From NCBI GenBank assembly GCA_009829735.1, contig CM020619.1, forward strand, positions 5,348,083 through 5,412,082: 64,000 nt of DNA, written 5' to 3'. Position 1 is the stretch's first letter. Each line of letters begins with the position of its first letter. Below, one piece after another: positions 1-64,000 of this stretch. A model generated the notes under the pieces. The model made no database searches. It was not told the origin of the DNA and saw nothing but the letters and a program-made list of their open reading frames with translations. This DNA is from Pyropia yezoensis (Eukaryota; Rhodophyta; Bangiophyceae; Bangiales; Bangiaceae). The position numbers were made by a program, and so were the translations under genes.

Positions 1-291
1 ATGTCAAGGATCATTAGTGTCCTCTTCGAAAGCGTCACCAAGCCGCGCGCCACCCACTCTAGCCTCCACACTCGTCCTCAGTCTATACGCAGAGCCCTCA
101 GCATCCGCTCTACCCTAGAATTTTCGTCAGAGAAGTGGAAACCTGTATCCACCGCCACCGCCGTTGCCGCCGCCGACGCCGGCGCTGCCACGGACGCCGA
201 CCGCCGCGGCCGCCGACCCGCCGCCGCTGGTGCTGATCCTAGAGCAGATGAACGGCTGCCATCTGGACCGTCGTCTTTCCTACCACCGTCA

Positions 292-2535
292 TTAAGAGGA
301 CGGTGGAGTGTACAAAACCCCCCCTTGCCAGCCACGTCCCCCCTCCCCCCTCCCCCGACTGCCTCCCCAAACCCCAGCGGGGCTGAGGTGGCGCGCCCAC
401 CCTCCACGTCCCCGGGCCGCCGCGACCGCCGCGTGCACGTCGGCCACACCCTCCAAGGCCGCCGACACGGCCGTCGCGGCGCGCAGCCGGCTGGCCGCTC
501 GTGCCCACGCGTACGCCACGTCCTCTCCGCTGTACAGGCCGCCTCCCCGGTTGGCGGCGCCGACGCCCTCGCGGACGGCTTCGGTTTCAAACTCAGCCGC
601 CTCTGCAAGGTCTAAGGCCGCCTCAGTGGCGGCGGCGGTGGCGGCGGCGGTGCCAGTGCCGGTGTCGGTGGCGGCGCCCCCCGCTGCAGCGAGGGGAGGT
701 TCCCACAGCGCCTCGAGTGGCGCCTCGGCCGACAGGACGAGCACCACTTGCGCTTCGGCCAGCGCGTCCACAGCCGTGATAAGCCGCCGCGCGCCGTCGC
801 GGACGCCCGCGGCCGTGGAGAGGCGGGGGATGTGAGTGAGGAATAGAACGTCGACGTGCGCGGCCAGTGCTGCGTAGTCGGCAGGCGCCAGGGCCGCGCC
901 GCACAGCTCATCAAAGGTGAAACGGGCGGCATGGACGGGAGAGAAGGCGGAGGGGACAGCCACCGCCAATGAGCCGCCGCTACCATGGCCCCTCCTGTCG
1001 CCGGCGCGACGGTGGTCGCTGTCCCCGCACGCGGCGGCCATCTGAGCCACCGCCTCGGGGGGGGGGGGCGGTGGAGGCAGTGTCACGGCATGAGGAATGC
1101 AAAGCGGGGAGAGGCCGGGGGTGGGGGGAGGGAGTGCCACGGACACCGCGTCGGCCCAGGCTGTGCCCGTGAGTGCCGTCCACCGAGCCTCAACCGCCGC
1201 CTCAATGGCTGTGCAAAGGGGTGTGAAAAAGGACCCGAGGTTGGAGACGGGAGGAATGAGGGTCCCTGAAAAAGGGGCCCCACACGAGGTGTCGGCGGCA
1301 TCGGCGCCGGCACGCCAGTCGGAAGAGAGGGGATATGGTGGCTGGGGGGCGGTGGCGGCAGCGGGTACACCCGCGCCCGGCAGCGGTGGCACTTCGGCAA
1401 CAGCTTCAGCCCGCCCCACTCCTCGCAGCGCGGCAGCGACACGCCAATCGCCCTCTGCCCCGCCACCCCCCCCTCCGCCCTCGCCGACGTGGACCATCAC
1501 CATGTCCCGGTCCATCAGGTCCTCCAAAAAAAAAACCCCAGACCCAGAGCGGTCCATCTCAGCCACTCCCCGGTTGGCCGTAAAGACAAGCACAACGCCG
1601 CCACCCACAAGGGAGCGGAGGACGCCGCCAAGGACGACGCGGGTGCCCACATCAGGGACCGCTACCTCGTCTACGCACAGCACCCGCGCAGCGGCGGGGG
1701 GTAGGCTGTCGTCGAATCCACTGCCGCCGCTGGTCCAGCCGTCTGCGAGGCCTTCGGGCCAGCCCGGCACCACCCGCCCCACCGCGTCGGCCGGGGAGCA
1801 GTCGAGCCTGTCCCCCCCAAGGCTCAAATCTCTCGCCGCGCAGCTGCCGCCATCCGCCCCCCCTCCCCATAGTGCGACGGCGGCGGCAGCTTCAGTGGGG
1901 CTCCCAACCCCCGCCGCCGCGCGGTCCGCGTGAGTCGCCGCGTCCCACCAGCGCAGCCGCGCGTACACCCCCGCCAGCAGCTCGGCAGTGTGCAGCCGCC
2001 GCACGCGGACACCCGGCACGCCGGCGGCGGCGGCGACAAAGGCGTCCATGAGCAGCGTCTTGCCGGCGCCAACGCCGCCGACCAACGCCAGGCCCCGCGG
2101 GGGCACAGGGGGCACCGGCGGGTGGGGGGGGGGGAGCCCAACGCCCACAACCCCAGTGGCCACAAGGGCGTCAGCGGCACGGCCAAGGAGGGTCTCCCTC
2201 CGATGTTCAATCCGCGAGGCAGTCCCAGCGGCGGGGGCGACGGCGACGGCGGTAGTGGCGGGGGCGGCGTCGCTTGGCGGAGGCCCCCGCCGCCACCGCC
2301 AGCGGCGGCGTGCCGCCGATGCGGCAGCGGCAGCAGCCATCGCCGCCTGCCACTCCACCACCGCCGCGCGGTGCGACGCGGCAGCCGCAGCGGCGGCGGG
2401 CAACGCGCCGTAGAGGGCGTCGAGGGCCGGCAGTGCCGCCGCCTGGGCAGGGGCAGCCGCTAAGCGGCCAGCGGCTATCGCGGCGGCGACCAGAGCAGAG
2501 GGCGGGGCAGAGGGGGAGGGGATGGGGAGCCGCAT
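292..2535 (-). CDS. AFG1/LACE1-like mitochondrial ATPase
   Basis: Predicted 747-residue P-loop ATPase of the AFG1 (LACE1/ZapE-related) family, which acts at the inner mitochondrial membrane in turnover of mitochondrially encoded respiratory subunits. A Walker A motif (GGVGAGKT) lies near residue 150 and a Walker B-type motif (LCVDEVAVPD) near residue 285, followed by the family's 'VVLVFTANR' sensor-like segment. The C-terminal block (FDELCG, then DYAAL, HIPRL and ARRLITAVDAL, from about residue 540) matches the AFG1 C-terminal pattern. The ATG at 2535 is chosen because the frame upstream has only non-ATG starts. Long Ala/Gly/Pro-rich insertions make it longer than usual (about 350-500 residues). 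Walker B differs from the common CFDEFQVTD form but keeps D-E. It appears intronless. The family call is strong; mitochondrial location is inferred from the family. Confidence 0.85.
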   Translation of the reverse strand: MRLPIPSPSAPPSALVAAAIAAGRLAAAPAQAAALPALDALYGALPAAAAAAASHRAAVVEWQAAMAAAAAASAARRRWRWRRGPPPSDAAPATTAVAVAPAAGTASRIEHRRETLLGRAADALVATGVVGVGLPPPHPPVPPVPPRGLALVGGVGAGKTLLMDAFVAAAAGVPGVRVRRLHTAELLAGVYARLRWWDAATHADRAAAGVGSPTEAAAAVALWGGGADGGSCAARDLSLGGDRLDCSPADAVGRVVPGWPEGLADGWTSGGSGFDDSLPPAAARVLCVDEVAVPDVGTRVVLGGVLRSLVGGGVVLVFTANRGVAEMDRSGSGVFFLEDLMDRDMVMVHVGEGGGGGGGAEGDWRVAAALRGVGRAEAVAEVPPLPGAGVPAAATAPQPPYPLSSDWRAGADAADTSCGAPFSGTLIPPVSNLGSFFTPLCTAIEAAVEARWTALTGTAWADAVSVALPPPTPGLSPLCIPHAVTLPPPPPPPEAVAQMAAACGDSDHRRAGDRRGHGSGGSLAVAVPSAFSPVHAARFTFDELCGAALAPADYAALAAHVDVLFLTHIPRLSTAAGVRDGARRLITAVDALAEAQVVLVLSAEAPLEALWEPPLAAAGGAATDTGTGTAAATAAATEAALDLAEAAEFETEAVREGVGAANRGGGLYSGEDVAYAWARAASRLRAATAVSAALEGVADVHAAVAAARGRGGWARHLSPAGVWGGSRGRGEGGRGWQGGVLYTPPSS

Positions 2536-3094
2536 GGTGTTGTCCAGTGAAGGGGGAAGGGGAGTTGTCTGAGGCGGGCGCCAAAGGCACGCGATGAACA
2601 ATGGAAAGCAGACTCTGGCGGCGCAGTGGCCGCCAGAGGTGAGTTGTCACATAATTGCGTTGCATACATATCTATATTACTGTGTATCGAATTGTACTGG
2701 TTCATATCGAAGGTGGCTCACGAGCACTCCCGAAAACTAGTCTTGGAGCTACCCACAAGGAAGGCGGGCTCGGAAGGGAGACACCGCAGACCCAGCGTGG
2801 GAGCAGGCGCCAACATGCTGTATCTACAAAGGAGGGTGAACCTGGAGGGGAGCAAATCTAGGTCGAGTGTGTAAGAAAAAGGGATATAATATCAAACGCA
2901 CACATAAAACTACTAAGAAACGTAACGGAGTACATGCATACGTGGAAAGAGAGTGGCGGTCGTGCATGGTCGGCAGCGGTCGTACAAGCTCGGCAGCGGT
3001 CGTACAAGCCCGGCAGCGGTCGTACAAGCCCGGCAGCGGTCAAACAAGCTCGACAGCGGTCGTGCAATCCGCGCAGCAGCTGAGACCCACGGGC
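2536..3094. other. Intergenic region with minisatellite
   Basis: Lies between the starts of the AFG1-like gene and the end of the FBPase-like gene, both on the minus strand, so it should hold the AFG1-like promoter. Apart from the 20-bp repeat at 2951-3070 I see no feature. Confidence 0.5.
2951..3070. repeat. 20-bp tandem repeat, about 6 copies
   Basis: Six consecutive 20-bp units of the form CGGCAGCGGTCGTACAAGCY, the central four nearly identical and the outer two diverged. It lies just beyond the stop codon of the FBPase-like gene, in its likely 3' untranslated region. Confidence 0.9.
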
Positions 3095-4240
3095 TTAGAC
3101 CTGGCCCGAGAGCTTGAGGTCAATGGCAGAGGCAGTTCGCCGCGAGCCCGCCACAAACGTCACGGTCATGTTGAAATCCTCAAGGACCTCCATATCGAGG
3201 ATGCGGGTGCCCTCACCGTCCGTGGCAACCCCCCCCGCCTGCTCAATCATGAGCGCCAGGGGCGCAGCCTCGCACAGAAAGTGCACGTCAGACGCAACCA
3301 CCACGCCGCCGGTCTGCAGCATCATGTGCACATCGCCCAAAAGGCAGCCAGTGTGAAAAACGCTGGCATGAAGGGAAGACAGCGCGCGGGCCACAGACTG
3401 GCCAACTGCCGACGCGCCATGCAGGATTGTGCGGCGGGGGGTGTAAATGGCGGTCCCGCTCTCCGGCAGCATAATCCGCGACGCGGGCTGGAGGAAGTAC
3501 TGCAGTGCAACGGGGTGCATCACAAACGAGTAGACACCCTGGCCCATCGTATAATGGAGGGTGGTTGCCGACGAATAGATGCAGTAGCCAGCCGCCACTT
3601 GGTCACAAGCCTTCTGCTGCATGTCGATGTACCGTCCGGGCAGAGAGTTGGCGCTGCGACGCTTGTAGATGCTCCACGATGTGCCACAAACCGGCTGTTG
3701 GCCAACATTGAGCAAGTCAAAGTCCAGTGGTGAGAAACAGACCACGTACATGCCGTGAGGGGCGTCCTCGGGAAAGGTGAGCGGCATCTCACGATCTCGC
3801 GACAGGATGATGCACGCGTACCCGTCATGAGTGAGCGATTTGTACATTTTGGTGGTGGAGAAGTCCGACGACAACGTCGACGCATCACCCACGGACCCAT
3901 ACGCCACCGACGCGGAGCACTCGGCAACATACGACGCCACAGAGCGGGTCACAATGGAGATATCATCCAGAAGGCGCACCAGCTCGCCCGTGTAATCCAC
4001 GGGCGCACGTGCAAACGTACGGCGCACGTGGGAGAGGAACACCATTGCGGCTTTGGAGACGTCGGACGTGAGCCGCAGGCCAAGCGGCGGTGCCGGCGAA
4101 GACAATTCCATCCGCGGTGCAGGGGTGGCGATCCTGGCGCCGCTTTTGGCCGCCATAGCCATGTTGGGTGGCAGCAGTGTCGAGCCTGCGCCACCGTCCC
4201 CGTCGCCTGGTTGGTGCTTGATTCTATGACCAGACGCCAT
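3095..4240 (-). CDS. Class I fructose-1,6-bisphosphatase-like protein, altered active site
   Basis: Predicted 381-residue protein that follows the class I FBPase fold pattern along its length: YVVCF-PLD region near residues 164-173, GTSWSIYKRR, AAGYCIYSSATTL, GVYSFVMHP, GDVHMMLQTGG and CEAAPLALMIEQAGG (near 323-337). FBPases hydrolyse fructose 1,6-bisphosphate in gluconeogenesis using two or three metal ions. Here the metal-binding signature normally reading F-D-P-L-D-G-S is F-S-P-L-D-F-D, and the upstream acidic S-E-E is S-R-D. The late glutamate (CEAAP) is kept. The ATG at 4240 (context CCAATGG) is preferred because the frame upstream has no ATG. Either a non-catalytic paralogue or a divergent phosphatase. 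I am confident of the fold family, less so of function. Confidence 0.75.
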   Translation of the reverse strand: MASGHRIKHQPGDGDGGAGSTLLPPNMAMAAKSGARIATPAPRMELSSPAPPLGLRLTSDVSKAAMVFLSHVRRTFARAPVDYTGELVRLLDDISIVTRSVASYVAECSASVAYGSVGDASTLSSDFSTTKMYKSLTHDGYACIILSRDREMPLTFPEDAPHGMYVVCFSPLDFDLLNVGQQPVCGTSWSIYKRRSANSLPGRYIDMQQKACDQVAAGYCIYSSATTLHYTMGQGVYSFVMHPVALQYFLQPASRIMLPESGTAIYTPRRTILHGASAVGQSVARALSSLHASVFHTGCLLGDVHMMLQTGGVVVASDVHFLCEAAPLALMIEQAGGVATDGEGTRILDMEVLEDFNMTVTFVAGSRRTASAIDLKLSGQV

Positions 4241-5425
4241 TGGAAAGACACCGACACAGGAAAGGCCAGGTCCACGACGCGTGCAGTCGACAGACCAGCA
4301 AAGTTGCAAGATGAAGCCGACGTGGATGCAGGGGTAGGAGGACAACGGAGACGTAGGGACAGACTAAACAGGCACAGCCACTGGTAGAAATATCAGATCT
4401 CTGCACTGCGTGCATGAACAAGTCGTGCGCACACCCGGGGACCAGAGGCCAATTGATGAGGACGCCGCCAGCCACGCCGGAAGGGGCGTAGAACCGAGAA
4501 AGAAGAATGCCGTCGGTATGCAAACAAGAACGGTATGCGAAGCTTGGAAGTCAGTCGCGATCGCTCAGGAGGATCGCGCGCGTCCTAGCCGCAGATGCAG
4601 CACCGGTCCAGAGCGAGGTCCTCCCAATGGCACAATCGTCGCGCCAGAGGAGACGTGGCGCGTCCGCCAACGCCAGGAAAAGAAACTAGGAAGGGCAAAC
4701 GTCACTAGATTGGGCACACGTCCAGCGCTATCGCGACGTAGGCTGCCGGCTCTCGATGGCCGCCTCCCATGTCCGAGAGACACGCCCGGCTGGTTCGGCC
4801 AGTGGCAATCGGGAACGTACCGCTTAGCGGGGACGAATTTGAGCGGCGGCAGCTCAGGGGTTCCAAGCTCTGTCTTGTTCCGCTTCGACATGTGGCTAGA
4901 TCAGAGGACTTCTGCAGGGAAGCTTCGATGGTCGTCAGGGAAGGACGGAGAAGCGTGGGGCGCTGCGGAGAGAACGATGCCTGGCGGGCATGGACATGCG
5001 GCTCGCGAGCCAGTGCAGGTCAACGAGAGGTGGAGACTTTTCTGTCAGCTCCGGTGCGCCAAGAACAGATCCGAATGTACTCGTGTACTTGCTTGTTGTG
5101 GTTTGTATACTTTCTCTGCTGTCGCAGTCCAGCAATGAATGTCAGCTCGTCAGCTCGTCACGCATACGTATTTCTTCGCGTACAGTGGACCGAGGCTCTC
5201 CCACGTCATCGCCGAGTACGCCTCGCCACAGCACCCCACAGCCACGCCCCAACCCTGGGCGCTCAGCGTGAAACTGCTGTGCTCAGATGGCCCTCTTGTC
5301 ACCCAACCTGGTTGACCGAGTGGGGTTGGCCGGCATTGACCCTCAGCACCCGGCCGTACCGTAGCTGTCTCGGCCCTCCCTGTTCCTGTCGTTCGCGTCT
5401 CCGTTTGCTACGGTGTGGTGCAGCA
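4241..5425. other. Divergent intergenic region
   Basis: About 1.2 kb between the FBPase-like gene (minus) and the M50B-like gene (plus), presumably holding both promoters. Open frames here have no recognisable domain, and I see no clear TATA element or repeat. Confidence 0.4.
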
Positions 5426-6220
5426 ATGGCGCCCGCTCCGGTCTGGCTCCCCTCGACCCCCTGGCTGCCTGGTTCCCCCCAGCTGCCCCTCGGCGCTGCC
5501 CGTGCTGCCAACGTGAACCTGTCGCTATGGCCATTGTCGTCCGATGACCGACTCTATCTGGGTCTCATCGCCGCGTACTCGGTCATTGTCATCTTCCTGT
5601 GGATCACCCCCGGCGTACGTCTTCTTCTGCTGCCGCTGAAGCTAGTCTCCATAGCTCTTCATGAGCTATCCCATGCCACGGCGGCGTTGCTCACCTGCGG
5701 GCAAGTTGTATCCATCACTGTGAACGCCGACCAGGGCGGATGCACCCTGACTAGGGGCGGCAGTCGCGCTATCATCCTATCAGCAGGCTACCTCGGCTCT
5801 TCCGCATGGGGTGGCGCTCTCATATTCGCATGCCGCCATCCCGTAGGGGGCCAAGTTGGTGCTGGGGCTCTGCTTGTTGCCCTCGCTGCGGTGGCGTATT
5901 GGGCCGACGGCTGCCTGACGCTCCTTGGTTCTATTGTCATGGCTGGTGCGCTGGTGGCTGGTTGGGTAGTCGCCGGCATGACAGGCCGGCTGGAGCTCGT
6001 CGGGTTTGGAGTTCTCTTTGTTGGCGTGCTAATCGGGCTTTACTCGGTGTGCGACATCGCCGACGACCTGGTGCTGCGGCGCGTTAATGAGAGCGACGCC
6101 GTGCAGTTCGCGAAGGAATGTAAGTGCCTGCCTGCCCGTGGATGGGGGGTCCTATGGGGGCTCCTCGCAGTCGCCGTGGTGGTGGGGAGCGCCGTTGCCG
6201 CTGTGGCTGTGTTCCACTGA
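5426..6220 (+). CDS. M50B-like membrane peptidase
   Basis: Predicted 264-residue multi-pass membrane protein resembling the peptidase M50B-like family. A hydrophobic segment (about residues 47-70) leads into HELSHA at 79-84, the HExxH zinc-site motif. Downstream come the family-like stretches GGCTLTRGG and LSAGYLGSSAWGG, then several strongly hydrophobic segments and a final helix ending near the C-terminus. M50 enzymes cleave substrates within membranes; the role of the short eukaryotic M50B-like members is poorly known. The ATG at 5426 (context GCAATGG) is chosen over the longer upstream open frame because the 219 extra residues look like non-coding composition and lack a domain. It appears intronless. 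Confidence 0.8.
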   Translation: MAPAPVWLPSTPWLPGSPQLPLGAARAANVNLSLWPLSSDDRLYLGLIAAYSVIVIFLWITPGVRLLLLPLKLVSIALHELSHATAALLTCGQVVSITVNADQGGCTLTRGGSRAIILSAGYLGSSAWGGALIFACRHPVGGQVGAGALLVALAAVAYWADGCLTLLGSIVMAGALVAGWVVAGMTGRLELVGFGVLFVGVLIGLYSVCDIADDLVLRRVNESDAVQFAKECKCLPARGWGVLWGLLAVAVVVGSAVAAVAVFH

Positions 6221-7918
6221 CTGGCAAGGGGGGTGGGGATCCAAGAGCTGGCGGGCGGGTTGACAGCGAGGAGGAGCAAGCCTTGTTGGTAGCAGCCGCT
6301 CGTATCCTGGAAGCGTTGTCTGTCGTTCAGTATGCATGGCACGCGCCGCTGCCGGGCGGCTCGAGATGTCAATGGCAACTGTGCGGGTGAGTGGTGACGC
6401 CCCTCGAGATCGATGCGAAGGCTGGTGCGCGGGGTGCATGCGTCGTATGGCAACAACGGCTTGGTGGCGAGGATGGCGCCTATGATTCGGTTTGACTACT
6501 GGCGGGACGGTCAATGGTGCTCGTGGGCGGCACGGCGCGGCGTTCTCGTTGGCTGCTCAGTGCGCGGCACGCTAGCCAAGCGAGGCGTGCTGTCATCGCC
6601 ACCTCGTTGGCGTGGTAGAAGCCTGCGCCGCCAACGAAACTTGATGGTTGAGCACCAGCGCGCCCTGTCGGGTTGTGCAGCTTGCGCGCCGCGCGAGTAT
6701 GGAGGGGATTGTTTGTGTGGGGCGCGAGTCGGCCTGTGCAGAGGGTCCCTCTGAAGGGCCATGCCGGCGGTCGGTTCCACAGGAGGGGCAGGCTCCATGT
6801 TTGTACATTGTGAACACAGTGGGGAGGGGAGGAGCCTACGCGATACCCGTTTCTCTCTAAAACGATCCGCACAGTGTCCCCTCCCTACTGGTCACCATTG
6901 CCGTTGTTGCTGCCGCTGCTACTGTTGCTGCTGTTGCTGTTTCTTCTGCAGCTGCCGCGGCCGTAGCCGCTACCATCTCTGCCGTCAATGCTGCTTCTGA
7001 TACCGCTGACGTTCGTCGCCGCCACCGCTCGTTCCGCGGCCACTGCTTCGGTCGGGCCTGACCGCTGTCACCGCTCGTTTTGCATGAAACGCACGTAGAG
7101 TTTCCTTGCGCCGCCACCCGCGCCCCCGCCTCTTCTTGGCGGCCACAAACGGCGCCTTTCTTTTTTTTCTTGACCACTGCGGCCGCAGCCGGCCACTGCC
7201 ACCTGCGGCAGTCGCCGTAGGACGTCGTCTGGCAGGGGTGGTTACTGCGGTGGCGGAAGGTGGGGGAAGGTAGGGCGGGGGGCACGGAGCGGTTAGGGCT
7301 GCCACCGCTGACCGCGGCGCCACCAGAGTGGTGAACTCGGGCAGCCGCAGCGTCTGCCTCATGCCCTCCCTTCCACCTCTACCCCTCGCCTGGTGCTTTC
7401 TGCTCTCCCCGCTTGATCATCAGACAGAAAGGTCGGCCTGTGAGGAGGTATGCAGCAACGGTGAGGGGCTCTATGGTGACGCTTGAAGGCGCGGCTTCAT
7501 GCAGCCAATTGCAGCACTGTAGGGGTGGCATCTGTGAGGGGTGCAGCCAATGGCAGCACTGCAGGTGATGGGAAGCGCCTGGATCTGTCAAGAAATTACG
7601 CTATTATAGAATTGAGAACAACTATCACAGCCACGATATTCGACAGCTGTCTTTCCTTTTTCCGATCGTACCAGAGAACTTGACCGACACAGCGTGTGAC
7701 ATACTGTAAGTATAGCCACGTGTTCATTGACGATCGCCATCTGTCCTCGGGATTGGCACCGGCGCGTCGCCGTGGTGGGCGTCTGGGCCGGGAGCAAGAC
7801 GTGCCGCAACGTCGTGCTTGCTACCGTGGACTGCAGACGCTGGTCATTCACCTTGCTGCGAGCTGCCGCGAGCCGGGAGCGGCCGGCCACCTGTGCTTAT
7901 TCCCCTGTTGCCGTCACC
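6221..7918. other. Intergenic region upstream of uL4
   Basis: Runs from the M50B-like stop to the uL4 start. It contains a trinucleotide-rich stretch around 6896-6985 (GCTGTTGCT-like units) and several C/T-rich patches, but no coding region I can support. The last 250 bases should hold the uL4 promoter and 5' untranslated region; an upstream intron there cannot be excluded. Confidence 0.4.
6896..6985. repeat. Imperfect (GCTGTT)-type trinucleotide repeat
   Basis: Runs of CTG/TTG/CCG triplets (for example TGCTACTGTTGCTGCTG) form an imperfect microsatellite about 90 bases long. It lies in non-coding sequence. Confidence 0.7.
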
Positions 7919-9013
7919 ATGGCCCTCTCCAGGCCGACCGTCTCGGTGCACAGCACCGCGGGCGAGGCGTCGGGCAGCCTGCCCATGCCCGCCGTGTTCA
8001 CTGCGCCCATCCGGCCCGATGTTGTACGCTCTGTGCACACGTCTATGGCCAAGAACAAGCGCCAGCCGTATGCAGTCTCGAAGATGGCGGGCATGCAGAC
8101 GTCGGCCGAGTCGTGGGGCACGGGCCGTGCCGTATCGCGTATCCCGCGTGTGCCCGGTGGTGGTACTCACCGGTCGGGGCAGGGTGCGTTTGGTAACATG
8201 TGCCGTGGTGGGCGCATGTTTGCACCAACCAAGATCTGGCGCAAGTGGCACCGCAAGATTGCGGTGAACCAGCGTCGCTTTGCTGTCGTGTCGGCGCTCG
8301 CCGCGTCGGCGCTGCCGGCTCTCGTCATGGCGCGCGGCCACAAGATCGACCACGTGCCCGAGGTGCCTCTGGTTGTGTCCTCGGAGGCGGAGAGCGTGGC
8401 CAAGACGTCGGCAGCAGTTGAGCTGCTGAAGAAGCTGGGTGCGAACGCGGACCTTAACAAGGTGAAGGCGTCCAAGAAGATCCGCCCGGGTAAGGGTAAG
8501 ATGCGGAACCGCCGGTACGTGCAGCGCCGCGGCCCGCTGGTGATCTACGAGAAGGACGCCGGGCTTGTGAAGGCCGTGCGCAACCTGCCGGGTGTGGACA
8601 CGTGCTGCGTGGACCGGCTGAACCTGTTGCAGCTCGCGCCGGGTGGCCACGTTGGCCGCTTCTGCGTGTGGACGGAGGGCGCGGTTGCCAAACTGGATGC
8701 CTTGTACGGGACTTCCACGGCTGGCGCTCAGCTGAAGTCTGGGTACTCTCTGCCCAAGTCCGTGATGACCAACAGCGACGTGGTGCGGCTGATCAACAGT
8801 GACGAGGTCCAGGCGGTGGTGCGGCCCAAGGCCAAGCAGCCAATGCACCTGCCCCGCAAGAAGAACCCGCTCAAGAACAAGGCCCTCATGCTGAAGCTCA
8901 ACCCGGCGGCGATGGTTGCCAAGCCGACGGGGACTAGCCCGCAGCCCAAGGCCGATCGCTCCAAGGCGACCAAGTTGATTGGGATGAAGTTCTACCGGGA
9001 CATGAAGGTATAA
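7919..9013 (+). CDS. RPL4: 60S ribosomal protein uL4 (L4/L1)
   Basis: Predicted 364-residue large-subunit ribosomal protein uL4, whose extended loop lines the nascent-peptide exit tunnel. The family's central signature is clear: [16 protein letters not shown] (about residues 79-94), then [19 protein letters not shown]. Further family blocks are [35 protein letters not shown] and the lysine-rich C-terminal extension typical of eukaryotic L4. The ATG at 7919 sits in a strong Kozak context (CACCATGG). Length agrees with eukaryotic uL4 (about 360-430). High GC at third positions fits a highly expressed host gene. No intron is needed within the coding region. The frame is open further upstream but without conserved sequence. 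Confidence 0.95.
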
Positions 9014-9777
9014 ACGGGTGTGCACTGGTACGGTGGGCACGGTGCGGGTGTGCTCTGGGTGGACCTAGATGTTTACGATTTGGCATATGCCGGGATGGTG
9101 TTTCTGTGTGTTCCCTGATGCCCTTGCCCTTGGCCTCGGGTGGCCCCCGCAATGTACCATCACGTCAACTCGACAAGACAGTGGGAGATGCAATTAGTCC
9201 GTGACGGGTTAACCTCTCGCTCAGGGATTGGCATCACCGACAGACAGGTTCACGCACGAGAAACGAGGGGTCGTTTCTTCCGTCCTACAGCTGTTGGACG
9301 CCCCGTTTGCCAGACTGGCGCTGACGCCGTGTGTGGAGGCGGTTTGCGTGGCACGGAGCTAACCTTCCGGACGCGATCTCCGGCGACTGCACGTACGTAC
9401 GAACTGAGCCCAGGGTTCACCATCAGTAGAGACGCCGCTCGCCCCACGAGGCCCAGCACGCCCCGCCAATGGTCTCGACCTGGGCGAAGTTGCGTGACTG
9501 GCCAGCGGCAATGCAATGGATGAAGAATTTCTGGACGTCCAGGACGATCATGCCCCCAAAAAAGTAGGTACACACACACAAGCACACACACACACGAACA
9601 CAAAAACACAGAAACAAAACAGGTCCAACACACACCTAGACACCACCCACACGCGCACCCATCGCCTGCGCTCCGGATCATTGGCAACGGAGATGGTCGC
9701 CAACGGCAATCAATAAGCCTTGACGCAGGGCACCGGCGACCCAAGCCAGCCACTCAGGCAGACGGTGTCGGTCGCAC
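9014..9777. other. Intergenic region between convergent uL4 and ATP synthase epsilon genes
   Basis: Holds the 3' regions of uL4 (plus) and the epsilon gene (minus). A CA-rich microsatellite lies at about 9568-9612. On the minus strand a short open segment near 9423-9551 (reading IVLDVQKFF, ending at a stop) looks coding-like but has no family assignment. Confidence 0.4.
9568..9612. repeat. CA-rich microsatellite
   Basis: Interrupted CACACA runs over about 45 bases, in non-coding sequence downstream of the epsilon gene. Confidence 0.7.
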
Positions 9778-10262
9778 TTACTTGCCCACCGCCGCGGTCT
9801 CCATCCCCGCCGGCTCCAGTTGCACTGCACGCCCCCAAGCCGGGTTCGACACAAGGAGGACAAAGGGAGCAACCGCATCATGGTAAGCGCCCTGACCACA
9901 AAATCCGCCAAAACACCCACTGGAGGTCCGACATGAAAAACGACATGAACAGACACCGCCCACACTAAAAAACCGACGGGCCGCGTGACCCACTCTCCCC
10001 AATGGCATTCCCACCCATCCCAGCCCGCCCACCCTTCAACGGGCGGGTCCCTCAGAACCCCCGCCACCCCCCCACCATGAATAAAGAACATACCGCGAGC
10101 AACAGGCTTGCCAGCCTCCCATGTAGACTTTGTCATGCTAAAAGGGGTTTTGGCCGCCCCTTTCTTGGCCGCCGCAGGCTTGAGCGCCGACCGCAGCGCA
10201 TCGGCGCATAGGTTAGAGTAGCGGAGGTACGAGACGCCCGCGGCGCGCCAGTACTGCACCAT
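9778..10262 (-). CDS. ATP5E: Mitochondrial ATP synthase subunit epsilon, two exons
   Basis: Small stalk subunit of the mitochondrial F1 ATPase. Exon 1 (10262 to 10094) begins MVQYWRAAGVSYLRYSN, matching the family's YWR-AG-SY--YS N-terminus, and continues to W-E-A-G-K-P-V. It ends at a GT donor (GTATGT at 10093). Exon 2 (9824 to 9778) follows an acceptor reading GTGCAG and ends at TAA. The intron is 269 bases (9825-10093). Splicing gives 216 coding bases and 71 residues, close to the roughly 50-70 expected. Reading straight through exon 1 instead gives a much longer protein with no family match after about residue 56. The gene call is strong; the exact acceptor is an inference supported by length and frame. 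Confidence 0.85.
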
Positions 10263-12406
10263 GGTGAGGAAGAAGGACGGGCGGGGTCGACCGAAGGAAG
10301 GGCAGAGAGGGGGCGAACCGCACGCAGGGAGGGGGGGGCAAGGGGGGTATAGACGATGAGCTTGCCGGGGGCGGGGGGGCGATGCGGGGGAGGAAGACCG
10401 ATCCGCGCATGGGCACCAACCAGCACGAGCAGACCCCGTCCACCCCTTGCGAAAATGGTGTTAAGTCGAGGTATGTGCTCCTGCAGCTGCAGTGTACTTG
10501 TCAGAGAGAAGAAAAAAGAGAAGACACAACCTGAAATTGGGCTGATGTGGCATCGCTTTAGCGGAAATGTCATCCTGAAGGGGCAAGTGCCTTGTCCACG
10601 TGGCGCGGCAGCCACGTGATCATCACGGCGTCATGTCATGATGATGATGTCGGCACTTGTCGCCGGCAAGCGTCACGAAGAGCAGGAAAAGCGTCCTGCC
10701 CGGGACTTCAGGGGGCGGAAGCCGCGGCCATGAGCGGGCGCGCCCGGATGGCCGCTTTCCCCTGGCGGCGCCACCCCTGCCTTGCCCTCCCCGCTGTTCT
10801 GGTCGCTCCCGCCGGGTTCCCCATCCTTCCGTCCCCACACTTCTGCTTGCCGTGTTGAAAATTCGGATGCTGGTAGCGATGGCGACGATTCGTCCCTGCC
10901 CGAGCTTGTGGGGGGCCCCCCCGCGCCTTCTGTGGAGCAACAGACCCCCCCCTTCTCGCCTGCGCAAGCCCGCCTGGATGTATCACGGGGGGGTTGGGGG
11001 GATGGGAGATGGCAGTGGGGCAAGGAAGCGCCTTTCCCCCCATCCAATCATCCCACCGTAGGGGCCGACCCCATAGTCTTGAGCGGGGGCGCGCGGGTGC
11101 CCTCGGCTTGGCCCTGGCGCCGTCACCCGTTTTGTGTGCCATCCCTGCTGTCTTGGTCGCTCCCGCTGGTTCCCCTTTCCTGCCCCCCTTCCACTCTCTC
11201 CTCGCACGCGAGCAGGTGGAAGAGGTGGGGGGGGTAGGGGGGGGACAGCGGCCGATGGCGGCGGGCCAACGACCCCTTAGCCCCCCGTGCTTGCGGCTCC
11301 CCCCACGCCTCCCCGCCTTGCTCAGGTGGGGCTGCCCAGACGCCGCGCGGGCCAAACACAAGCAGAAGCCCTTCCCCATCCCTACCCTATTTAGTCCCAT
11401 CTGGCGGCAACGGAGGCCCCAGGCTTGGGAAAACAGACGAGCCGGGGGGGGGGGGGGGGGGGAGCGGGCGATTCCAAGGCCCTCGCGCTCTGCCCTGAGC
11501 ACTTCGGCGCCGTGGCGGGTGGGCTCATTATTTGGGGGTGGGAGGGGGGGGGGGATTTTTTCTGTGGCGGAGAATTTTCTCTCCTCATGTGTCTCTTCGC
11601 GGCGAGGGGGGGGGAGGGGGGCGGTGGGGGGCAAAGGCGGGAAGGATGCTTGCCCTGCAATGGTTTGCCAGCAATCTTCCTCCCCTCCCCTCCCCCCCCC
11701 CCCCCCCCCCCACGGTCCCTGAACGGAAAGGGCGGGTGCTGTGCTCGTGAGGAGGGGCGGCACGGGCGGCAGCCCCTCAGGTGGCGGTGACCCCATTCTC
11801 GCAGCACGGGTCGGGATGTCCTCAACCGACGGCCTTCATCGCCGCGTGGGCCGTCCCGGCAGGCGCTGCGGTGCTCTGGCCGCGCAGGTCCCACCCAACG
11901 CTCCCCCATATGGGTTGTGCGCTGCTTGGGCGGCCGGGGGGGAGCGGCGCAGGTCTGGGGGGCTCCCGCGCCTGCGGCGTGCGGGGGACACGGTCCGGTG
12001 GAGGCGAAAAAGGAAAACATGGGTACCTGCAGCAGGGCCCCCGGCGCTCGCGGTCGCCCACCATCTGCCTGTTGGCCGCCCGGGCATGTGCGTTGGCTTT
12101 GACTTGCGGCCATCCAGCTCCTCTTGCGACGGCCTGCCCCCGTTCGCCGCTGCCGCGGTGGCGGCCTGCCGCCGCCGCCCTGCCCGGCACCGCCCCGCGG
12201 GAGCGCCTCTGCGGCGCCCCTGCTGGACGGCGCGCACGTGGCCGCTGCGGTGGCGGCGTCCCCCCCCCCTGCTGCTCCCCGCCGTGGGACGGCGGCTCGC
12301 TGCCGCCGTGGGTGGGTTTTGACCGCCGGCACGTACGTACGGGCGGGCGGCACGCCACCCCCCCCCCCGGGGGGCGGGTGCCCCACGTCGTTTGGCTAAT
12401 TCTGGG
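10263..12406. other. Low-complexity G/C-rich region without recognised gene
   Basis: Two kilobases with many long G or C runs (for example 11441-11461 and 11693-11711) and long open frames on both strands whose products are Pro/Gly/Arg-rich and show no domain. A diverged segment near 10741-10860 resembles 11100-11215, which suggests an old local duplication. I do not support any coding gene here. Confidence 0.5.
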
Positions 12407-12875
12407 TGTGGCAGTATTGACCCCCAGGTAGGGGGGCAACACGTGCCATGCAAGGGGCGGCAGGCCACTAGCCTGATCCGTTCCTCCCCCTGCATTTGGG
12501 TCCATATTCCCTAAGTTTGGGATAGTTAGCTTAGTAGTAAATCCAACTTGGATTTGAGGGTTTTCTGCATTTATCGTCTTGAATTTTCGTGTGGCCCGGT
12601 GGGCAGGTGCTGGGGTGGGAGATTCTGAGTGGCGAGATTCTGAGTGGACCCTGGGGGGATAAGGGGAGGGACAGCGGGGCTTGGCCCTGCGTCCCCGTCC
12701 CGACCAAGAAACTGTTGGACCACACACCATCCTCTTGTTTGTCCGTGGGGGGTTTGCCCCACAACAGGGACAGAGTGTGTGCGACTTGCACTTCTTCCGG
12801 TTCCCCCGACACGGGAGGCAGCCCTAGCACACCGCCCCAACTTGGGTGCCGTGTGTGCTTGTGGTTTTTGCCACA
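12407..12875 (+). repeat. Family A 5' LTR
   Basis: 469 bp, beginning TGTGGCAG and ending TTTTTGCCACA, so the ends form the inverted repeat TGTGGCA/TGCCACA. No obvious TATA box was seen. Confidence 0.95.
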
Positions 12876-12897
12876 TTTGGTGGAGCAGCAGGGGACG
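12876..12897 (+). promoter_or_regulatory. Primer binding site of family A
   Basis: Immediately after the LTR, TTTGGTGGAGCAGCAGGGG begins with the TGG expected to pair with a tRNA CCA end. Nearly the same sequence follows the family B LTR. It implies a primer tRNA ending GCTGCTCCACCA; I could not name that tRNA. Confidence 0.7.
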
Positions 12898-12994
12898 GAG
12901 GTAAACTTTACCTCCGGGTGCACCCGGGTGTAGGGGGCCCTCTGTCTCAGAGGAACGGTGGTCTTGGACCGTGTCATACGGATCGTCAGCCAAC

Positions 12995-14941
12995 ATGGCT
13001 AGCTCGGACCCCCCGTCGTCCGGGGAGTACACGGGTGACGCACGTACTTCAGTGCCTTTGAATACTGGTGAGACACAGGTGGGTTTACCTGGGGTCGCAG
13101 AGGGACTAGAGGTCCCTCAAGCCAGCAGGACTGGAAGTACGGGCGGGCAACAGGCCACCCCGACTCAGTCGGGAGTTCACTCGGGTGACACTTCTGATGT
13201 GGGTGGGCCGAAGTCTGGCCACCGTGTGGTATACTCAACGGGAACGTCCCAAGGGGTGAGGACTGTCCCCGCGGGCTCCACTCGGGTTGGAGCCAACTTT
13301 GGCTTGGAGCCGTCGCCAACTCGGCTTTCGGAGGACGGCGGACCTCCGTTGGTCGGCGATGGGCTCGCGCCCATGCCCCCGGTTGAGACCCCTGAGGAAC
13401 GTGGTTACCCCTCAGGTGGACTCCCGGAGGCGGACCGAGACTCAACTGGAGTCGTCAATCCACTCCTCGCGGAAACTGTCCGTCGGGAGGCGACCAATGT
13501 GTTGCGGCAGACTTTGCCGGACCTGGTGGTCACGATGACGAATACTATTCTGAATCGGATTGTGGCGAGTTTGCCAGATGGCCTTAATGTCCAGACCGGA
13601 TTGGGGCTTTCGAGCCCGCAGGCGCAGGGGGAATCCCCCCTTACGCCTATCTCTGGTCGCCCCGAACTGGGGGCGACACCTGTGACTCCCAACGAGGGAG
13701 CCACACCATACTCGGTGGGGCGTACGCCCTTCACGGGGGAGTTCCCCCCGGAAACGCCGGCGGCTACACCAAGCGCGCCGCGCCGGACTACAGGCACTGA
13801 GAGTGAACTTACCCCAGTGCCACAGCGGCTGTTCCCTCAACGTGAGGTGCCGCCCAAGATCCAGGTAGCCAACCCGGTCTACCAGAGGATCTTTGACTGT
13901 GAGACCTACGCCCTCCACAACAAGTCGGTGGCGTATGGTCCTGACCAGGCCCGAGCCATGGGCCGTGCCAAGAAGAATGCACTTCATTCTTTTGGGCACA
14001 AAGCGGAGTGGGACGGAACTCCCCCCCTCCGTGTCTTTGAGTTCCTACGTCGTTTCACAAAAGCCTGTGACGACAATGCCATAAGTGAAGGCATGGCTTT
14101 TTACATGCTACAGGAGTTTACGAAGGGCGACCTACGGACAGAACTTATGTCCGTCATGCCCAGCTCCTCAAGTGGAGGCGCTGGGGAGGTGACGTCCTAT
14201 TTGGAGCTCGTCAACTGGTTGTTGAGAGCCATGGTTGATGAGGCAGCGTTGGCTTCTCAAGTCGAGGAGTTTACGCAAGCCCATCAGGAAGAGGCGGAAG
14301 ACGAGTTGTCCTTTGCGAAGCGAGTCCGTAAGCTCAACAATCTTTGTGGGTTTCTTCATCCACAAGCTGTGGTGAAGAGTCGGTTTGTGGAGGGACTCCA
14401 TTGGTCAGTCCGGATGGAGACCCGGGAGCATAACACTACCCGGGCGACCCTGGCCGAGTTGGCCAGGTTCGCCTATCGCAGAGGCGAGGCCTACGGCAAG
14501 TTGCGGGAGGAACAACGCCAGGAGCGTCAGGCCGAGTTGGCCAAGGAACGGGAGGAGGCGCGCCAGGCCAGAGAGTTGAGAGAGGCACGCCGAATCCGCA
14601 AGGAGAGGGTGGTAGCTGCCGTGGGAACTTCCCAGGGTATCCCTTCGTCTTCCCCAGTTGGGAAGACCCCTCCCGGACCGGACCATCGGTGTTGGAACTG
14701 CAACTCCGATGGTCACTGGGCATATGATTGCCCCAAGTTGAGTAAACGCATCCAACAACTTGTTAGGAATGCGAGTAAAAAGTCGGCTACGAACGAAGTA
14801 CGTTCACGCCGCGAGGGTGGGTCTCGACCGGTCGTTGCGGTCGCCACACCCTCGGCGGAGGAGGCGGACACGTCGTCCTCGGACTCGTCGTCTTCCTCCC
14901 CGCCCTCAGATTCGGACGCCAAGTCGGCGGGAAACGAATGA
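12995..14941 (+). CDS. gag: Family A Gag polyprotein with CCHC zinc knuckle
   Basis: 648-residue structural protein of the LTR element, expected to form the virus-like particle and package RNA. The N-terminal 270 residues are Pro/Gly/Thr-rich. The middle (about residues 285-540) is a charged helical capsid-like region ending in an Arg/Glu-rich coiled stretch. One zinc knuckle C-x2-C-x4-H-x4-C (CWNCNSDGHWAYDC) lies near residue 565, followed by a Ser/Asp-rich acidic tail. The ATG at 12995 (context AACATGG) is the first in frame. The stop at 14939-14941 overlaps the pol ATG as ATGA. The slippery heptamer GGGAAAC at 14929-14935 is in the correct frame just before the stop. The copy at 62055-64000 is the same protein with nonsense mutations. 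Confidence 0.9.
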   Translation: MASSDPPSSGEYTGDARTSVPLNTGETQVGLPGVAEGLEVPQASRTGSTGGQQATPTQSGVHSGDTSDVGGPKSGHRVVYSTGTSQGVRTVPAGSTRVGANFGLEPSPTRLSEDGGPPLVGDGLAPMPPVETPEERGYPSGGLPEADRDSTGVVNPLLAETVRREATNVLRQTLPDLVVTMTNTILNRIVASLPDGLNVQTGLGLSSPQAQGESPLTPISGRPELGATPVTPNEGATPYSVGRTPFTGEFPPETPAATPSAPRRTTGTESELTPVPQRLFPQREVPPKIQVANPVYQRIFDCETYALHNKSVAYGPDQARAMGRAKKNALHSFGHKAEWDGTPPLRVFEFLRRFTKACDDNAISEGMAFYMLQEFTKGDLRTELMSVMPSSSSGGAGEVTSYLELVNWLLRAMVDEAALASQVEEFTQAHQEEAEDELSFAKRVRKLNNLCGFLHPQAVVKSRFVEGLHWSVRMETREHNTTRATLAELARFAYRRGEAYGKLREEQRQERQAELAKEREEARQARELREARRIRKERVVAAVGTSQGIPSSSPVGKTPPGPDHRCWNCNSDGHWAYDCPKLSKRIQQLVRNASKKSATNEVRSRREGGSRPVVAVATPSAEEADTSSSDSSSSSPPSDSDAKSAGNE

Positions 14942-14974
14942 CCGTTGGGGCTGGTCGTCCGAAGCTCACAACGG
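14929..14974 (+). promoter_or_regulatory. Candidate -1 frameshift signal at gag/pol overlap
   Basis: G_GGA_AAC (14929-14935) sits in the gag reading frame as X_XXY_YYZ. A 6-base spacer is followed by a possible hairpin with stem CCGTTG (14942-14947) and CAACGG (14969-14974). pol is in the -1 frame and stays open upstream across the heptamer. The heptamer is conserved in the second copy, but the stem there has one mismatch. Confidence 0.6.
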
Positions 14975-17900
14975 CAGCCTCGGCCAAGTGGGCCAGGAGG
15001 ACGAACCAACCGTGCCGGATACTGCGGCGACCTAAGGGAGTCCGCCCACCTCGGGTAGGACTCCCCAAGAACGTAAACCCACGTCGGGTCATCGCGGTGC
15101 TGACGGGTGAGAACTTCCAGGTGGCTGGACGGGTGCAACTTGCCCCCGGCCGTGCATGCTGTACCCGTATCGTACTTGATACCGGGTCAGGAGCCTCCTT
15201 GATACGCAAGTCGCTATTACCAAAGGAGGTGAAGCTCCAACGCTGGAGGTCCAAAGCTGACCATATGATTGACATCAATGGTGGGGTACTTCCCATCGTT
15301 GGTGCCGTGACCCTACCAACTAGGTTGGGGACCCATGAGGTCGACGTGACCTATGGCGTAGTTGAGAATATATCGGTACCCCTGCTTTTGGATACCCCTT
15401 ATGTTGTTACACAAGTGCCTTTGATTTGTGGCCCTGAGTACTGGGTCAAGTTGATGAATGGGGAGACTATCCCCATCCTTGGTAAGGGAAAGTCTGTGGC
15501 TCCTGTGACAGTCTCACAGTCGAAGCCTGTTTGCTCTGTGAGGGAAGGGTTTACTGCTACCCTGCGTTTAGCCCGCAAAGTCACGTTGTCCCCCAACTCG
15601 GTGGCGCACGTTGATGTTGTAACTGATTTTACGGGGAACGGGTTGGTGCACCCTCACCCCCGTCTTGCTCGCAAGCACCAAGTGCATGTTGCCCTTGGCA
15701 CGATGGACTCCAAAGCCGGAGTCCCGTGGAGGATCCAGGTGATGAACCTGAGCCCGACGCCCAAGTACTTCAAGTCGGGAGCCAAGTTCGGCTATATCGA
15801 CCATCACGAGGGACCGGTAGTAGCGGTCACCCTCAACGCGGGCGCAAGTAGCGACCCGAAGTCCGGAAAGGAGAAGCATCAAACCAAGTCGGCCGCCTCT
15901 CCTCGACCCCATGTGAACATGGAGGGTGTCCCCCCCAGGTTGAGGGTTCAAGTTGAACGCCTCTTGGACCAATATCACAAGCTGTGGGATGGTCAATTGG
16001 GACTCATGAGAGCCACCCAACACCGGATCGAGTTGAAGCCCGGTGCACCCCCTATACGCCAACAACCGTATAGGGGAGGACCTCGTTCACGGGCCCTCGT
16101 TAAGGAGCAAGTTGCTCGCATGGAGGCCCTCGATGTGATCGAGGCCAGCAACGCCGAGTGGGCGAGTCCGGTGGTTATCGTCCCCAAAGTTGATGGGACC
16201 CCCCGGTTTTGTATCGACTACCGTAAGCTCAACGAGAGCACGGTGAAGGACAGTTATCCCCTACCTAGGATGGATGACTGTCTGGACTCTCTGGGGGAGG
16301 CAAACGTGTTCTCTACCCTGGACTGTAACGCGGGGTACTGGCAAATTCCCATTGCCCCGGAGGACAGGCATAAAACTACCTTTACCTGTCACTGTGGTAC
16401 CTACCAGTGCAAGCGCCTACCGTTTGGTCTGTGTAACGCGCCGGCAACTTTCCAGCGCGCTATGGACATGATTCTGGCCGGAGTACGGTGGCAGATCTGT
16501 CTTGTGTACCTAGACGATATCATTGTGTTCTCCCGAAGTCCGGAGGAACACATTGGCCATCTTGGCCAGGTGTTCAAGCTACTTGCTGACGCCGGTGTGT
16601 CACTGAAGGCGAGTAAGTGCCACCTCTTTACTCAAGAGGTAGAGTACTTGGGACATGTTGTCCATCCGGGGCGTCTCAGTGTTAACGAGAAGAACTTGAG
16701 GGCCATTCGTAAGGCTCAGTACCCCCGGACCCAGACCCAGATGAGGAGCTTCCTCGGGATGTGTAACGTGTACCGACGTTTCACCAAGGGCTTCGCCAAG
16801 GTGGCGAAGCCGTTGAATGAGCTAGTGAGCTCAACGCTACCGAAGAACCTGCCTCCCCCAAGTCGGGTGGAGCAGGAATCCTTTGAGACTCTTCGGGACC
16901 TTCTGCTGAAGCCCCCCATCTTGGCTTTTCCCAGGTTGGGAGGCCACTACATCCTGGATGTGGACGCTAGCTACGACCAACTTGGTTGTGTGTTGCTTCA
17001 GCAGCAGCCGGACAAGGAGTACTTGCCGGTGGGATACTTTAGTAAGGGGCTGAACTCGGCCGAGAAGAACTACGGAGTCACCGAGTTGGAAGGACTCGCA
17101 GTGGTGTGGGCGGTGACGTCACTTCGTCACTACCTGGAGGGTGAGAAGTTCCTCATCCGCTGTGACCACCGCGCGTTGCAGTTCATCTTTAAGACGGACT
17201 GTACGAACACTCGTCTCAACCGGTGGAGGGTGCGACTGGCACCCTTCAACTTTGACATTGAGTACCGACCTGGCAGGCAACATGCCCTTGCCGACGGCCT
17301 CTCTCGGGTACCTACCGAGGGGCTGGACACTAACCCAGTCGATGAGGACATCCCCATCGGGGGGGTAGTCACGCGCTCGGGTCAGGCGTTGAACCCCGAG
17401 GCGCCAGGGAACAAGAAGTACTTGCCCCTGTCCCTGGACGAGGTGGTGAAGGCCCAGGCCGAGGATCCCTTCTGCAAGTCGCAGAGGGATATACTGGATA
17501 CGGTGGTTGAGACGCGCTTCTTTCTGGGAGACGATGGCCTCCTCATGAGGAGGGGGGTATTCCAGGGGACCGAACAACTTGTCGTCCCCGCATCCCTCAA
17601 GGACAGTATCCTTGAGAGGGAGCACAACGCTCCCACGGGTGGACACCTGGGGTCTAGTAAACTGTACCAGACCCTGAGGACCAGGTACTACTGGCCGTCC
17701 ATGGTGGTGGACATCTACAGTTGGGTGGCTGCCTGCACAAGTTGTGCACAGAATCGCCTGATGGAACGGCGGCCTAGTACGGCTATGCTATTGTTCCCGG
17801 CCAAGGAGCCCTTCGCCGCGTTGGCGATGGACATCCTCGGGCCACTGCCCGTGACCGAGGAGGGCAACCAGTACCTCCTGGTCATCTGTGACCGCTTCAC

Positions 17901-18921
17901 GAAACTTACGCGAGCGATCCCACTGGCAGAGATCACGGCCATGTCGGTCGTGTCAGCCTTCCTAGATCACTGGGTTGCCGCGTATGGCATCCCAGATAGT
18001 ACACTATCGGACAATGGACCGCAACTTGCGTCTGTACTGTTTCAGGGAGTGCTGGATATGTTGGGGGTTAAGGCAAACTATGCCACCCCCTACCACCCAC
18101 AAACTAATGGGCAGGTGGAGCGCTTCAACAAAACTATTGTTAGGCAGCTACGCCACTATGTGAGTGAGCACGTAAAGACGTGGGACCAATACATTTCTAT
18201 CCTTACTACTGCCTACAATTCGCAGGTTCACTCATCTACAGGGGAAGTACCCCTCGCTTTTGTGACCCCCCGTCGCGTGCGGTCTATTGCCATGCGGCGG
18301 TCGCTCCCAACTAGGGAGGATGGTGGCAGTACGCCTACTCATACTGAGAGTAAGGCGGAGTTCGCCGCTAGGCTTGAAAACCTCATCCCTAAAGTCAGGG
18401 CTGAGATGGACAAAGCACAAAAGCGCTACAAGCGTACCTTTGACAAAAAGGTGCGCAATGCTAAACATGTCCCCGAGCAGGGTGACTGGGTGCTGGTACA
18501 CTCGCACACCCCAACTGGGGGTAAGCTGGTATTCCAGACGAAGGGACCGTACCAGGTCCTTCGTACTGATGGGCGGCGCTTCACCATCGAAAGTGACGAT
18601 GGGGTCCGCACAGTGAACGGACAGGACGTGGTCAAAGTTGCACCACCGCCTGCAGGTGACCCAGCTTGGGCGCGTGCGTTGGAATCGTGGCGCCTCCCCT
18701 CACTGCCTGCGGCCAAACAGGGCCCACAGGAGTACGTGTTCGATAAGTTCATCGACCACGGATGGGATGAAGACACTGACCGCCTCATGTTGAGGGTGCG
18801 TCGGTTTGGCTACAAAGCCAAGGATGATACGTGGGAGTATGTGGAGGACCTTCCCGCTGAGAAGGTCCGGGCGTACTGTGCCCGGAATGAGATAGACCCT
18901 AACAGCCCTCCCTCAACGTGA
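14938..18921 (+). CDS. pol: Family A Pol polyprotein (protease, RT, RNase H, integrase, chromodomain-like)
   Basis: Intact 1327-residue Ty3/gypsy polyprotein that copies the RNA into DNA and integrates it. The aspartic protease has D-T-G-S at residue 81. The reverse transcriptase runs from about residue 410 to 590 with FCIDYRKLN, LPFGLCNAPATFQ and YLDD at 524-527. RNase H starts at VDASYDQLGC. The integrase has an H-H-C-C zinc site (HNAPTGGH, then CTSC) and a D,D35E triad at D965, D1025 and E1061. The last 65 residues (FDKFIDHGW, RRFGYKAKDDTWEYVEDLP) resemble a chromodomain, placing it near the chromoviruses. All catalytic residues I can check are present. Expression is probably by -1 frameshift from gag, although the ATG overlapping the gag stop could allow reinitiation. 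It converges with the antisense ORF, 111 bases away. Confidence 0.95.
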   Translation: MTVGAGRPKLTTAASAKWARRTNQPCRILRRPKGVRPPRVGLPKNVNPRRVIAVLTGENFQVAGRVQLAPGRACCTRIVLDTGSGASLIRKSLLPKEVKLQRWRSKADHMIDINGGVLPIVGAVTLPTRLGTHEVDVTYGVVENISVPLLLDTPYVVTQVPLICGPEYWVKLMNGETIPILGKGKSVAPVTVSQSKPVCSVREGFTATLRLARKVTLSPNSVAHVDVVTDFTGNGLVHPHPRLARKHQVHVALGTMDSKAGVPWRIQVMNLSPTPKYFKSGAKFGYIDHHEGPVVAVTLNAGASSDPKSGKEKHQTKSAASPRPHVNMEGVPPRLRVQVERLLDQYHKLWDGQLGLMRATQHRIELKPGAPPIRQQPYRGGPRSRALVKEQVARMEALDVIEASNAEWASPVVIVPKVDGTPRFCIDYRKLNESTVKDSYPLPRMDDCLDSLGEANVFSTLDCNAGYWQIPIAPEDRHKTTFTCHCGTYQCKRLPFGLCNAPATFQRAMDMILAGVRWQICLVYLDDIIVFSRSPEEHIGHLGQVFKLLADAGVSLKASKCHLFTQEVEYLGHVVHPGRLSVNEKNLRAIRKAQYPRTQTQMRSFLGMCNVYRRFTKGFAKVAKPLNELVSSTLPKNLPPPSRVEQESFETLRDLLLKPPILAFPRLGGHYILDVDASYDQLGCVLLQQQPDKEYLPVGYFSKGLNSAEKNYGVTELEGLAVVWAVTSLRHYLEGEKFLIRCDHRALQFIFKTDCTNTRLNRWRVRLAPFNFDIEYRPGRQHALADGLSRVPTEGLDTNPVDEDIPIGGVVTRSGQALNPEAPGNKKYLPLSLDEVVKAQAEDPFCKSQRDILDTVVETRFFLGDDGLLMRRGVFQGTEQLVVPASLKDSILEREHNAPTGGHLGSSKLYQTLRTRYYWPSMVVDIYSWVAACTSCAQNRLMERRPSTAMLLFPAKEPFAALAMDILGPLPVTEEGNQYLLVICDRFTKLTRAIPLAEITAMSVVSAFLDHWVAAYGIPDSTLSDNGPQLASVLFQGVLDMLGVKANYATPYHPQTNGQVERFNKTIVRQLRHYVSEHVKTWDQYISILTTAYNSQVHSSTGEVPLAFVTPRRVRSIAMRRSLPTREDGGSTPTHTESKAEFAARLENLIPKVRAEMDKAQKRYKRTFDKKVRNAKHVPEQGDWVLVHSHTPTGGKLVFQTKGPYQVLRTDGRRFTIESDDGVRTVNGQDVVKVAPPPAGDPAWARALESWRLPSLPAAKQGPQEYVFDKFIDHGWDEDTDRLMLRVRRFGYKAKDDTWEYVEDLPAEKVRAYCARNEIDPNSPPST

Positions 18922-19032
18922 GGGAAGGCCGAGCAACAGTGCCAAGAGAGTGCTTCAAGTCGAAGTGGTACGCAGAGTGGCTTTTAACTACAGCCCTAAC
19001 CCTCACACTCTCACAACAAAGGCAGCTGCCAA

Positions 19033-20976
19033 CTAGGCACGCATGCTAGACTCTCCTACTCCACGGCCCTCGCCCTCACGTGGAGGCGAGCGGCGAGACC
19101 CACGCCGATAACTGTCTCCACTTGTTGGAGGGGGCGGCGGCTCCAAGTCGGAACCGTCGCGTCCCTCACGGTCGCGCAAGTGGCGCCGACCGTGGCCACT
19201 CTTCTGCCTGGTCTTGCGCGCAAGTTTGCGACGCAGACGCTGGACAGACTCCGTCTCCGACGGGGTAGAGGACTCCGAAACGGAGTAAGACAACTCGTCT
19301 TCCGATACGGAAGGAGAGCGCCGCGAGTGTCGGCGACGACGGCGAGGAGGCGAGTATGCCCGGCTCGCGCGACGTTTGCCACGCCCAAGTGGGGCTGGCT
19401 GGGGCATAATAGCCCCAATGCGAGCCAACTCGGCTGTCATAAACTCCGCCACCGACTCGCAACTCGCGGTCGCCACTGCAGTACGAACGCGCTCCTCAAG
19501 TTGAGGAGTCTCGGAACTCTGTAGGGTTGCGGTCGACGCGGCCAACCAGGAAATGGTGCGCACCAACGTGGTGATCATCATCTCTGAGGTTAGAGGCGTG
19601 GGCGGCAACACCAACTTGGGGTATACCGTCAGGAGGGTGGCCCCCAAGTTGGGGGACACCGGGGTGGAAGACTCCACGGCCACGCTGATCGGGATGTTCC
19701 CGAGAGGTTGGAAAGGAACAGGAGGAAGCGGAGGGGCCCGCCGAGGTGGCGGTACCCGGGTGTAACTGCGACCCCGACTTGGGGCCCCCGCAGTGGGTTG
19801 AGTCATATGGTCATCATAGGACGGCACGGCCATAACTATGGGCTTGTCCGGGGGTGGCGCAGTGTGGCGATCCACCCCCGGGGCATACGGGTAGTCCCCG
19901 ATGCCCAACCCCTCTCGTAGGACCACACGGCCGTCGTGAAGTTCACGAGCGACCCACACGAACTGGCGAAGTGCGCCATCGTCCTTGGGCCCACGAGTGG
20001 GGCGGCGCAACTTGTGCTCAATGCTCTCCCACTCGATAAACTTATGGAGCCGGAGCATCTCCTCAAGTAGAGTGAGTTGTCCTGATGAGCACCCCTCAGC
20101 AACTAGCTGAGGGGTGAGCTGTTCCAAACCTTGGAGGAGCCGGAGGGGGAGATGCCAGAGCATCCCCCGCCGCTGAACACAGGACACCCAGGTCGACATG
20201 ACCTCGAGGAGCCACTGGGTGGCCAACATGGCCCACACCAGGTGATCAGGGGCAGCCGTCAACATGACGGAGCCGAAGTGGTCAAGCAACCGTGGCAACA
20301 ACGCCGGGAACCCGTAGGGGACCTCAACTTGAGGCCACCACTCGGGCTTCTTCGGATAGTACTGCTCCTTACTGGCAGCAGACTGTTGAGGAAACTCAAG
20401 TTGAGCCGAGGTCACCAAGTAGGGACCTCGCCGGAAGTCTTTCTCCATCCGCACATCAAAGTGATGAGTGTGCGGATCGGCCTCGTGGAGGTACGGTGGG
20501 CGAGTTGCCACAGCGTCCCACGTGAAGGTCGGCAAGTCGCCGGGACCCGGGATAGTTCCCCCGCGGTCCACCATAGCCTTGGCACGCTGAACGTCCTCAA
20601 CCTCCTCATCGTCCAGGAAGGCAAACTGGTCCGTCCTGAAGCCGGCAGGGAACCCGACCCTACGGGGATACTTCTCCCGTAGGCGGTCCCATACCCGGCC
20701 CATCGCTGCGCCAAGTCGGCCACAGCGAAGAACAGTCAGCCCCTCCTCATAGAGAGGCCAAGCGGGGTAAAACCACCGCCCCAAGGCCTCACGCGGGACA
20801 ACTTGTCCCGCCTCCGGGGGAGACCCCGCCGTCAACCCAAAGCCGGGTGACGCGGGAGTCCCGTCCCCCGGAGCGATCGCGGAGCCCCCGCCGGAAGTCC
20901 CGGCGGGTGCTGCCCCGTAGGAGGTGTCCTCCATGCGCTCGTCAAGAGAGTCCGTCTCCACTCCCGGAGTCGCCAT
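19033..20976 (-). CDS. Family A antisense accessory ORF, unknown function, RS-rich tail
   Basis: 647-residue protein encoded on the strand opposite gag/pol, between pol and the 3' LTR. I do not recognise its family. Residues 1-60 are Gly/Pro/Ser-rich. About 65-330 is a globular-looking region with many Trp, His and Tyr; about 330-540 is Pro-rich. The C-terminal 110 residues are Arg/Ser-rich with RRRRRHSRRSPS and SPPRE, as in SR-type nucleic-acid-binding tails. A block at about 233-315 (HFGSV, QRRGMLWHLP, EQL, LHKFIEW) matches the family B antisense protein in order and spacing. The ATG at 20976 (context GCCATGG) is chosen; the frame is open to 21147. The diverged second copy keeps the start and this block. 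Conservation in two families argues for a real protein rather than chance. Confidence 0.75.
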   Translation of the reverse strand: MATPGVETDSLDERMEDTSYGAAPAGTSGGGSAIAPGDGTPASPGFGLTAGSPPEAGQVVPREALGRWFYPAWPLYEEGLTVLRCGRLGAAMGRVWDRLREKYPRRVGFPAGFRTDQFAFLDDEEVEDVQRAKAMVDRGGTIPGPGDLPTFTWDAVATRPPYLHEADPHTHHFDVRMEKDFRRGPYLVTSAQLEFPQQSAASKEQYYPKKPEWWPQVEVPYGFPALLPRLLDHFGSVMLTAAPDHLVWAMLATQWLLEVMSTWVSCVQRRGMLWHLPLRLLQGLEQLTPQLVAEGCSSGQLTLLEEMLRLHKFIEWESIEHKLRRPTRGPKDDGALRQFVWVARELHDGRVVLREGLGIGDYPYAPGVDRHTAPPPDKPIVMAVPSYDDHMTQPTAGAPSRGRSYTRVPPPRRAPPLPPVPFQPLGNIPISVAVESSTPVSPNLGATLLTVYPKLVLPPTPLTSEMMITTLVRTISWLAASTATLQSSETPQLEERVRTAVATASCESVAEFMTAELARIGAIMPQPAPLGRGKRRASRAYSPPRRRRRHSRRSPSVSEDELSYSVSESSTPSETESVQRLRRKLARKTRQKSGHGRRHLRDREGRDGSDLEPPPPPTSGDSYRRGSRRSPPREGEGRGVGESSMRA

Positions 20977-21176
20977 GGCTCTCCCCAAGTTGGGGAGAGA
21001 CGCTCTGGCTATCGCAGCACGAGACCCGCCTCGAGTTGAGGGGGACTCGGATCGTGGGTATACGGGTGGCCTCCCCAGCGTGGGGCGGCCCAGTGGAAGG
21101 TGAAGGGGAGGTGGTGGTGATGGTGAAGTGTGAACTGAGGAGAGCAAGCTGCCGAGTGGGCAAGCTTGAGGAGAGG

Positions 21177-21297
21177 GGCGGTCAACGTGACCGCCTCCAC
21201 ATCCGTGTTACGTACTCGATGGGGGACAGCAAGTCGCGCCCCCAACGCCAAGACGTGCGTTTACGCACCCCCTCACAGGGCCGACCGGGTCGGTCGG
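21177..21297. repeat. Three short palindromes between antisense ORF and 3' LTR
   Basis: GGCGGTCA-ACG-TGACCGCC (21177-21195), GTGCGTTTACGCAC (21255-21268) and CCGACC-GGGTC-GGTCGG (21281-21297) lie in the leader of the antisense ORF. The first two recur intact in the second family A copy; the third is less perfect there. They could be hairpins or protein sites. Confidence 0.6.
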
Positions 21298-21301
21298 AAC
21301 T

Positions 21302-21314
21302 GAGGAGAGGGGAG
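21302..21314 (+). promoter_or_regulatory. Family A polypurine tract
   Basis: GAGGAGAGGGGAG directly abuts the 3' LTR, as expected for the plus-strand primer. The same tract abuts the LTR of the second copy. Confidence 0.85.
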
Positions 21315-21783
21315 TGTGGCAGTATTGACCCCCAGGTAGGGGGGCAACACGTGCCATGCAAGGGGCGGCAGGCCACTAGCCTGATCCGTTCCTCCCCCTG
21401 CATTTGGGTCCATATTCCCTAAGTTTGGGATAGTTAGCTTAGTAGTAAATCCAACTTGGATTTGAGGGTTTTCTGCATTTATCGTCTTGAATTTTCGTGT
21501 GGCCCGGTGGGCAGGTGCTGGGGTGGGAGATTCTGAGTGGCGAGATTCTGAGTGGACCCTGGGGGGATAAGGGGAGGGACAGCGGGGCTTGGCCCTGCGT
21601 CCCCGTCCCGACCAAGAAACTGTTGGACCACACACCATCCTCTTGTTTGTCCGTGGGGGGTTTGCCCCACAACAGGGACAGAGTGTGTGCGACTTGCACT
21701 TCTTCCGGTTCCCCCGACACGGGAGGCAGCCCTAGCACACCGCCCCAACTTGGGTGCCGTGTGTGCTTGTGGTTTTTGCCACA
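21315..21783 (+). repeat. Family A 3' LTR
   Basis: 469 bp, with no difference from the 5' LTR that I can see. Followed by the target duplication CTGGG at 21784-21788. Confidence 0.95.
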
Positions 21784-21788
21784 CTGGG

Positions 21789-22640
21789 GAGCTTACGACG
21801 CGGGGGCACCCGGCTCCTCCTCCCCGCCCTGTCGGGCGAGCATCAACGGGCCGGCGTGCGGCGGGACGGGCGACGCGCCGGGCCTGGCTGGCGTCACTGG
21901 GGCGGCCTTGCCACAAATGGCCGTGGCGGTGGGGGGCAGCGCGCAACCGTGTCGGCCTGTTTGCGATGGACCTCAAGGGCGCCATCACTACCGGCTCGAC
22001 GGGGACCTTCACTTGTGGGGGCACCGCCTTTGCTGGGGCAGGCGAGTCCTTTGCGTTGTCGCAGCTGGGCGCACGGCACAGGCCGCGGGCGCTCACCACT
22101 GAACGGTCCTTGCCAACCGGACTCACCGCTGTTTCCTGCTCGTCATCGAGGACACGTCTGGGCCAGCTTGATCCGTCTGGCAGCACAGGGAGCCACGGCC
22201 CTGCGTCCATGCCGGCGAGCGAAAGGGCACTAGCGAGTGGGCCAAGTGAGCAGTCGAGTAGCGAGGCGTCGCTCCAAAAGGCCACGCCGGTCACCGAAAC
22301 GAGAACAGACAAAAACACGCCCGATACAGCTACCCGCACTTCCCCACCGCCGCCGACGGGTGCCTCAGCGCCGCGGCGGGGGTGCAGACGCCACCACCAT
22401 CGGCGGCGGCGGCGCCGCCAACGCTATCCGTCTGGTTGGTAAATCTGACCACGGCGGGTCATTCTGACCATCTCCGCAATGGGAAGAATGCCAGTGTTTA
22501 CATACAAACCCCGTACTCGACGATACTTCCAAGCCACTTTCTCAGGCTGGGTTTTATTCTTTCTGAGTACAACAAGCATGCCCCCTGAAAAGACACACAT
22601 GGACAGACTCGTCGAAGGCCCTACTATGTTTTGGAGTTTT
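21789..22640. other. Sequence between family A and the pogo-like transposon
   Basis: G/C-rich sequence with open frames on both strands but no recognisable domain. The left end of the pogo-like transposon should lie in or just after this stretch, but I could not identify its terminal inverted repeat. Confidence 0.4.
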
Positions 22641-22899
22641 TTTTCTCTGCACAGACATATTCTCGTGGTGCTACAGGGCAGAAGAGTCCGAGGGGGGTCC
22701 GTCTCCCGGATCATCCCAATTGCGTCACTTGGCGCTCTGTGGGGCCCAGAGACGCCGTGTGTGGCCCACAAACGCACATGCCGCCAGGCGTGCCAAGCGT
22801 TGTGCTCCCCGCCGCCCCCGGCCAAACTGAAACGACCAGTAGACGTCGGCAGTCGTGCGCCTGCACCCCGGGTGGCACCGATGGCGGGAGGCCAGGCGC

Positions 22900-23751
22900 C
22901 CAAGCACCCCCCCCGCCCCTCCCCCCCCCCTCCCTCGAACAAGAAGCTGCCACGATCGACCGTTCAGAAGGAGGCCCGTGTCGCTGAGCTCCTGCCGAGG
23001 TTCAAGGCTGAAGGATGGACTGTCCAACGCCTCGTGAGCGAGTCGGGCATGTCTCTTGGTAGCGTCCTGACAATGCTGCGGAACTAAGGGCAGGTGAAGC
23101 GCACGGGGCGCCCACCGTTCTTCTCGGCCGCAGAGGAAGCGGTGTCGGCGAAGTACCTCCGCCTCCAGGCCATCATCGGGTCGGGCCTCTCTCCGATGGC
23201 CATTCGGGAGAAGTGTGCTGAGTATATCAACACTCTGTCACCCGCCCGCCGGGCATCTGCTGCGTCCTAATATGCAGGGACCACAACCACAGGTACGAGT
23301 TTTTTGCACTCTTTTCTGGGTCGGTGGCTGGATCTGCGTCAACACCGAGTTGGGCCACTGGAGATGGGTCGTGCCCGAAATTCGCGCCCAGAGATCGTGG
23401 CTCGTTGGTACGCGGCGTTGACGCTACTTTTTCGGCATGAGCGTATTACCATGGGCCGGCAGATATGGAAGATGGACGAGACGGCGGTGAAGGCAAGGGA
23501 AATCATCCCCAACTCGCGGTCCACGGTGCCGGGGCCATGCGGGCTCAAAAAGCCAGAGCTCATCGATCCCGACGTGGGGTCCGCGGCGGCGTCGTGCACC
23601 GCGGCCTACACCGTGGCGGCGTCGGGGGACGAGTGCCCGCCTGTTTTAGTGGTGGAGGGGGCGACCGAGGGGCACGCCTACCTGAGCGTCGTGCGCGCCG
23701 ACGGCACCGTCGATGAAACTATCCCTTTAGCGTTCATCTTGCAGGACGACG
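22900..23751 (+). pseudogene. pogo-like DDE transposase, 5' part, interrupted by family B
   Basis: N-terminal part of a DDE_1-type transposase. A helix-turn-helix-like segment (about 22940-23080: STVQKEARVAELLPRF, then SGMSLGSVLTMLRN) is followed by a GRPPFFSAAEE segment like the second DNA-binding domain of CENP-B/pogo proteins. The first catalytic aspartate is in WKMDETAV near 23470. In-frame TAA codons at 23085 and 23268 break the frame unless they lie in introns, for which I see no strong sites. The gene stops abruptly at 23751 where family B inserted; the remainder is at 34982-35840. Confidence 0.75.
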
Positions 23752-24114
23752 TGTAGCACAATAGGTATCCGCTGCACGTCCACTCTCAGGGAACACTCAC
23801 CAGGGGGGATCGGCACCAACGTCACCGGAAGGCCAAGGTTGCTGTGCTTGGAGCGCAAGCCACGGGACCAAGATGGGAGCCCAAATGGGAGGGGTTTGTT
23901 GTTCTACCTTGGCCGGCGGTGGATTCGCCACCGGCCCCCTCGTTATAAACCCTCGGAGACACTACTAACTACCCTCCACCCCAAGATGCAAGTCCCTCTG
24001 GTCATACGTAACTTATAGATACCGTGACCAGTACGGACTCCCAAATTGAAAGTTAAGGGTTAGAAGTAGCCCCCCTAATAATAGGGTCTCAATACGGACA
24101 ACCATATAGCTACA
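23752..24114 (-). repeat. Family B 3' LTR
   Basis: 363 bp, ends TGTAGC/GCTACA. It carries TATAAA at 23944-23949 on the plus strand, pointing toward the antisense ORF, and TATAAG on the minus strand at 24011-24016. The polypurine tract (complement of the C run at 24118-24125) abuts it. Confidence 0.92.
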
Positions 24115-24676
24115 TATCCCCCCCTTAGATTCGGCCCGTCCTCGGGTCGAGTTGCATTCGGGGTTCCGAATGTAAGTGGGTCGCGTGACCGTTTACCAGT
24201 CGGGTGGGGCTTTGCGCCCTGTCGCGACAGACACCCCGTTTCGAGGTTGTCTGAGGGGGGTGCCCCCCTTTGTGTGGTACACAGACGATCCGTTTTCCGG
24301 ACCGATAAATTCCCGATGCGGGTTCTGTTCACGACCCCCCTTTCCGAGGGGTGGTGCAAGCGGATCCGCCACCAGGCGTCTGGTGGTAGGGGGGCCCCTC
24401 TCGTGTGGACGATTGAGTGGGGGGCGGTTGGGGGTGACCCCTCTTGATTACCCCGTGTGGGGGGGGCGTGGCTCCGGTCCAGGTGCCTGGGTGGAGCGCC
24501 CTCGTAGCTCGGCTGGCGTGGGTCGTCCCGCGCTGCCGTATCGCTCGTGCTGAGCTGTGTGGTTATAAGCGCGGGTGCCCGCGCTTCTCAGGCTCGTCCG
24601 CGCGAGCGTTCCTTGTACCGGGTCGAGCCGGCCTCGGCTTTTCTGCACGGGGCGCCCCTGCTACCCCGGTTTCACC
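24115..24676. other. Leader/promoter region of family B antisense ORF
   Basis: Starts with the polypurine tract (minus strand, 24115-24129). A TATAAG at 24564-24569 lies 108 bases before the antisense ATG, next to a GCGCGGGTGCCCGCGC palindrome at 24569-24584. No other coding region is supported. Confidence 0.5.
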
Positions 24677-27624
24677 ATGTCGGACCCCCAGGTACCCGGG
24701 GGCGAGGACTACCTCCTGCTTGAGGAGGAGGAAGAGGTGATGGTGGACGACGTTCCCGTCTCTGCAACCGCTGCCGAGTGCTTCTTGGCGAGCTCGTCCG
24801 AAGACGAGGGCGACCGGGTAACCGTCCGCGTGGCCCCGGAAGGTGCGCCGGGCGGTTTGTCGTCCGTGTGCAGCGGCACGACGGCTCCGTCGGGTGGCGG
24901 GCAACCGCTTGTAGCGGCTGCCTCTACCCCTACTCCTCCGGCGGCCCGGATGGCTCCTGTCGCCGGTGCCGGCGCGGCTCTACCTCAAGACGGCATCGCC
25001 GGCGTGTCGGATGGTCGTGGCGGCACCCCGGCCGGGACGGCGGGTCAAGACGGCGCGGGTGCCCGCCCGGTTGGTGTATCCGCGGCGGCGGGTAACGGGT
25101 CTACCCCTGCTGCCCCCGTGGTGCCCACGTCGGGCCCGGGTGGCGGCGATGCTCTGCCCGCGGTGCCGCGGACGCTTGGTGGTCAAGAAGTGTCTACCCC
25201 GATGGCAGTGGACTCCGGGAGCTACTCCGGGCGGGCGCCCGCCCTTCTTCTTCCTCCTCGGCCCCGTGCACCTCCAGCACCGGCCCATCTGCCGGTGGGG
25301 CATCCCCCGGCGCCCCCCGATTCTTCCTGGTCCTGCCCGGGTTGCCCCGTTGGGTGGCGGCGTCGCCTTGGCGGCGCGTCAATTCGCGATGTCGATGTCC
25401 GATTTGGTGGCTCGGGTTCGAGGCCTGACTGTGCAGGAGTCGATGGAGTCCGCTGGGCGGATGCGGGTGGACTTCCACCAGCCGCGTCTCCCTGGAGAGA
25501 CCTCCCGGCGCGTCAAGGTGGACCCGAGTTGGGAGCGGGAGTTGGCGCGGCTGGTCAACCAGCCGAACGCGGTCCGGGTGGAACACCATTGGATCCTGAG
25601 TCAGCCGGACGACCGGCATGCGCAGCTCTGGCGCACCCGGGTGGGGCGGGGTGAGGTCTGTGGTATAAAACTCGATCCTCTCAGACACGTGTCAATATCC
25701 CTCGGGGGAAAGGGACAGGTAACACAGAAAGGGGAACTACGAGAATGGTATGCCTGTTGCCTCACGTGCCTGCTCGCAGAGCAAACAGATACGCACGGTA
25801 GTGCACACGGGGAAGAGGAAAGCAAACGCGCAGTTGTCTTTTTCCTGAGGGCGCGGGCCAAGGGCGCCTCGCTGTCCCTCTTAACGTGCATCTGGGGGAG
25901 CCTCGGCACGTTGGCCAGGTAGCCCCCCCCATAACCCCGAGTGGCCCCGACCCGAGTCTAACCTCGTCAGGTCGGGGGCCACTATCACTACTAATTCTAT
26001 TCCCACTCACTAATCTCACACTCAAATTCTCTCAAATCAAGTCCCTCACAAGTATGCAAAAACCCATCAGAAATCCCTCTCTCACGTGTGGATAGCGTAG
26101 TCCACCGCATCCCAGTGCCGGGCACGGGCCACGGCCGCCAACCATCACCACACGGCGGGCGTGTTCTGGCACCTGGTGCCCTCTGGTTGTAGTCCCGGGT
26201 CGGCGCCAAGTCGGGGCCAGGGATGCTACAAGGTCTACCTCGACTCCCCCTTCGGGGTATGCGACTTGATTGCCCCCGCGTTGCCGCGGGAATTTGACTA
26301 CCCGGCTAGTGCTCGGGCGGTTGCGGCGGCGGCGGAGCCGGTAGCGTTTGGGGAGACGGTGGGTGACACCGGCCGGTATCCCGGCTTTGAGTACTTCCCG
26401 GGGGTATCCCCGTATCTGACGCTGACGGCTCCCTACCCGCCTATGGCGGGGTTGAAGTCGGCGTCCAGCTGGCGGCGCAACCATGGTGTCATGGCGGATG
26501 CGTTCCGCACCGATATAACATATGCGTTGCAGACCGGCAGCGGTCGTGCGCCGGTATACACTCCCGTGCGCCCGCCTCTGTGGCAGGAGGGGTGGGAACC
26601 CGCCCCTGCTTTCCGGTTTGACACCGGCCCATATCTTCGATACTTCGGGAGTGTGTTGGCCTCCCGGCCGGTCCACCCGTTGCAGGGGACCTTCACCCTT
26701 GAGGTTACCCTCGGGCAGGCGTCCTCCTTCTTGCTGTCCGTTCGCCGGCAGGGGCGCCTGTTTCATCTTCCGACGGGTGTCCGTTGGCACATCGGGCAGC
26801 TGGGCGTGGACATGATAGCTGCCAAGACCGGGTTGGCCCGGGAGTTCGAGGCCCTGCTGGCCGTTCACGACGCCGTGAACTGGGCTAGGGTGCTGGCCCT
26901 TCCCCCGTACCGGGACCCGCAGGCTGGGGCTACCCCCTTGCCTCGTCACTCGTTGCGTATCCGGCGTACTCAGCCGGGTGAGCCCAATTGCTGTGGGTGG
27001 GCGTCCACCGAGGCTGTTGCTGACCTGGGTATTCCCATGGTTATCCATGACCCTCTTCAGGTCCTTGCCCCGTGGTTCGGTAACCCGATACCGGCGGCGG
27101 TTGGCCGTCGTCCCCGAGGGTGGGAGTCTGCGGGTGGGGGGCTTGAGGTGTCCCGTCGCCGGGCGGAGCCCCGCCGGGTTTACGGTGGAGCCCCTTCGGT
27201 GGGGTCCTACCGGGCCTCGTATCAGGCGCCACCGGCTCCGGTGGTGGCCGTGTCGGCTCCTGTGGCTCCTCTGGCTGCGCCAGTGTCACCTTCTGCCTCT
27301 GTCATGCCTGACGGGGGTCCCCGTCTATGGTATGAGGGCGTTGACGCCCTCATTGCCCGCGCGATGCGGGGGGGTCTCTCTGTTAGCTGGGGGGATATCC
27401 CTCCAGGTGCTGCGCTGGTTGGGTCAGCGCGTTGCTTCGGTGGCGTGCTTGACCGCCTCCCGACAGCTCTGGAGGACGTGGAGGCTGGCCGCAGCACCCT
27501 CGTCCAGCTATGCACCGAGGTAACTCGGGCGGTTGACCGTCGCGAGATTGCCGACCGGTGGAGCATGGAGGTGTACGCGATTACGCGTGAGTGGCCTCCC
27601 TCTGGCAGTGGGTCTACCCACTGA
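24677..27624 (+). pseudogene. Family B antisense accessory ORF, split by LTR C and frameshifted
   Basis: Plus-strand gene opposite gag/pol. It starts at the ATG at 24677 (TTCACCATGTCGG, strong context) with an acidic segment (DYLLLEEEEEV). The frame changes once between about 25150 and 25400, so either a 1-base indel or an unrecognised intron is present. It continues to 25658, is interrupted by the solo LTR at 25659-26230, and resumes in frame after the AGGTC duplication (26231-26235) to the stop at 27622-27624. The right part is about 460 residues. Its block at 26641-26883 (YFGSVL, RRQGRLFHLP, GQL, VHDAVNW) aligns in order and spacing with the family A antisense protein. It has no RS tail. 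Function unknown. It ends 413 bases from the end of pol, tail-to-tail. Confidence 0.7.
25659..26230 (+). mobile_element. Solo LTR of family C
   Basis: 572 bp starting TGTGGTATAAAAC and ending GATGCTACA, flanked by a perfect 5-bp duplication AGGTC (25654-25658 and 26231-26235). A related 574-bp sequence in reverse orientation is at 47854-48427. Removing it rejoins the family B antisense frame. A TATAAAA lies at its left end. It is called an LTR from the TG...CA ends and 5-bp duplication; no internal region is present here. Confidence 0.8.
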
Positions 27625-28037
27625 GAAGTGCTATTTCTTGTGAGGGGGAGGGACCCGGTGACCCTTATGGTGGCCGGGTAGTAGTGAGTATAAACTCATC
27701 CCCCGCTGGGGCGTTTGCATGATACCAATGCCTGCCTTTGGTTCTTTCTCGCGCCCCCAACCCATCCTGGTTGGTTAATACTCATGAAGGTCAACCTTCC
27801 TTAGTCCGTCACTTGCCCCATGGATGAGGGTTTACATTGGTGTAAGCCTCAGGTTACTTCGAAATTATCGGAGTTAGTTATCTCCTTCAAGTAACCTTGT
27901 AAAAGTCAGTCGCTTACTTAGTTTGCCTAAGTCCGCACCAACTTTGTGAACCTAAGTCTTGCCGAATCCATGTGACACCCTACTTAGTAGGTATAAGCCT
28001 CACCCCCCAACAGCCGAAGTCGGTGTCGGTTGGGTTG
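27625..28037. other. Gap between convergent family B antisense ORF and pol
   Basis: 413 bases between the two stop codons, less GC-rich than the flanks and with several TTAGT-like motifs. It should contain both 3' ends. No gene seen. Confidence 0.5.
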
Positions 28038-31000
28038 TTACAGCAGGCGTCGTCGCCTCATGTAAGGCATGAGAAGTTGGCGGGGTATATTTGCCGCTTG
28101 TTCCCAGGTGGGTGAGTCGTATCCGACCCACATCACCTTGACGTACCAGGGTCCTGGTAGGTCCGGGTCGGTGTGTCCGACCACGCTCTCTACTTGGTAT
28201 GGAATCTCATCCGGTCCCACCGGGTCATCTGACCGGTGGGTTGGAAGAGCTTCATGTAGCCACCCAGCCGGTACCGGCTGAGGCTGTTCCGGCTTCGGAG
28301 CAGGTGTCACATCGTTGAGGTTGATGCGTTGTATCTCCGTATCGGAGTGCAGGATTACAGAGTGATCATCTCTGTGTAAGATCTGGTACGGTCCCTTGAC
28401 CGGTTGCATAAGCTTGTTCCCGCGGAACTTCTGGTGTCTGATGTAGACCCAGTCACCTGTTACCAGGGTTGCGTTGCGTACCCGTAGCCGGGCGTCAAAG
28501 TTCTTCTTGTACCGAAGTTGTGTACGGTCAAGGGCACCCTTGAGCTTCGGAATCATCCACGATAGCTTGGCCAACCAAGCTAAGTGGATTCGTTCGGCCG
28601 GTCGGCCCTTCGGTATATCATACCGAGTGCATCTGCCCGGTGGCAGCGTCAGGTTACCGACGCCCATCGGCATGACCCATTCCAGGGGGGCAATGGTGGT
28701 ACTCCGGTGGGGCCTGGCATTGTATGCGAGGGTCAAGACGGACAGAAGCCTGTCCGACGTCTTCGTGTGTTCGGCCACATAGCATTGGAGCATCTTGACG
28801 ATGGTGCGGTTGAACCGCTCCACCTGCCCGTTGGACTGCGGGTGGTAGTCGGATGCCCGACGGGGTTCGATACCGAACATGCCCAGGACCTTAGTGCAGA
28901 ATGCTGACGTAAGGTTTGCTCCGTTATCGGAGAGGAGTTGCTTCATTACTCCGTAAGCACTGATCCAGTGGTCAACCTGTGCGTTCATGATGGTGTAGGC
29001 CGTATCGTCCGGGGTTGCTACTGCCCGTGACAGCTTAGTAAAGCGGTCCGACATGACCAGGATGTACCTGTTCCCTTCTTCCGTTACCGGAAGCGGTCCG
29101 AGTATGTCGATAGCGACTTGCTCTTTGGGTCCATCCGGGGGGAAAAGTTTCATAGCGGATGCCCGCCTATGAAGACTCATGCGATTCCGTGCGCACGGGT
29201 GGCATCCCCGCACGTGGTCGACTACGTCGACGGCCATTGCTGCCCAGTAGAAGAACCTTCGCATTGCTGCGAACATGCGCGAACCCCCCGGGTGTCCGGC
29301 TGTGGGGCTCTCGTGTTCTCGTTCCATGACGGCCTGCCGTAAGGACACGGGAACCACGACCTGATGCCGTCCATCGGCGGGTGCCCGCCGATATATGAGT
29401 CCGTCTTCGTTCTCGGAGAAGATGCCGGCCGTGCCGGCCAGGAGGTTAGCACGATGGCGTTTACAGTCATCGTCATTGGCCTGTGCCTCGCGGAAGTCCG
29501 CGAGGGTCAATGGGCACGCAAGGTGTGCCATGGTGTGGTCAACCATACCTTGGGTAGCATTACCCACCATGCACACCGGTACCACCGGGATGTTTTCGTC
29601 CACCTGTCGGGTATCCCCGCTTGGGGTATCGAGTCGCGACAGCGCGTCCCCCAGATGATGGGTGGAGCCGGCCTTATATATGGTCCGGTAGTCGTGCTCG
29701 GCCATCTTCAGCCTCCACCGGGCTAGCCGACCGTGGCTGTCGGAATCCTTGTCACCAAGGTTGAGGAGCCATCGTAGGGGTTCGTGGTCGGACCTTACGA
29801 TGAACCTGGAACCTTCCAGGTATGGCCGGAGCAGTTGCACTGCCCATATGACTCCGAGGCACTCGCGCTCGGTGGCACTATCGTTATGCTCAGCCGGGTT
29901 GAGTGTCCGGCTGAAGTACCCTACCGGATGTAGGTCCGGGATAGCATTATCGGTACCGATGATGGTCTCTCCCTGTAGCAGGGTGCATCCCACTTGGGTG
30001 TCGCAGGCATCGACGTCGATGACGAAGGTCCCGCGTCTATGCGGCAACGCAAGCACGGGTGGGGCTAGCAGAGCTTGCTTGAGCAGCTCGGAGGCCTCTC
30101 CCTCGCTGGGCGAGGGAGGTTGGAGTACCTTTGGCAAGGCGCTGCTCGTCAGAACCGTTAACGGTTTGGCTATACGAGCGAAGTCCTTGACGAACCGTCG
30201 GTATACGTTGCACATCCCCAGGAAGCTTTTCAGCTGTGTCTGGGTGGTTGGGTATTGCGCATCCCGGAGTGCTCGGGTATTAGCTTCGAGTACTCCCAGT
30301 TTACCTGGTGTGATCTGGTGACCCACATACTCGACTGTCTGCTGGAAGAAGGCGCACTTCTTGAGGCGCAGAGTTACCCCGGCGTTCCGCAAGAGGGTGA
30401 GTACCTCGTCGACATGTTGCACATGGTCACCCATGTTACGCGAGAAGACGATGACGTCGTCCAAGTACACCAGGCAGTTCCGCCACTTGACTCCCGACAG
30501 TATAATGTCGATGGCCCGTTGGAATGTGGCGGGGGCGTTGGACAATCCGAAGGGCATCCTTAGGAACTCGTACACGCCACTGTGACAGACGAACGCCGTC
30601 TTGGGGATATCCTCTTCCGCAACTGGGATCTGCCAGTACCCGGCATTGCAGTCGATAGTGGTAAGCACTGTGGCTTTCCCCAGCGAGTCGATGCAATCGT
30701 CCATCCTTGGTAAGGGGTATGAGTCTTTTTTGGTAACCAAGTTGAGGCGTCGATAATCGATGCAAAACCGAGGGGTCTGATCCTTCTTCGGTACGATAAC
30801 GACTGGGGCGCCCCACTCCGACATCAAAGGTCGGATCACCTTAGCTTCGCTCATCCTCTTCACTTCTCCATCAACGATCTCTCGTTGCATAGGTCCCGCC
30901 CGAAGCGGTTGCGACCGCGCTGGTCGAGCACCTGGTACCAGGTCTATACGGTGTTGGGTTGCCCCAATGGTACCCAGCGCCCCGCCGGTCCACATGACGT

Positions 31001-32129
31001 TGTGCCTTCTTAGCATCCGTCGTACCCCTTCAGCTACCGAAGGGGGAAGGTGGTCGAGGTCAGCCTCGGCCAGTGCCCTCAAGGCTTCTTGGTCCTTTGG
31101 CGGCATGTCCGCCGGAGCCGCCGATGGGTTAGGCTTCCCGTCATCGGGTTGCTGCCGCTCGGTGACCTCGGTGACCGCCAGCACCTCAAGTGGTTCCACT
31201 TGACCTTCCTTGTCCGGGGTAAGGATATCTCCTTCGTCGAGCTCGGCAATCCCAAGGATAGTTCCCTTCGGGAGGGTGACTGCCTTACGGCGATAGTTCG
31301 CCATCACCAGCAGTGATGACCCCCCCGCTGGGAGGTCTGCGATACATTTGGCCATGGTTAACCCATGGCGCTTGTAGGTTCGTAGGTTGGACTGGACTCT
31401 GCAGATGCCTGCGAGGTCACAGTTAACCGGGAGGACGGTCTCCGATAGCGGCTCAAAGCGAGTCCGCTTGGCCAGCCGGAGTGTCTTCGGTTCTACAATT
31501 GCGTATACCTCAGCCACGTTAACGTGGCTCCCTTGTAGCGTCAGGTCCCTGACGATAGTTGTCTGTCCTCTCTTCGTCCCGTCGGCCTCTTGCAGCTCGA
31601 CGGTCCTCCGGCGCGGCCGGATTGCATCAACGTGAACGTTGATGAAGGTGCACCCCAGTATGCAGGGCACAGATAGCGTCTCACATACCAGGAAGTCAAC
31701 TTCCGTAGTAAGCTCCCCGATGGTGACCTGCAGCGACATCGCTGCGGTCGTACGAATGAGACGACCATTCGCATCATTGATCGTGGGTCCCCGAGCAACT
31801 CTGACTCGCGGCAGCCACTTGTCCGGGAGGGTATCCTTCCGGATCAAGTTAGGTCCAGCCCCTGTATCCAGTACGGGGTTGTACGATCGGGTCGACTGGG
31901 GGTCAACCCCCAGTGTGGCTGATACCTTGAAGTTCTCCAAGGTGAACAGCACGTGGCCTACACCAATATCCGGTGTAGCTCGAGCATCCTGAACAGGGCC
32001 CTTGTCTGGTTCCATGTGACGGGGCTTCCCGTCCTCTCCTCCCAACCTTGGAGGTTGGTCATCAATCCCCTGAGGCCGTGTCGTCGGGGTCGGAAGGTGT
32101 ACCCGGGGGTTGATGCGGCGTCGGCTCAA
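28038..32129 (-). CDS. pol: Family B Pol polyprotein, intact
   Basis: 1363-residue Ty3/gypsy polyprotein. The protease motif D-T-G-A-G is near residue 88 (LDTGAGPNLIRKDTLP). The reverse transcriptase has FCIDYRRLN, MPFGLSNAPATFQ and YLDDVIVFS. RNase H begins at VIDVDACDTQVGC. The integrase has a zinc site (HESPTAGH, then CHPC), the segments VAIDILGPLP and LLSDNGANL, and QSNGQVERFN. A C-terminal chromodomain-like stretch reads YVKVMWVGYDSPTWEQAANIP. The first codon is TTG, where family A has the ATG overlapping the gag stop; the first in-frame ATG is 38 codons later. This, with the GGGAAAG heptamer at 32147-32153, fits expression by -1 frameshift rather than independent initiation. It appears uninterrupted. 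Confidence 0.92.
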   Translation of the reverse strand: MSRRRINPRVHLPTPTTRPQGIDDQPPRLGGEDGKPRHMEPDKGPVQDARATPDIGVGHVLFTLENFKVSATLGVDPQSTRSYNPVLDTGAGPNLIRKDTLPDKWLPRVRVARGPTINDANGRLIRTTAAMSLQVTIGELTTEVDFLVCETLSVPCILGCTFINVHVDAIRPRRRTVELQEADGTKRGQTTIVRDLTLQGSHVNVAEVYAIVEPKTLRLAKRTRFEPLSETVLPVNCDLAGICRVQSNLRTYKRHGLTMAKCIADLPAGGSSLLVMANYRRKAVTLPKGTILGIAELDEGDILTPDKEGQVEPLEVLAVTEVTERQQPDDGKPNPSAAPADMPPKDQEALRALAEADLDHLPPSVAEGVRRMLRRHNVMWTGGALGTIGATQHRIDLVPGARPARSQPLRAGPMQREIVDGEVKRMSEAKVIRPLMSEWGAPVVIVPKKDQTPRFCIDYRRLNLVTKKDSYPLPRMDDCIDSLGKATVLTTIDCNAGYWQIPVAEEDIPKTAFVCHSGVYEFLRMPFGLSNAPATFQRAIDIILSGVKWRNCLVYLDDVIVFSRNMGDHVQHVDEVLTLLRNAGVTLRLKKCAFFQQTVEYVGHQITPGKLGVLEANTRALRDAQYPTTQTQLKSFLGMCNVYRRFVKDFARIAKPLTVLTSSALPKVLQPPSPSEGEASELLKQALLAPPVLALPHRRGTFVIDVDACDTQVGCTLLQGETIIGTDNAIPDLHPVGYFSRTLNPAEHNDSATERECLGVIWAVQLLRPYLEGSRFIVRSDHEPLRWLLNLGDKDSDSHGRLARWRLKMAEHDYRTIYKAGSTHHLGDALSRLDTPSGDTRQVDENIPVVPVCMVGNATQGMVDHTMAHLACPLTLADFREAQANDDDCKRHRANLLAGTAGIFSENEDGLIYRRAPADGRHQVVVPVSLRQAVMEREHESPTAGHPGGSRMFAAMRRFFYWAAMAVDVVDHVRGCHPCARNRMSLHRRASAMKLFPPDGPKEQVAIDILGPLPVTEEGNRYILVMSDRFTKLSRAVATPDDTAYTIMNAQVDHWISAYGVMKQLLSDNGANLTSAFCTKVLGMFGIEPRRASDYHPQSNGQVERFNRTIVKMLQCYVAEHTKTSDRLLSVLTLAYNARPHRSTTIAPLEWVMPMGVGNLTLPPGRCTRYDIPKGRPAERIHLAWLAKLSWMIPKLKGALDRTQLRYKKNFDARLRVRNATLVTGDWVYIRHQKFRGNKLMQPVKGPYQILHRDDHSVILHSDTEIQRINLNDVTPAPKPEQPQPVPAGWLHEALPTHRSDDPVGPDEIPYQVESVVGHTDPDLPGPWYVKVMWVGYDSPTWEQAANIPRQLLMPYMRRRRLL

Positions 32130-34395
32130 CCGCGCTCTCCGTAGGGCTTTCCCCGCGGCAGTCCGGGGTGGCTTGTTAGGGTTACCCCAGCGACCCCGTG
32201 TCGTCCTTCCTCTTTCTCGTTTCCCGTACTCGGCCGGGTACTATCGTTCGGGCTATCCGGGAGAGGAGGTGCCTCCTCGACTGCCAGTACTCCTCCTGGA
32301 GCTTGCTGCCTACCCAGTGCCGGGCTTCTGGCGGGATACTCCCCGACGGAGGCCTTGCGTTGCGCCGCTGCCCGTCGAGACTCCTCCGGGATGAGCGGGC
32401 ATGAGGACACCCAGTGTTGGGGGTCTCCGCACAACATACATCCGGACGTGCCGGCCGTCCCGGGCGTCCGCGTCGGGTTGGCTCCATAGGTCCGGTTGCC
32501 TGCCTCGGGCGCCCGAGTGCCCGCCCCTTGGTAGGCCTTGGGTCCCGGTGCCAGCCGGAACATGGACTCCCCCAGCCGGTTGGCTCTACCAGCGATGTGC
32601 GGAGTGCCTCCGTACGTACTGCCCATGTCGGCAGGGGCTGGTGGGGGTTACCCGTAACCGGGGCATACCCCGTCGTCCGCACATACGGGACGCGCCGACC
32701 CGCTCCCTCGTTGACCTGGAACTGAGTCCCAGCCGGGGCGATGTACGCCACCGTACCATGCTCATCAATCACCGGCGTCGCCGGTAGCAACAGGTGGCCC
32801 TGTTGGTCGACTAGAGGTTCATCCTCTCCGGTAGGGGTCTGCTTGGTCGCCACCAGTACTGGTGCGGCCTTACGTTCCACCTTCTCTTGCCTCGGTACCG
32901 GGGTAAGACTGGGATTGCCTCCCTCACCCTTGGGCTTCGGGGCCAAGGCGCATTCCGGGTGTAGCACCCGGTAGGCGTCCCCTAGGGACTTGCACATATG
33001 CATCAGTCGACTGAAGTTCGTCCGGGCCGAATTGGCTCCCCGTGCGGATATCCGCACGTAGTTGGGTACTCCTGCGAACAGGATGGCCCGTAGTTCCCCT
33101 TCACCGAGGAGCTTCCACAGCTCGTAGTCGAGCTCTTGGATCCGGCGTCCAAACATCTCCTCATCCTCCCACGACTGGGCGGTGGCAGTGCGAAGGGCCC
33201 GATAGTGGTCTTCGCACTTGTCCTCACTGAGGTAGCTGCTAAGCAACTCCTTCAATATACCACGGTAATCCATGGGGGTGGCTGCGACCCTCATTCCCGG
33301 CATCGGGGATGCCTGGCGGAGGATGCCTCGAACCCTCTCGTCAACAAGGAACGGGAGGATCTCCAGCGCCAGCCCCTCGTTGACGAGTGCCTTGTCTGCG
33401 GCTGCCTTGAAGCTAGTCAAGAAGCCGATGACTGCCCACGGGCGTCCGTTAGGGCCCCCGAACATAGGGACTCCCTTCATAAGGGTCTGCATAGAGCGAA
33501 TCGCTCGGTGCTAGGTCGCACGCATCGATTCCGATACGGCAGTGGATCGGTCCCTTAAACGATAACGTTCGGGAGTCAGTACCGACCTGAAGACTTCGTT
33601 GAAATTCTCCGTGTCCGCGTCCTGGATATCCAGTCGCTTCGCCAGTTGATGAGTGAACTCATCGGACTCCAGCCGCTTCAGTAAGCTCGCAGTAACCTGC
33701 GCTGTCATTGCTTGAACCAGTGACGCTGGAACTTGCGGCGTCGGCGCCTCGGGTACCCGAGTTGCCTGGCTTCCGTCGTCGAGGGGGTAATGGGAGACGG
33801 TACCGTCTCCCCCCATCGCCGACTCTGTTCCGGCGTAAGTGTCCGCCGGACCATGTCCGCGGAGCCCGCTCTGGGTGCTCCAAGCGTAGCGCTCCGTATG
33901 GCTACGTTGCAACTCACCCGACGAGTCGGATCCATATCCCGCCGTGTCCGGGGGTTGTCCAGGAGTAGCAACACCGGGGTTGACCCTGGTGGCCTCCGAA
34001 AGTAGTCCGGCCGGTTCGAACCGTACCGGTGTGGGGGGGACCCGACGGGGTACCGTCTTTTGGCGTGCTGACATCAGCACCGCCATTGCGTCCTCCGTAC
34101 GCTCTTGACGGGCGTCGAGCCCGGTGAACCGGGCTTCGATGCGAGCCAATGATGCCATCAGGGAGTCTCCTGGAGAAGGTGGCGGCGGCGTGAGGTCGGC
34201 AGAGGACTGTTGCGGCGGTCCGCCGCCCCCGGCCGTCCGTGCCGTACCAAACGTCGATCCGGCACCGGAGAGCATCGGCGTCTCAATGTTGTCGATCGGG
34301 TTACCGATCCCGGTTCCCGGGTTCAGCTCCGGGGTCGGCGTCGACGCCGATCCGTCACCTTGAACGTTCCCCGTCTCTTGGGTAGACATGGTCAA
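32126..34395 (-). pseudogene. gag: Family B Gag, broken by nonsense codon and frameshift
   Basis: Gag of family B. The N-terminal segment (34395 to about 33514) is Pro/Thr/Gly-rich. An in-frame TAG at 33511-33513 is followed, in the same frame, by a capsid-like segment (33492 to about 32620). A frame change near 32600-32630 then leads to a zinc knuckle C-x2-C-x4-H-x4-C (CMLCGDPQHWVSSC) near 32450-32410 and the stop at 32126-32128. The in-frame slippery heptamer G_GGA_AAG at 32147-32153 lies 18 bases before the stop. Because pol is intact, these gag defects probably make the copy dependent on Gag from elsewhere. Confidence 0.8.
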
Positions 34396-34587
34396 AATCA
34401 GTCAACCGACGTACCAGTCACCACGAATAAGAGAGCGAGGGGGTAGTTGGGGGAGAGTAACCGTAGATCGCAGTCAAACGCAACCACTCAAAACAATCAA
34501 CAGATCGCAGCACCACGAGTACAAGAAAAGGACTGGATCCCTATCCGTGTGCCAGGGCCGAAGACGGCGTCACCATAAGGGTGACGG

Positions 34588-34613
34588 AGACCCGTCCCCT
34601 GCTGCTCCACCAA
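34588..34613 (-). promoter_or_regulatory. Primer binding site of family B
   Basis: Read on the minus strand directly after the LTR, TTGGTGGAGCAGCAGGGG followed by ACGG. It matches the family A site over more than 20 bases, although the LTRs themselves are unrelated. Confidence 0.7.
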
Positions 34614-34976
34614 TGTAGCACAATAGGTATCCGCTGCACGTCCACTCTCAGGGAACACTCACCAGGGGGGATCGGCACCAACGTCACCGAGAGGCCAAGG
34701 TTGCTGTCCTTGGAGCGCAAGCCACGGTACCAAGATGGGAGCCCAAATGGGAGGGGTTTGTTGTTCTACCTTGGCCGGCGGTGGATTCGCCACCGGCCCC
34801 TTCGTTATAAACCCTCGGAGACACTACTAACTACCCTCCACCCCAAGATGCAAGTCCCTCTGGTCATACGTAACTTATAGATACCGTGACCAGTACGGAC
34901 TCCCAAATTGAAAGTTAAGGGTTAGAAGTAGCCCCCCTAATAATAGGGTCTCAATACGGACAACCATATTGCTACA
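34614..34976 (-). repeat. Family B 5' LTR
   Basis: 363 bp; differs from the 3' LTR at about six positions. Followed by the target duplication CGACG at 34977-34981. Confidence 0.92.
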
Positions 34977-34981
34977 CGACG

Positions 34982-35840
34982 CCGTCGTCATGTGGCACAG
35001 CCCGTCAAGGTCACCAAAGAGGTCTTTGACAACTACGCGCGACACATGGCGAGCATTGCTATAAGCTTTTTGACGGGCGAAAGCAAGGTGCTGGCTCTGG
35101 ACGGCAGCAAGGTCCACCTCTCTCATCTGGGTCTTCGCCTGATGATGGAGGCGGGCGTACACGTCATCATTGAACCGTCCAAGATGTCCCACCTGCTGCA
35201 GGCCTTGGACTCGCCCAGCGATTTTGGGCGGTTCCACCCGGCGCTGCGCGCGGCGGTAGTGCGCCGGGCGAGCACGAGTGTGCTGGAGCAGCGCGTGCTT
35301 TCAGTCGTCGACCTCGTCGAATGTGTCGGGAGCGCCTCCGACTCGGCATTTACCCGTGGGTCACTCAAGGATGCTTTTCGGCGGGTTGGTATGTGGCCGT
35401 TGGACTGTACTCGGGTCCCGATTGAAGAGCTGAGTAGAGGAGAGGCTTCCCCTGTAGCCGCCGACACGGAAGTGCCAAGGTTGATGCGTCTGTGCATCCC
35501 GGCCGTTAGCAAAGATTTCAAGGTTGCGACAGTTGTAAACGGGACGCTGTCAACCGCGGGTCATGCGACGCTGGCGAACGCGTCGCAAGTGCTCGAAACA
35601 CTCGAGACCCTGGACGCGAAACGGGTGGACAAGGCCAAGAAGGCTGAAAAGGCCAAGGAGGAGCGGGAAGAATGGGCAGCAGAGCGGCGCGCTTTCCCCC
35701 CCCCCGCCTTGGACCCGCCTCCGAGGATTGACACGCGTCCGGGAGTGGGGATGGGGAGCCGGGGGGTGCGGCAACGAGGGTGGGACATGTCTCGTTCAGT
35801 AGGGGGGCTTGTGGTAGGGGGCGAATGTCGGTGCCGTTGA
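34982..35840 (+). pseudogene. pogo-like DDE transposase, 3' part
   Basis: C-terminal part of the transposase split by family B. VTKEVFDNYARHM precedes the second catalytic aspartate in LALDGSKVHLS (about 35094-35126). The third is in EPSKMSHLLQALDSPSDFGRFHP (about 35173-35240), matching the SH-x-LQPLD-x-x-x-F pattern of DDE_1 (pogo/Tigger) transposases. A Lys/Glu-rich coiled stretch follows. After removing family B and one copy of the duplication the reading frame differs from the left half, so at least one further indel is present. The transposon is dead in this copy. Confidence 0.8.
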
Positions 35841-37339
35841 GGGTAGGGGATGTGGATTGGTTCCAGAGGGCAGGAGATAGCAGGGGGGGGAAGCGGGAGA
35901 CGGAATGTTCGGCTCTAGAACAACTTGGGTTGCGGGGGGCGTGGGCGGGCCAGAGGTGGGCAGGCTCTGCTGGAGGCAGGACGTGCGCTAGACGGCTCTG
36001 CACCAGCGATGGGAACACGAGAGGCCCGGGCGCGACAGCGATCGCCAGCTGTCGTCTTTTTTTCCGTCAAATATCCGGATCAATTAGCCTGTTTGTGTGG
36101 CGCTATTGCCTGCGTTCGCAGGCAACAGCTGTGGTCAGATTCACCTGCCGGTCTTTATCGGCCCTTTACAAAGAAGAATCAGAAGGGCACGTCTGTTCCT
36201 GGAGCGGAAAAAATCAGGGGGTGCGCGAGACTCTCACGAACACAGACATATTTTGCGCTTCAAAAAAGAAGCGCCACAGCAGTGTCTATGGGGGCAAACA
36301 GGGGCGATGGTAATGTTTACCCCCCAGACGGACAGTGTAATGGACACGCGGCGTGGGCAGTAACGCTCCCATGGAGCCGGGGAGTGCGCTGCCGCCGGGC
36401 ACTGTCAATGGGCGGGGGAGGGCGCTGCCCTGCCCAATACCGCGCCCCGCGGGCGCTCCCAATGGGCAGGGGAGCGCGCTGCCCTGCCCAGTACCGCGCC
36501 CCGCGGGCGCGAGGCAGGTAGGCGGTAGCAGCCCGTATTTACCTTTTGGCGACCTTTCTCTAAAAAGTCGACCACTCTACTGAGCTGTGAGTCGCGATCT
36601 GGCCACCCCAAGCGACGTTTTTCTCTTCCGAACGCCATATATTGCACGAGAACCGGAGCCTGTTCTCATGCTCTGTCCTTTTGTCAGGAGCTGCCGGTAT
36701 GGCTTCTCATTCTTCCATAAAACACTGGGGTCCGAGGCGTTATATCCGTGTTGTTATTATTATTCTCTTTCTCCTGAATCTTTTTCTGCTGCTGGAGGGC
36801 GCTCTGAGAGGGCGTGGAAACACCCCCTTCTAAACGACGCATCTAAGCCTCTGAGGCCGGCCCAGATGATGCGATGGCAGCGCACTACGTCATGAAACCG
36901 AGGCCGTGTTTGGCCCAGAGAGTGGGCGACATAAAAACATGTCAAATGTCGTAGAACGCTTATAGCTCGGCGAGAACGCATGCAAAACAAGAAAAACAAA
37001 ACACGACGTGCATCCCCCATTCTCCTCGTTGTGGTTTACGCTTGTCTCTCTGTAGTGCCCTACATCCTCCACGGCGGCTGAGAATCGTCGGCTTGTGGTC
37101 CAGACTGCCTAAACCGTACCCCCGCAGGCCGGCGAAGAGGAAACCGGGAGGGGGCGGGGGGTGGGGCGAGGAGGGGTTGTCAGGGAGAAATCGGGGGGAC
37201 GAGGAGAAACGTCAGGGAAGGAGGGGGGGGGGCGGTCGGTAACCACGTGGCCGACGCCCCGCCCCCCCGCTAGGTACTAGTAGCCTCCTCCCTCTCCCGT
37301 CCTCGTCGTCCACATGCCTCACAACGTCGCACACGGATG
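35841..37339. other. Region right of the pogo-like transposon
   Basis: Contains the presumed right end of the transposon (terminal repeats not identified), the 54-bp tandem repeat at 36352-36515 and G-rich low-complexity sequence (37130-37240). No gene supported. Confidence 0.4.
36352..36515. repeat. 54-bp tandem repeat, about 3 copies
   Basis: Units starting CAATGGGC at 36406 and 36460 are about 90% identical with a period of 54. A more diverged partial unit precedes them from about 36352. Each contains CTGCCCTGCCCARTACCGCG. Confidence 0.85.
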
Positions 37340-37808
37340 TGTGGCAGTATTGACCCCCAGGTAGGGGGGCAACACGTGCCATGCAAGGGGCGGCAGGCCA
37401 CTAGCCTGATCCGTTCCTCCCCCTGCATTTGGGTCCATATTCCCTAAGTTTGGGATAGTTAGCTTAGTAGTAAATCCAACTTGGATTTGAGGGTTTTCTG
37501 CATTTATCGTCTTGAATTTTCGTGTGGCCCGGTGGGCAGGTGCTGGGGTGGGAGATTGTGAGTGGCGAGATTCTGAGTGGACCCTGGGGGGATAAGGGGA
37601 GGGACAGCGGGGCTTGGCCCTGCGTCCCCGTCCCGACCAAGAAACTGTTGGACCACACACCATCCTCTTGTTTGTCCGTGGGGGGTTTGCCCCACAACAG
37701 GGACAGAGTGCGTGCGACTTGCACTTCTTCCGGTTCCCCCGACACGGGAGGCAGCCCTAGCACACCGCCCCAACTTGGGTGCCGTGTGTGCTAGTGGTTT
37801 TTGCCACA
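37340..37808 (+). mobile_element. Solo LTR of family A
   Basis: 469 bp, differing from the complete element's LTR at about three positions. It is flanked by a perfect 5-bp duplication GGATG (37335-37339 and 37809-37813), which indicates insertion followed by LTR-LTR recombination. Confidence 0.93.
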
Positions 37809-37813
37809 GGATG

Positions 37814-39071
37814 CGTGGCGACTTGCCCCACCCCATGCTCCCACCTTTCCCTCCTCGCCTCCTTGTGCAGCCACCTGCAGGGGACAGTGTCCCCCAGCCA
37901 CCGACGGCCGGATGCATGGCAATTGCCCCACCCCATCCCCGCATCCCCCGCAGCCGCCACGCGCACGGATAGTTTGTCGCGGCCCCCTCTGATGCAGCCT
38001 CGAATTGGCCGCTAGGCACGCCTAGTTTAGAGGGCGTTTCTTGTGCAGCGTGGGTTTCACGGGCTCCCTCGTCTCCTTAGGCCGACGAAGATCAATTCGA
38101 TCGCTCTGAGAGGCAATTCTGTCACCGCATTGGCTCAAGAGCGAGGTGTCAGGTCTTCTTCTTCCTTTGGGACACAGAAAGTTCAAGAATGTACACGTTT
38201 TCGCCTACACCCGTTGTCGCGGCCGTGTGGGGCAGGTGAGAATAGAAGAGAATGGAAGAGAATGCAAAGAGGAGAGCAAACGGTTCCGCAAAGAACGGCT
38301 GCGGGAACGAAACACCACACCTTGGTGAATTGCCACCTACCCCACCTCATCCCCTCGCACAGCGCTCAAAGGCACCCACCCTCGCCCGGTGCACGCCCCA
38401 AACGCTGACTCCCCGTCACACCCGGGGTGGGCTAGGTAAAAAAGGGGTGGGCGCGGCGCAGGGGGCGTCCTCTGAGCCCTGGAGCGTTTTAGACTCTCAG
38501 AGTACGCCCGAGGACGCTTCCCCGGGGCATCCCAGAGATGCCTGGGAATGCCTTGGGCAACAGCGCCAGGAATGTGGCCAATCTCGGAAGAAGGGCTGTC
38601 TCCTTCAGACCCCGGCTTGGGGAGGGGTTCAAGGGGTAGGGGCCACGGCGACGGGAGCCCGACGGGGCAGCAAGAGCCTTGGGCTGCATAGAAAAAACAA
38701 GAACACGAAAAAGAAACCACGTGTCAGACCCAATGCCTCTGCGGAGGGGGGGAAGGGGTGGAAATGTCGCGCAACGGGTGGGGTAGACGCGCAAAGGGGG
38801 GACACACTGAAGCGAAAAATCCGGGTGGCCCTGTTACCGGGGCCGCGCGCGACCGTCCCTCACGGCCACTGTGGCGTGGGGTGAAAATTGGGGTCATGAA
38901 AAACCCCAATTTTCCTTCTTAGCCACTCACAGGGCTGCACGTTACCTTGAAAGGCTGGTGTACAGATACTCAGACTGCACACCTGAACTAGGCGTGTGGG
39001 CTCCCCACGTGTCTCACCTCACCAGAAAGGATGCCGCGCGCGTGCGCCACCGTCCGCCATCGTCACCCACC
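37814..39071. other. Non-coding region, no recognised gene
   Basis: Open frames are present on both strands but none has a recognisable domain or supported start. Confidence 0.4.
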
Positions 39072-39530
39072 ATGAACGCTTCCACGCCTTCTCCTACTTC
39101 CGTCGCCTCCCCCGCCGGTACTCCCCAAACCGCCTCGTCTACCATGCCGGTGAATCGGAAGCGGGACCCGCAGAAGCGTGAAAGACGCAATGGGCGGGCC
39201 AAAGTGCGACGCCTGGACCGCAAGGCTGCCGACGCGGCTCTGGCGAGACGAGCAGCCGCGGCCGTGGCCCTCACGACGCCGCCAACGACTTCGACCGGGC
39301 ACATCGCTCCAGCCTCTGCCTGGCAGCCGTCCCCTCCGGTCCTCTGCCCGCCCCCACCCACCGGCCTCTGTCCGCCCCTACCTGGACTTGCTCCTGCTAC
39401 TGGCTGGCAGCCATCCCGTCCCGGCCTCTGGCCGCCGCCTCCCGCCGTCCTCTCACCGCCCGCCTTCGACTTTCCCCTCCCCTGGCGTGGGGGAGTCAGC
39501 CGCCAAGTGGTATGGGAGGGCCGGTTGTAG
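39072..39530 (+). CDS. Hypothetical basic, proline-rich protein
   Basis: A 152-residue open frame starting at an ATG in a good context (CCACCATGAA). Residues about 20-60 are strongly basic (NRKRDPQKRERR, then AKVRRLDRKAADAALARR), which could be a nuclear-localising or nucleic-acid-binding helix. The rest is Pro-rich and runs into the 80-bp tandem repeat near 39455. I recognise no family. It may be a host gene whose 3' end was altered by the repeat, part of a mobile element, or a chance frame in GC-rich sequence. Confidence 0.3.
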   Translation: MNASTPSPTSVASPAGTPQTASSTMPVNRKRDPQKRERRNGRAKVRRLDRKAADAALARRAAAAVALTTPPTTSTGHIAPASAWQPSPPVLCPPPPTGLCPPLPGLAPATGWQPSRPGLWPPPPAVLSPPAFDFPLPWRGGVSRQVVWEGRL

Positions 39531-39976
39531 GTGCTTCGGCCCCCCCCTCGACTTTCCCTTGCCCTTATGCGGGCGACGCTACCCCCAAATGAGGTGGCGG
39601 GTCGGGTGGCTGGTGCTGCGCCCCCCCCCCGGACTTGCCCCTGCCCCAGAGCGGGGAACGCCGCCGACAAGACGGGTAGGAGGGCCCGTGGCAGATGCTG
39701 CGCGCCCCCCCCGACTTGCCCCTGACCAAGCGCGGGGGGTACTGCCACCAAGCTAAGTAAGAGGGCCCGTTGTAGTTGCTGGGCCCTCCCGCCGAATTGA
39801 CCATTTCCGAGCGCGGGGGGCACAGCCACCAAGCTAGGTGGAAGAGCCGATTGCAGTTGCTGGCCCCCCCCCCCGACTTAAGCCTGCCCCAGCTCGGCGG
39901 GCGCCGAGGTCAAGTTGGCCCGATGCAGCTCCTGGCCCCCCCCCCCGACTTGCCCCTGCCCCTGCGCGGGGGGCAC
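39455..39976. repeat. About 80-bp tandem repeat, 6-7 diverged copies
   Basis: Repeated units begin with a run of C then GACTTGCCCCTGCCCC and carry GCGCGGGG in the middle. Copies start near 39460, 39540, 39620, 39700, 39780, 39860 and 39935. Family D's LTR begins immediately after the last, incomplete unit. Confidence 0.8.
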
Positions 39977-40803
39977 TGTAAGAATCTCTCCCCTAGCCCC
40001 ATGCCTAATACCTAAGGGATAATATCTGAGACGTCTCCTCAACAATCCTGCCGAGCGAGCTCATCATTATATGGATCAATTCCTTGTATTGTGAAACATG
40101 ACGCGGTGTACCTTCCTGACTCAAGCTGAGTCAGCCGCTGTCTCACAGTGTCAACTGGCCGCACGACAGCAGCCATCGACAACCCATCATGGCCTGTCGA
40201 AAGGCTCCACCGTCAGCACCCATGACTAGCCATATCTGCCACAACTGGCAGTCCGTTCGAATTTCCTCGCTGCAGCAATGCAGCGATGTGACTGCCTAGC
40301 CGGCTGGCAGCTCCGGCCGACTAGATTCAACCGTGCTTACACGCCTCCCGGACCTTCGGACCGACTGGCATGTGGGGCCGGCTGGGAAGGCGCACTAGGC
40401 GCCGCACGTCGGACCCCTTCGTTTGGGGCAAACTAGGGATGCACTCCTTCTGTGCGCACGCCCGCCCATGCTTCGTTCTGAGAGCCATGCTTCGTTTTTG
40501 GCCCGTTTTGTGCCTACCGGCGGCGCGACGGGGAAGCGCATGCTTTGAGGCACCTCGGGTGCCCCGAAGCGAGTACATAGTGTGTTGGTGTCGGCGCCAC
40601 AGGGGGAGACCGGAAGGGCAACCACAGACACAGTCCAAAGACGACCTTAACCCTTTGAACCCCCCTCGATCACGACCGACGTCGGGCCGTCCTCTTTCCC
40701 AGAACCACCACCGTCGCCACCTCCATCGTCTTCCCCGCACCCGGTCGTCCGATTGGCTGCCACGGGTCGCTGACACCATTACGAGTACGTTGAGGGCTGC
40801 GCA
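39977..40803 (+). repeat. Family D 5' LTR
   Basis: Begins TGTAAGAATC; aligned with 46984-47811 over its full length, more diverged toward the 3' end. The right boundary is approximate. Confidence 0.8.
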
Positions 40804-41053
40804 AGTGTGGGTGGTTCCTGATCTGTGGTAGCTTCAGATACTTCGACTCTCTACCTGGGGGTACCTTGCTATTCCCTTTTTGATTTGGCTCTCCCTGCGA
40901 TTGTGCACTCGTGTTGCCCCCTGCGTTCGGCTTGCCACGGGCATTGTAATACGCACGTAGCGGGTTCCACGAAGCACACCGAACGAACAATTTTCTGACA
41001 CAACCCTCGTGGTTTTTTTCACGGAATACTTCTGTTGGTCAACCGATTGTTGA

Positions 41054-41929
41054 ATCCCAGTGAGATCCAAATCAGATTCCGAATACTCTTCCTCAGCACT
41101 GGCGGCGGGCCCGACATCCTCGGCGGCGTCGGCGCGCGATATGGGGTCCACGTCACGTGGCACTCCCCCGGTGCGCACACCCTCGACGATCCGCGCACGC
41201 CCGACGGGCCGCGCACCCCCGACGGGCCGCGCACCCCGAACTGCCCGTGGCGCCTTCACGGCCCACGGTCAGTCGGCGCGCGGCCCCCCGTCGGCACGCG
41301 GCCCCCCGTTGGCACGCAGACCGCCGTCGGCACGCGGCCCCCCGCAGGCACTCGCCCGCCCGAGTGCACACAACCCCCCGGCGGGCGCCCGCTCCATCCC
41401 TACCCCTGTGGTCCCAGTCCGTCTCTCCTCGGTGGGCCGGGCAGCACCCAAGTCCCTCTTCTCGGGCAAGGGCAAGGGCCCTGCCACCAAGGACACGGCA
41501 GCCCCCATCAACCGTCTCCATTTACTTCCCCCCTAAGAACCGGGGCGCCGTTACACCGCTCCGCAGCCGCCGGTGATTGGTCACATCAAGCCAACCACCG
41601 CGCGCGCGGGTGAGCAACGAGAGCAACGCCAAATTGCCAGGAGCCACTGTGGGGCTCAAGCGAAATTCTTCTGCAAACCGTGCGGTGTACGGTGCAACAG
41701 CCTAACTGTGCTGCGTGACCACTGCGGATCCCGTCGCCACCGTTACGTTATTAGCCGCCCGGAAACCCTTCCCCGTTGCGAACCCTGCGGTCGCGAATTT
41801 GAGTCGGTGGAGCACTTCGAGCGGCACACACGTGGCAAGAATCATCACCACACGCTGGCGCGCCGCACCGATTCACACCAGTTGACACACCCCTGGATCT
41901 GGCTTAGGAGCCCGATTTTCTCCCATTGA
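41054..41929 (+). pseudogene. Extra ORF in family D: Arg/Pro-rich protein with two C2H2 (U1-like) zinc fingers
   Basis: A single reading frame from about 41054 to 41929 with one in-frame TAA (41534-41536), located between the 5' LTR and gag. The first part is rich in Ala-Arg-Gly-Pro repeats (RAPPTGRAP, ARGPPSARGPP). The second has two zinc fingers of the U1/matrin type: FCKPCGV, then LRDHCGSRRH, and RCEPCGREFESVEHFERHTRGKNH, both C-x2-C-x12-H-x4/5-H. Such fingers usually bind RNA or structured nucleic acid. No ATG precedes 41140 in frame, so the true start is unclear. It may be a captured host gene or an accessory gene of the element. Confidence 0.55.
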
Positions 41930-42220
41930 TCCCCCGCCTGGAAATCCGACTCGGCCCGACTCGGGCCCGTGCACGGACGCTTCTGAATAATTCGTCTGTG
42001 TGATTTCAACCGAATCTCTTGTGCTTCTCGAAGTAGTGCTGTACATCATTTGGAACGTTACAGCAACTACCGCAGCACTTATTCAAATCGTGTACACCAC
42101 TACTGCTGCACACAAAGTCCTTTTCCACGTCTCCGAGATCAGGCTTGGGGGCCGCCCGAAGCAAGTCTTGTGGATTCTGGGTAACAAGTTTGCTTTCCTT
42201 GGACTTGAACCCAAGACACC

Positions 42221-43137
42221 ATGGATGCACGAATCCCAGGGGGTGTGGAACCGGCAAATCCGGGCTCGAGCTCGAACCCACCGACCGTGGAAGCCTGGAC
42301 CCAGCTTACAGCGTTTGTCACGCAAATGTGCGCACATCTCGAGGCTCACAAGATGGAAATAGCGGACGCTAAGCAGCAACTGTCCGAAGCCAAGGACATC
42401 GCCACTACTAGTGGCATGAAATCCGCGAGGCCGAACAAGCCCGTGGCTTTCTCCGGTAAACCTGAGACGGTTGAAGCGTGGTGCTCGTATATGGATTTCT
42501 ATGTGCGACTGAGTGACCCCGACGATGCGTGCAGTATCGCTTGCACCTTCCTCGACGGTAAGGCGTTCGACTGCTGGAAGGTCTACAGTCAGACAACAGC
42601 TGTCTCCAACCGGGAATCTTTGCGTTCTGCGCTAATCTGACGCATCAGTCCACTGAGCAAGACACAATCGGCACGAGACATGCTGCTCTCGTGGGGCCAA
42701 ACCGAAGACGTCGCAACGTTCAACAGGACGATTCTGGGCGTCCTCTTGAACATCCGTTACATAACGGAAGCCGAGAAGAATCACCGCTACAGCAGAGGCT
42801 TGAAGCGGGACATCTGGCAGGCTCTTTGTCTCGGGACCTACTCAGACCTTGAGCCTCTCATGACTGACGCTTTGCGCGTGGAGGCTGCTAAAGCTGGTGC
42901 CTCGGTGCACCTCGGCGGCACATCTGTGAAGCCGTCCACGACGGGTGTGATTCCCATGGATATCTCCAGCATCAAAGTCGAGAAACTCACATCTGAAGAG
43001 GTTCAGCGCTGCATGCGTGATGGTCTCTGCCTCCGCTGCTGTGAGAAAGGGAACATGACCAAGGACTGCCCAAAAGGCCAGCGAAACTGGGCTTCTGCTT
43101 TCTACTACCATTGTCGATGGACATCTTGTTTAAGTGC
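42221..43137 (+). pseudogene. gag: Family D Gag remnant
   Basis: Starts at the ATG at 42221 and runs in one frame with a TGA at 42638-42640. It contains a retrotransposon-gag-like segment (FSGKPETVEAWCSYMDFYV, then AFDCWKVY) and a knuckle-like CLRCCEKGNMTKDC near 43030, in which the usual His is Asn. This fits Gag of a Ty3/gypsy element in decay. Confidence 0.75.
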
Positions 43138-46100
43138 TGTTTGACGACGGATCTCCCATTAACGTCGTATCAAGGCGCCTCGTGAATACCCTGAATGTGA
43201 CAACAAAAGAAACTGACTTCGCGGCTGACGCGCTCGATGGCCGCGCCCACGTCCTCGCAGAGACCATTAAAGCCGTCGAGACTCACATCGGTCCACACCA
43301 AGAACGTCCTCGGCATGCTGTAAGGGACCTAAGTGCGTACGACATCATCGTCTGAAAGAAATGGCGCGACGACAAGGACGTCAAAATCAACAACAAGAAG
43401 AACAAGATCTCCTTCCAGATTAACCACAAGAACATCTCCGTCACTGCCTCCCGCAAGAAGCCCCATGGCCTGATTAGTAGGCAACGCCTCGCCAAGGACC
43501 TTATCCAAAATGTTCCTGTCTTCGCAATCTACCTGCGATCCGAAGATCCTTCCAGCTCCTTGGACATCAACGCAATCAAAATGGGAACAGCTGAAGATAA
43601 GAATCACGTCCAAACGATTCTCAAGGAGTACGCCAACGTCTTTCCTGAAGAGATTCCGAATGGACTTCTTCCTGAACGCAGTCACAAGTTAAGCGTCAAG
43701 CTTATGGAGGACGCTCAACCACGTCGCAGTGGCACCTATCCCCTATCTGAGTGGGAATTCGATGAACTCAAGACACAACTTGCAACCCTCATATGAAAGG
43801 AGTTCATTCAATTATGCGCCTTACCGTGGGGCTCCTCTGTAATCTTTGCAGCGAAGAAGGGCGGTGGCTGGCGAATGTGCATCGATTATCGAGCATTGAA
43901 CAAGCCCACTATCAAGAACGCATATCCCTTACCACGAACTAGCGACATCATGGACCAACTGCGAAAGGCCAAGTACTTCACGAAGATCGACCTCCGATCA
44001 AGTTACCACCAGATCCGGCTTGACCCTGATACTATCCCGCTGACGGCGCTCCGAATAAAATACGGGCTCTACGAGTTTACTGTGCTACCCTTTCGGCTAA
44101 CAAATGCCCCCGCGGTCTTCATAAACCTAACGAATGACGTTTTCCGACCCTATCTCTGTGATTTCATCTGTGTCTACCTCGACGACATCCTGGTCTACAG
44201 AGAAGCTTACGAAGATCACCTTAAGCACCTTAGGCATGCCCTGGACAGTTTGCGAGAGCATAAGCTCTACGCCAAGCTCAGCAAATGCCAATGTGCTCGA
44301 ACAAATGTGGACTACTTCGGCCACGTCATTTCCAACGAAGGTTTCTTTATGGAGGACTACAAGGTCCAAGCCATTAGTTCATGGGCAACTCCACAAAACA
44401 AAAATGACGTGCAATCCTTCCTCGGCATGGTCAACTTCTATTGACGATTTATTAAGGGAATGGCATCCGTGGCTGCACCACTCGCAAGGCTCACTGGAAG
44501 CGTCGATATTGAATGGAAGTCTGACGCCCAAAAGGCTTTGGAGCAACTACAAACCCTGACGACTAGTGCACCAGTACTGAGGCCATTCGACAAGAGGTAC
44601 CCATTCTTTGTGTCCACAGATGCCAGTGGGTATGCTGTTGGTGTTGTCATTGAACAAGATGACGGAAAAGGACGACGGCCAGTGACCTACTTCTCATTGA
44701 CGCTGTACACTCACGAACAGCGCTACAGTATCCGGGAGCGCGAACTGCTCGCAGTAAAACAAGCCATTCGACACTGGCGCTGCTACCTCCATGGAAGACC
44801 TTTCGAGGTGCACATCGACCATGAGTCCTTAAGGTACCTGAGAACCCAAGAACAGCTCAACGAGCGCCAAGTCAAGTGGTTGGAGCTGTTGGAGCAATTC
44901 GACTTCAAGGTCATCCCCATCAAGGGCACATCCAATCCCGTAGCTGATGCCCTTTCGAGGCAACCACAAGACGCCCCCGACAAGCACGCTCCCAATCAAG
45001 ATCTCCTTAGTCGCGTGCTAACCAAGACCACCGCATACCTACCCAAGAAAACTGAAATCATCAACCTCATGACCATAAGCCAATACGATTAAGACCTTTT
45101 CGCCCTAGAGCATGAGAACAACGCGGACCCCGAGCTTGCCGACCGAGTCAAAGACCCGGTATCTCCCTACCGGCTTCACATGGGGTTGTTGAAGCGAGGT
45201 GACCGTACGTGCATCCCCATTGGTACTCTACGCCAGAGACCACTCCATGACTACCACGCCACCCCAAGCCAAGGGCACATGGGAGTCAAGAGAACAATCA
45301 ACGCTATTGCTTCCAAATAGTACTGGAAGACGATCTGGAAGGACATCCAAAGGTACGTACAATCATGTGATTTGTGCCAGCGAAACAAGGCTGGCACCCA
45401 TTCACCGGTGGGTCACCTCAAACCATTAGATCCACCGAACCAACGATGGGCAAGTGTCTGCATGGACTTTATCACCCCTCTTCCACTGACCCCAAGGGGC
45501 CACAATGGCAGTTACTTCATTGTAGACCGACTGTCGAAGATCATTCATTTAGCCCCAACGAAGCCTGACTGCGCTGCACCAGTCGTATCGCAACTCGTTT
45601 GCAGTTTTCCTAATTTTGTCCCATGTGGACAGGAGCAAGAGCAGGTGTACAAGAGCAAGGGCCAATCGCATGCTGGCAGCCGAGGGCTTACGAATGGAGT
45701 GCTGCAACACGTCTGTTGGAAGAACCTGATGATTGGCTATGGCCACAACTGCTCTCACAACGAACGATGGTTGATCGAAACACTATTGTCTTTTCATCCG
45801 ATCTTGCCGGTTGGCCCTTTATCTCAGGTCATCTCTGTCAAGAACAGTGCGAAGCGCTCAGCCGGTGTTTGTACTGCCCCCCAAGTGCTCAGAAGTCCCG
45901 AGAGAGTCCCCGATCACACTGTTCGTACAACAACGGACCCTCATGCAGAGCAGACATTGGCCAGAGAGGCAGCGTCTGAGTCGTATTATTGGTCAAACAC
46001 AGTTTGCTCTTGCTCTTGTCCACCTGGGACAAAATTGGGAGAACTGCAATACCATGATCACGTCTACCGTCACCACGGTCTACCATCCGACGTCGTCTGC

Positions 46101-46863
46101 GACCGAGACCGTATCTTCTTCTCCAACTTCTGGAAGTCGCTCACCAAAATTGTTATGGTCAAGATCAAGGCATCTTCGGCCTATCATCCCCAGACGGACG
46201 GAAAAACCGAGATCATGAACAAGAAGATTGAAGAAATCCTGCGAAACTTCGCGAACCATCACCAGGGTGATTGGGACCTCTTCCTTGTTGCTGCAGAAAT
46301 AGCTTACAACCGGTCACCCAATGCGGACCCGACGTACTCCCCATTCTTCCTGAACTATGGATTTGAACCAAAGACGGTACCTGTGAACATCCTCGACAGC
46401 AAGGAATTGAAACCACTAACAGTCTCAGGTTGGCTGAGCAGTCTGCGAGAAGCTCAGGAGAGTGCCATAACCGCCATCAAGAAGGCAAATGAGACACGCT
46501 TGGCGTACGCTAACCGCCGACGCCGACCATGTACGATCGCTGTCGACGATCTCGTGCTCCTGAGCATGGAGAACCTTATGTCGGACGCCTTTCAAGGCGC
46601 TCGAAAGTTGATGCCCAAGTCTTCGGGACCATACCGAGTCACTGAAAGCATCAACGATGGTACGTTCCGTCTGGATCTTCCTCGAGCAGTCCTTGATCGA
46701 AAGGTGCACATCGCCGTTCACGCCAGTCTACTGAAGCCGTACAGCGCTGATCCGTATGGTCGACCTCCTTCTGCTCCACCTCCGGTAGCATTTCTGGACG
46801 GTTCGGTTAAGTACGAAGTGGACTCCATTATACGATCACGAAAACGCCGTGGACGACTGCAGT
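43134..46863 (+). pseudogene. pol: Family D Pol remnant (protease, RT, RNase H, integrase)
   Basis: Protease-like LFDDGSPINVVS near 43136; RT with MCIDYRALNKPTIKNAYPLP (from 43875) and YLDDILVY (about 44178); RNase H from about 44600 (VSTDASGYAVG); integrase zinc site (H...H, C-x2-C) at 45240-45390 and core segments MDFITPLP, LPSDVVCDRD and HPQTDGKTE. Stops in frame include 43794-43796, 44442-44444 and 45090-45092. The open frame from 45372 to 46865 is misleading: its stretch 45601-46047 is an inserted TIR element. Not functional. Confidence 0.85.
45601..46047. mobile_element. Small non-autonomous TIR element inside family D integrase
   Basis: 447 bp with terminal inverted repeats of about 40 bases, sharing AATTTTGTCCCA, GTGGACA and GAGCAAGAGCA at both ends. 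TGCA flanks or forms the ends (45600-45603 and 46045-46048) and may be a 4-bp duplication. It falls where the integrase core should continue, between SQLV and YHDHVYRHHGLP. No transposase frame. Confidence 0.75.
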
Positions 46864-46971
46864 AGCTGGTCAAGAGGAATGGCTGCGATGTCAGTGAGAG
46901 CACCTGGCTCACCAAGCAGGACCTCGATAACGCACCTGAGGTTCTCGACGCTTTCCTTCGACGCACGTCCT

Positions 46972-46983
46972 AAGGTGGGGAGG
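46972..46983 (+). promoter_or_regulatory. Family D polypurine tract
   Basis: AAGGTGGGGAGG directly before the 3' LTR. Confidence 0.75.
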
Positions 46984-47811
46984 TGTAAGGATTTCCCCCC
47001 TAATCCCATGCCTCATACCTAAGGGAAAATATCTGGGACCTCTCCTAATAGATCCTGCCGAAGCAACTCCTGGCAACATGGATGAGTTCCTTGTATTCTG
47101 GAGCATGACGCGGTGTACCTTCCAGACTCAAGATGAGTCAGCCGCTGCCTCACAGTGTCAACTGGCCGCATGACAGCAGCCATCGACAACCCATCATGGC
47201 CTGTCCAAAGGCGCCACCATCAGCACCCATGACTAGCCATATCGGGCACAGCTGGCGAGTCCGTTCGAATTTCCTCGCTGCAGTAATGCAGCGATGTGAC
47301 TGCCTAGCCGGCTGGCAGCTTCGGTCGACTCGATCCAACCGCGCCTACACGCCTCCCGGACCTTCGGACCGACTGGCATGTGGGGCCGGCTGGGAAGGCG
47401 CACTAGGCGCCGCACGTCGGACCCCTTCGTTTGGGGCAAACTAGGGCTGCACTCCTTCCGTGCGCATGCCCGCCCATGCTTTGTTCTGAGAGCCATGCTT
47501 CGTTTTTGGCCCATTTTGTGCCTACCGGCGGCGCGACGGGGAAGCGCATGCTTTGAGGCACCTCGGGTGCCCCGAAGCGAGTACATAGTGTGTTGGTGTC
47601 GGCGCCACAGGGGGAGACCGGAAGGGCAACCACAGACACAGTCCAAAGACGACCTTAACCCTTTGAACCCCCCTCGATCACGACCGACGTCGGGCCGTCC
47701 TCTTTCCCAGACTCACTACCGTCGCCACCTCCATCGTCTTCCCCGCATCCTGTCACCCTTTTGGCTAGCATGGCTCGCTGGCATGATCACCAGTAGCTTG
47801 ATGGCTGCCCA
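46984..47811 (+). repeat. Family D 3' LTR
   Basis: About 828 bp, starting TGTAAGGATT; the right end is judged from loss of similarity with the 5' LTR. Confidence 0.8.
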
Positions 47812-47853
47812 AGCGTGAGTCGTCCCTCACAGCATCCTCCACGAGCTCTTCAG

Positions 47854-48427
47854 TGTAGCACCCTTGGCCCTAACTTGGCGCTGAACCGGGCTGGCAACCA
47901 GGTGACACCAGGTGCGAGAACACGCCCGCCGAGTTGGGATGATTGGCGGCCGTGGCCCGTTCCCGGCACTGGATTACGGTGGACTACGCTACCCACACGT
48001 GAGAGAGGGACCTCTGATGGGTTTTTGCATGTTTGTGAGGGACTTGATTCTGAGAGAATTGAGTGTGAGATCAGTGCGGGAGAGTAGATATAGTAGTGAT
48101 AGTGGCCCCCAACCTGACGAGGTTAGTCTCGGGTAGGGGCCACTCAGGGCTCGGGAGGGGCTACCAGGCCAACGCGCCGAGGCTCCCCCAGATGCACGTT
48201 AAGTGGGACAGCGAGACGCCCTTGGCCCGCGCCCTCAGGGAAAAATACAACTGAGCGTTTGCTTTCCTCTTCCCCGTGTGCAGTACCGTGCGTACCTGTC
48301 GGCCCTGTCGACAGGCACGAGAGGCAGCAGACATACCATTCTCGTAGTTCCCCTTTCTGTGTTACCTGTCCCCTTTTCCTCCGAGGGATACTGACACGTG
48401 TCTGAGTGGATCGAGTTTTATACCACG
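47854..48427 (-). mobile_element. Second family C LTR, diverged
   Basis: Reverse-oriented relative of 25659-26230, starting TGTAGCACCC and ending TTTTATACCACG, so one terminal base is mutated. No flanking duplication is seen, so it may be a diverged solo LTR or a remnant. It lies only 42 bases from the family D LTR. Confidence 0.75.
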
Positions 48428-49980
48428 CACCGTCGCCCGTGGAGAGCAGGCGGTTGCGCCAAGCGCGTGAAGGAGGTCTTGGATCTCTGGCCCACGCACG
48501 ACGGGCGGCGGTGGTGGCCACAATGCTGCCAGGCATCGCTGGGTGGTCGGGGAGGGTGAGATTGGAGGCGGTGGGGGGGGAGAGAAAAATGCGTGGCCGA
48601 GGGGGGTGGAAGAAGGAGCCCGCCGCCCATGAGGGCGGCGGCGCACGACCACTCCCGCCGTGCGACGTGTCGCCGCGCACGCTACCGCCGCAGGCGCGGC
48701 CCATTGACGCTTCCGAGATGGTGGGGGGGGCGGGGGAAAGGCCGTGCCCGGCGCTGCTGCTGCCAGCACCAGGCGACTGTTGGGGCACCCCGCCGTGGCC
48801 GCCCGGCCCACGAGCTGCCGCCGCTGCTGCCGCCAACTAGGCAGCTTGGGCCGCGTGTGCCGGGAGGGCCGGTGGGGGAAGCCCCGCGTGGCGACCCTGG
48901 CAAGGTGTCCTTGCGGCAAGGTGGGGCGGTGGGGGTGGCCCGCCCCCCCCACCGGAACTCCCGACAGCGGCTGCGGTTCGCCCCAGCGCTCGTGTCTATG
49001 GCCATTTGCCGCCTTCCCGGCAAAGTTCAGCCGCCGCCGCCGCCGCCGCCGCGCAGCGATGGCGCGGCAGATAAGGCGGCCACGACCGGCGGTGGCACGG
49101 CCGGTACAGGCGCAGCGGCGGCGGGGGCGGCCGCGGCGGCGGCGGCCGCCGCGGCAGCGGCAGCGGTGGCTGCCGAGGCGGCCCCCCCATGGGCGACGCC
49201 CTACGCCCGGCGGCTCTTGCCTGGTCCCCTTCCGTGACAAGGGTGCCGGCGACGAGGCACCCAGCTCGGCCCGGACAGCCTCGACTGATGGTCCTAGCGC
49301 GCCTGCCAGGTCGGAACCCGTCTGCGCGAGCCGGAGGGAAGAGGAATACACCACGAGGCCCGGCCGCGGCGAGTTGCATGCAGGCATCACAAAGTCGTCA
49401 CAGCTGGAATTCCATCGAACAGCATCCAGAAGGCACAATGACAAACAACAGGAGGCACCAGCGGCTTGGGCACCTCGTGCACCCAGTGGCACACAACCGT
49501 AAACGACCAGCCAGCTTGAGCGTACCTCTGCAGTGGGTGCGGCTGCACCGGGAGGTGCCTGCCTGCCAGCTCGACCGGGCTGTATTCTGCGACCAGGCAT
49601 CGCAGCCTGCCGTCGCAGGGTAAGAAGCGCAGTCGCGCGGCTACACCAAGCCGCCGACGCCTGCGCGTCGTTGCTGTTGCGCGTCAATCCAGCAATGGCC
49701 AGCAGTTGCGGAGATGGCCGTTTGTCCCTCGCCACCGGCGCCCGAGCTTGCGCCCGCGTTCGTAACAGCACCGGCGGTGTAACATGGCCGTAGTCTGCAA
49801 TGACCATTTAAACATATGAGACTTCAGACTGAGCGTAACTAACCAAATATGGCCCAATTGGATAAGGCCCCTAACCACAGAATACCTGCAGAGCAGAATA
49901 CAAATCTGGTCAAGTAAGTACGTCCATGTTACTTACCTGCCTGTGTCAGTTTTAAAGGGTAATGTACTTGTGGAATAACG
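48428..49980. other. GC-rich region, no gene supported
   Basis: Contains long open frames on both strands produced by CCG/GCG-rich sequence (for example 49027-49180). None shows a domain, and the longest minus-strand frame runs into the LTR-C sequence, so I treat them as non-coding. Confidence 0.45.
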
Positions 49981-49990
49981 AAAAAGTAGA

Positions 49991-50070
49991 TATCGGAGAG
50001 TCGGAATCGAACCCGGGCCCTTGAGAAGTAAGCGGAATGGCGCACTCAAACCACTAGGCAATCGGGTGAA
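49991..50070 (-). tRNA. tRNA-like sequence (pseudo-tRNA or SINE head)
   Basis: On the minus strand, an A-box-like TTGCCTAGTGG (50061 to 50051) and a perfect B box GGTTCGATTCC (50013 to 50003) have tRNA-like spacing. The acceptor and T stems do not pair properly, so this is unlikely to be a functional tRNA. A tRNA-derived retroposon or a decayed tRNA gene is more likely. Confidence 0.45.
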
Positions 50071-51577
50071 ATCTCTTACATCTCGAGCCAGATTTGGGCT
50101 TTTGGCCCCATCTCATTACGAGTACCTACCTTTTAGGTAAGCCGATCGGTGATTATGTATTATGCTACAGTACTGTACAATAGCAGTACAGTACTGTACT
50201 TTGGTGCCGCCCGGACGGCTCTCACGCCCATTTCAAGCACCCATTCCGTAGTGTTACGCGGTACTGTATCGTGTGATCGGCTTGGAAAGGACGAGATGTC
50301 CCCCGGCTTGATGTATCGACCCAGTCACATACTTATAGTGCAAACATCTGCTACATACTGGGGGTCACGTATTCTAACCAGCCTCAGTATCCGAGAGCCT
50401 CCGCCAGCGAGTCGCCGCGCCCGACTGGAAGGCAAAGGCTGGCACGCCTCTGCCGACGAGGGGGGAGGGCTGCAGCAGCAAAATGAGCAAGAAGAGATTG
50501 GAGGTGAGCGGGGCCGGACGGGGAGGAACGACGAAAGGTAGTTCGAAGGAAAGTCGCGTTCGACACGGAGAGACGAGAGGAGGTGGGGTCGTCGTAGACA
50601 AGCACTCGTGGATCGTGCAAGACCGAGAAAGCTACCTCGAGGGGTGTGGCCCGATTGATGCGGCACGTACGTGGGGCGCCAGCGTGAGGGCAGCAGGCGG
50701 GGGGGGGGGGGGGGGGCAGGAACCGCGCTCGTGGGCGATGAGGAAGGGGGGTGAAGTAGCGTGACGCCGATGTGGTGGATACGGTTGACCGACCACGACG
50801 GATGTGGGCCCGTCAACGCAGCCAGCACGTGCTTCCTGGTGTGGGTACAGGAATTACTGATTAGCGGCCGATGATCCACAATAAATCCGTGGACTAGGAC
50901 GATGCATCGTCGTACATCGCGGTCAGACATCGCCGCGCCCGCTTACGCCCTCTCCAAGATTCACTTGCTTGCTGTACGTGTACGTGTTATGCTACCCCCA
51001 ACGGTGGGACCATGTGACGGCGTCACAAACTGTGTAAACATACGAAGCGGGCGCCGCGATGTCTCACCACGACGTACGGCGATGCACCGTCCTAGTGTCT
51101 ATTCCCCCGACAAGAAGGATCATATGATCCGGTGTTTATTCCCCCGACAAAAAGGATCATATGATCTGGTGCACCGGATCATATGATCCTCACATGAAAT
51201 CGTTGATTCCAGCACTTGGAGATAGAAAGTCGGGGGAAACCGTGCCTATAGGTTGACCGACCCGCTCTTCACGCCGGAACCATGGCGCTAGCAGGCACTC
51301 AAAAAAGAAACCTGGGAAGAAGATCTACATGGGAGTCCTTCGGTACTGCCAAAGCCCCCCCCCCGCTTTTCGCGCCGTCACTCCGGACACCCTCGCGAGA
51401 CGCTTCTCCCCCCCGCGCTCACCTTTATGAAGTGCACCCGTGAGCCAGAACGAGCCCCCGCCGGCACCCCACCCCCCCCCTTCCCGTCCCCTGCTGGGGA
51501 AACGAATCCCCCCTCACCTCGCGCTCCTACTGTCGCAACGGACACCCGCGTGCCACCCCCCCCAACGGCACCCCCCT
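50071..51577. other. Non-coding region with palindromes
   Basis: Includes ACAGTACTGTAC-type inverted repeats near 50164-50198, a G run at 50699-50717 and the 51.1-kb palindromic repeat cluster. No gene supported. Confidence 0.4.
51100..51190. repeat. Repeated palindrome cluster GGATCATATGATCC
   Basis: Two direct copies of a 35-base unit (TATTCCCCCGACAA, RAAGGATCATATGATC, YGGTG) start at 51100 and 51137. A third palindrome in inverted context (CACCGGATCATATGATCCT) is at 51172-51190. Confidence 0.85.
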
Positions 51578-52198
51578 TCATAAATCTGTCTGTTGCACGG
51601 CTTTCCAGTGCACTGCAAAGCAATCGCGACCCGTGCGTGGGCCACACACGTACACTTCACGTCCCAGTTAGCTCTCGCGACAGGTCGAGCACGCAAGAGA
51701 GCTCCGACCTGTTTTGCACACCCGGCAGTCGCGCTGCGCCAACCGCAACGACGGACCACCGGTGGTCGACTTACGAGGCTTGGTTGTTGGTGCAAGGTGG
51801 GTACCGACACCGTACGCATGCTGCGGCTGCGTGGTAGCGGATGCGGAAGCCGCTGTGGTGGCCGGCTGCGTGCGGAGCCTGTGCCCGGTTGAGTGAAGCG
51901 TGTCGTCTATCAGCTTCATCACGAGCTGCTCGTAGAACATCGCTTGCTTCAGCGTCGCAGCCGGGTCACTTGCTCCCATGTGTAGGAACCATGAGTCCAC
52001 CGTGCACGTGGCTGTAGTCTTTATATGTACCTTAGCCGCGTAGCACCCAGAACACACAGAGAAGCAACCCTCCAAGACCGCTGGGAGACAGGAAAGATAC
52101 CGAACCGCCGACCGCCTGGGTGGTTCACGCAGGGACCCGCGACCAGGACGACAGTGTTCAAGCTCACGCAAGTCTGTTTTTTTCGAAGGGGGAAACAA
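51578..52198 (-). pseudogene. piggyBac-like transposase C-terminal fragment
   Basis: An open segment whose products AKVHIKTTATCTVDSWFLHM and FYEQLVMKLIDDTL are followed by a cysteine array: CRVC, then ACSTC, then after an in-frame TAA (51668-51670) YVCGPRTGRDCFAVHW. This C-x2-C ... C-x2-C ... C ... C-F-x2-H order is typical of the cysteine-rich C-terminus of piggyBac (DDE_Tnp_1_7) transposases. The catalytic core is missing or unrecognised, and no TTAA-bounded ends were found. A fragment of a dead transposon is the best reading. Confidence 0.5.
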
Positions 52199-53370
52199 CG
52201 CGCACCCCCACGCACACTCTTACCCTCTCTCACCCGCACCCAGCGACCCTCCACACCGGTCCACGTGCGGGCCAATCAAAACCCTCCAACATGTCCGGAG
52301 GGCCCCCTCCCCCGCGGATCATCCCTGCCAGCGGGGCAGGAATCTCCAAGGTACGGGGAAGAAGAGCCCCGCCGGACATCAGTGCCAACACTCAAGATCT
52401 CCCCAATCTCACAATCACGCAAAATACACATTCAGTATCCAAACCCGGAATGCATCCCATCACGGGTCATTGACCAAAGGCCAATTCCGGTGAGGGGAAA
52501 TTCCCATACACTGGGAATCCCAATATGGGCGCCAGAACCAATGGCGACCCGGTCCCATCTCCATAGGAGGGGGCCAATCGGAAGCCAGTAAAATCCCGAG
52601 GGGCCAAATCGGCCTCGTCCTCCTCACTAGGAAGGCGGGCACAGGGGTACGACGCGATCACTACGAGGTCCCCCCACGTGGAAGGCTCACAAGGTCCCTA
52701 CACTTCCCACACCTCCAGGGGGTTGCGACTTGTGACCCAGACACCGAGGGAACGTCTCCCTCGAGCTCAACGGGCGGTGGAGGCAATCCCACTTGGCAGC
52801 ATGCCGTCCCCACCGCCGAGTGTACCCATCCCCATGGAGGGGGTGGATGACACTGGATCAGCTCGGCCCCATGGTTTTCCCCCTTGGGGAGACAATCGTG
52901 GCCGCCCCGTCGAGCGACATACAGGGATACGTGCAGACACCCCCTTCCAACCACCACCCGAGGGGTGGGGGACGCAGCAAGAATAGCGCCCGTCGCCTCT
53001 GACGGCCCCGCCCGCACAGGGTGGGGACGTGCGGGGACTGACTCTCCTGGCGTAGCAGGGAGCGAGGGGTTTAGGGGCCTCCTGTGAACCCTCCTCAGCC
53101 CTGCGTTAGGGGGCCGAGGGATAGAAGAGGGCCGCCCGCCCACACGTGAGGGGTGGATCAGAGCGGGAGGGGTGGCAACGGGTGCTCGTCGCAAGGACGG
53201 CGACCGTCTCAACCCCCCCTCGGTTCCATCGCGCTGCCACGGTCTGCGCGCGTCTCCCTCTATTTCACCCTAAGGGTACGGGTTGCATCCACGCACTCCC
53301 ACCCCTCGTCTCCTTTGGAGAGTGGCCAGTCTTGGCTACCCTGTCGGGGCAATCGGACAACAACGCCGCC
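52199..53370. other. Presumed 3' part of family E, LTR not delimited
   Basis: Lies 3' of family E pol (minus strand) and before its candidate antisense start. The 3' LTR should be here, but with only one copy in the window I cannot set its ends. Confidence 0.35.
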
Positions 53371-53616
53371 ATGGGTGACGGCGGCGGACACGTATCCCCG
53401 TCGGCTCCTTCTCCCCTCCGTGGCCCTTCGGCCACGCAAACGCCACCCGCCGCTCCGGGCGGCGTCTTGATGGACTACGCAGGGATTGGCCGGGGTGATG
53501 CCGGTCCGGCTTCTCCGGCCGAGGTACCTGCTCCACCGTTGGCGGACTCGGAGGGGCCTGGCCCCCTTCCTTCTTCCGTGCCGCTTCGGCGCGACTACCC
53601 GTCACCCGAAGGGTGA
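53371..53616 (+). pseudogene. Possible family E antisense ORF, truncated
   Basis: An ATG in an excellent context (GCCGCCATGGG) starts an 81-residue Pro/Ser/Gly-rich frame in the same place (opposite strand, 3' of pol) and of similar composition to the N-terminus of the family A antisense protein. It then breaks; later frames (to about 54060) are short and none shows the FGSV/HLP block. Positional and compositional evidence only. Confidence 0.3.
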
Positions 53617-54154
53617 CTTTCAGACAAGACGTCCACCATCTCAAGGGTGGCGACCAGTTCCAGTTTAAGGCTCAAGGCAAGGGCGTGGCTCAAGTCGAGG
53701 CAAGGATGGGGGCTGAAGGCTCCCACAAGGATATCTCAAGGTGACCAACGGACCTCCACAAGGGTGACCGATGGTCACAATTCATCTATGTGCCCCAGTA
53801 TCAGGTACTCTCGTCCGTAACTGTGGCCCCGAGGCTCACCCTGAAGCCAAACTGGCACCGAGTTGCCAGTTTATCCGTCATCTGCAAGGCATGCTCGGGG
53901 TACCCCCGTGCAGCGGACCCCATGGGGGTCGAGCAAAACAATTTTCCGAATACGACGCGCGGGAAGAGGGTGGCCCTTCGCTACCGTTCCCCGTCGATGT
54001 CGACCCCCTCCACACCCGTACCAATGTTGATACACCGAAGATGACGCGCGTCCCACATTCGGACCAGCGACCTCGCCAATATTAGGCAAAGGCCATACGC
54101 ACTGTGCTGCGCACAACTCCTTCTCACCCATTTCACCCTGGGCGCGTGAAGTAG

Positions 54155-56635
54155 TCATTCCATTCTGCAGCCACTCCGTTTGGGAGTTGGTTGCTGTTCT
54201 TCTTCCTCCGTCCCCCCTTGGCGGAATAGTCGGTACCCTTGGTCCCGTCTCTTGGTTGGGAGCTTGTGCTTTCTGGCATACTTCAGCAGAGCCGCTCGAG
54301 GCACACCCTTCTTGGGGTGCCAAGTATCCTCTTCGGGTCCGTGGCCAAGCCAAGGCACCCGGAAGTCCAATTCGGGCTTCCCTTCTTCGTCCTTCACCCA
54401 CTGGTGGCCCACGATCTGTTCGAACACGTCATTCCCCGGGGACTCCTTGGGGCATTCGTTGAACACGTCCCGGGCTTCCCGTGCCCGCTGCCATACTGGA
54501 TCCCCTGCCTTAGACAGGGGGGCACGTGTGAGATTGTCTTTACTCTTGTTTTGTTCTCCCGTAGGTGTTTCAAAAAAGAAACCGTTGCCCGTCTGTTCGT
54601 AGCACCATATACGGTCCCTTCGTCCTAGACGACATTTTCGTCCGCCCCTTAGCATAGGATTTCACATAAACCCAATCCCCTTGAGACATAGTCTCTTTGT
54701 CTTGTTGAATCCCCGCGTCATGAACACGTTTGTAGGCCACTTGGGCCTTCTGCAAATTCTTTCTAATCCGGGGGACTAGGTTGCGCATTTCCTTCACATA
54801 TTGAACCGCCGCCGTATCGGCGTCAGGCTCCTCCGTGTTCACAGAGCGTACCTCAGGTAAACGCTCAATATTTGAGGCTTGCAAGCGCCGAGGGCTCACA
54901 CAAGTCATTGGGGCTACCCCAGTGCTCGAATGTACCTGCATATTGTATGCAGTCGTCAGGAGGGACACATAGCGATCCCATTCCCGCGGGTGCTCTGAAG
55001 AATACGTCCGTAGCTGCCGCATGAGTGTATTATCATACCGTTCCATTTGACCGTTGGTCTGTGGGTGATACGGAGTCGTATAGTTTGTGGAGATCCCTAG
55101 GAGCCGCATGACTCCTTGGAAGTACATGGCCGCGAGCTGAGGTCCGTTGTTCGTCAGGGTCGAATCCCGGATGCTATAGGCAGCCACCCAAGAATCGATA
55201 AATGCAGAGGCTACCCCACGGGCAGACGTGCTCGATAGTGGGACCGCCCTCACCAGTTTGGTGAACCGGTCGCACATCACCAGGAGCATGGTGTGAACAC
55301 TCTCCGTCTTCGGAAGTGGACCTAACAGATCCATGGCCACCGATTGGAATGGCTTATGGGCGGGGAACAGTTCCATAGGAGACTTATGCCTCCTGTCCGA
55401 CATGCGGTTCTTGGTGCATCTTGGGCAGTTATGAACGTTCCCGTATACATCCGCCACTAGGGCGGGCCATAAAAAATACTGGCGCATCGTCCTGTACATC
55501 TTCCGGGAACCTGGATGACCCGCCGTAGGCGCATCGTGATCCATTTCCAGAACACGCTTCTGCAGCGATTCCGGGATGACCCATTGGTTGTTCCCCCCGA
55601 GGCGGAAGTGGCGACACAGTACACTATCGTCGTCTTCGAAGAAGAAGGCGTTCCGCTGCCAACAGGCATCTTTTGGAGGGATGAGAGGCCTCTCCGCCCG
55701 GCGTTCTTTGCAGAACTCATCAGAGGCCTGGGCGTCAATGAGCTCTCGAAGCGTAATCTTCCCGAGACCCTTAGCGTTTCGGTCTGTGAGGGCCTTTGCT
55801 GACCGAGTCACCGCCAATACGGGTATCTGGTCGTCCAAAGGTGTCCTATGCAAGCCATCCGTAGGAGGGCGAGACAGGGCATCAGCCACTTTGTGGTCCT
55901 TCCCCGGTTTGTGCTTAATTTGGTACGATAATTCCTCGAAGCGGAGCTTCCAGCCCGTAAGGCGTCGATTAGGGCTTTGTTTTGTCATCACAGAAGTAAG
56001 GGCAGAATGGTCACAGCGCACAAGAAATTCGCATCCTTCCAAGAAGGAACCCAGGTAGGTCACTGACCATACCACTCCGAGTGCCTCAACTTCTGTGGCA
56101 CAATGGTTCCGTTCCGCCGGGGATGGACCCCGGCTAAAATACCCGACGGGGAGATACTCCCCGTCCTCCTGCTGTTGCAGCAAGCCGCAGCCCAGTTGCT
56201 CATAGCTGGCGTCCACCTCCACAATATAATGGGTTCCCTCCCGAAGTATGGCCAAATTGTGAGGCTTCAAGAAGCAGTCGCGAAGCTTCACGAGCGCCGC
56301 TTGAGTCTCCTCCGTAGGAAGAGGTTGTTCCTTGGCTTGGTTCGTACTAGCCAGCACGTTCAGCGGTCAAGCGATACGGGTGAAATTCGGGACAAACCTT
56401 CGGTACACCTCACGCATTCCCAAGAAGCTCTTTAGCTGCGTCTGTGTACGCGTGTAATGCAACCGTTTCAGAGCTTGGGTATTTTTCTCATTCACGGCCA
56501 ACCGCCCTGGGCGGATGACGTGTCCCAAGTATTCGACCTCCCTCTTAAAGAGGTGGCACTTGGACGCCCCCAGCGATACGCCGTTCTCCTTGAGGAGACT
56601 CAAAACGTGTTCCAAGTGGTGCAGGTGATCCTCGT
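54155..56635 (-). pseudogene. pol: Family E Pol, interrupted by the second family A copy
   Basis: C-terminal half of a Ty3/gypsy Pol on the minus strand. It starts inside the RT (EDHLHHLEHVLSLLKENGV, near 56634-56575) where the family A copy inserted. RNase H follows (VEVDASYEQLGC), then the integrase (HDAPTAGH, CPRC, MDLLGPLP, LTNNGPQLA, HPQTNGQMERYD) and a C-terminal chromodomain-like stretch (FRVPWLGHGPEEDTWHPKKG, about 54400-54310). Breaks: in-frame TGA at 56367-56369 and a frame change at a T run near 54570-54580. The 5' half of the element must lie beyond the window. Related to family A but distinct. Confidence 0.88.
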
Positions 56636-57104
56636 TGTGGCAAAAACCTCTCGCACACACGACACCCAAGTTGGGGCGGTGTCCAAGGGCTGCCTCCCGT
56701 GTCGGGGGAACCGGAAGAGGTGCAAGTCGCACACACTCTATCCCTGTTGTCGGGCATTCCCCTACCTGACAAACAAGATGATGGTGTGTGGTCCAACAGT
56801 TTCTTGGTCGGGACGGGGATGCAGGGCCAAGCCCCGCTGTCCCTCCCCTTATCCCCCCAGGGTCCACTCAGAATCTCGCCACTCAGAATCTCCCACCCAG
56901 GCACCTGCCCACCGGGCCACACAAAAATTCAAGACGATAAATTCAGAAAACCCTCAAATCCAAGTTGGATTTACTACTAAGCTAACTATCCCAAACTTAG
57001 GGAATATGGACCCAAATGCAGGGGGAGGAACGGATCAAGCTAGTGGCCTGCCGCCCCTTGCATGGCACGTGTTGCCCCCCTACCTGGGGGTCAACACTGC
57101 CTCA
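56636..57104 (-). repeat. Family A 3' LTR of second copy
   Basis: 469 bp; in element orientation it starts TGAGGCAGTGTTGACC, so the terminal inverted repeat is mutated. More diverged than the other three family A LTRs. The polypurine tract follows at 57105-57118. Confidence 0.92.
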
Positions 57105-57443
57105 CTCCCCTCTCCTCAGTTCCGACTGACCCGGTCGGCCCTGGGAGGGGGTGCGTAAACGCACGTCTCGGCGTTGGGGGCGCGACTTGCTGTCCCCACT
57201 CGAGTACGTAACGCGGATGTGGAGGCGGTCACGTTGACCGCCCCCTCTCCTCAAGCTTGCCCACTCGGCAGCTTGCTCTCCCCGGTTCTCACTTCACCAC
57301 CACCAACACATCCCCTTCACCTTCCCCTGGGCCGCCCCACGCTGAGGACGCCACCCATCTACCCACGATCCGAGCTCCCCTCAACTCGAGGCGGGTCTCG
57401 CGCCGCTGTAGCCAGGGCGTCTCTTCCCAACTTGGGGAGAGCC

Positions 57444-58434
57444 ATGGCGACCCCGGGAGTGGAGACGGTTTCCCTCGATGAACGTACGGAGGACACCTCC
57501 TACGGTACAGCGCCCGCTGGGACTTCCGGCGGGGGCTCCGCGGTTACTCCGGGGGATGGGACTCCCGCGTCACCCGGCTTTGGGTTGACGGCGTGATCTC
57601 CCTCGGAGGCGGGACAAGTTGTCCTGCGTGAGGCCTTGGAGCGGTGGTCTTACCCCGCTTGGCCTCTGTCTGAGGAGGGGTTGACTGTTCTTCGCTGTGG
57701 CCGCCTTGGCACAGAGATGGGTCGGGTATGGGACCGCCTACGGGAGAAGTATCCCCGTAGGGTCGGGTTCCCTGCCGGCTTCAGGACGGACCAGCTTGCC
57801 TTCCGGGACGACGAGGAGGTCGAAGACGTACAGCGGGCCAAGGCCATGATGGACCGCGGGGAAACTTTCCCGGGTCCCGGCGACTTGCCGACCTTTACTT
57901 GGGACGCGGTGGCAACTCGCCCCCCGCACCTTCACGAGGCCGATCCGCACACTCATCACTTTGATGTGCGGATGGAGCAGGACTTCCGGCGAGGTCCCTA
58001 CTTGGTGACCTCGGCTCAACTTGAGTTTCCGCAGCAGTCCGCTGCCAGTAAGGAGCAGTACTATCCGAAGAAACCCGAGTGGTGGCCTCAAGTTGAGGTC
58101 CCCTACGGGTTCCCGGCGTTGCTGCCACAGTTGCTCGACCACTTCGGCTCCGTCATGTTGACGGCTAGCCCAGATCACCTGATGTGGGCCATGTTGGCCA
58201 CCCAGTGGCTCCTCGAGGTCATGTCGACCTGGGTGTCCTGTGTCCAGCGGCGGGGGATGCTCTGGCATCTCCCCCTCCGGCTTATCCAAGGCTTGGAACA
58301 GCTCACCCCTCAGCTAGTTGCTGAGGGGTGCTCATCAGGACAACTCACTCTACTTGAGGAGATGCTCTGCCTCCACAAGTTTATCGAGTGGGAGAGCATT
58401 GAGCACAAGTTGCGCCGCCCCACTCGTGGGCGCA
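57444..58434 (+). pseudogene. Antisense ORF of second family A copy, truncated
   Basis: Same start context (GCCATGG) and protein as the intact antisense ORF. A TGA at 57594-57596 interrupts it after 50 codons, and the frame then continues through the FGSV/RRG-HLP block to about 58434. There the deletion removes the C-terminal half, including the RS tail, and joins the reverse complement of pol. The long region upstream of the ATG also stays open, as in the other copy. Confidence 0.85.
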
Positions 58435-61400
58435 AGTACGAAGGACCTGGTACGGCCCCTTCGTCTGGAATACCAACTTACCCTCAGTTGGGGTGTGTGA
58501 GTGTACCAATACCCAGTCACCCTGCTCGGGGAAATGCTTAGCATTGCGCACGTTTTTGTCAAAGGTACGCTTGTAGCGCTTTTGTGCCTTGTCCATCTCA
58601 GCCCGGACTTTAGGGAGGAGCTTTTCAAGCCTAGCAGCGATCTCCGCCTTACTCTCAGTAGGAGTAGGCGTACTGCCACCATCCTCCCTAATTGGGAGCG
58701 GCCGCCGCACGGCAATAGACCGCACGCGACGGGGGGTCAGAAAAGCGAGGGGTACTTCCCCGGTAGATGAGTGAACCTGCGAATTGTAGGCAGTGGTAAG
58801 AATAGAAATGTATTGGTCCCACGTTTTCACGTGCTCACTCACATAGTGGCGCAGCTGCCGAACAATAGTTTTGTTGAAGCGCTCCACCTGCCCATTAGTT
58901 TGTGGGTGGTAGGGGGTGGCATAGTTTGCCTTATCCCCCAACTTATCCAGCACTCCCTGAAACAGTACAGACGCAAATTGCGGTCCATTGTCCGATAGTG
59001 TACTATCCGGAATGCCATACGCGGCAAACCAGTGATCTAGGAAGGCTGACACGACCGGCATGGCCGTGATCTCTGCCAGTGGGATCGCTCGCGTAAGTTT
59101 CGTGAAGCGGTCACAGATGACCAGGAGGTACTGGTCGCCCTCCTCGGTCACTCGCAGTGGCCCAAGGATGTCCATTGCCAACGCGGCGAAGGGCTCCTTG
59201 GCCGGGAACAGTAGCATAGCCGTAGTAGGCCGCCGTTCCATCAGACGGTTCTGTGCACAACTTGTGCAGGCAGCCACCCAACTGTAGATGTCCATCACCA
59301 TGGACGGCCAGTAGTACCTGGTCCTCAGGGTCTGGTAAATTTTACTAGACCCCAGGTGTCCACCTGTGGGAGCGTTATGCTCCCTCTCAACAATACTGTC
59401 CTTGAGAGATGCGGGGACGACAAGTTGTTCGGTCCCCTGGAATACCCCCCTCCTCATGAGGAGGCCATCGTCTCCGAGAAAGACCCGCGTCTCCGCCACT
59501 GTATCCAGTGTATCCCTATGCGACTTGCAGAAGGGGTCCTCGGCCTGGGCCTTCACCACCTCGTCCAGGGACAGGGGCAAGTACTTCTTGTTCCCTGGCG
59601 CCTCGGGGTTCAACGCCTGACCCGAGCGCGTGACTATTCCCACGATGGGGATGTCCTCATCGACTGGGCTAGTGTCCAGCCCCTCGGTAGGCACCCGAGA
59701 ATGGCCGTCGGCAAGGGCATGTTGCCTGCCAGGTCGGTACTCAATATCAAAGTTGGAGGGTGCCAGTCGCACCCTCCACCGGTCGAGACGAGCGTTTGTG
59801 CAATCCGTCTTGAAGATGAACTGCAACGCGCGGTGCTCACAGCGGATGGGGAACTTCTCACCCTCCAGGTAGTGACGAAGTGACGTCACCGCCCACACCA
59901 CTGCGAGTCCTTCCAACTCGGTGACTCCGTTGTTCTTCTCGGCCGAGTTCAGCCCCTTGCTGAAGTATCCCACCGGCAAGTACTCCTTGTCCGGCTGCTG
60001 CTGAAGCAACACACAACCAAGTTGGTCGTAGCTAGCGTCCACATCCAGGATGTAGTGACCTCCCAACCTGGGAATAGCCAGGATAGGGGGCTTCAGCAGA
60101 AGGTCCCGAAGAGTCTCAAAGGATTCCTGCTCCACCCGAGTTGGGGGAGGCAGGTTCTTCGGTAGGGTTGAGCTCACTAGCTCATTCAACGGCTTCGACA
60201 CTTTGGCGAAGCCCTTGGTGAGACGTCGGTACACGTTACACATCCCGAGGAAGCTCCTCATCTGAGTCTGGGTTCGGGGGTACTGAGCCTTACGGATGGC
60301 CCTCAAGTTCTTCTCATTGACACTGAGGCGCCCCGGACGGACAACATGTCCCAAGTATTCCACCTCTTGAGTGAAGAGGTGGCACTTACTCGCCTTCAGT
60401 GACACACCGGCGTCAGCAAGTAGCTAGAACACCTGGCCAAGATGGCCAATGTGTTCTTCCGGACTTCGGGAGAACACGATGATATCGTCTAGGTACACGA
60501 GACAGATCTGCCACCGTACTCCGGCCAGAATCATGTCCATAGCGCGCTCGAAAGTTGCCGGCGCGTTATACAGTCCAAACGGTAGGCGCTTGCATTGGTA
60601 GGTACCACAGTGACTGGTAAAGGTAGTTTTATGCCTGTCTTCCGGGGCAATGGGAATTTGCCAGTACCCCTCGTTACAGTCCAGGGTAGAGAGTACGTTT
60701 GCCTCCCCCAGGGAGTCCTGACAGTCGTCCATCCTAGGTAGGGGATAACTGTCCTTCACCGTGCTCTCGTTGAGCTTACGGTAGTCGATATAGAACCGTG
60801 GGGTCCCATCAACTTTGGGGACGATAACCACCGGACTCGCCCACTCGGCGTTGCTGGCCTTGATCACATCGAGGGCCTCCATACAAGCGACTTGCTCCTT
60901 GACGAGGGCCCTTGAACGGGGTCCTCCCTTATACGGTTGTTGGCGTATAGGGGGTGCACCGGGCTTCAACTCGATCCGGTGTTGGGTGGCTCTCATGAGT
61001 CCCAATTGACCATCCCACAACCTGTGATATTGGTCCAAGAGGCGTTCAACTTGAACCCTCAACCTGGGTGGAACACTCTCCAGGTTCACATGGGGCCGAG
61101 GAGAGGCGGCCGACTTGGCTTGATGCTTCTCCTTCCCGAACTTCGGGCCGCTACTCGCGCCCGCGTTGAGGGTGACTGCTACTACCGGTCACTCGTGTTG
61201 GTCGGTATAGCCGAACTTGGCTCCCGACTTGAAGTACTTGGGCGACGAGTTCAGTTTCATAACCTGGATCCTCCACGGGACTCCGGCTTTGGAGTCCATC
61301 GTGCCAAGGGCAACATGCACTTGGTGCTTGCGAGCAAGACGGGGGTAAGGGTGCACGAACCCGTTCCCCGTAAAATCAGATACAACGTCAACGTGCGCCA

Positions 61401-62064
61401 CCGAGTTGGGGGGCAACGTGACTTTACGGGATAGACGTAGGGTAGCAGTAAACCCTTCCCTCACAGAGCAAACAGGCTTCGACTGTGAGACTGTCACAGG
61501 AGCCACAGACTATCCCTTACCAAGGATGGGGATGGTGTCCCCATTCATCAACTTGACCCAATACTCAGGGCCACAAATCAAAGGCACTTGTGTAAAAACA
61601 TAAGGGGTACCCAGAAGCAGGGGTACCGATATATTCTCAACTACTTCATAGGTCACGTCGACCTCATGGGTCCCCAACTTAGTTGGTAGGGTCACGGCAC
61701 CAACGATGGGAAGTACCCCACCATTGATATCGATCAGATGGTCAGCTTTAGACTTCCAGCGTTGGAGCTTCATCTCCTTCGGTAATAGCGACTTGCGTAT
61801 CAAGGAGGCTCCTGACCCGGTATCAAGTATGATACGGGCACAACAGGCACGGCCGGGGGCAAGTTGCACCCGTCCAGCCCCCTGGAAGTTCTCACCCGTC
61901 AGCACCGCGATGACCCGACGTGGGTTTACGTTTTTGGGGAGTCCTACCCGAGGTGGGCGGACTCCCTTAGGTCGCCGCAGTATCCGGCACGGTTGATTCG
62001 TCCTCTTGACCCACTTGGCCGAGGCTGCCGTTGTGAGCTTCCGACGGCCAGCTCCTACGGGCAT
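58434..62064 (-). pseudogene. pol: Pol of second family A copy
   Basis: Aligns with the intact Pol from its start (ATG at 62064) to GPYQVLRT near the end of the integrase C-terminal domain, where the deletion removes the last roughly 120 residues including the chromodomain-like tail. In-frame nonsense codons: TAG at 61510-61512, TGA at 61189-61191 and TAG at 60424-60426 (in the RT, just after YLDD). Protease, RT, RNase H and integrase are otherwise in one frame, so damage is mainly by point mutation. Confidence 0.9.
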
Positions 62065-64000
62065 TCGTTTCCCGCAGACTTGGCGTCCGAGTCTGAGGAC
62101 GAAGGGGAAGACGACGAGTCCGAGGACGACGTGTCCGCCTCCTCCGCCGAGGGTGTGGCGACCGCCACCACCGGTCGAGGCCCACCCTCGCGGCGTGAAC
62201 GTACTTCGTTCGCAGCCGACTTCTTACTCGCGTTCCTAACAAATTGTTGGATGCGTTTACTCAACTTGGGGCAATCATATGTCAAGTGTCCATCGGAGTT
62301 GCAGTTCCAACACCGATTGTCAGTTCCCGGAGGGGTCTTCCCGACTGGGGAAGACGAAGAGGTACCTTGGGAAGTTCCCACGGCAGCTAGCATCCTTTCC
62401 TTCCGGATTCGGCGCGCCTCTCTCAACTCTCTGGCCTAGCGCGCCTCCTCACGTTCCTTGGCCAACTCGGCCTGACGCTCCTGGCATTGTTCCTCCCGCA
62501 ACTTGCGGTAGGCCTCGCCTCTGCGGTAGGCGAACCTAGCCAACTCGGCCAGGGTCGCCCGGGCAGTGTTATGCTCCCGGGTCTCCATCCGGACTGACCA
62601 ATGGAGTCCCTCCACAACCCGACTCTTCATCACGGCTTGTGGATGAAGAAGCCCACAAAGATTGTTGAGCTTACGGACTCGCTCCGCAAAGGAGAACTCG
62701 TCCTCAGCCTCGTCCTGATGGGCTTGCGTAAACTCCTCGACTTGAGAAGCCAACGCCGCTTCATCAACCATGGCTCTCAACAACCAGTTGACGAGCACCA
62801 AGTAGGACGTCACCTCACCAGCGCCTCCACTTGAGGAGCTGGGCATGACGGACATAAGTTCTGTCCGCAGGTCGCCCTTCGTGAACTCCTGTAGCATATA
62901 GAAAGCCATGCCTTCACTTATGGCATTGTCGTCACAGGCTTTTGTGAAACAACGTAGAATCTCAATGACACGGAGGGGGGGAGTTCCATCCCACTCCGCT
63001 TTGTGCCCAAAAGAGTGAAGTGCATTCTTCTTGGCACGGACCATGGCTCGGGCCTGGTCAGGACCATACGCCACCGACTTGTTGCGGAGGGCGTAGGTCT
63101 CACAATCAAAGATCCTCTGGTAGACCGGGTTGGCTACCTGGATCTTGGGCGGCACCTCACGTTGAGGGAACAGCCGCAGTGGCACTGGGGTTAGTAGACC
63201 CTCAGTGCCTGTAGTCTGGCGCGGCGAGCTTGGTATAGCCGCCGGCGTTCCCGGGGGAAACTCCCCCGTGAAGGGCGTACGCCCCACTCAGTATGGTGTG
63301 GCTCCCTCGTTGGGAGTCACAGGTGTCGCCCCCTGTTCAGAGCGACCCGAGATAGGCGTGAGGAGGGATTCCCCCTGCGCCTGCGGGCTCGAAAGCCCCG
63401 ATCCGGTCTGGACATTAAAGCCATCGGGCAAACTCGCCACAATCTGATTCAGAATAGTATTCGTCATCGTGACCACCAGGTCCGGCAAAGTCTGCCGCAA
63501 CACATTGGTCGCCTCCCGACGGACAGTTTCCGCGAGGAGTGGATTGTCGACTCCAGTTGAGTCTCGGTCCGCCTCCGGGAGTCCACCTGAGGGGTAACCA
63601 CGATCCTCAGGGGTCTCAACCGGGGGCATGGGCGCGAGCCCATCGCCGACCAACGGAGGTCCGCCGTCCTCCGAAAGCCTAGTTGGCGACGGCTCCAAGC
63701 CAAAGTTGGCTCCAACCCGAGTGGAACCCGCGGGGACAGTCCTCACCCCTTGGGACGTTCCCGTTGAGTGTACCACACGGTGGCCAGACTTCGGCCCACC
63801 CACATCAGAAGTGTCACCCGAGCGATCTCCCGACTGAGTCGGGGTGGCCTGTTGCCCGCCCGCACTTCCAGTCCTGCTGGCTTGAGGGACCTCTAGTCCC
63901 TCTGCGACCCCAGGTCAACCCACCTGTGTCTCACCAGTATTCAAAGGCACTGAAGTACGTGCGTCACCCGTGTACTCCCTGGACGACGGGGGGTCCGAGC
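62055..64000 (-). pseudogene. gag: Gag of second family A copy
   Basis: Aligns with the intact Gag nearly end to end; its start codon is a few bases beyond the window. Nonsense codons: TGA at 63915-63917, TGA at about 63285-63287 and TAG at 62436-62438. The original stop is mutated (TGA to TGC), so the frame runs on to 62055. The zinc knuckle and the GGGAAAC heptamer are kept. Confidence 0.9.

Follow-up and report, generated by a model that had tools for sequence, protein, structure and literature searches.

Related antisense proteins encoded downstream of pol in Ty3 elements of the red alga Pyropia yezoensis

Introduction

Some LTR retrotransposons carry, next to the 3' LTR, an open reading frame (ORF) on the strand opposite to gag and pol. 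Do the antisense ORFs of two diverged Ty3 elements in a red alga descend from a single gene, and what might such a gene do for its element? The locus studied here, referred to as the window, is a stretch of 64,000 nucleotides from Pyropia yezoensis (assembly GCA_009829735.1, contig CM020619.1, positions 5,348,083 to 5,412,082). The genome of this species is assembled to chromosome level, and LTR elements are its dominant repeats (PMC7423979). An earlier note on this DNA had described a block of similarly spaced residues in the antisense proteins of two elements, A and B, and had proposed that one ancestral antisense gene was retained while the elements diverged.

Results

Two elements with antisense ORFs

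Elements A and B each carry an antisense ORF between pol and the 3' LTR, a region of 2.4 kb in A and 3.9 kb in B. The two LTRs of element A are about 99.4% alike. Its features, with those of a second copy, are as follows.

12407..12875 (+), A 5' LTR; target site duplication CTGGG on both flanks of the element
12971..14941 (+), A gag, with zinc knuckle
14938..18921 (+), A pol, with RT, RNase H and integrase
19033..21207 (-), A antisense ORF, 724 aa from stop to stop; in-frame ATG used at 20976 (647 aa)
20029..20280 (-), block in A equivalent to that of B: FGSV ... RRGMLWHLP ... QL ... LxxHxxxxW
21315..21783 (+), A 3' LTR
57597..58538 (+), fragment of the antisense ORF in a second, truncated A copy; 93% DNA identity

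The features of element B are given in the same way.

23752..24114 (-), B 3' LTR; target site duplication CGACG on both flanks of the element
24564..24569 (+), TATAAG box, 113 nt upstream of the antisense ATG
24677..25658 (+), 5' part of the B antisense gene; ATG at 24677, frame change before 25389, compared with the open frame of genomic copy L003
25659..26230 (no strand assigned), solo-LTR-like insert of 572 bases in the B antisense gene; TG...CA ends, 5-bp duplication AGGTC
26231..27624 (+), 3' part of the B antisense gene, with the shared domain
26641..26883 (+), shared block in B, core of the common domain: FGSV ... RQGRLFHLP ... QL ... LxxHxxxxW
28038..32129 (-), B pol
32182..33492 (-), B ORF in the gag position; no Pfam match
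34614..34976 (-), B 5' LTR, 98.3% identical to the B 3' LTR

The B antisense gene in the window (24677 to 27624, +) is broken, its pieces split by the solo-LTR-like insert and the upstream frame change; open frames of about 825 aa are present in other genomic copies. A second copy of the insert lies at 47854-48426 (88.7%). Across the genome, the stretch used as antisense query was free of stops in all 130 best-scoring places for A, 120 of which kept a frame of at least 718 aa, and in 79 of 92 best-scoring places for B; drawn from best-scoring lists, these counts are biased toward intact copies. Among the 17 of 30 B loci at which the start could be located, the box reads TATAAG in 15 and CATAAG in two. 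The B copies are close relatives, and the box is a candidate promoter element that is no more than suggestive.

The window holds further elements and genes. The second A copy (56636-64000, -) is about 95% identical to A in gag-pol and lacks about 1.4 kb, which in A covers the end of pol and the antisense gene's C-terminal half. A Ty3 pol fragment (54573-56357, -), 48% identical to A, adjoins the LTR of this copy. A family A solo LTR at 37340-37808 is 99% like the element's LTRs and is flanked on both sides by GGATG. An AT-richer Ty3 element of the distant chromodomain group described below (L061, L062, L065) spans 39977-47827 (+) over several frames, with RT at 43875-44441, RNase H at 44460-45089, a Tf2-1-like SH3 within 45375-46862, and a 3' LTR at 46984-47827. 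Host genes occupy the left end: an AFG1-like ATPase (295-2601, -), an M50B-like peptidase (4769-6217, +) and ribosomal protein L4 (7727-9010, +).

The spaced block belongs to a longer homologous domain

The block was found where the earlier note had placed it. In B it runs from the YFGSVL start at 26641 (+) to the end of the W codon at 26883, and in A from the HFGSVM start at 20280 (-) to the end of the W codon at 20029. The reported spacings were also reproduced: 30 residues in B and 31 in A, then eight in both, then 27 in B and 29 in A, with an L-x2-H-x4-W end in each. The similarity lies beyond chance, as had been claimed. With low-complexity sequence trimmed, the A and B cores give a Smith-Waterman score of 120, compared with a mean of 36.9 and a maximum of 69 over 4000 shuffles (Gumbel p 1.7e-9). 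When 118 other window ORFs of at least 150 aa served as real-sequence decoys, the second A copy (57597-58538) alone reached the A score, and the only standouts against B were that same copy, at 113, and the upstream piece of B itself, at 464. The best remaining window ORFs reached 46 with A and 60 with B, and 49 and 56 with C and D, two families introduced below. A chance or compositional origin of the A–B similarity was rejected on the shuffles (0/4000) and the 118 decoys.

A profile-profile comparison had been set in advance as one test that could refute the A–B relationship, and it was positive: hhalign aligned 204 columns, A 95-316 with B 335-543, at E 6.5e-6 and a probability of 85%. BLASTP aligned A 161-319 with B 386-546 at about 23% identity; among the four antisense proteins, a tiny set, its values were asymmetric (A–B 2.4e-7 in one direction, 5e-4 in the reverse). 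Both methods carry the similarity well upstream of the block, and the earlier view that the rest of the two proteins is unrelated is therefore wrong. In a ten-sequence alignment (A2), the invariant columns F165 to G190 fall within the B block at 26641..26883. Conservation is highest in the block, which lies within a domain of 110 residues or more; between A and B, 204 columns align.

Two further families carry the domain

The genome (107.5 Mb, 11 contigs) was searched for Ty3 pol, and places were drawn from the best 150 of 3927 candidates; seven stretches were read, five of 8 kb and two of 4.1 and 4.5 kb (L061 to L067). The domain is present in three of the seven, which represent two new families, C and D. 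In L063 (family C) an antisense frame of 995 aa lies just after pol, and in L066 (family D) one of 880 aa does so; A and B are placed by pol and the 3' LTR, C and D by pol alone. L064 contains a B copy nested in its gap, together with a partial D antisense frame. Family C pol is 41-43% identical to A and B. For family D, whose pol was read from L064, identity is 53.5% with C and 42-44% with A and B. D pol has a chromodomain at E 3.2e-9, which is above cut-off; C pol has one at E 0.0014, below cut-off, and a search at E up to 1 found none in the pol of A or B. The end of family C pol (L063:1-4089, +, frame residues 1214-1283) matches part of the Pfam DNA N6-adenine methyltransferase Dam (PF05869) at E 6.6e-7, above cut-off, over positions 7-70 of the 169 in the profile, and the long tail that follows the D chromodomain gave no Dam match. 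DIRS elements are known to include Dam domains, and Ty3/gypsy elements to include methylases (PMC6338049).

Three stretches (L061, L062, L065) belong to one distant chromodomain group, with pol 28-36% identical to A–D, and gave no match to the A–D cores at E 0.01. The remaining one, L067 (G000:C3:19345900-19350400), has a D-like pol and shares a stretch near the 3' LTR with L066, and no antisense gene was found in it. A tblastn match to B in L067 (E 8e-4) contains a stop and was rejected as a copy of the domain. By blastn, the sequence between pol and the part shared with L066 matches neither the window nor L061-L066. The antisense gene of this D-like element appears to have been lost or replaced. 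Pol and the region near the 3' LTR are retained in the absence of the gene, so that some derivatives would do without it; L067 offers a natural comparison for the role of the antisense gene.

Pairwise core scores link A, C and D directly. Smith-Waterman gives 105 for A–D, 87 for A–C and 204 for C–D, none of which is reached in 4000 shuffles. B–D scores 69, a borderline value reached by 2/4000 shuffles and above the best window decoys; B–C scores 49, which 191/4000 shuffles reach, which does not exceed the best window decoys, and which is not significant alone. By hhalign, E is 3.4e-11 for C–D (97%), 2.2e-4 for A–D (45%) and 8.1e-4 for A–C (24%); the B–C (0.084) and B–D (0.021) alignments both lie outside the block. 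With an enlarged D family, A is found at E 8.3e-6 and B at 0.47, in the expected register. Leave-one-family-out profiles, run against 672 sequences, recovered A (E 1.2e-11), C (4e-12) and D (7.7e-8). When C and D were both left out, D was recovered at E 2.3e-6 and C at 0.0046, and the lowest decoy E over all runs was 0.067. B was not recovered by the A+C+D profile from the 672 sequences: its intact copy, at E 0.23, was the first non-member, and the window B frame (1.3) ranked behind an unrelated frame at 0.7, the best decoy of that run. The family alignments used are chosen subsets, comprising 12 B sequences in the first hhalign comparison and nine in the enlarged one, 15 for D, C and relatives in the enlarged one, and 13 domain sequences in the leave-one-out profiles; the MAFFT alignment of these 13 places the FGSV of A and of B in different columns.

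On sequence comparison, A can be firmly regarded as homologous to B, C and D. The A–B match is strong, those of B with C and D are weak or absent, and the leave-one-out profile misses B, so B joins the family through A.

Outside A and B, the window gave no match to the A–D cores except a weak one in gag A. This match, between D and the gag A frame (tblastn E 0.013; Smith-Waterman 56), was taken as chance, since none like it is seen with A, B or C.

The antisense frame is under purifying selection

Family A was compared with the second A copy (57.4-58.4 kb; 993 aligned bases, 330 codons, no gaps). The antisense frame has dN/dS 0.20 and one stop, and the other five frames have dN/dS of 0.37 to 2.24 and six to 18 stops. 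Between the same copies pol has dN/dS 0.25 (dS 0.123, dN 0.031) and gag 0.40 (dS 0.089, dN 0.036), each with three stops. In family B, 405 pairs drawn from 29 of the 30 loci give the antisense frame a median dN/dS of 0.30; this set excludes L026, a shifted match, and includes L014, which carries an indel and is misaligned at 77%. With both removed, the median is again 0.30 (377 pairs, 28/30 loci). The other B frames have dN/dS of 0.43 to 1.63 and many more stops. We attribute the low mirror-frame values (0.37 in A, 0.43 in B) to the coincidence of codon third positions on the two strands. Change in the antisense gene follows a protein-coding pattern, and purifying selection acts on it with about the same strength as on pol. 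It nevertheless changes faster than pol: A–B identity is about 23% for the antisense protein versus about 40% for pol, and the pol proteins of families sharing the domain are about 40-54% identical. Taken together, homology and selection are close to certain for A and B. For all four families we hold them to be likely, a confidence lowered because the window B frame ranked behind a decoy.

Relatives in a second species

Database searches returned nine B-type proteins, five of them named Pyropia vietnamensis (42–61%) and four unnamed; one unnamed A-type protein at 97%; and, with the D profile, thirteen D-type proteins, two named P. vietnamensis (46–47%) and eleven unnamed. The seven named relatives are known from protein records alone, annotated as 'hypothetical protein'. 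Some relatives stand for large clusters, of 74 sequences in the case of P0014 and 19 in that of P0003, which is what repeats would give. These searches require shared five-residue words, and more distant relatives may be missed.

The antisense proteins of A, B and C gave no Pfam match at E up to 1, and D one sub-threshold row; the relatives gave scattered sub-threshold Pfam rows only. NCBIfam gave none for A, B and D and one sub-threshold row for C. A PDB profile search found nothing for D and, for B, two weak matches at E 0.13 and 2.4. No relative was found in IMG/VR, where 13 and 21 pattern matches were rejected as none was confirmed, and phage records held no B relative. PF04195 (TRP28, Transposase_28), the domain of some plant antisense proteins, had no candidate anywhere in the genome when E values up to 10 were allowed, nor did it match the scanned proteins; TRP28 membership was rejected. 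In open-licence PMC literature, judged by titles and the starts of abstracts, we found no description of such a domain or of antisense ORFs in red-algal elements.

The proposal of a new protein family is supported, no known family having been found in the databases searched. The other proposal, that one ancestral antisense gene was kept as the elements diverged, draws support from the A–B homology, the same place and orientation in C and D, selection, and relatives across species.

Discussion

A probable accessory gene of the elements

We consider it moderately probable that these ORFs represent an accessory gene, encoded by the elements and older than the four families, whose product most likely has a regulatory role in the nucleus. 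Pairwise similarities suggest one acquisition before the A–D split and subsequent inheritance with pol, since C and D are the closest pair in both pol and the antisense protein. The gene may be transcribed from its own promoter beside the 3' LTR, by analogy with Grande gene23 of maize, and its product would act in the nucleus, with the DNA, chromatin or RNA of its own element as target, either maintaining expression of that element or setting its timing. A protein that changes faster than pol while under selection would fit a factor that tracks its own element or a host silencing system. The C-terminal thirds of A, C and D are the most basic (K+R 0.16-0.22), B's is not basic, and B has an acidic tract, EDDLLLEEEEE; no membrane segment was found in A–D, the highest 19-residue hydropathy mean being 1.44. 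These features appear compatible with a nuclear protein, as a fit and not as proof. RS/SR pairs are enriched in C alone (15/1000 shuffles reach its count), and an RS domain was therefore rejected as a family feature. From all this we infer an accessory role.

The protein might instead be a structural or trafficking component (a second particle protein, or a helper in nuclear import or movement between cells). In favour of this, each element examined has one such gene, and the selection on it matches that on gag and pol. The D core also scored 56 against gag A, which 0/300 shuffles reach. That match is one of eight tests, however: the A, B and C cores score at shuffle level against both gag A and gag B, and D against gag B is reached by 39/300. 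A gag-derived origin was rejected on the same grounds, with one of eight core-versus-gag comparisons raised. Antisense transcription would moreover uncouple the protein from gag and pol, and A–D lack membrane segments; we regard a structural role as unlikely. Capture and inversion of a host gene by the ancestral element, with its cellular role kept, has precedent in the gene capture by LTR elements mentioned in parts of PMC11963269. Against it, no Pfam, NCBIfam, PDB or viral relative was found, the named relatives are 'hypothetical protein' only, and the clusters of 74 and 19 sequences are repeat-like, which leaves host capture quite improbable.

The antisense transcript rather than the protein might be what matters, with double-stranded or small RNA controlling the element and the open frame incidental, and such roles are discussed for plant elements in parts of PMC7264820. 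The concentration of changes at synonymous sites of the antisense frame and the conservation of the proteins between species (42–61% for the B type, 46–47% for the D type) make this very improbable; non-coding RNA as the sole function is largely refuted by dN/dS, a rejection that applies to sole function. That A and B acquired unrelated antisense genes, and that the block reflects chance or convergence, could appeal to the low A–B identity of about 23% and to the weak or absent similarity of B to C and D. It has to contend with 0/4000 shuffles for each of A–B, A–C and A–D, an hhalign E of 6.5e-6 over 204 columns, leave-one-out profiles that recover A, C and D, and the same position and strand in four families, and is scarcely credible. 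An accessory gene with a probable nuclear regulatory role remains the reading that we prefer.

Comparison with known antisense accessory systems

In plants, antisense ORFs located after pol are already known as the aORF-3R class of Grande, RIRE2, Retand (ORF4) and PvRetro13, and antisense accessory genes of LTR retrotransposons are reported, with function unknown, from flowering plants and a few fungi in the parts of PMC7264820 and PMC11963269 that treat them. Grande gene23 of maize is described in part of the former as nuclear with its own promoter, and the Retand antisense proteins in part of the latter as containing TRP28, a domain predicted to bind DNA. In position, strand, arrangement and constraint, the plant aORF-3R of Grande, RIRE2 and Retand are the closest known kind. 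Antisense ORFs as such are familiar; the algal domain seems undescribed.

As in the aORF-3R class, the algal gene lies on the opposite strand in a long region between pol and the 3' LTR (2.4 kb in A, 3.9 kb in B), is constrained like other element proteins, and has no cellular relatives that we found. It differs in its host, a red alga rather than a flowering plant, and in that neither TRP28 nor another Pfam domain was found. Retand is described as a non-chromovirus, whereas D, and below cut-off C, carry an integrase chromodomain. The algal ORF also differs from the env-like aORF-3S in being antisense and without membrane segments. HBZ of HTLV-1 and APH-2 of HTLV-2, as mentioned in part of PMC11963269, are likewise element proteins of the opposite strand and possible regulators; the likeness is one of arrangement alone.

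It is possible, though in our view rather doubtful, that red-algal chromovirus-type elements carry an ancient antisense nuclear factor, unrelated to plant TRP28, that sustains their own expression against host silencing, and that distant lineages independently gained or retained antisense genes beside the 3' LTR to serve one purpose. That a red-algal domain with no detectable relation to the plant ones occupies the same place and orientation suggests that the arrangement is not an accident of plants, and conservation across species and in four families suggests that such a gene can be kept for long by selection. The algal genes thus provide a second family in which the function of antisense accessory genes can be tested. 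Like TRP28, which is common to many families of one lineage, theirs is an antisense accessory protein of Ty3 elements.
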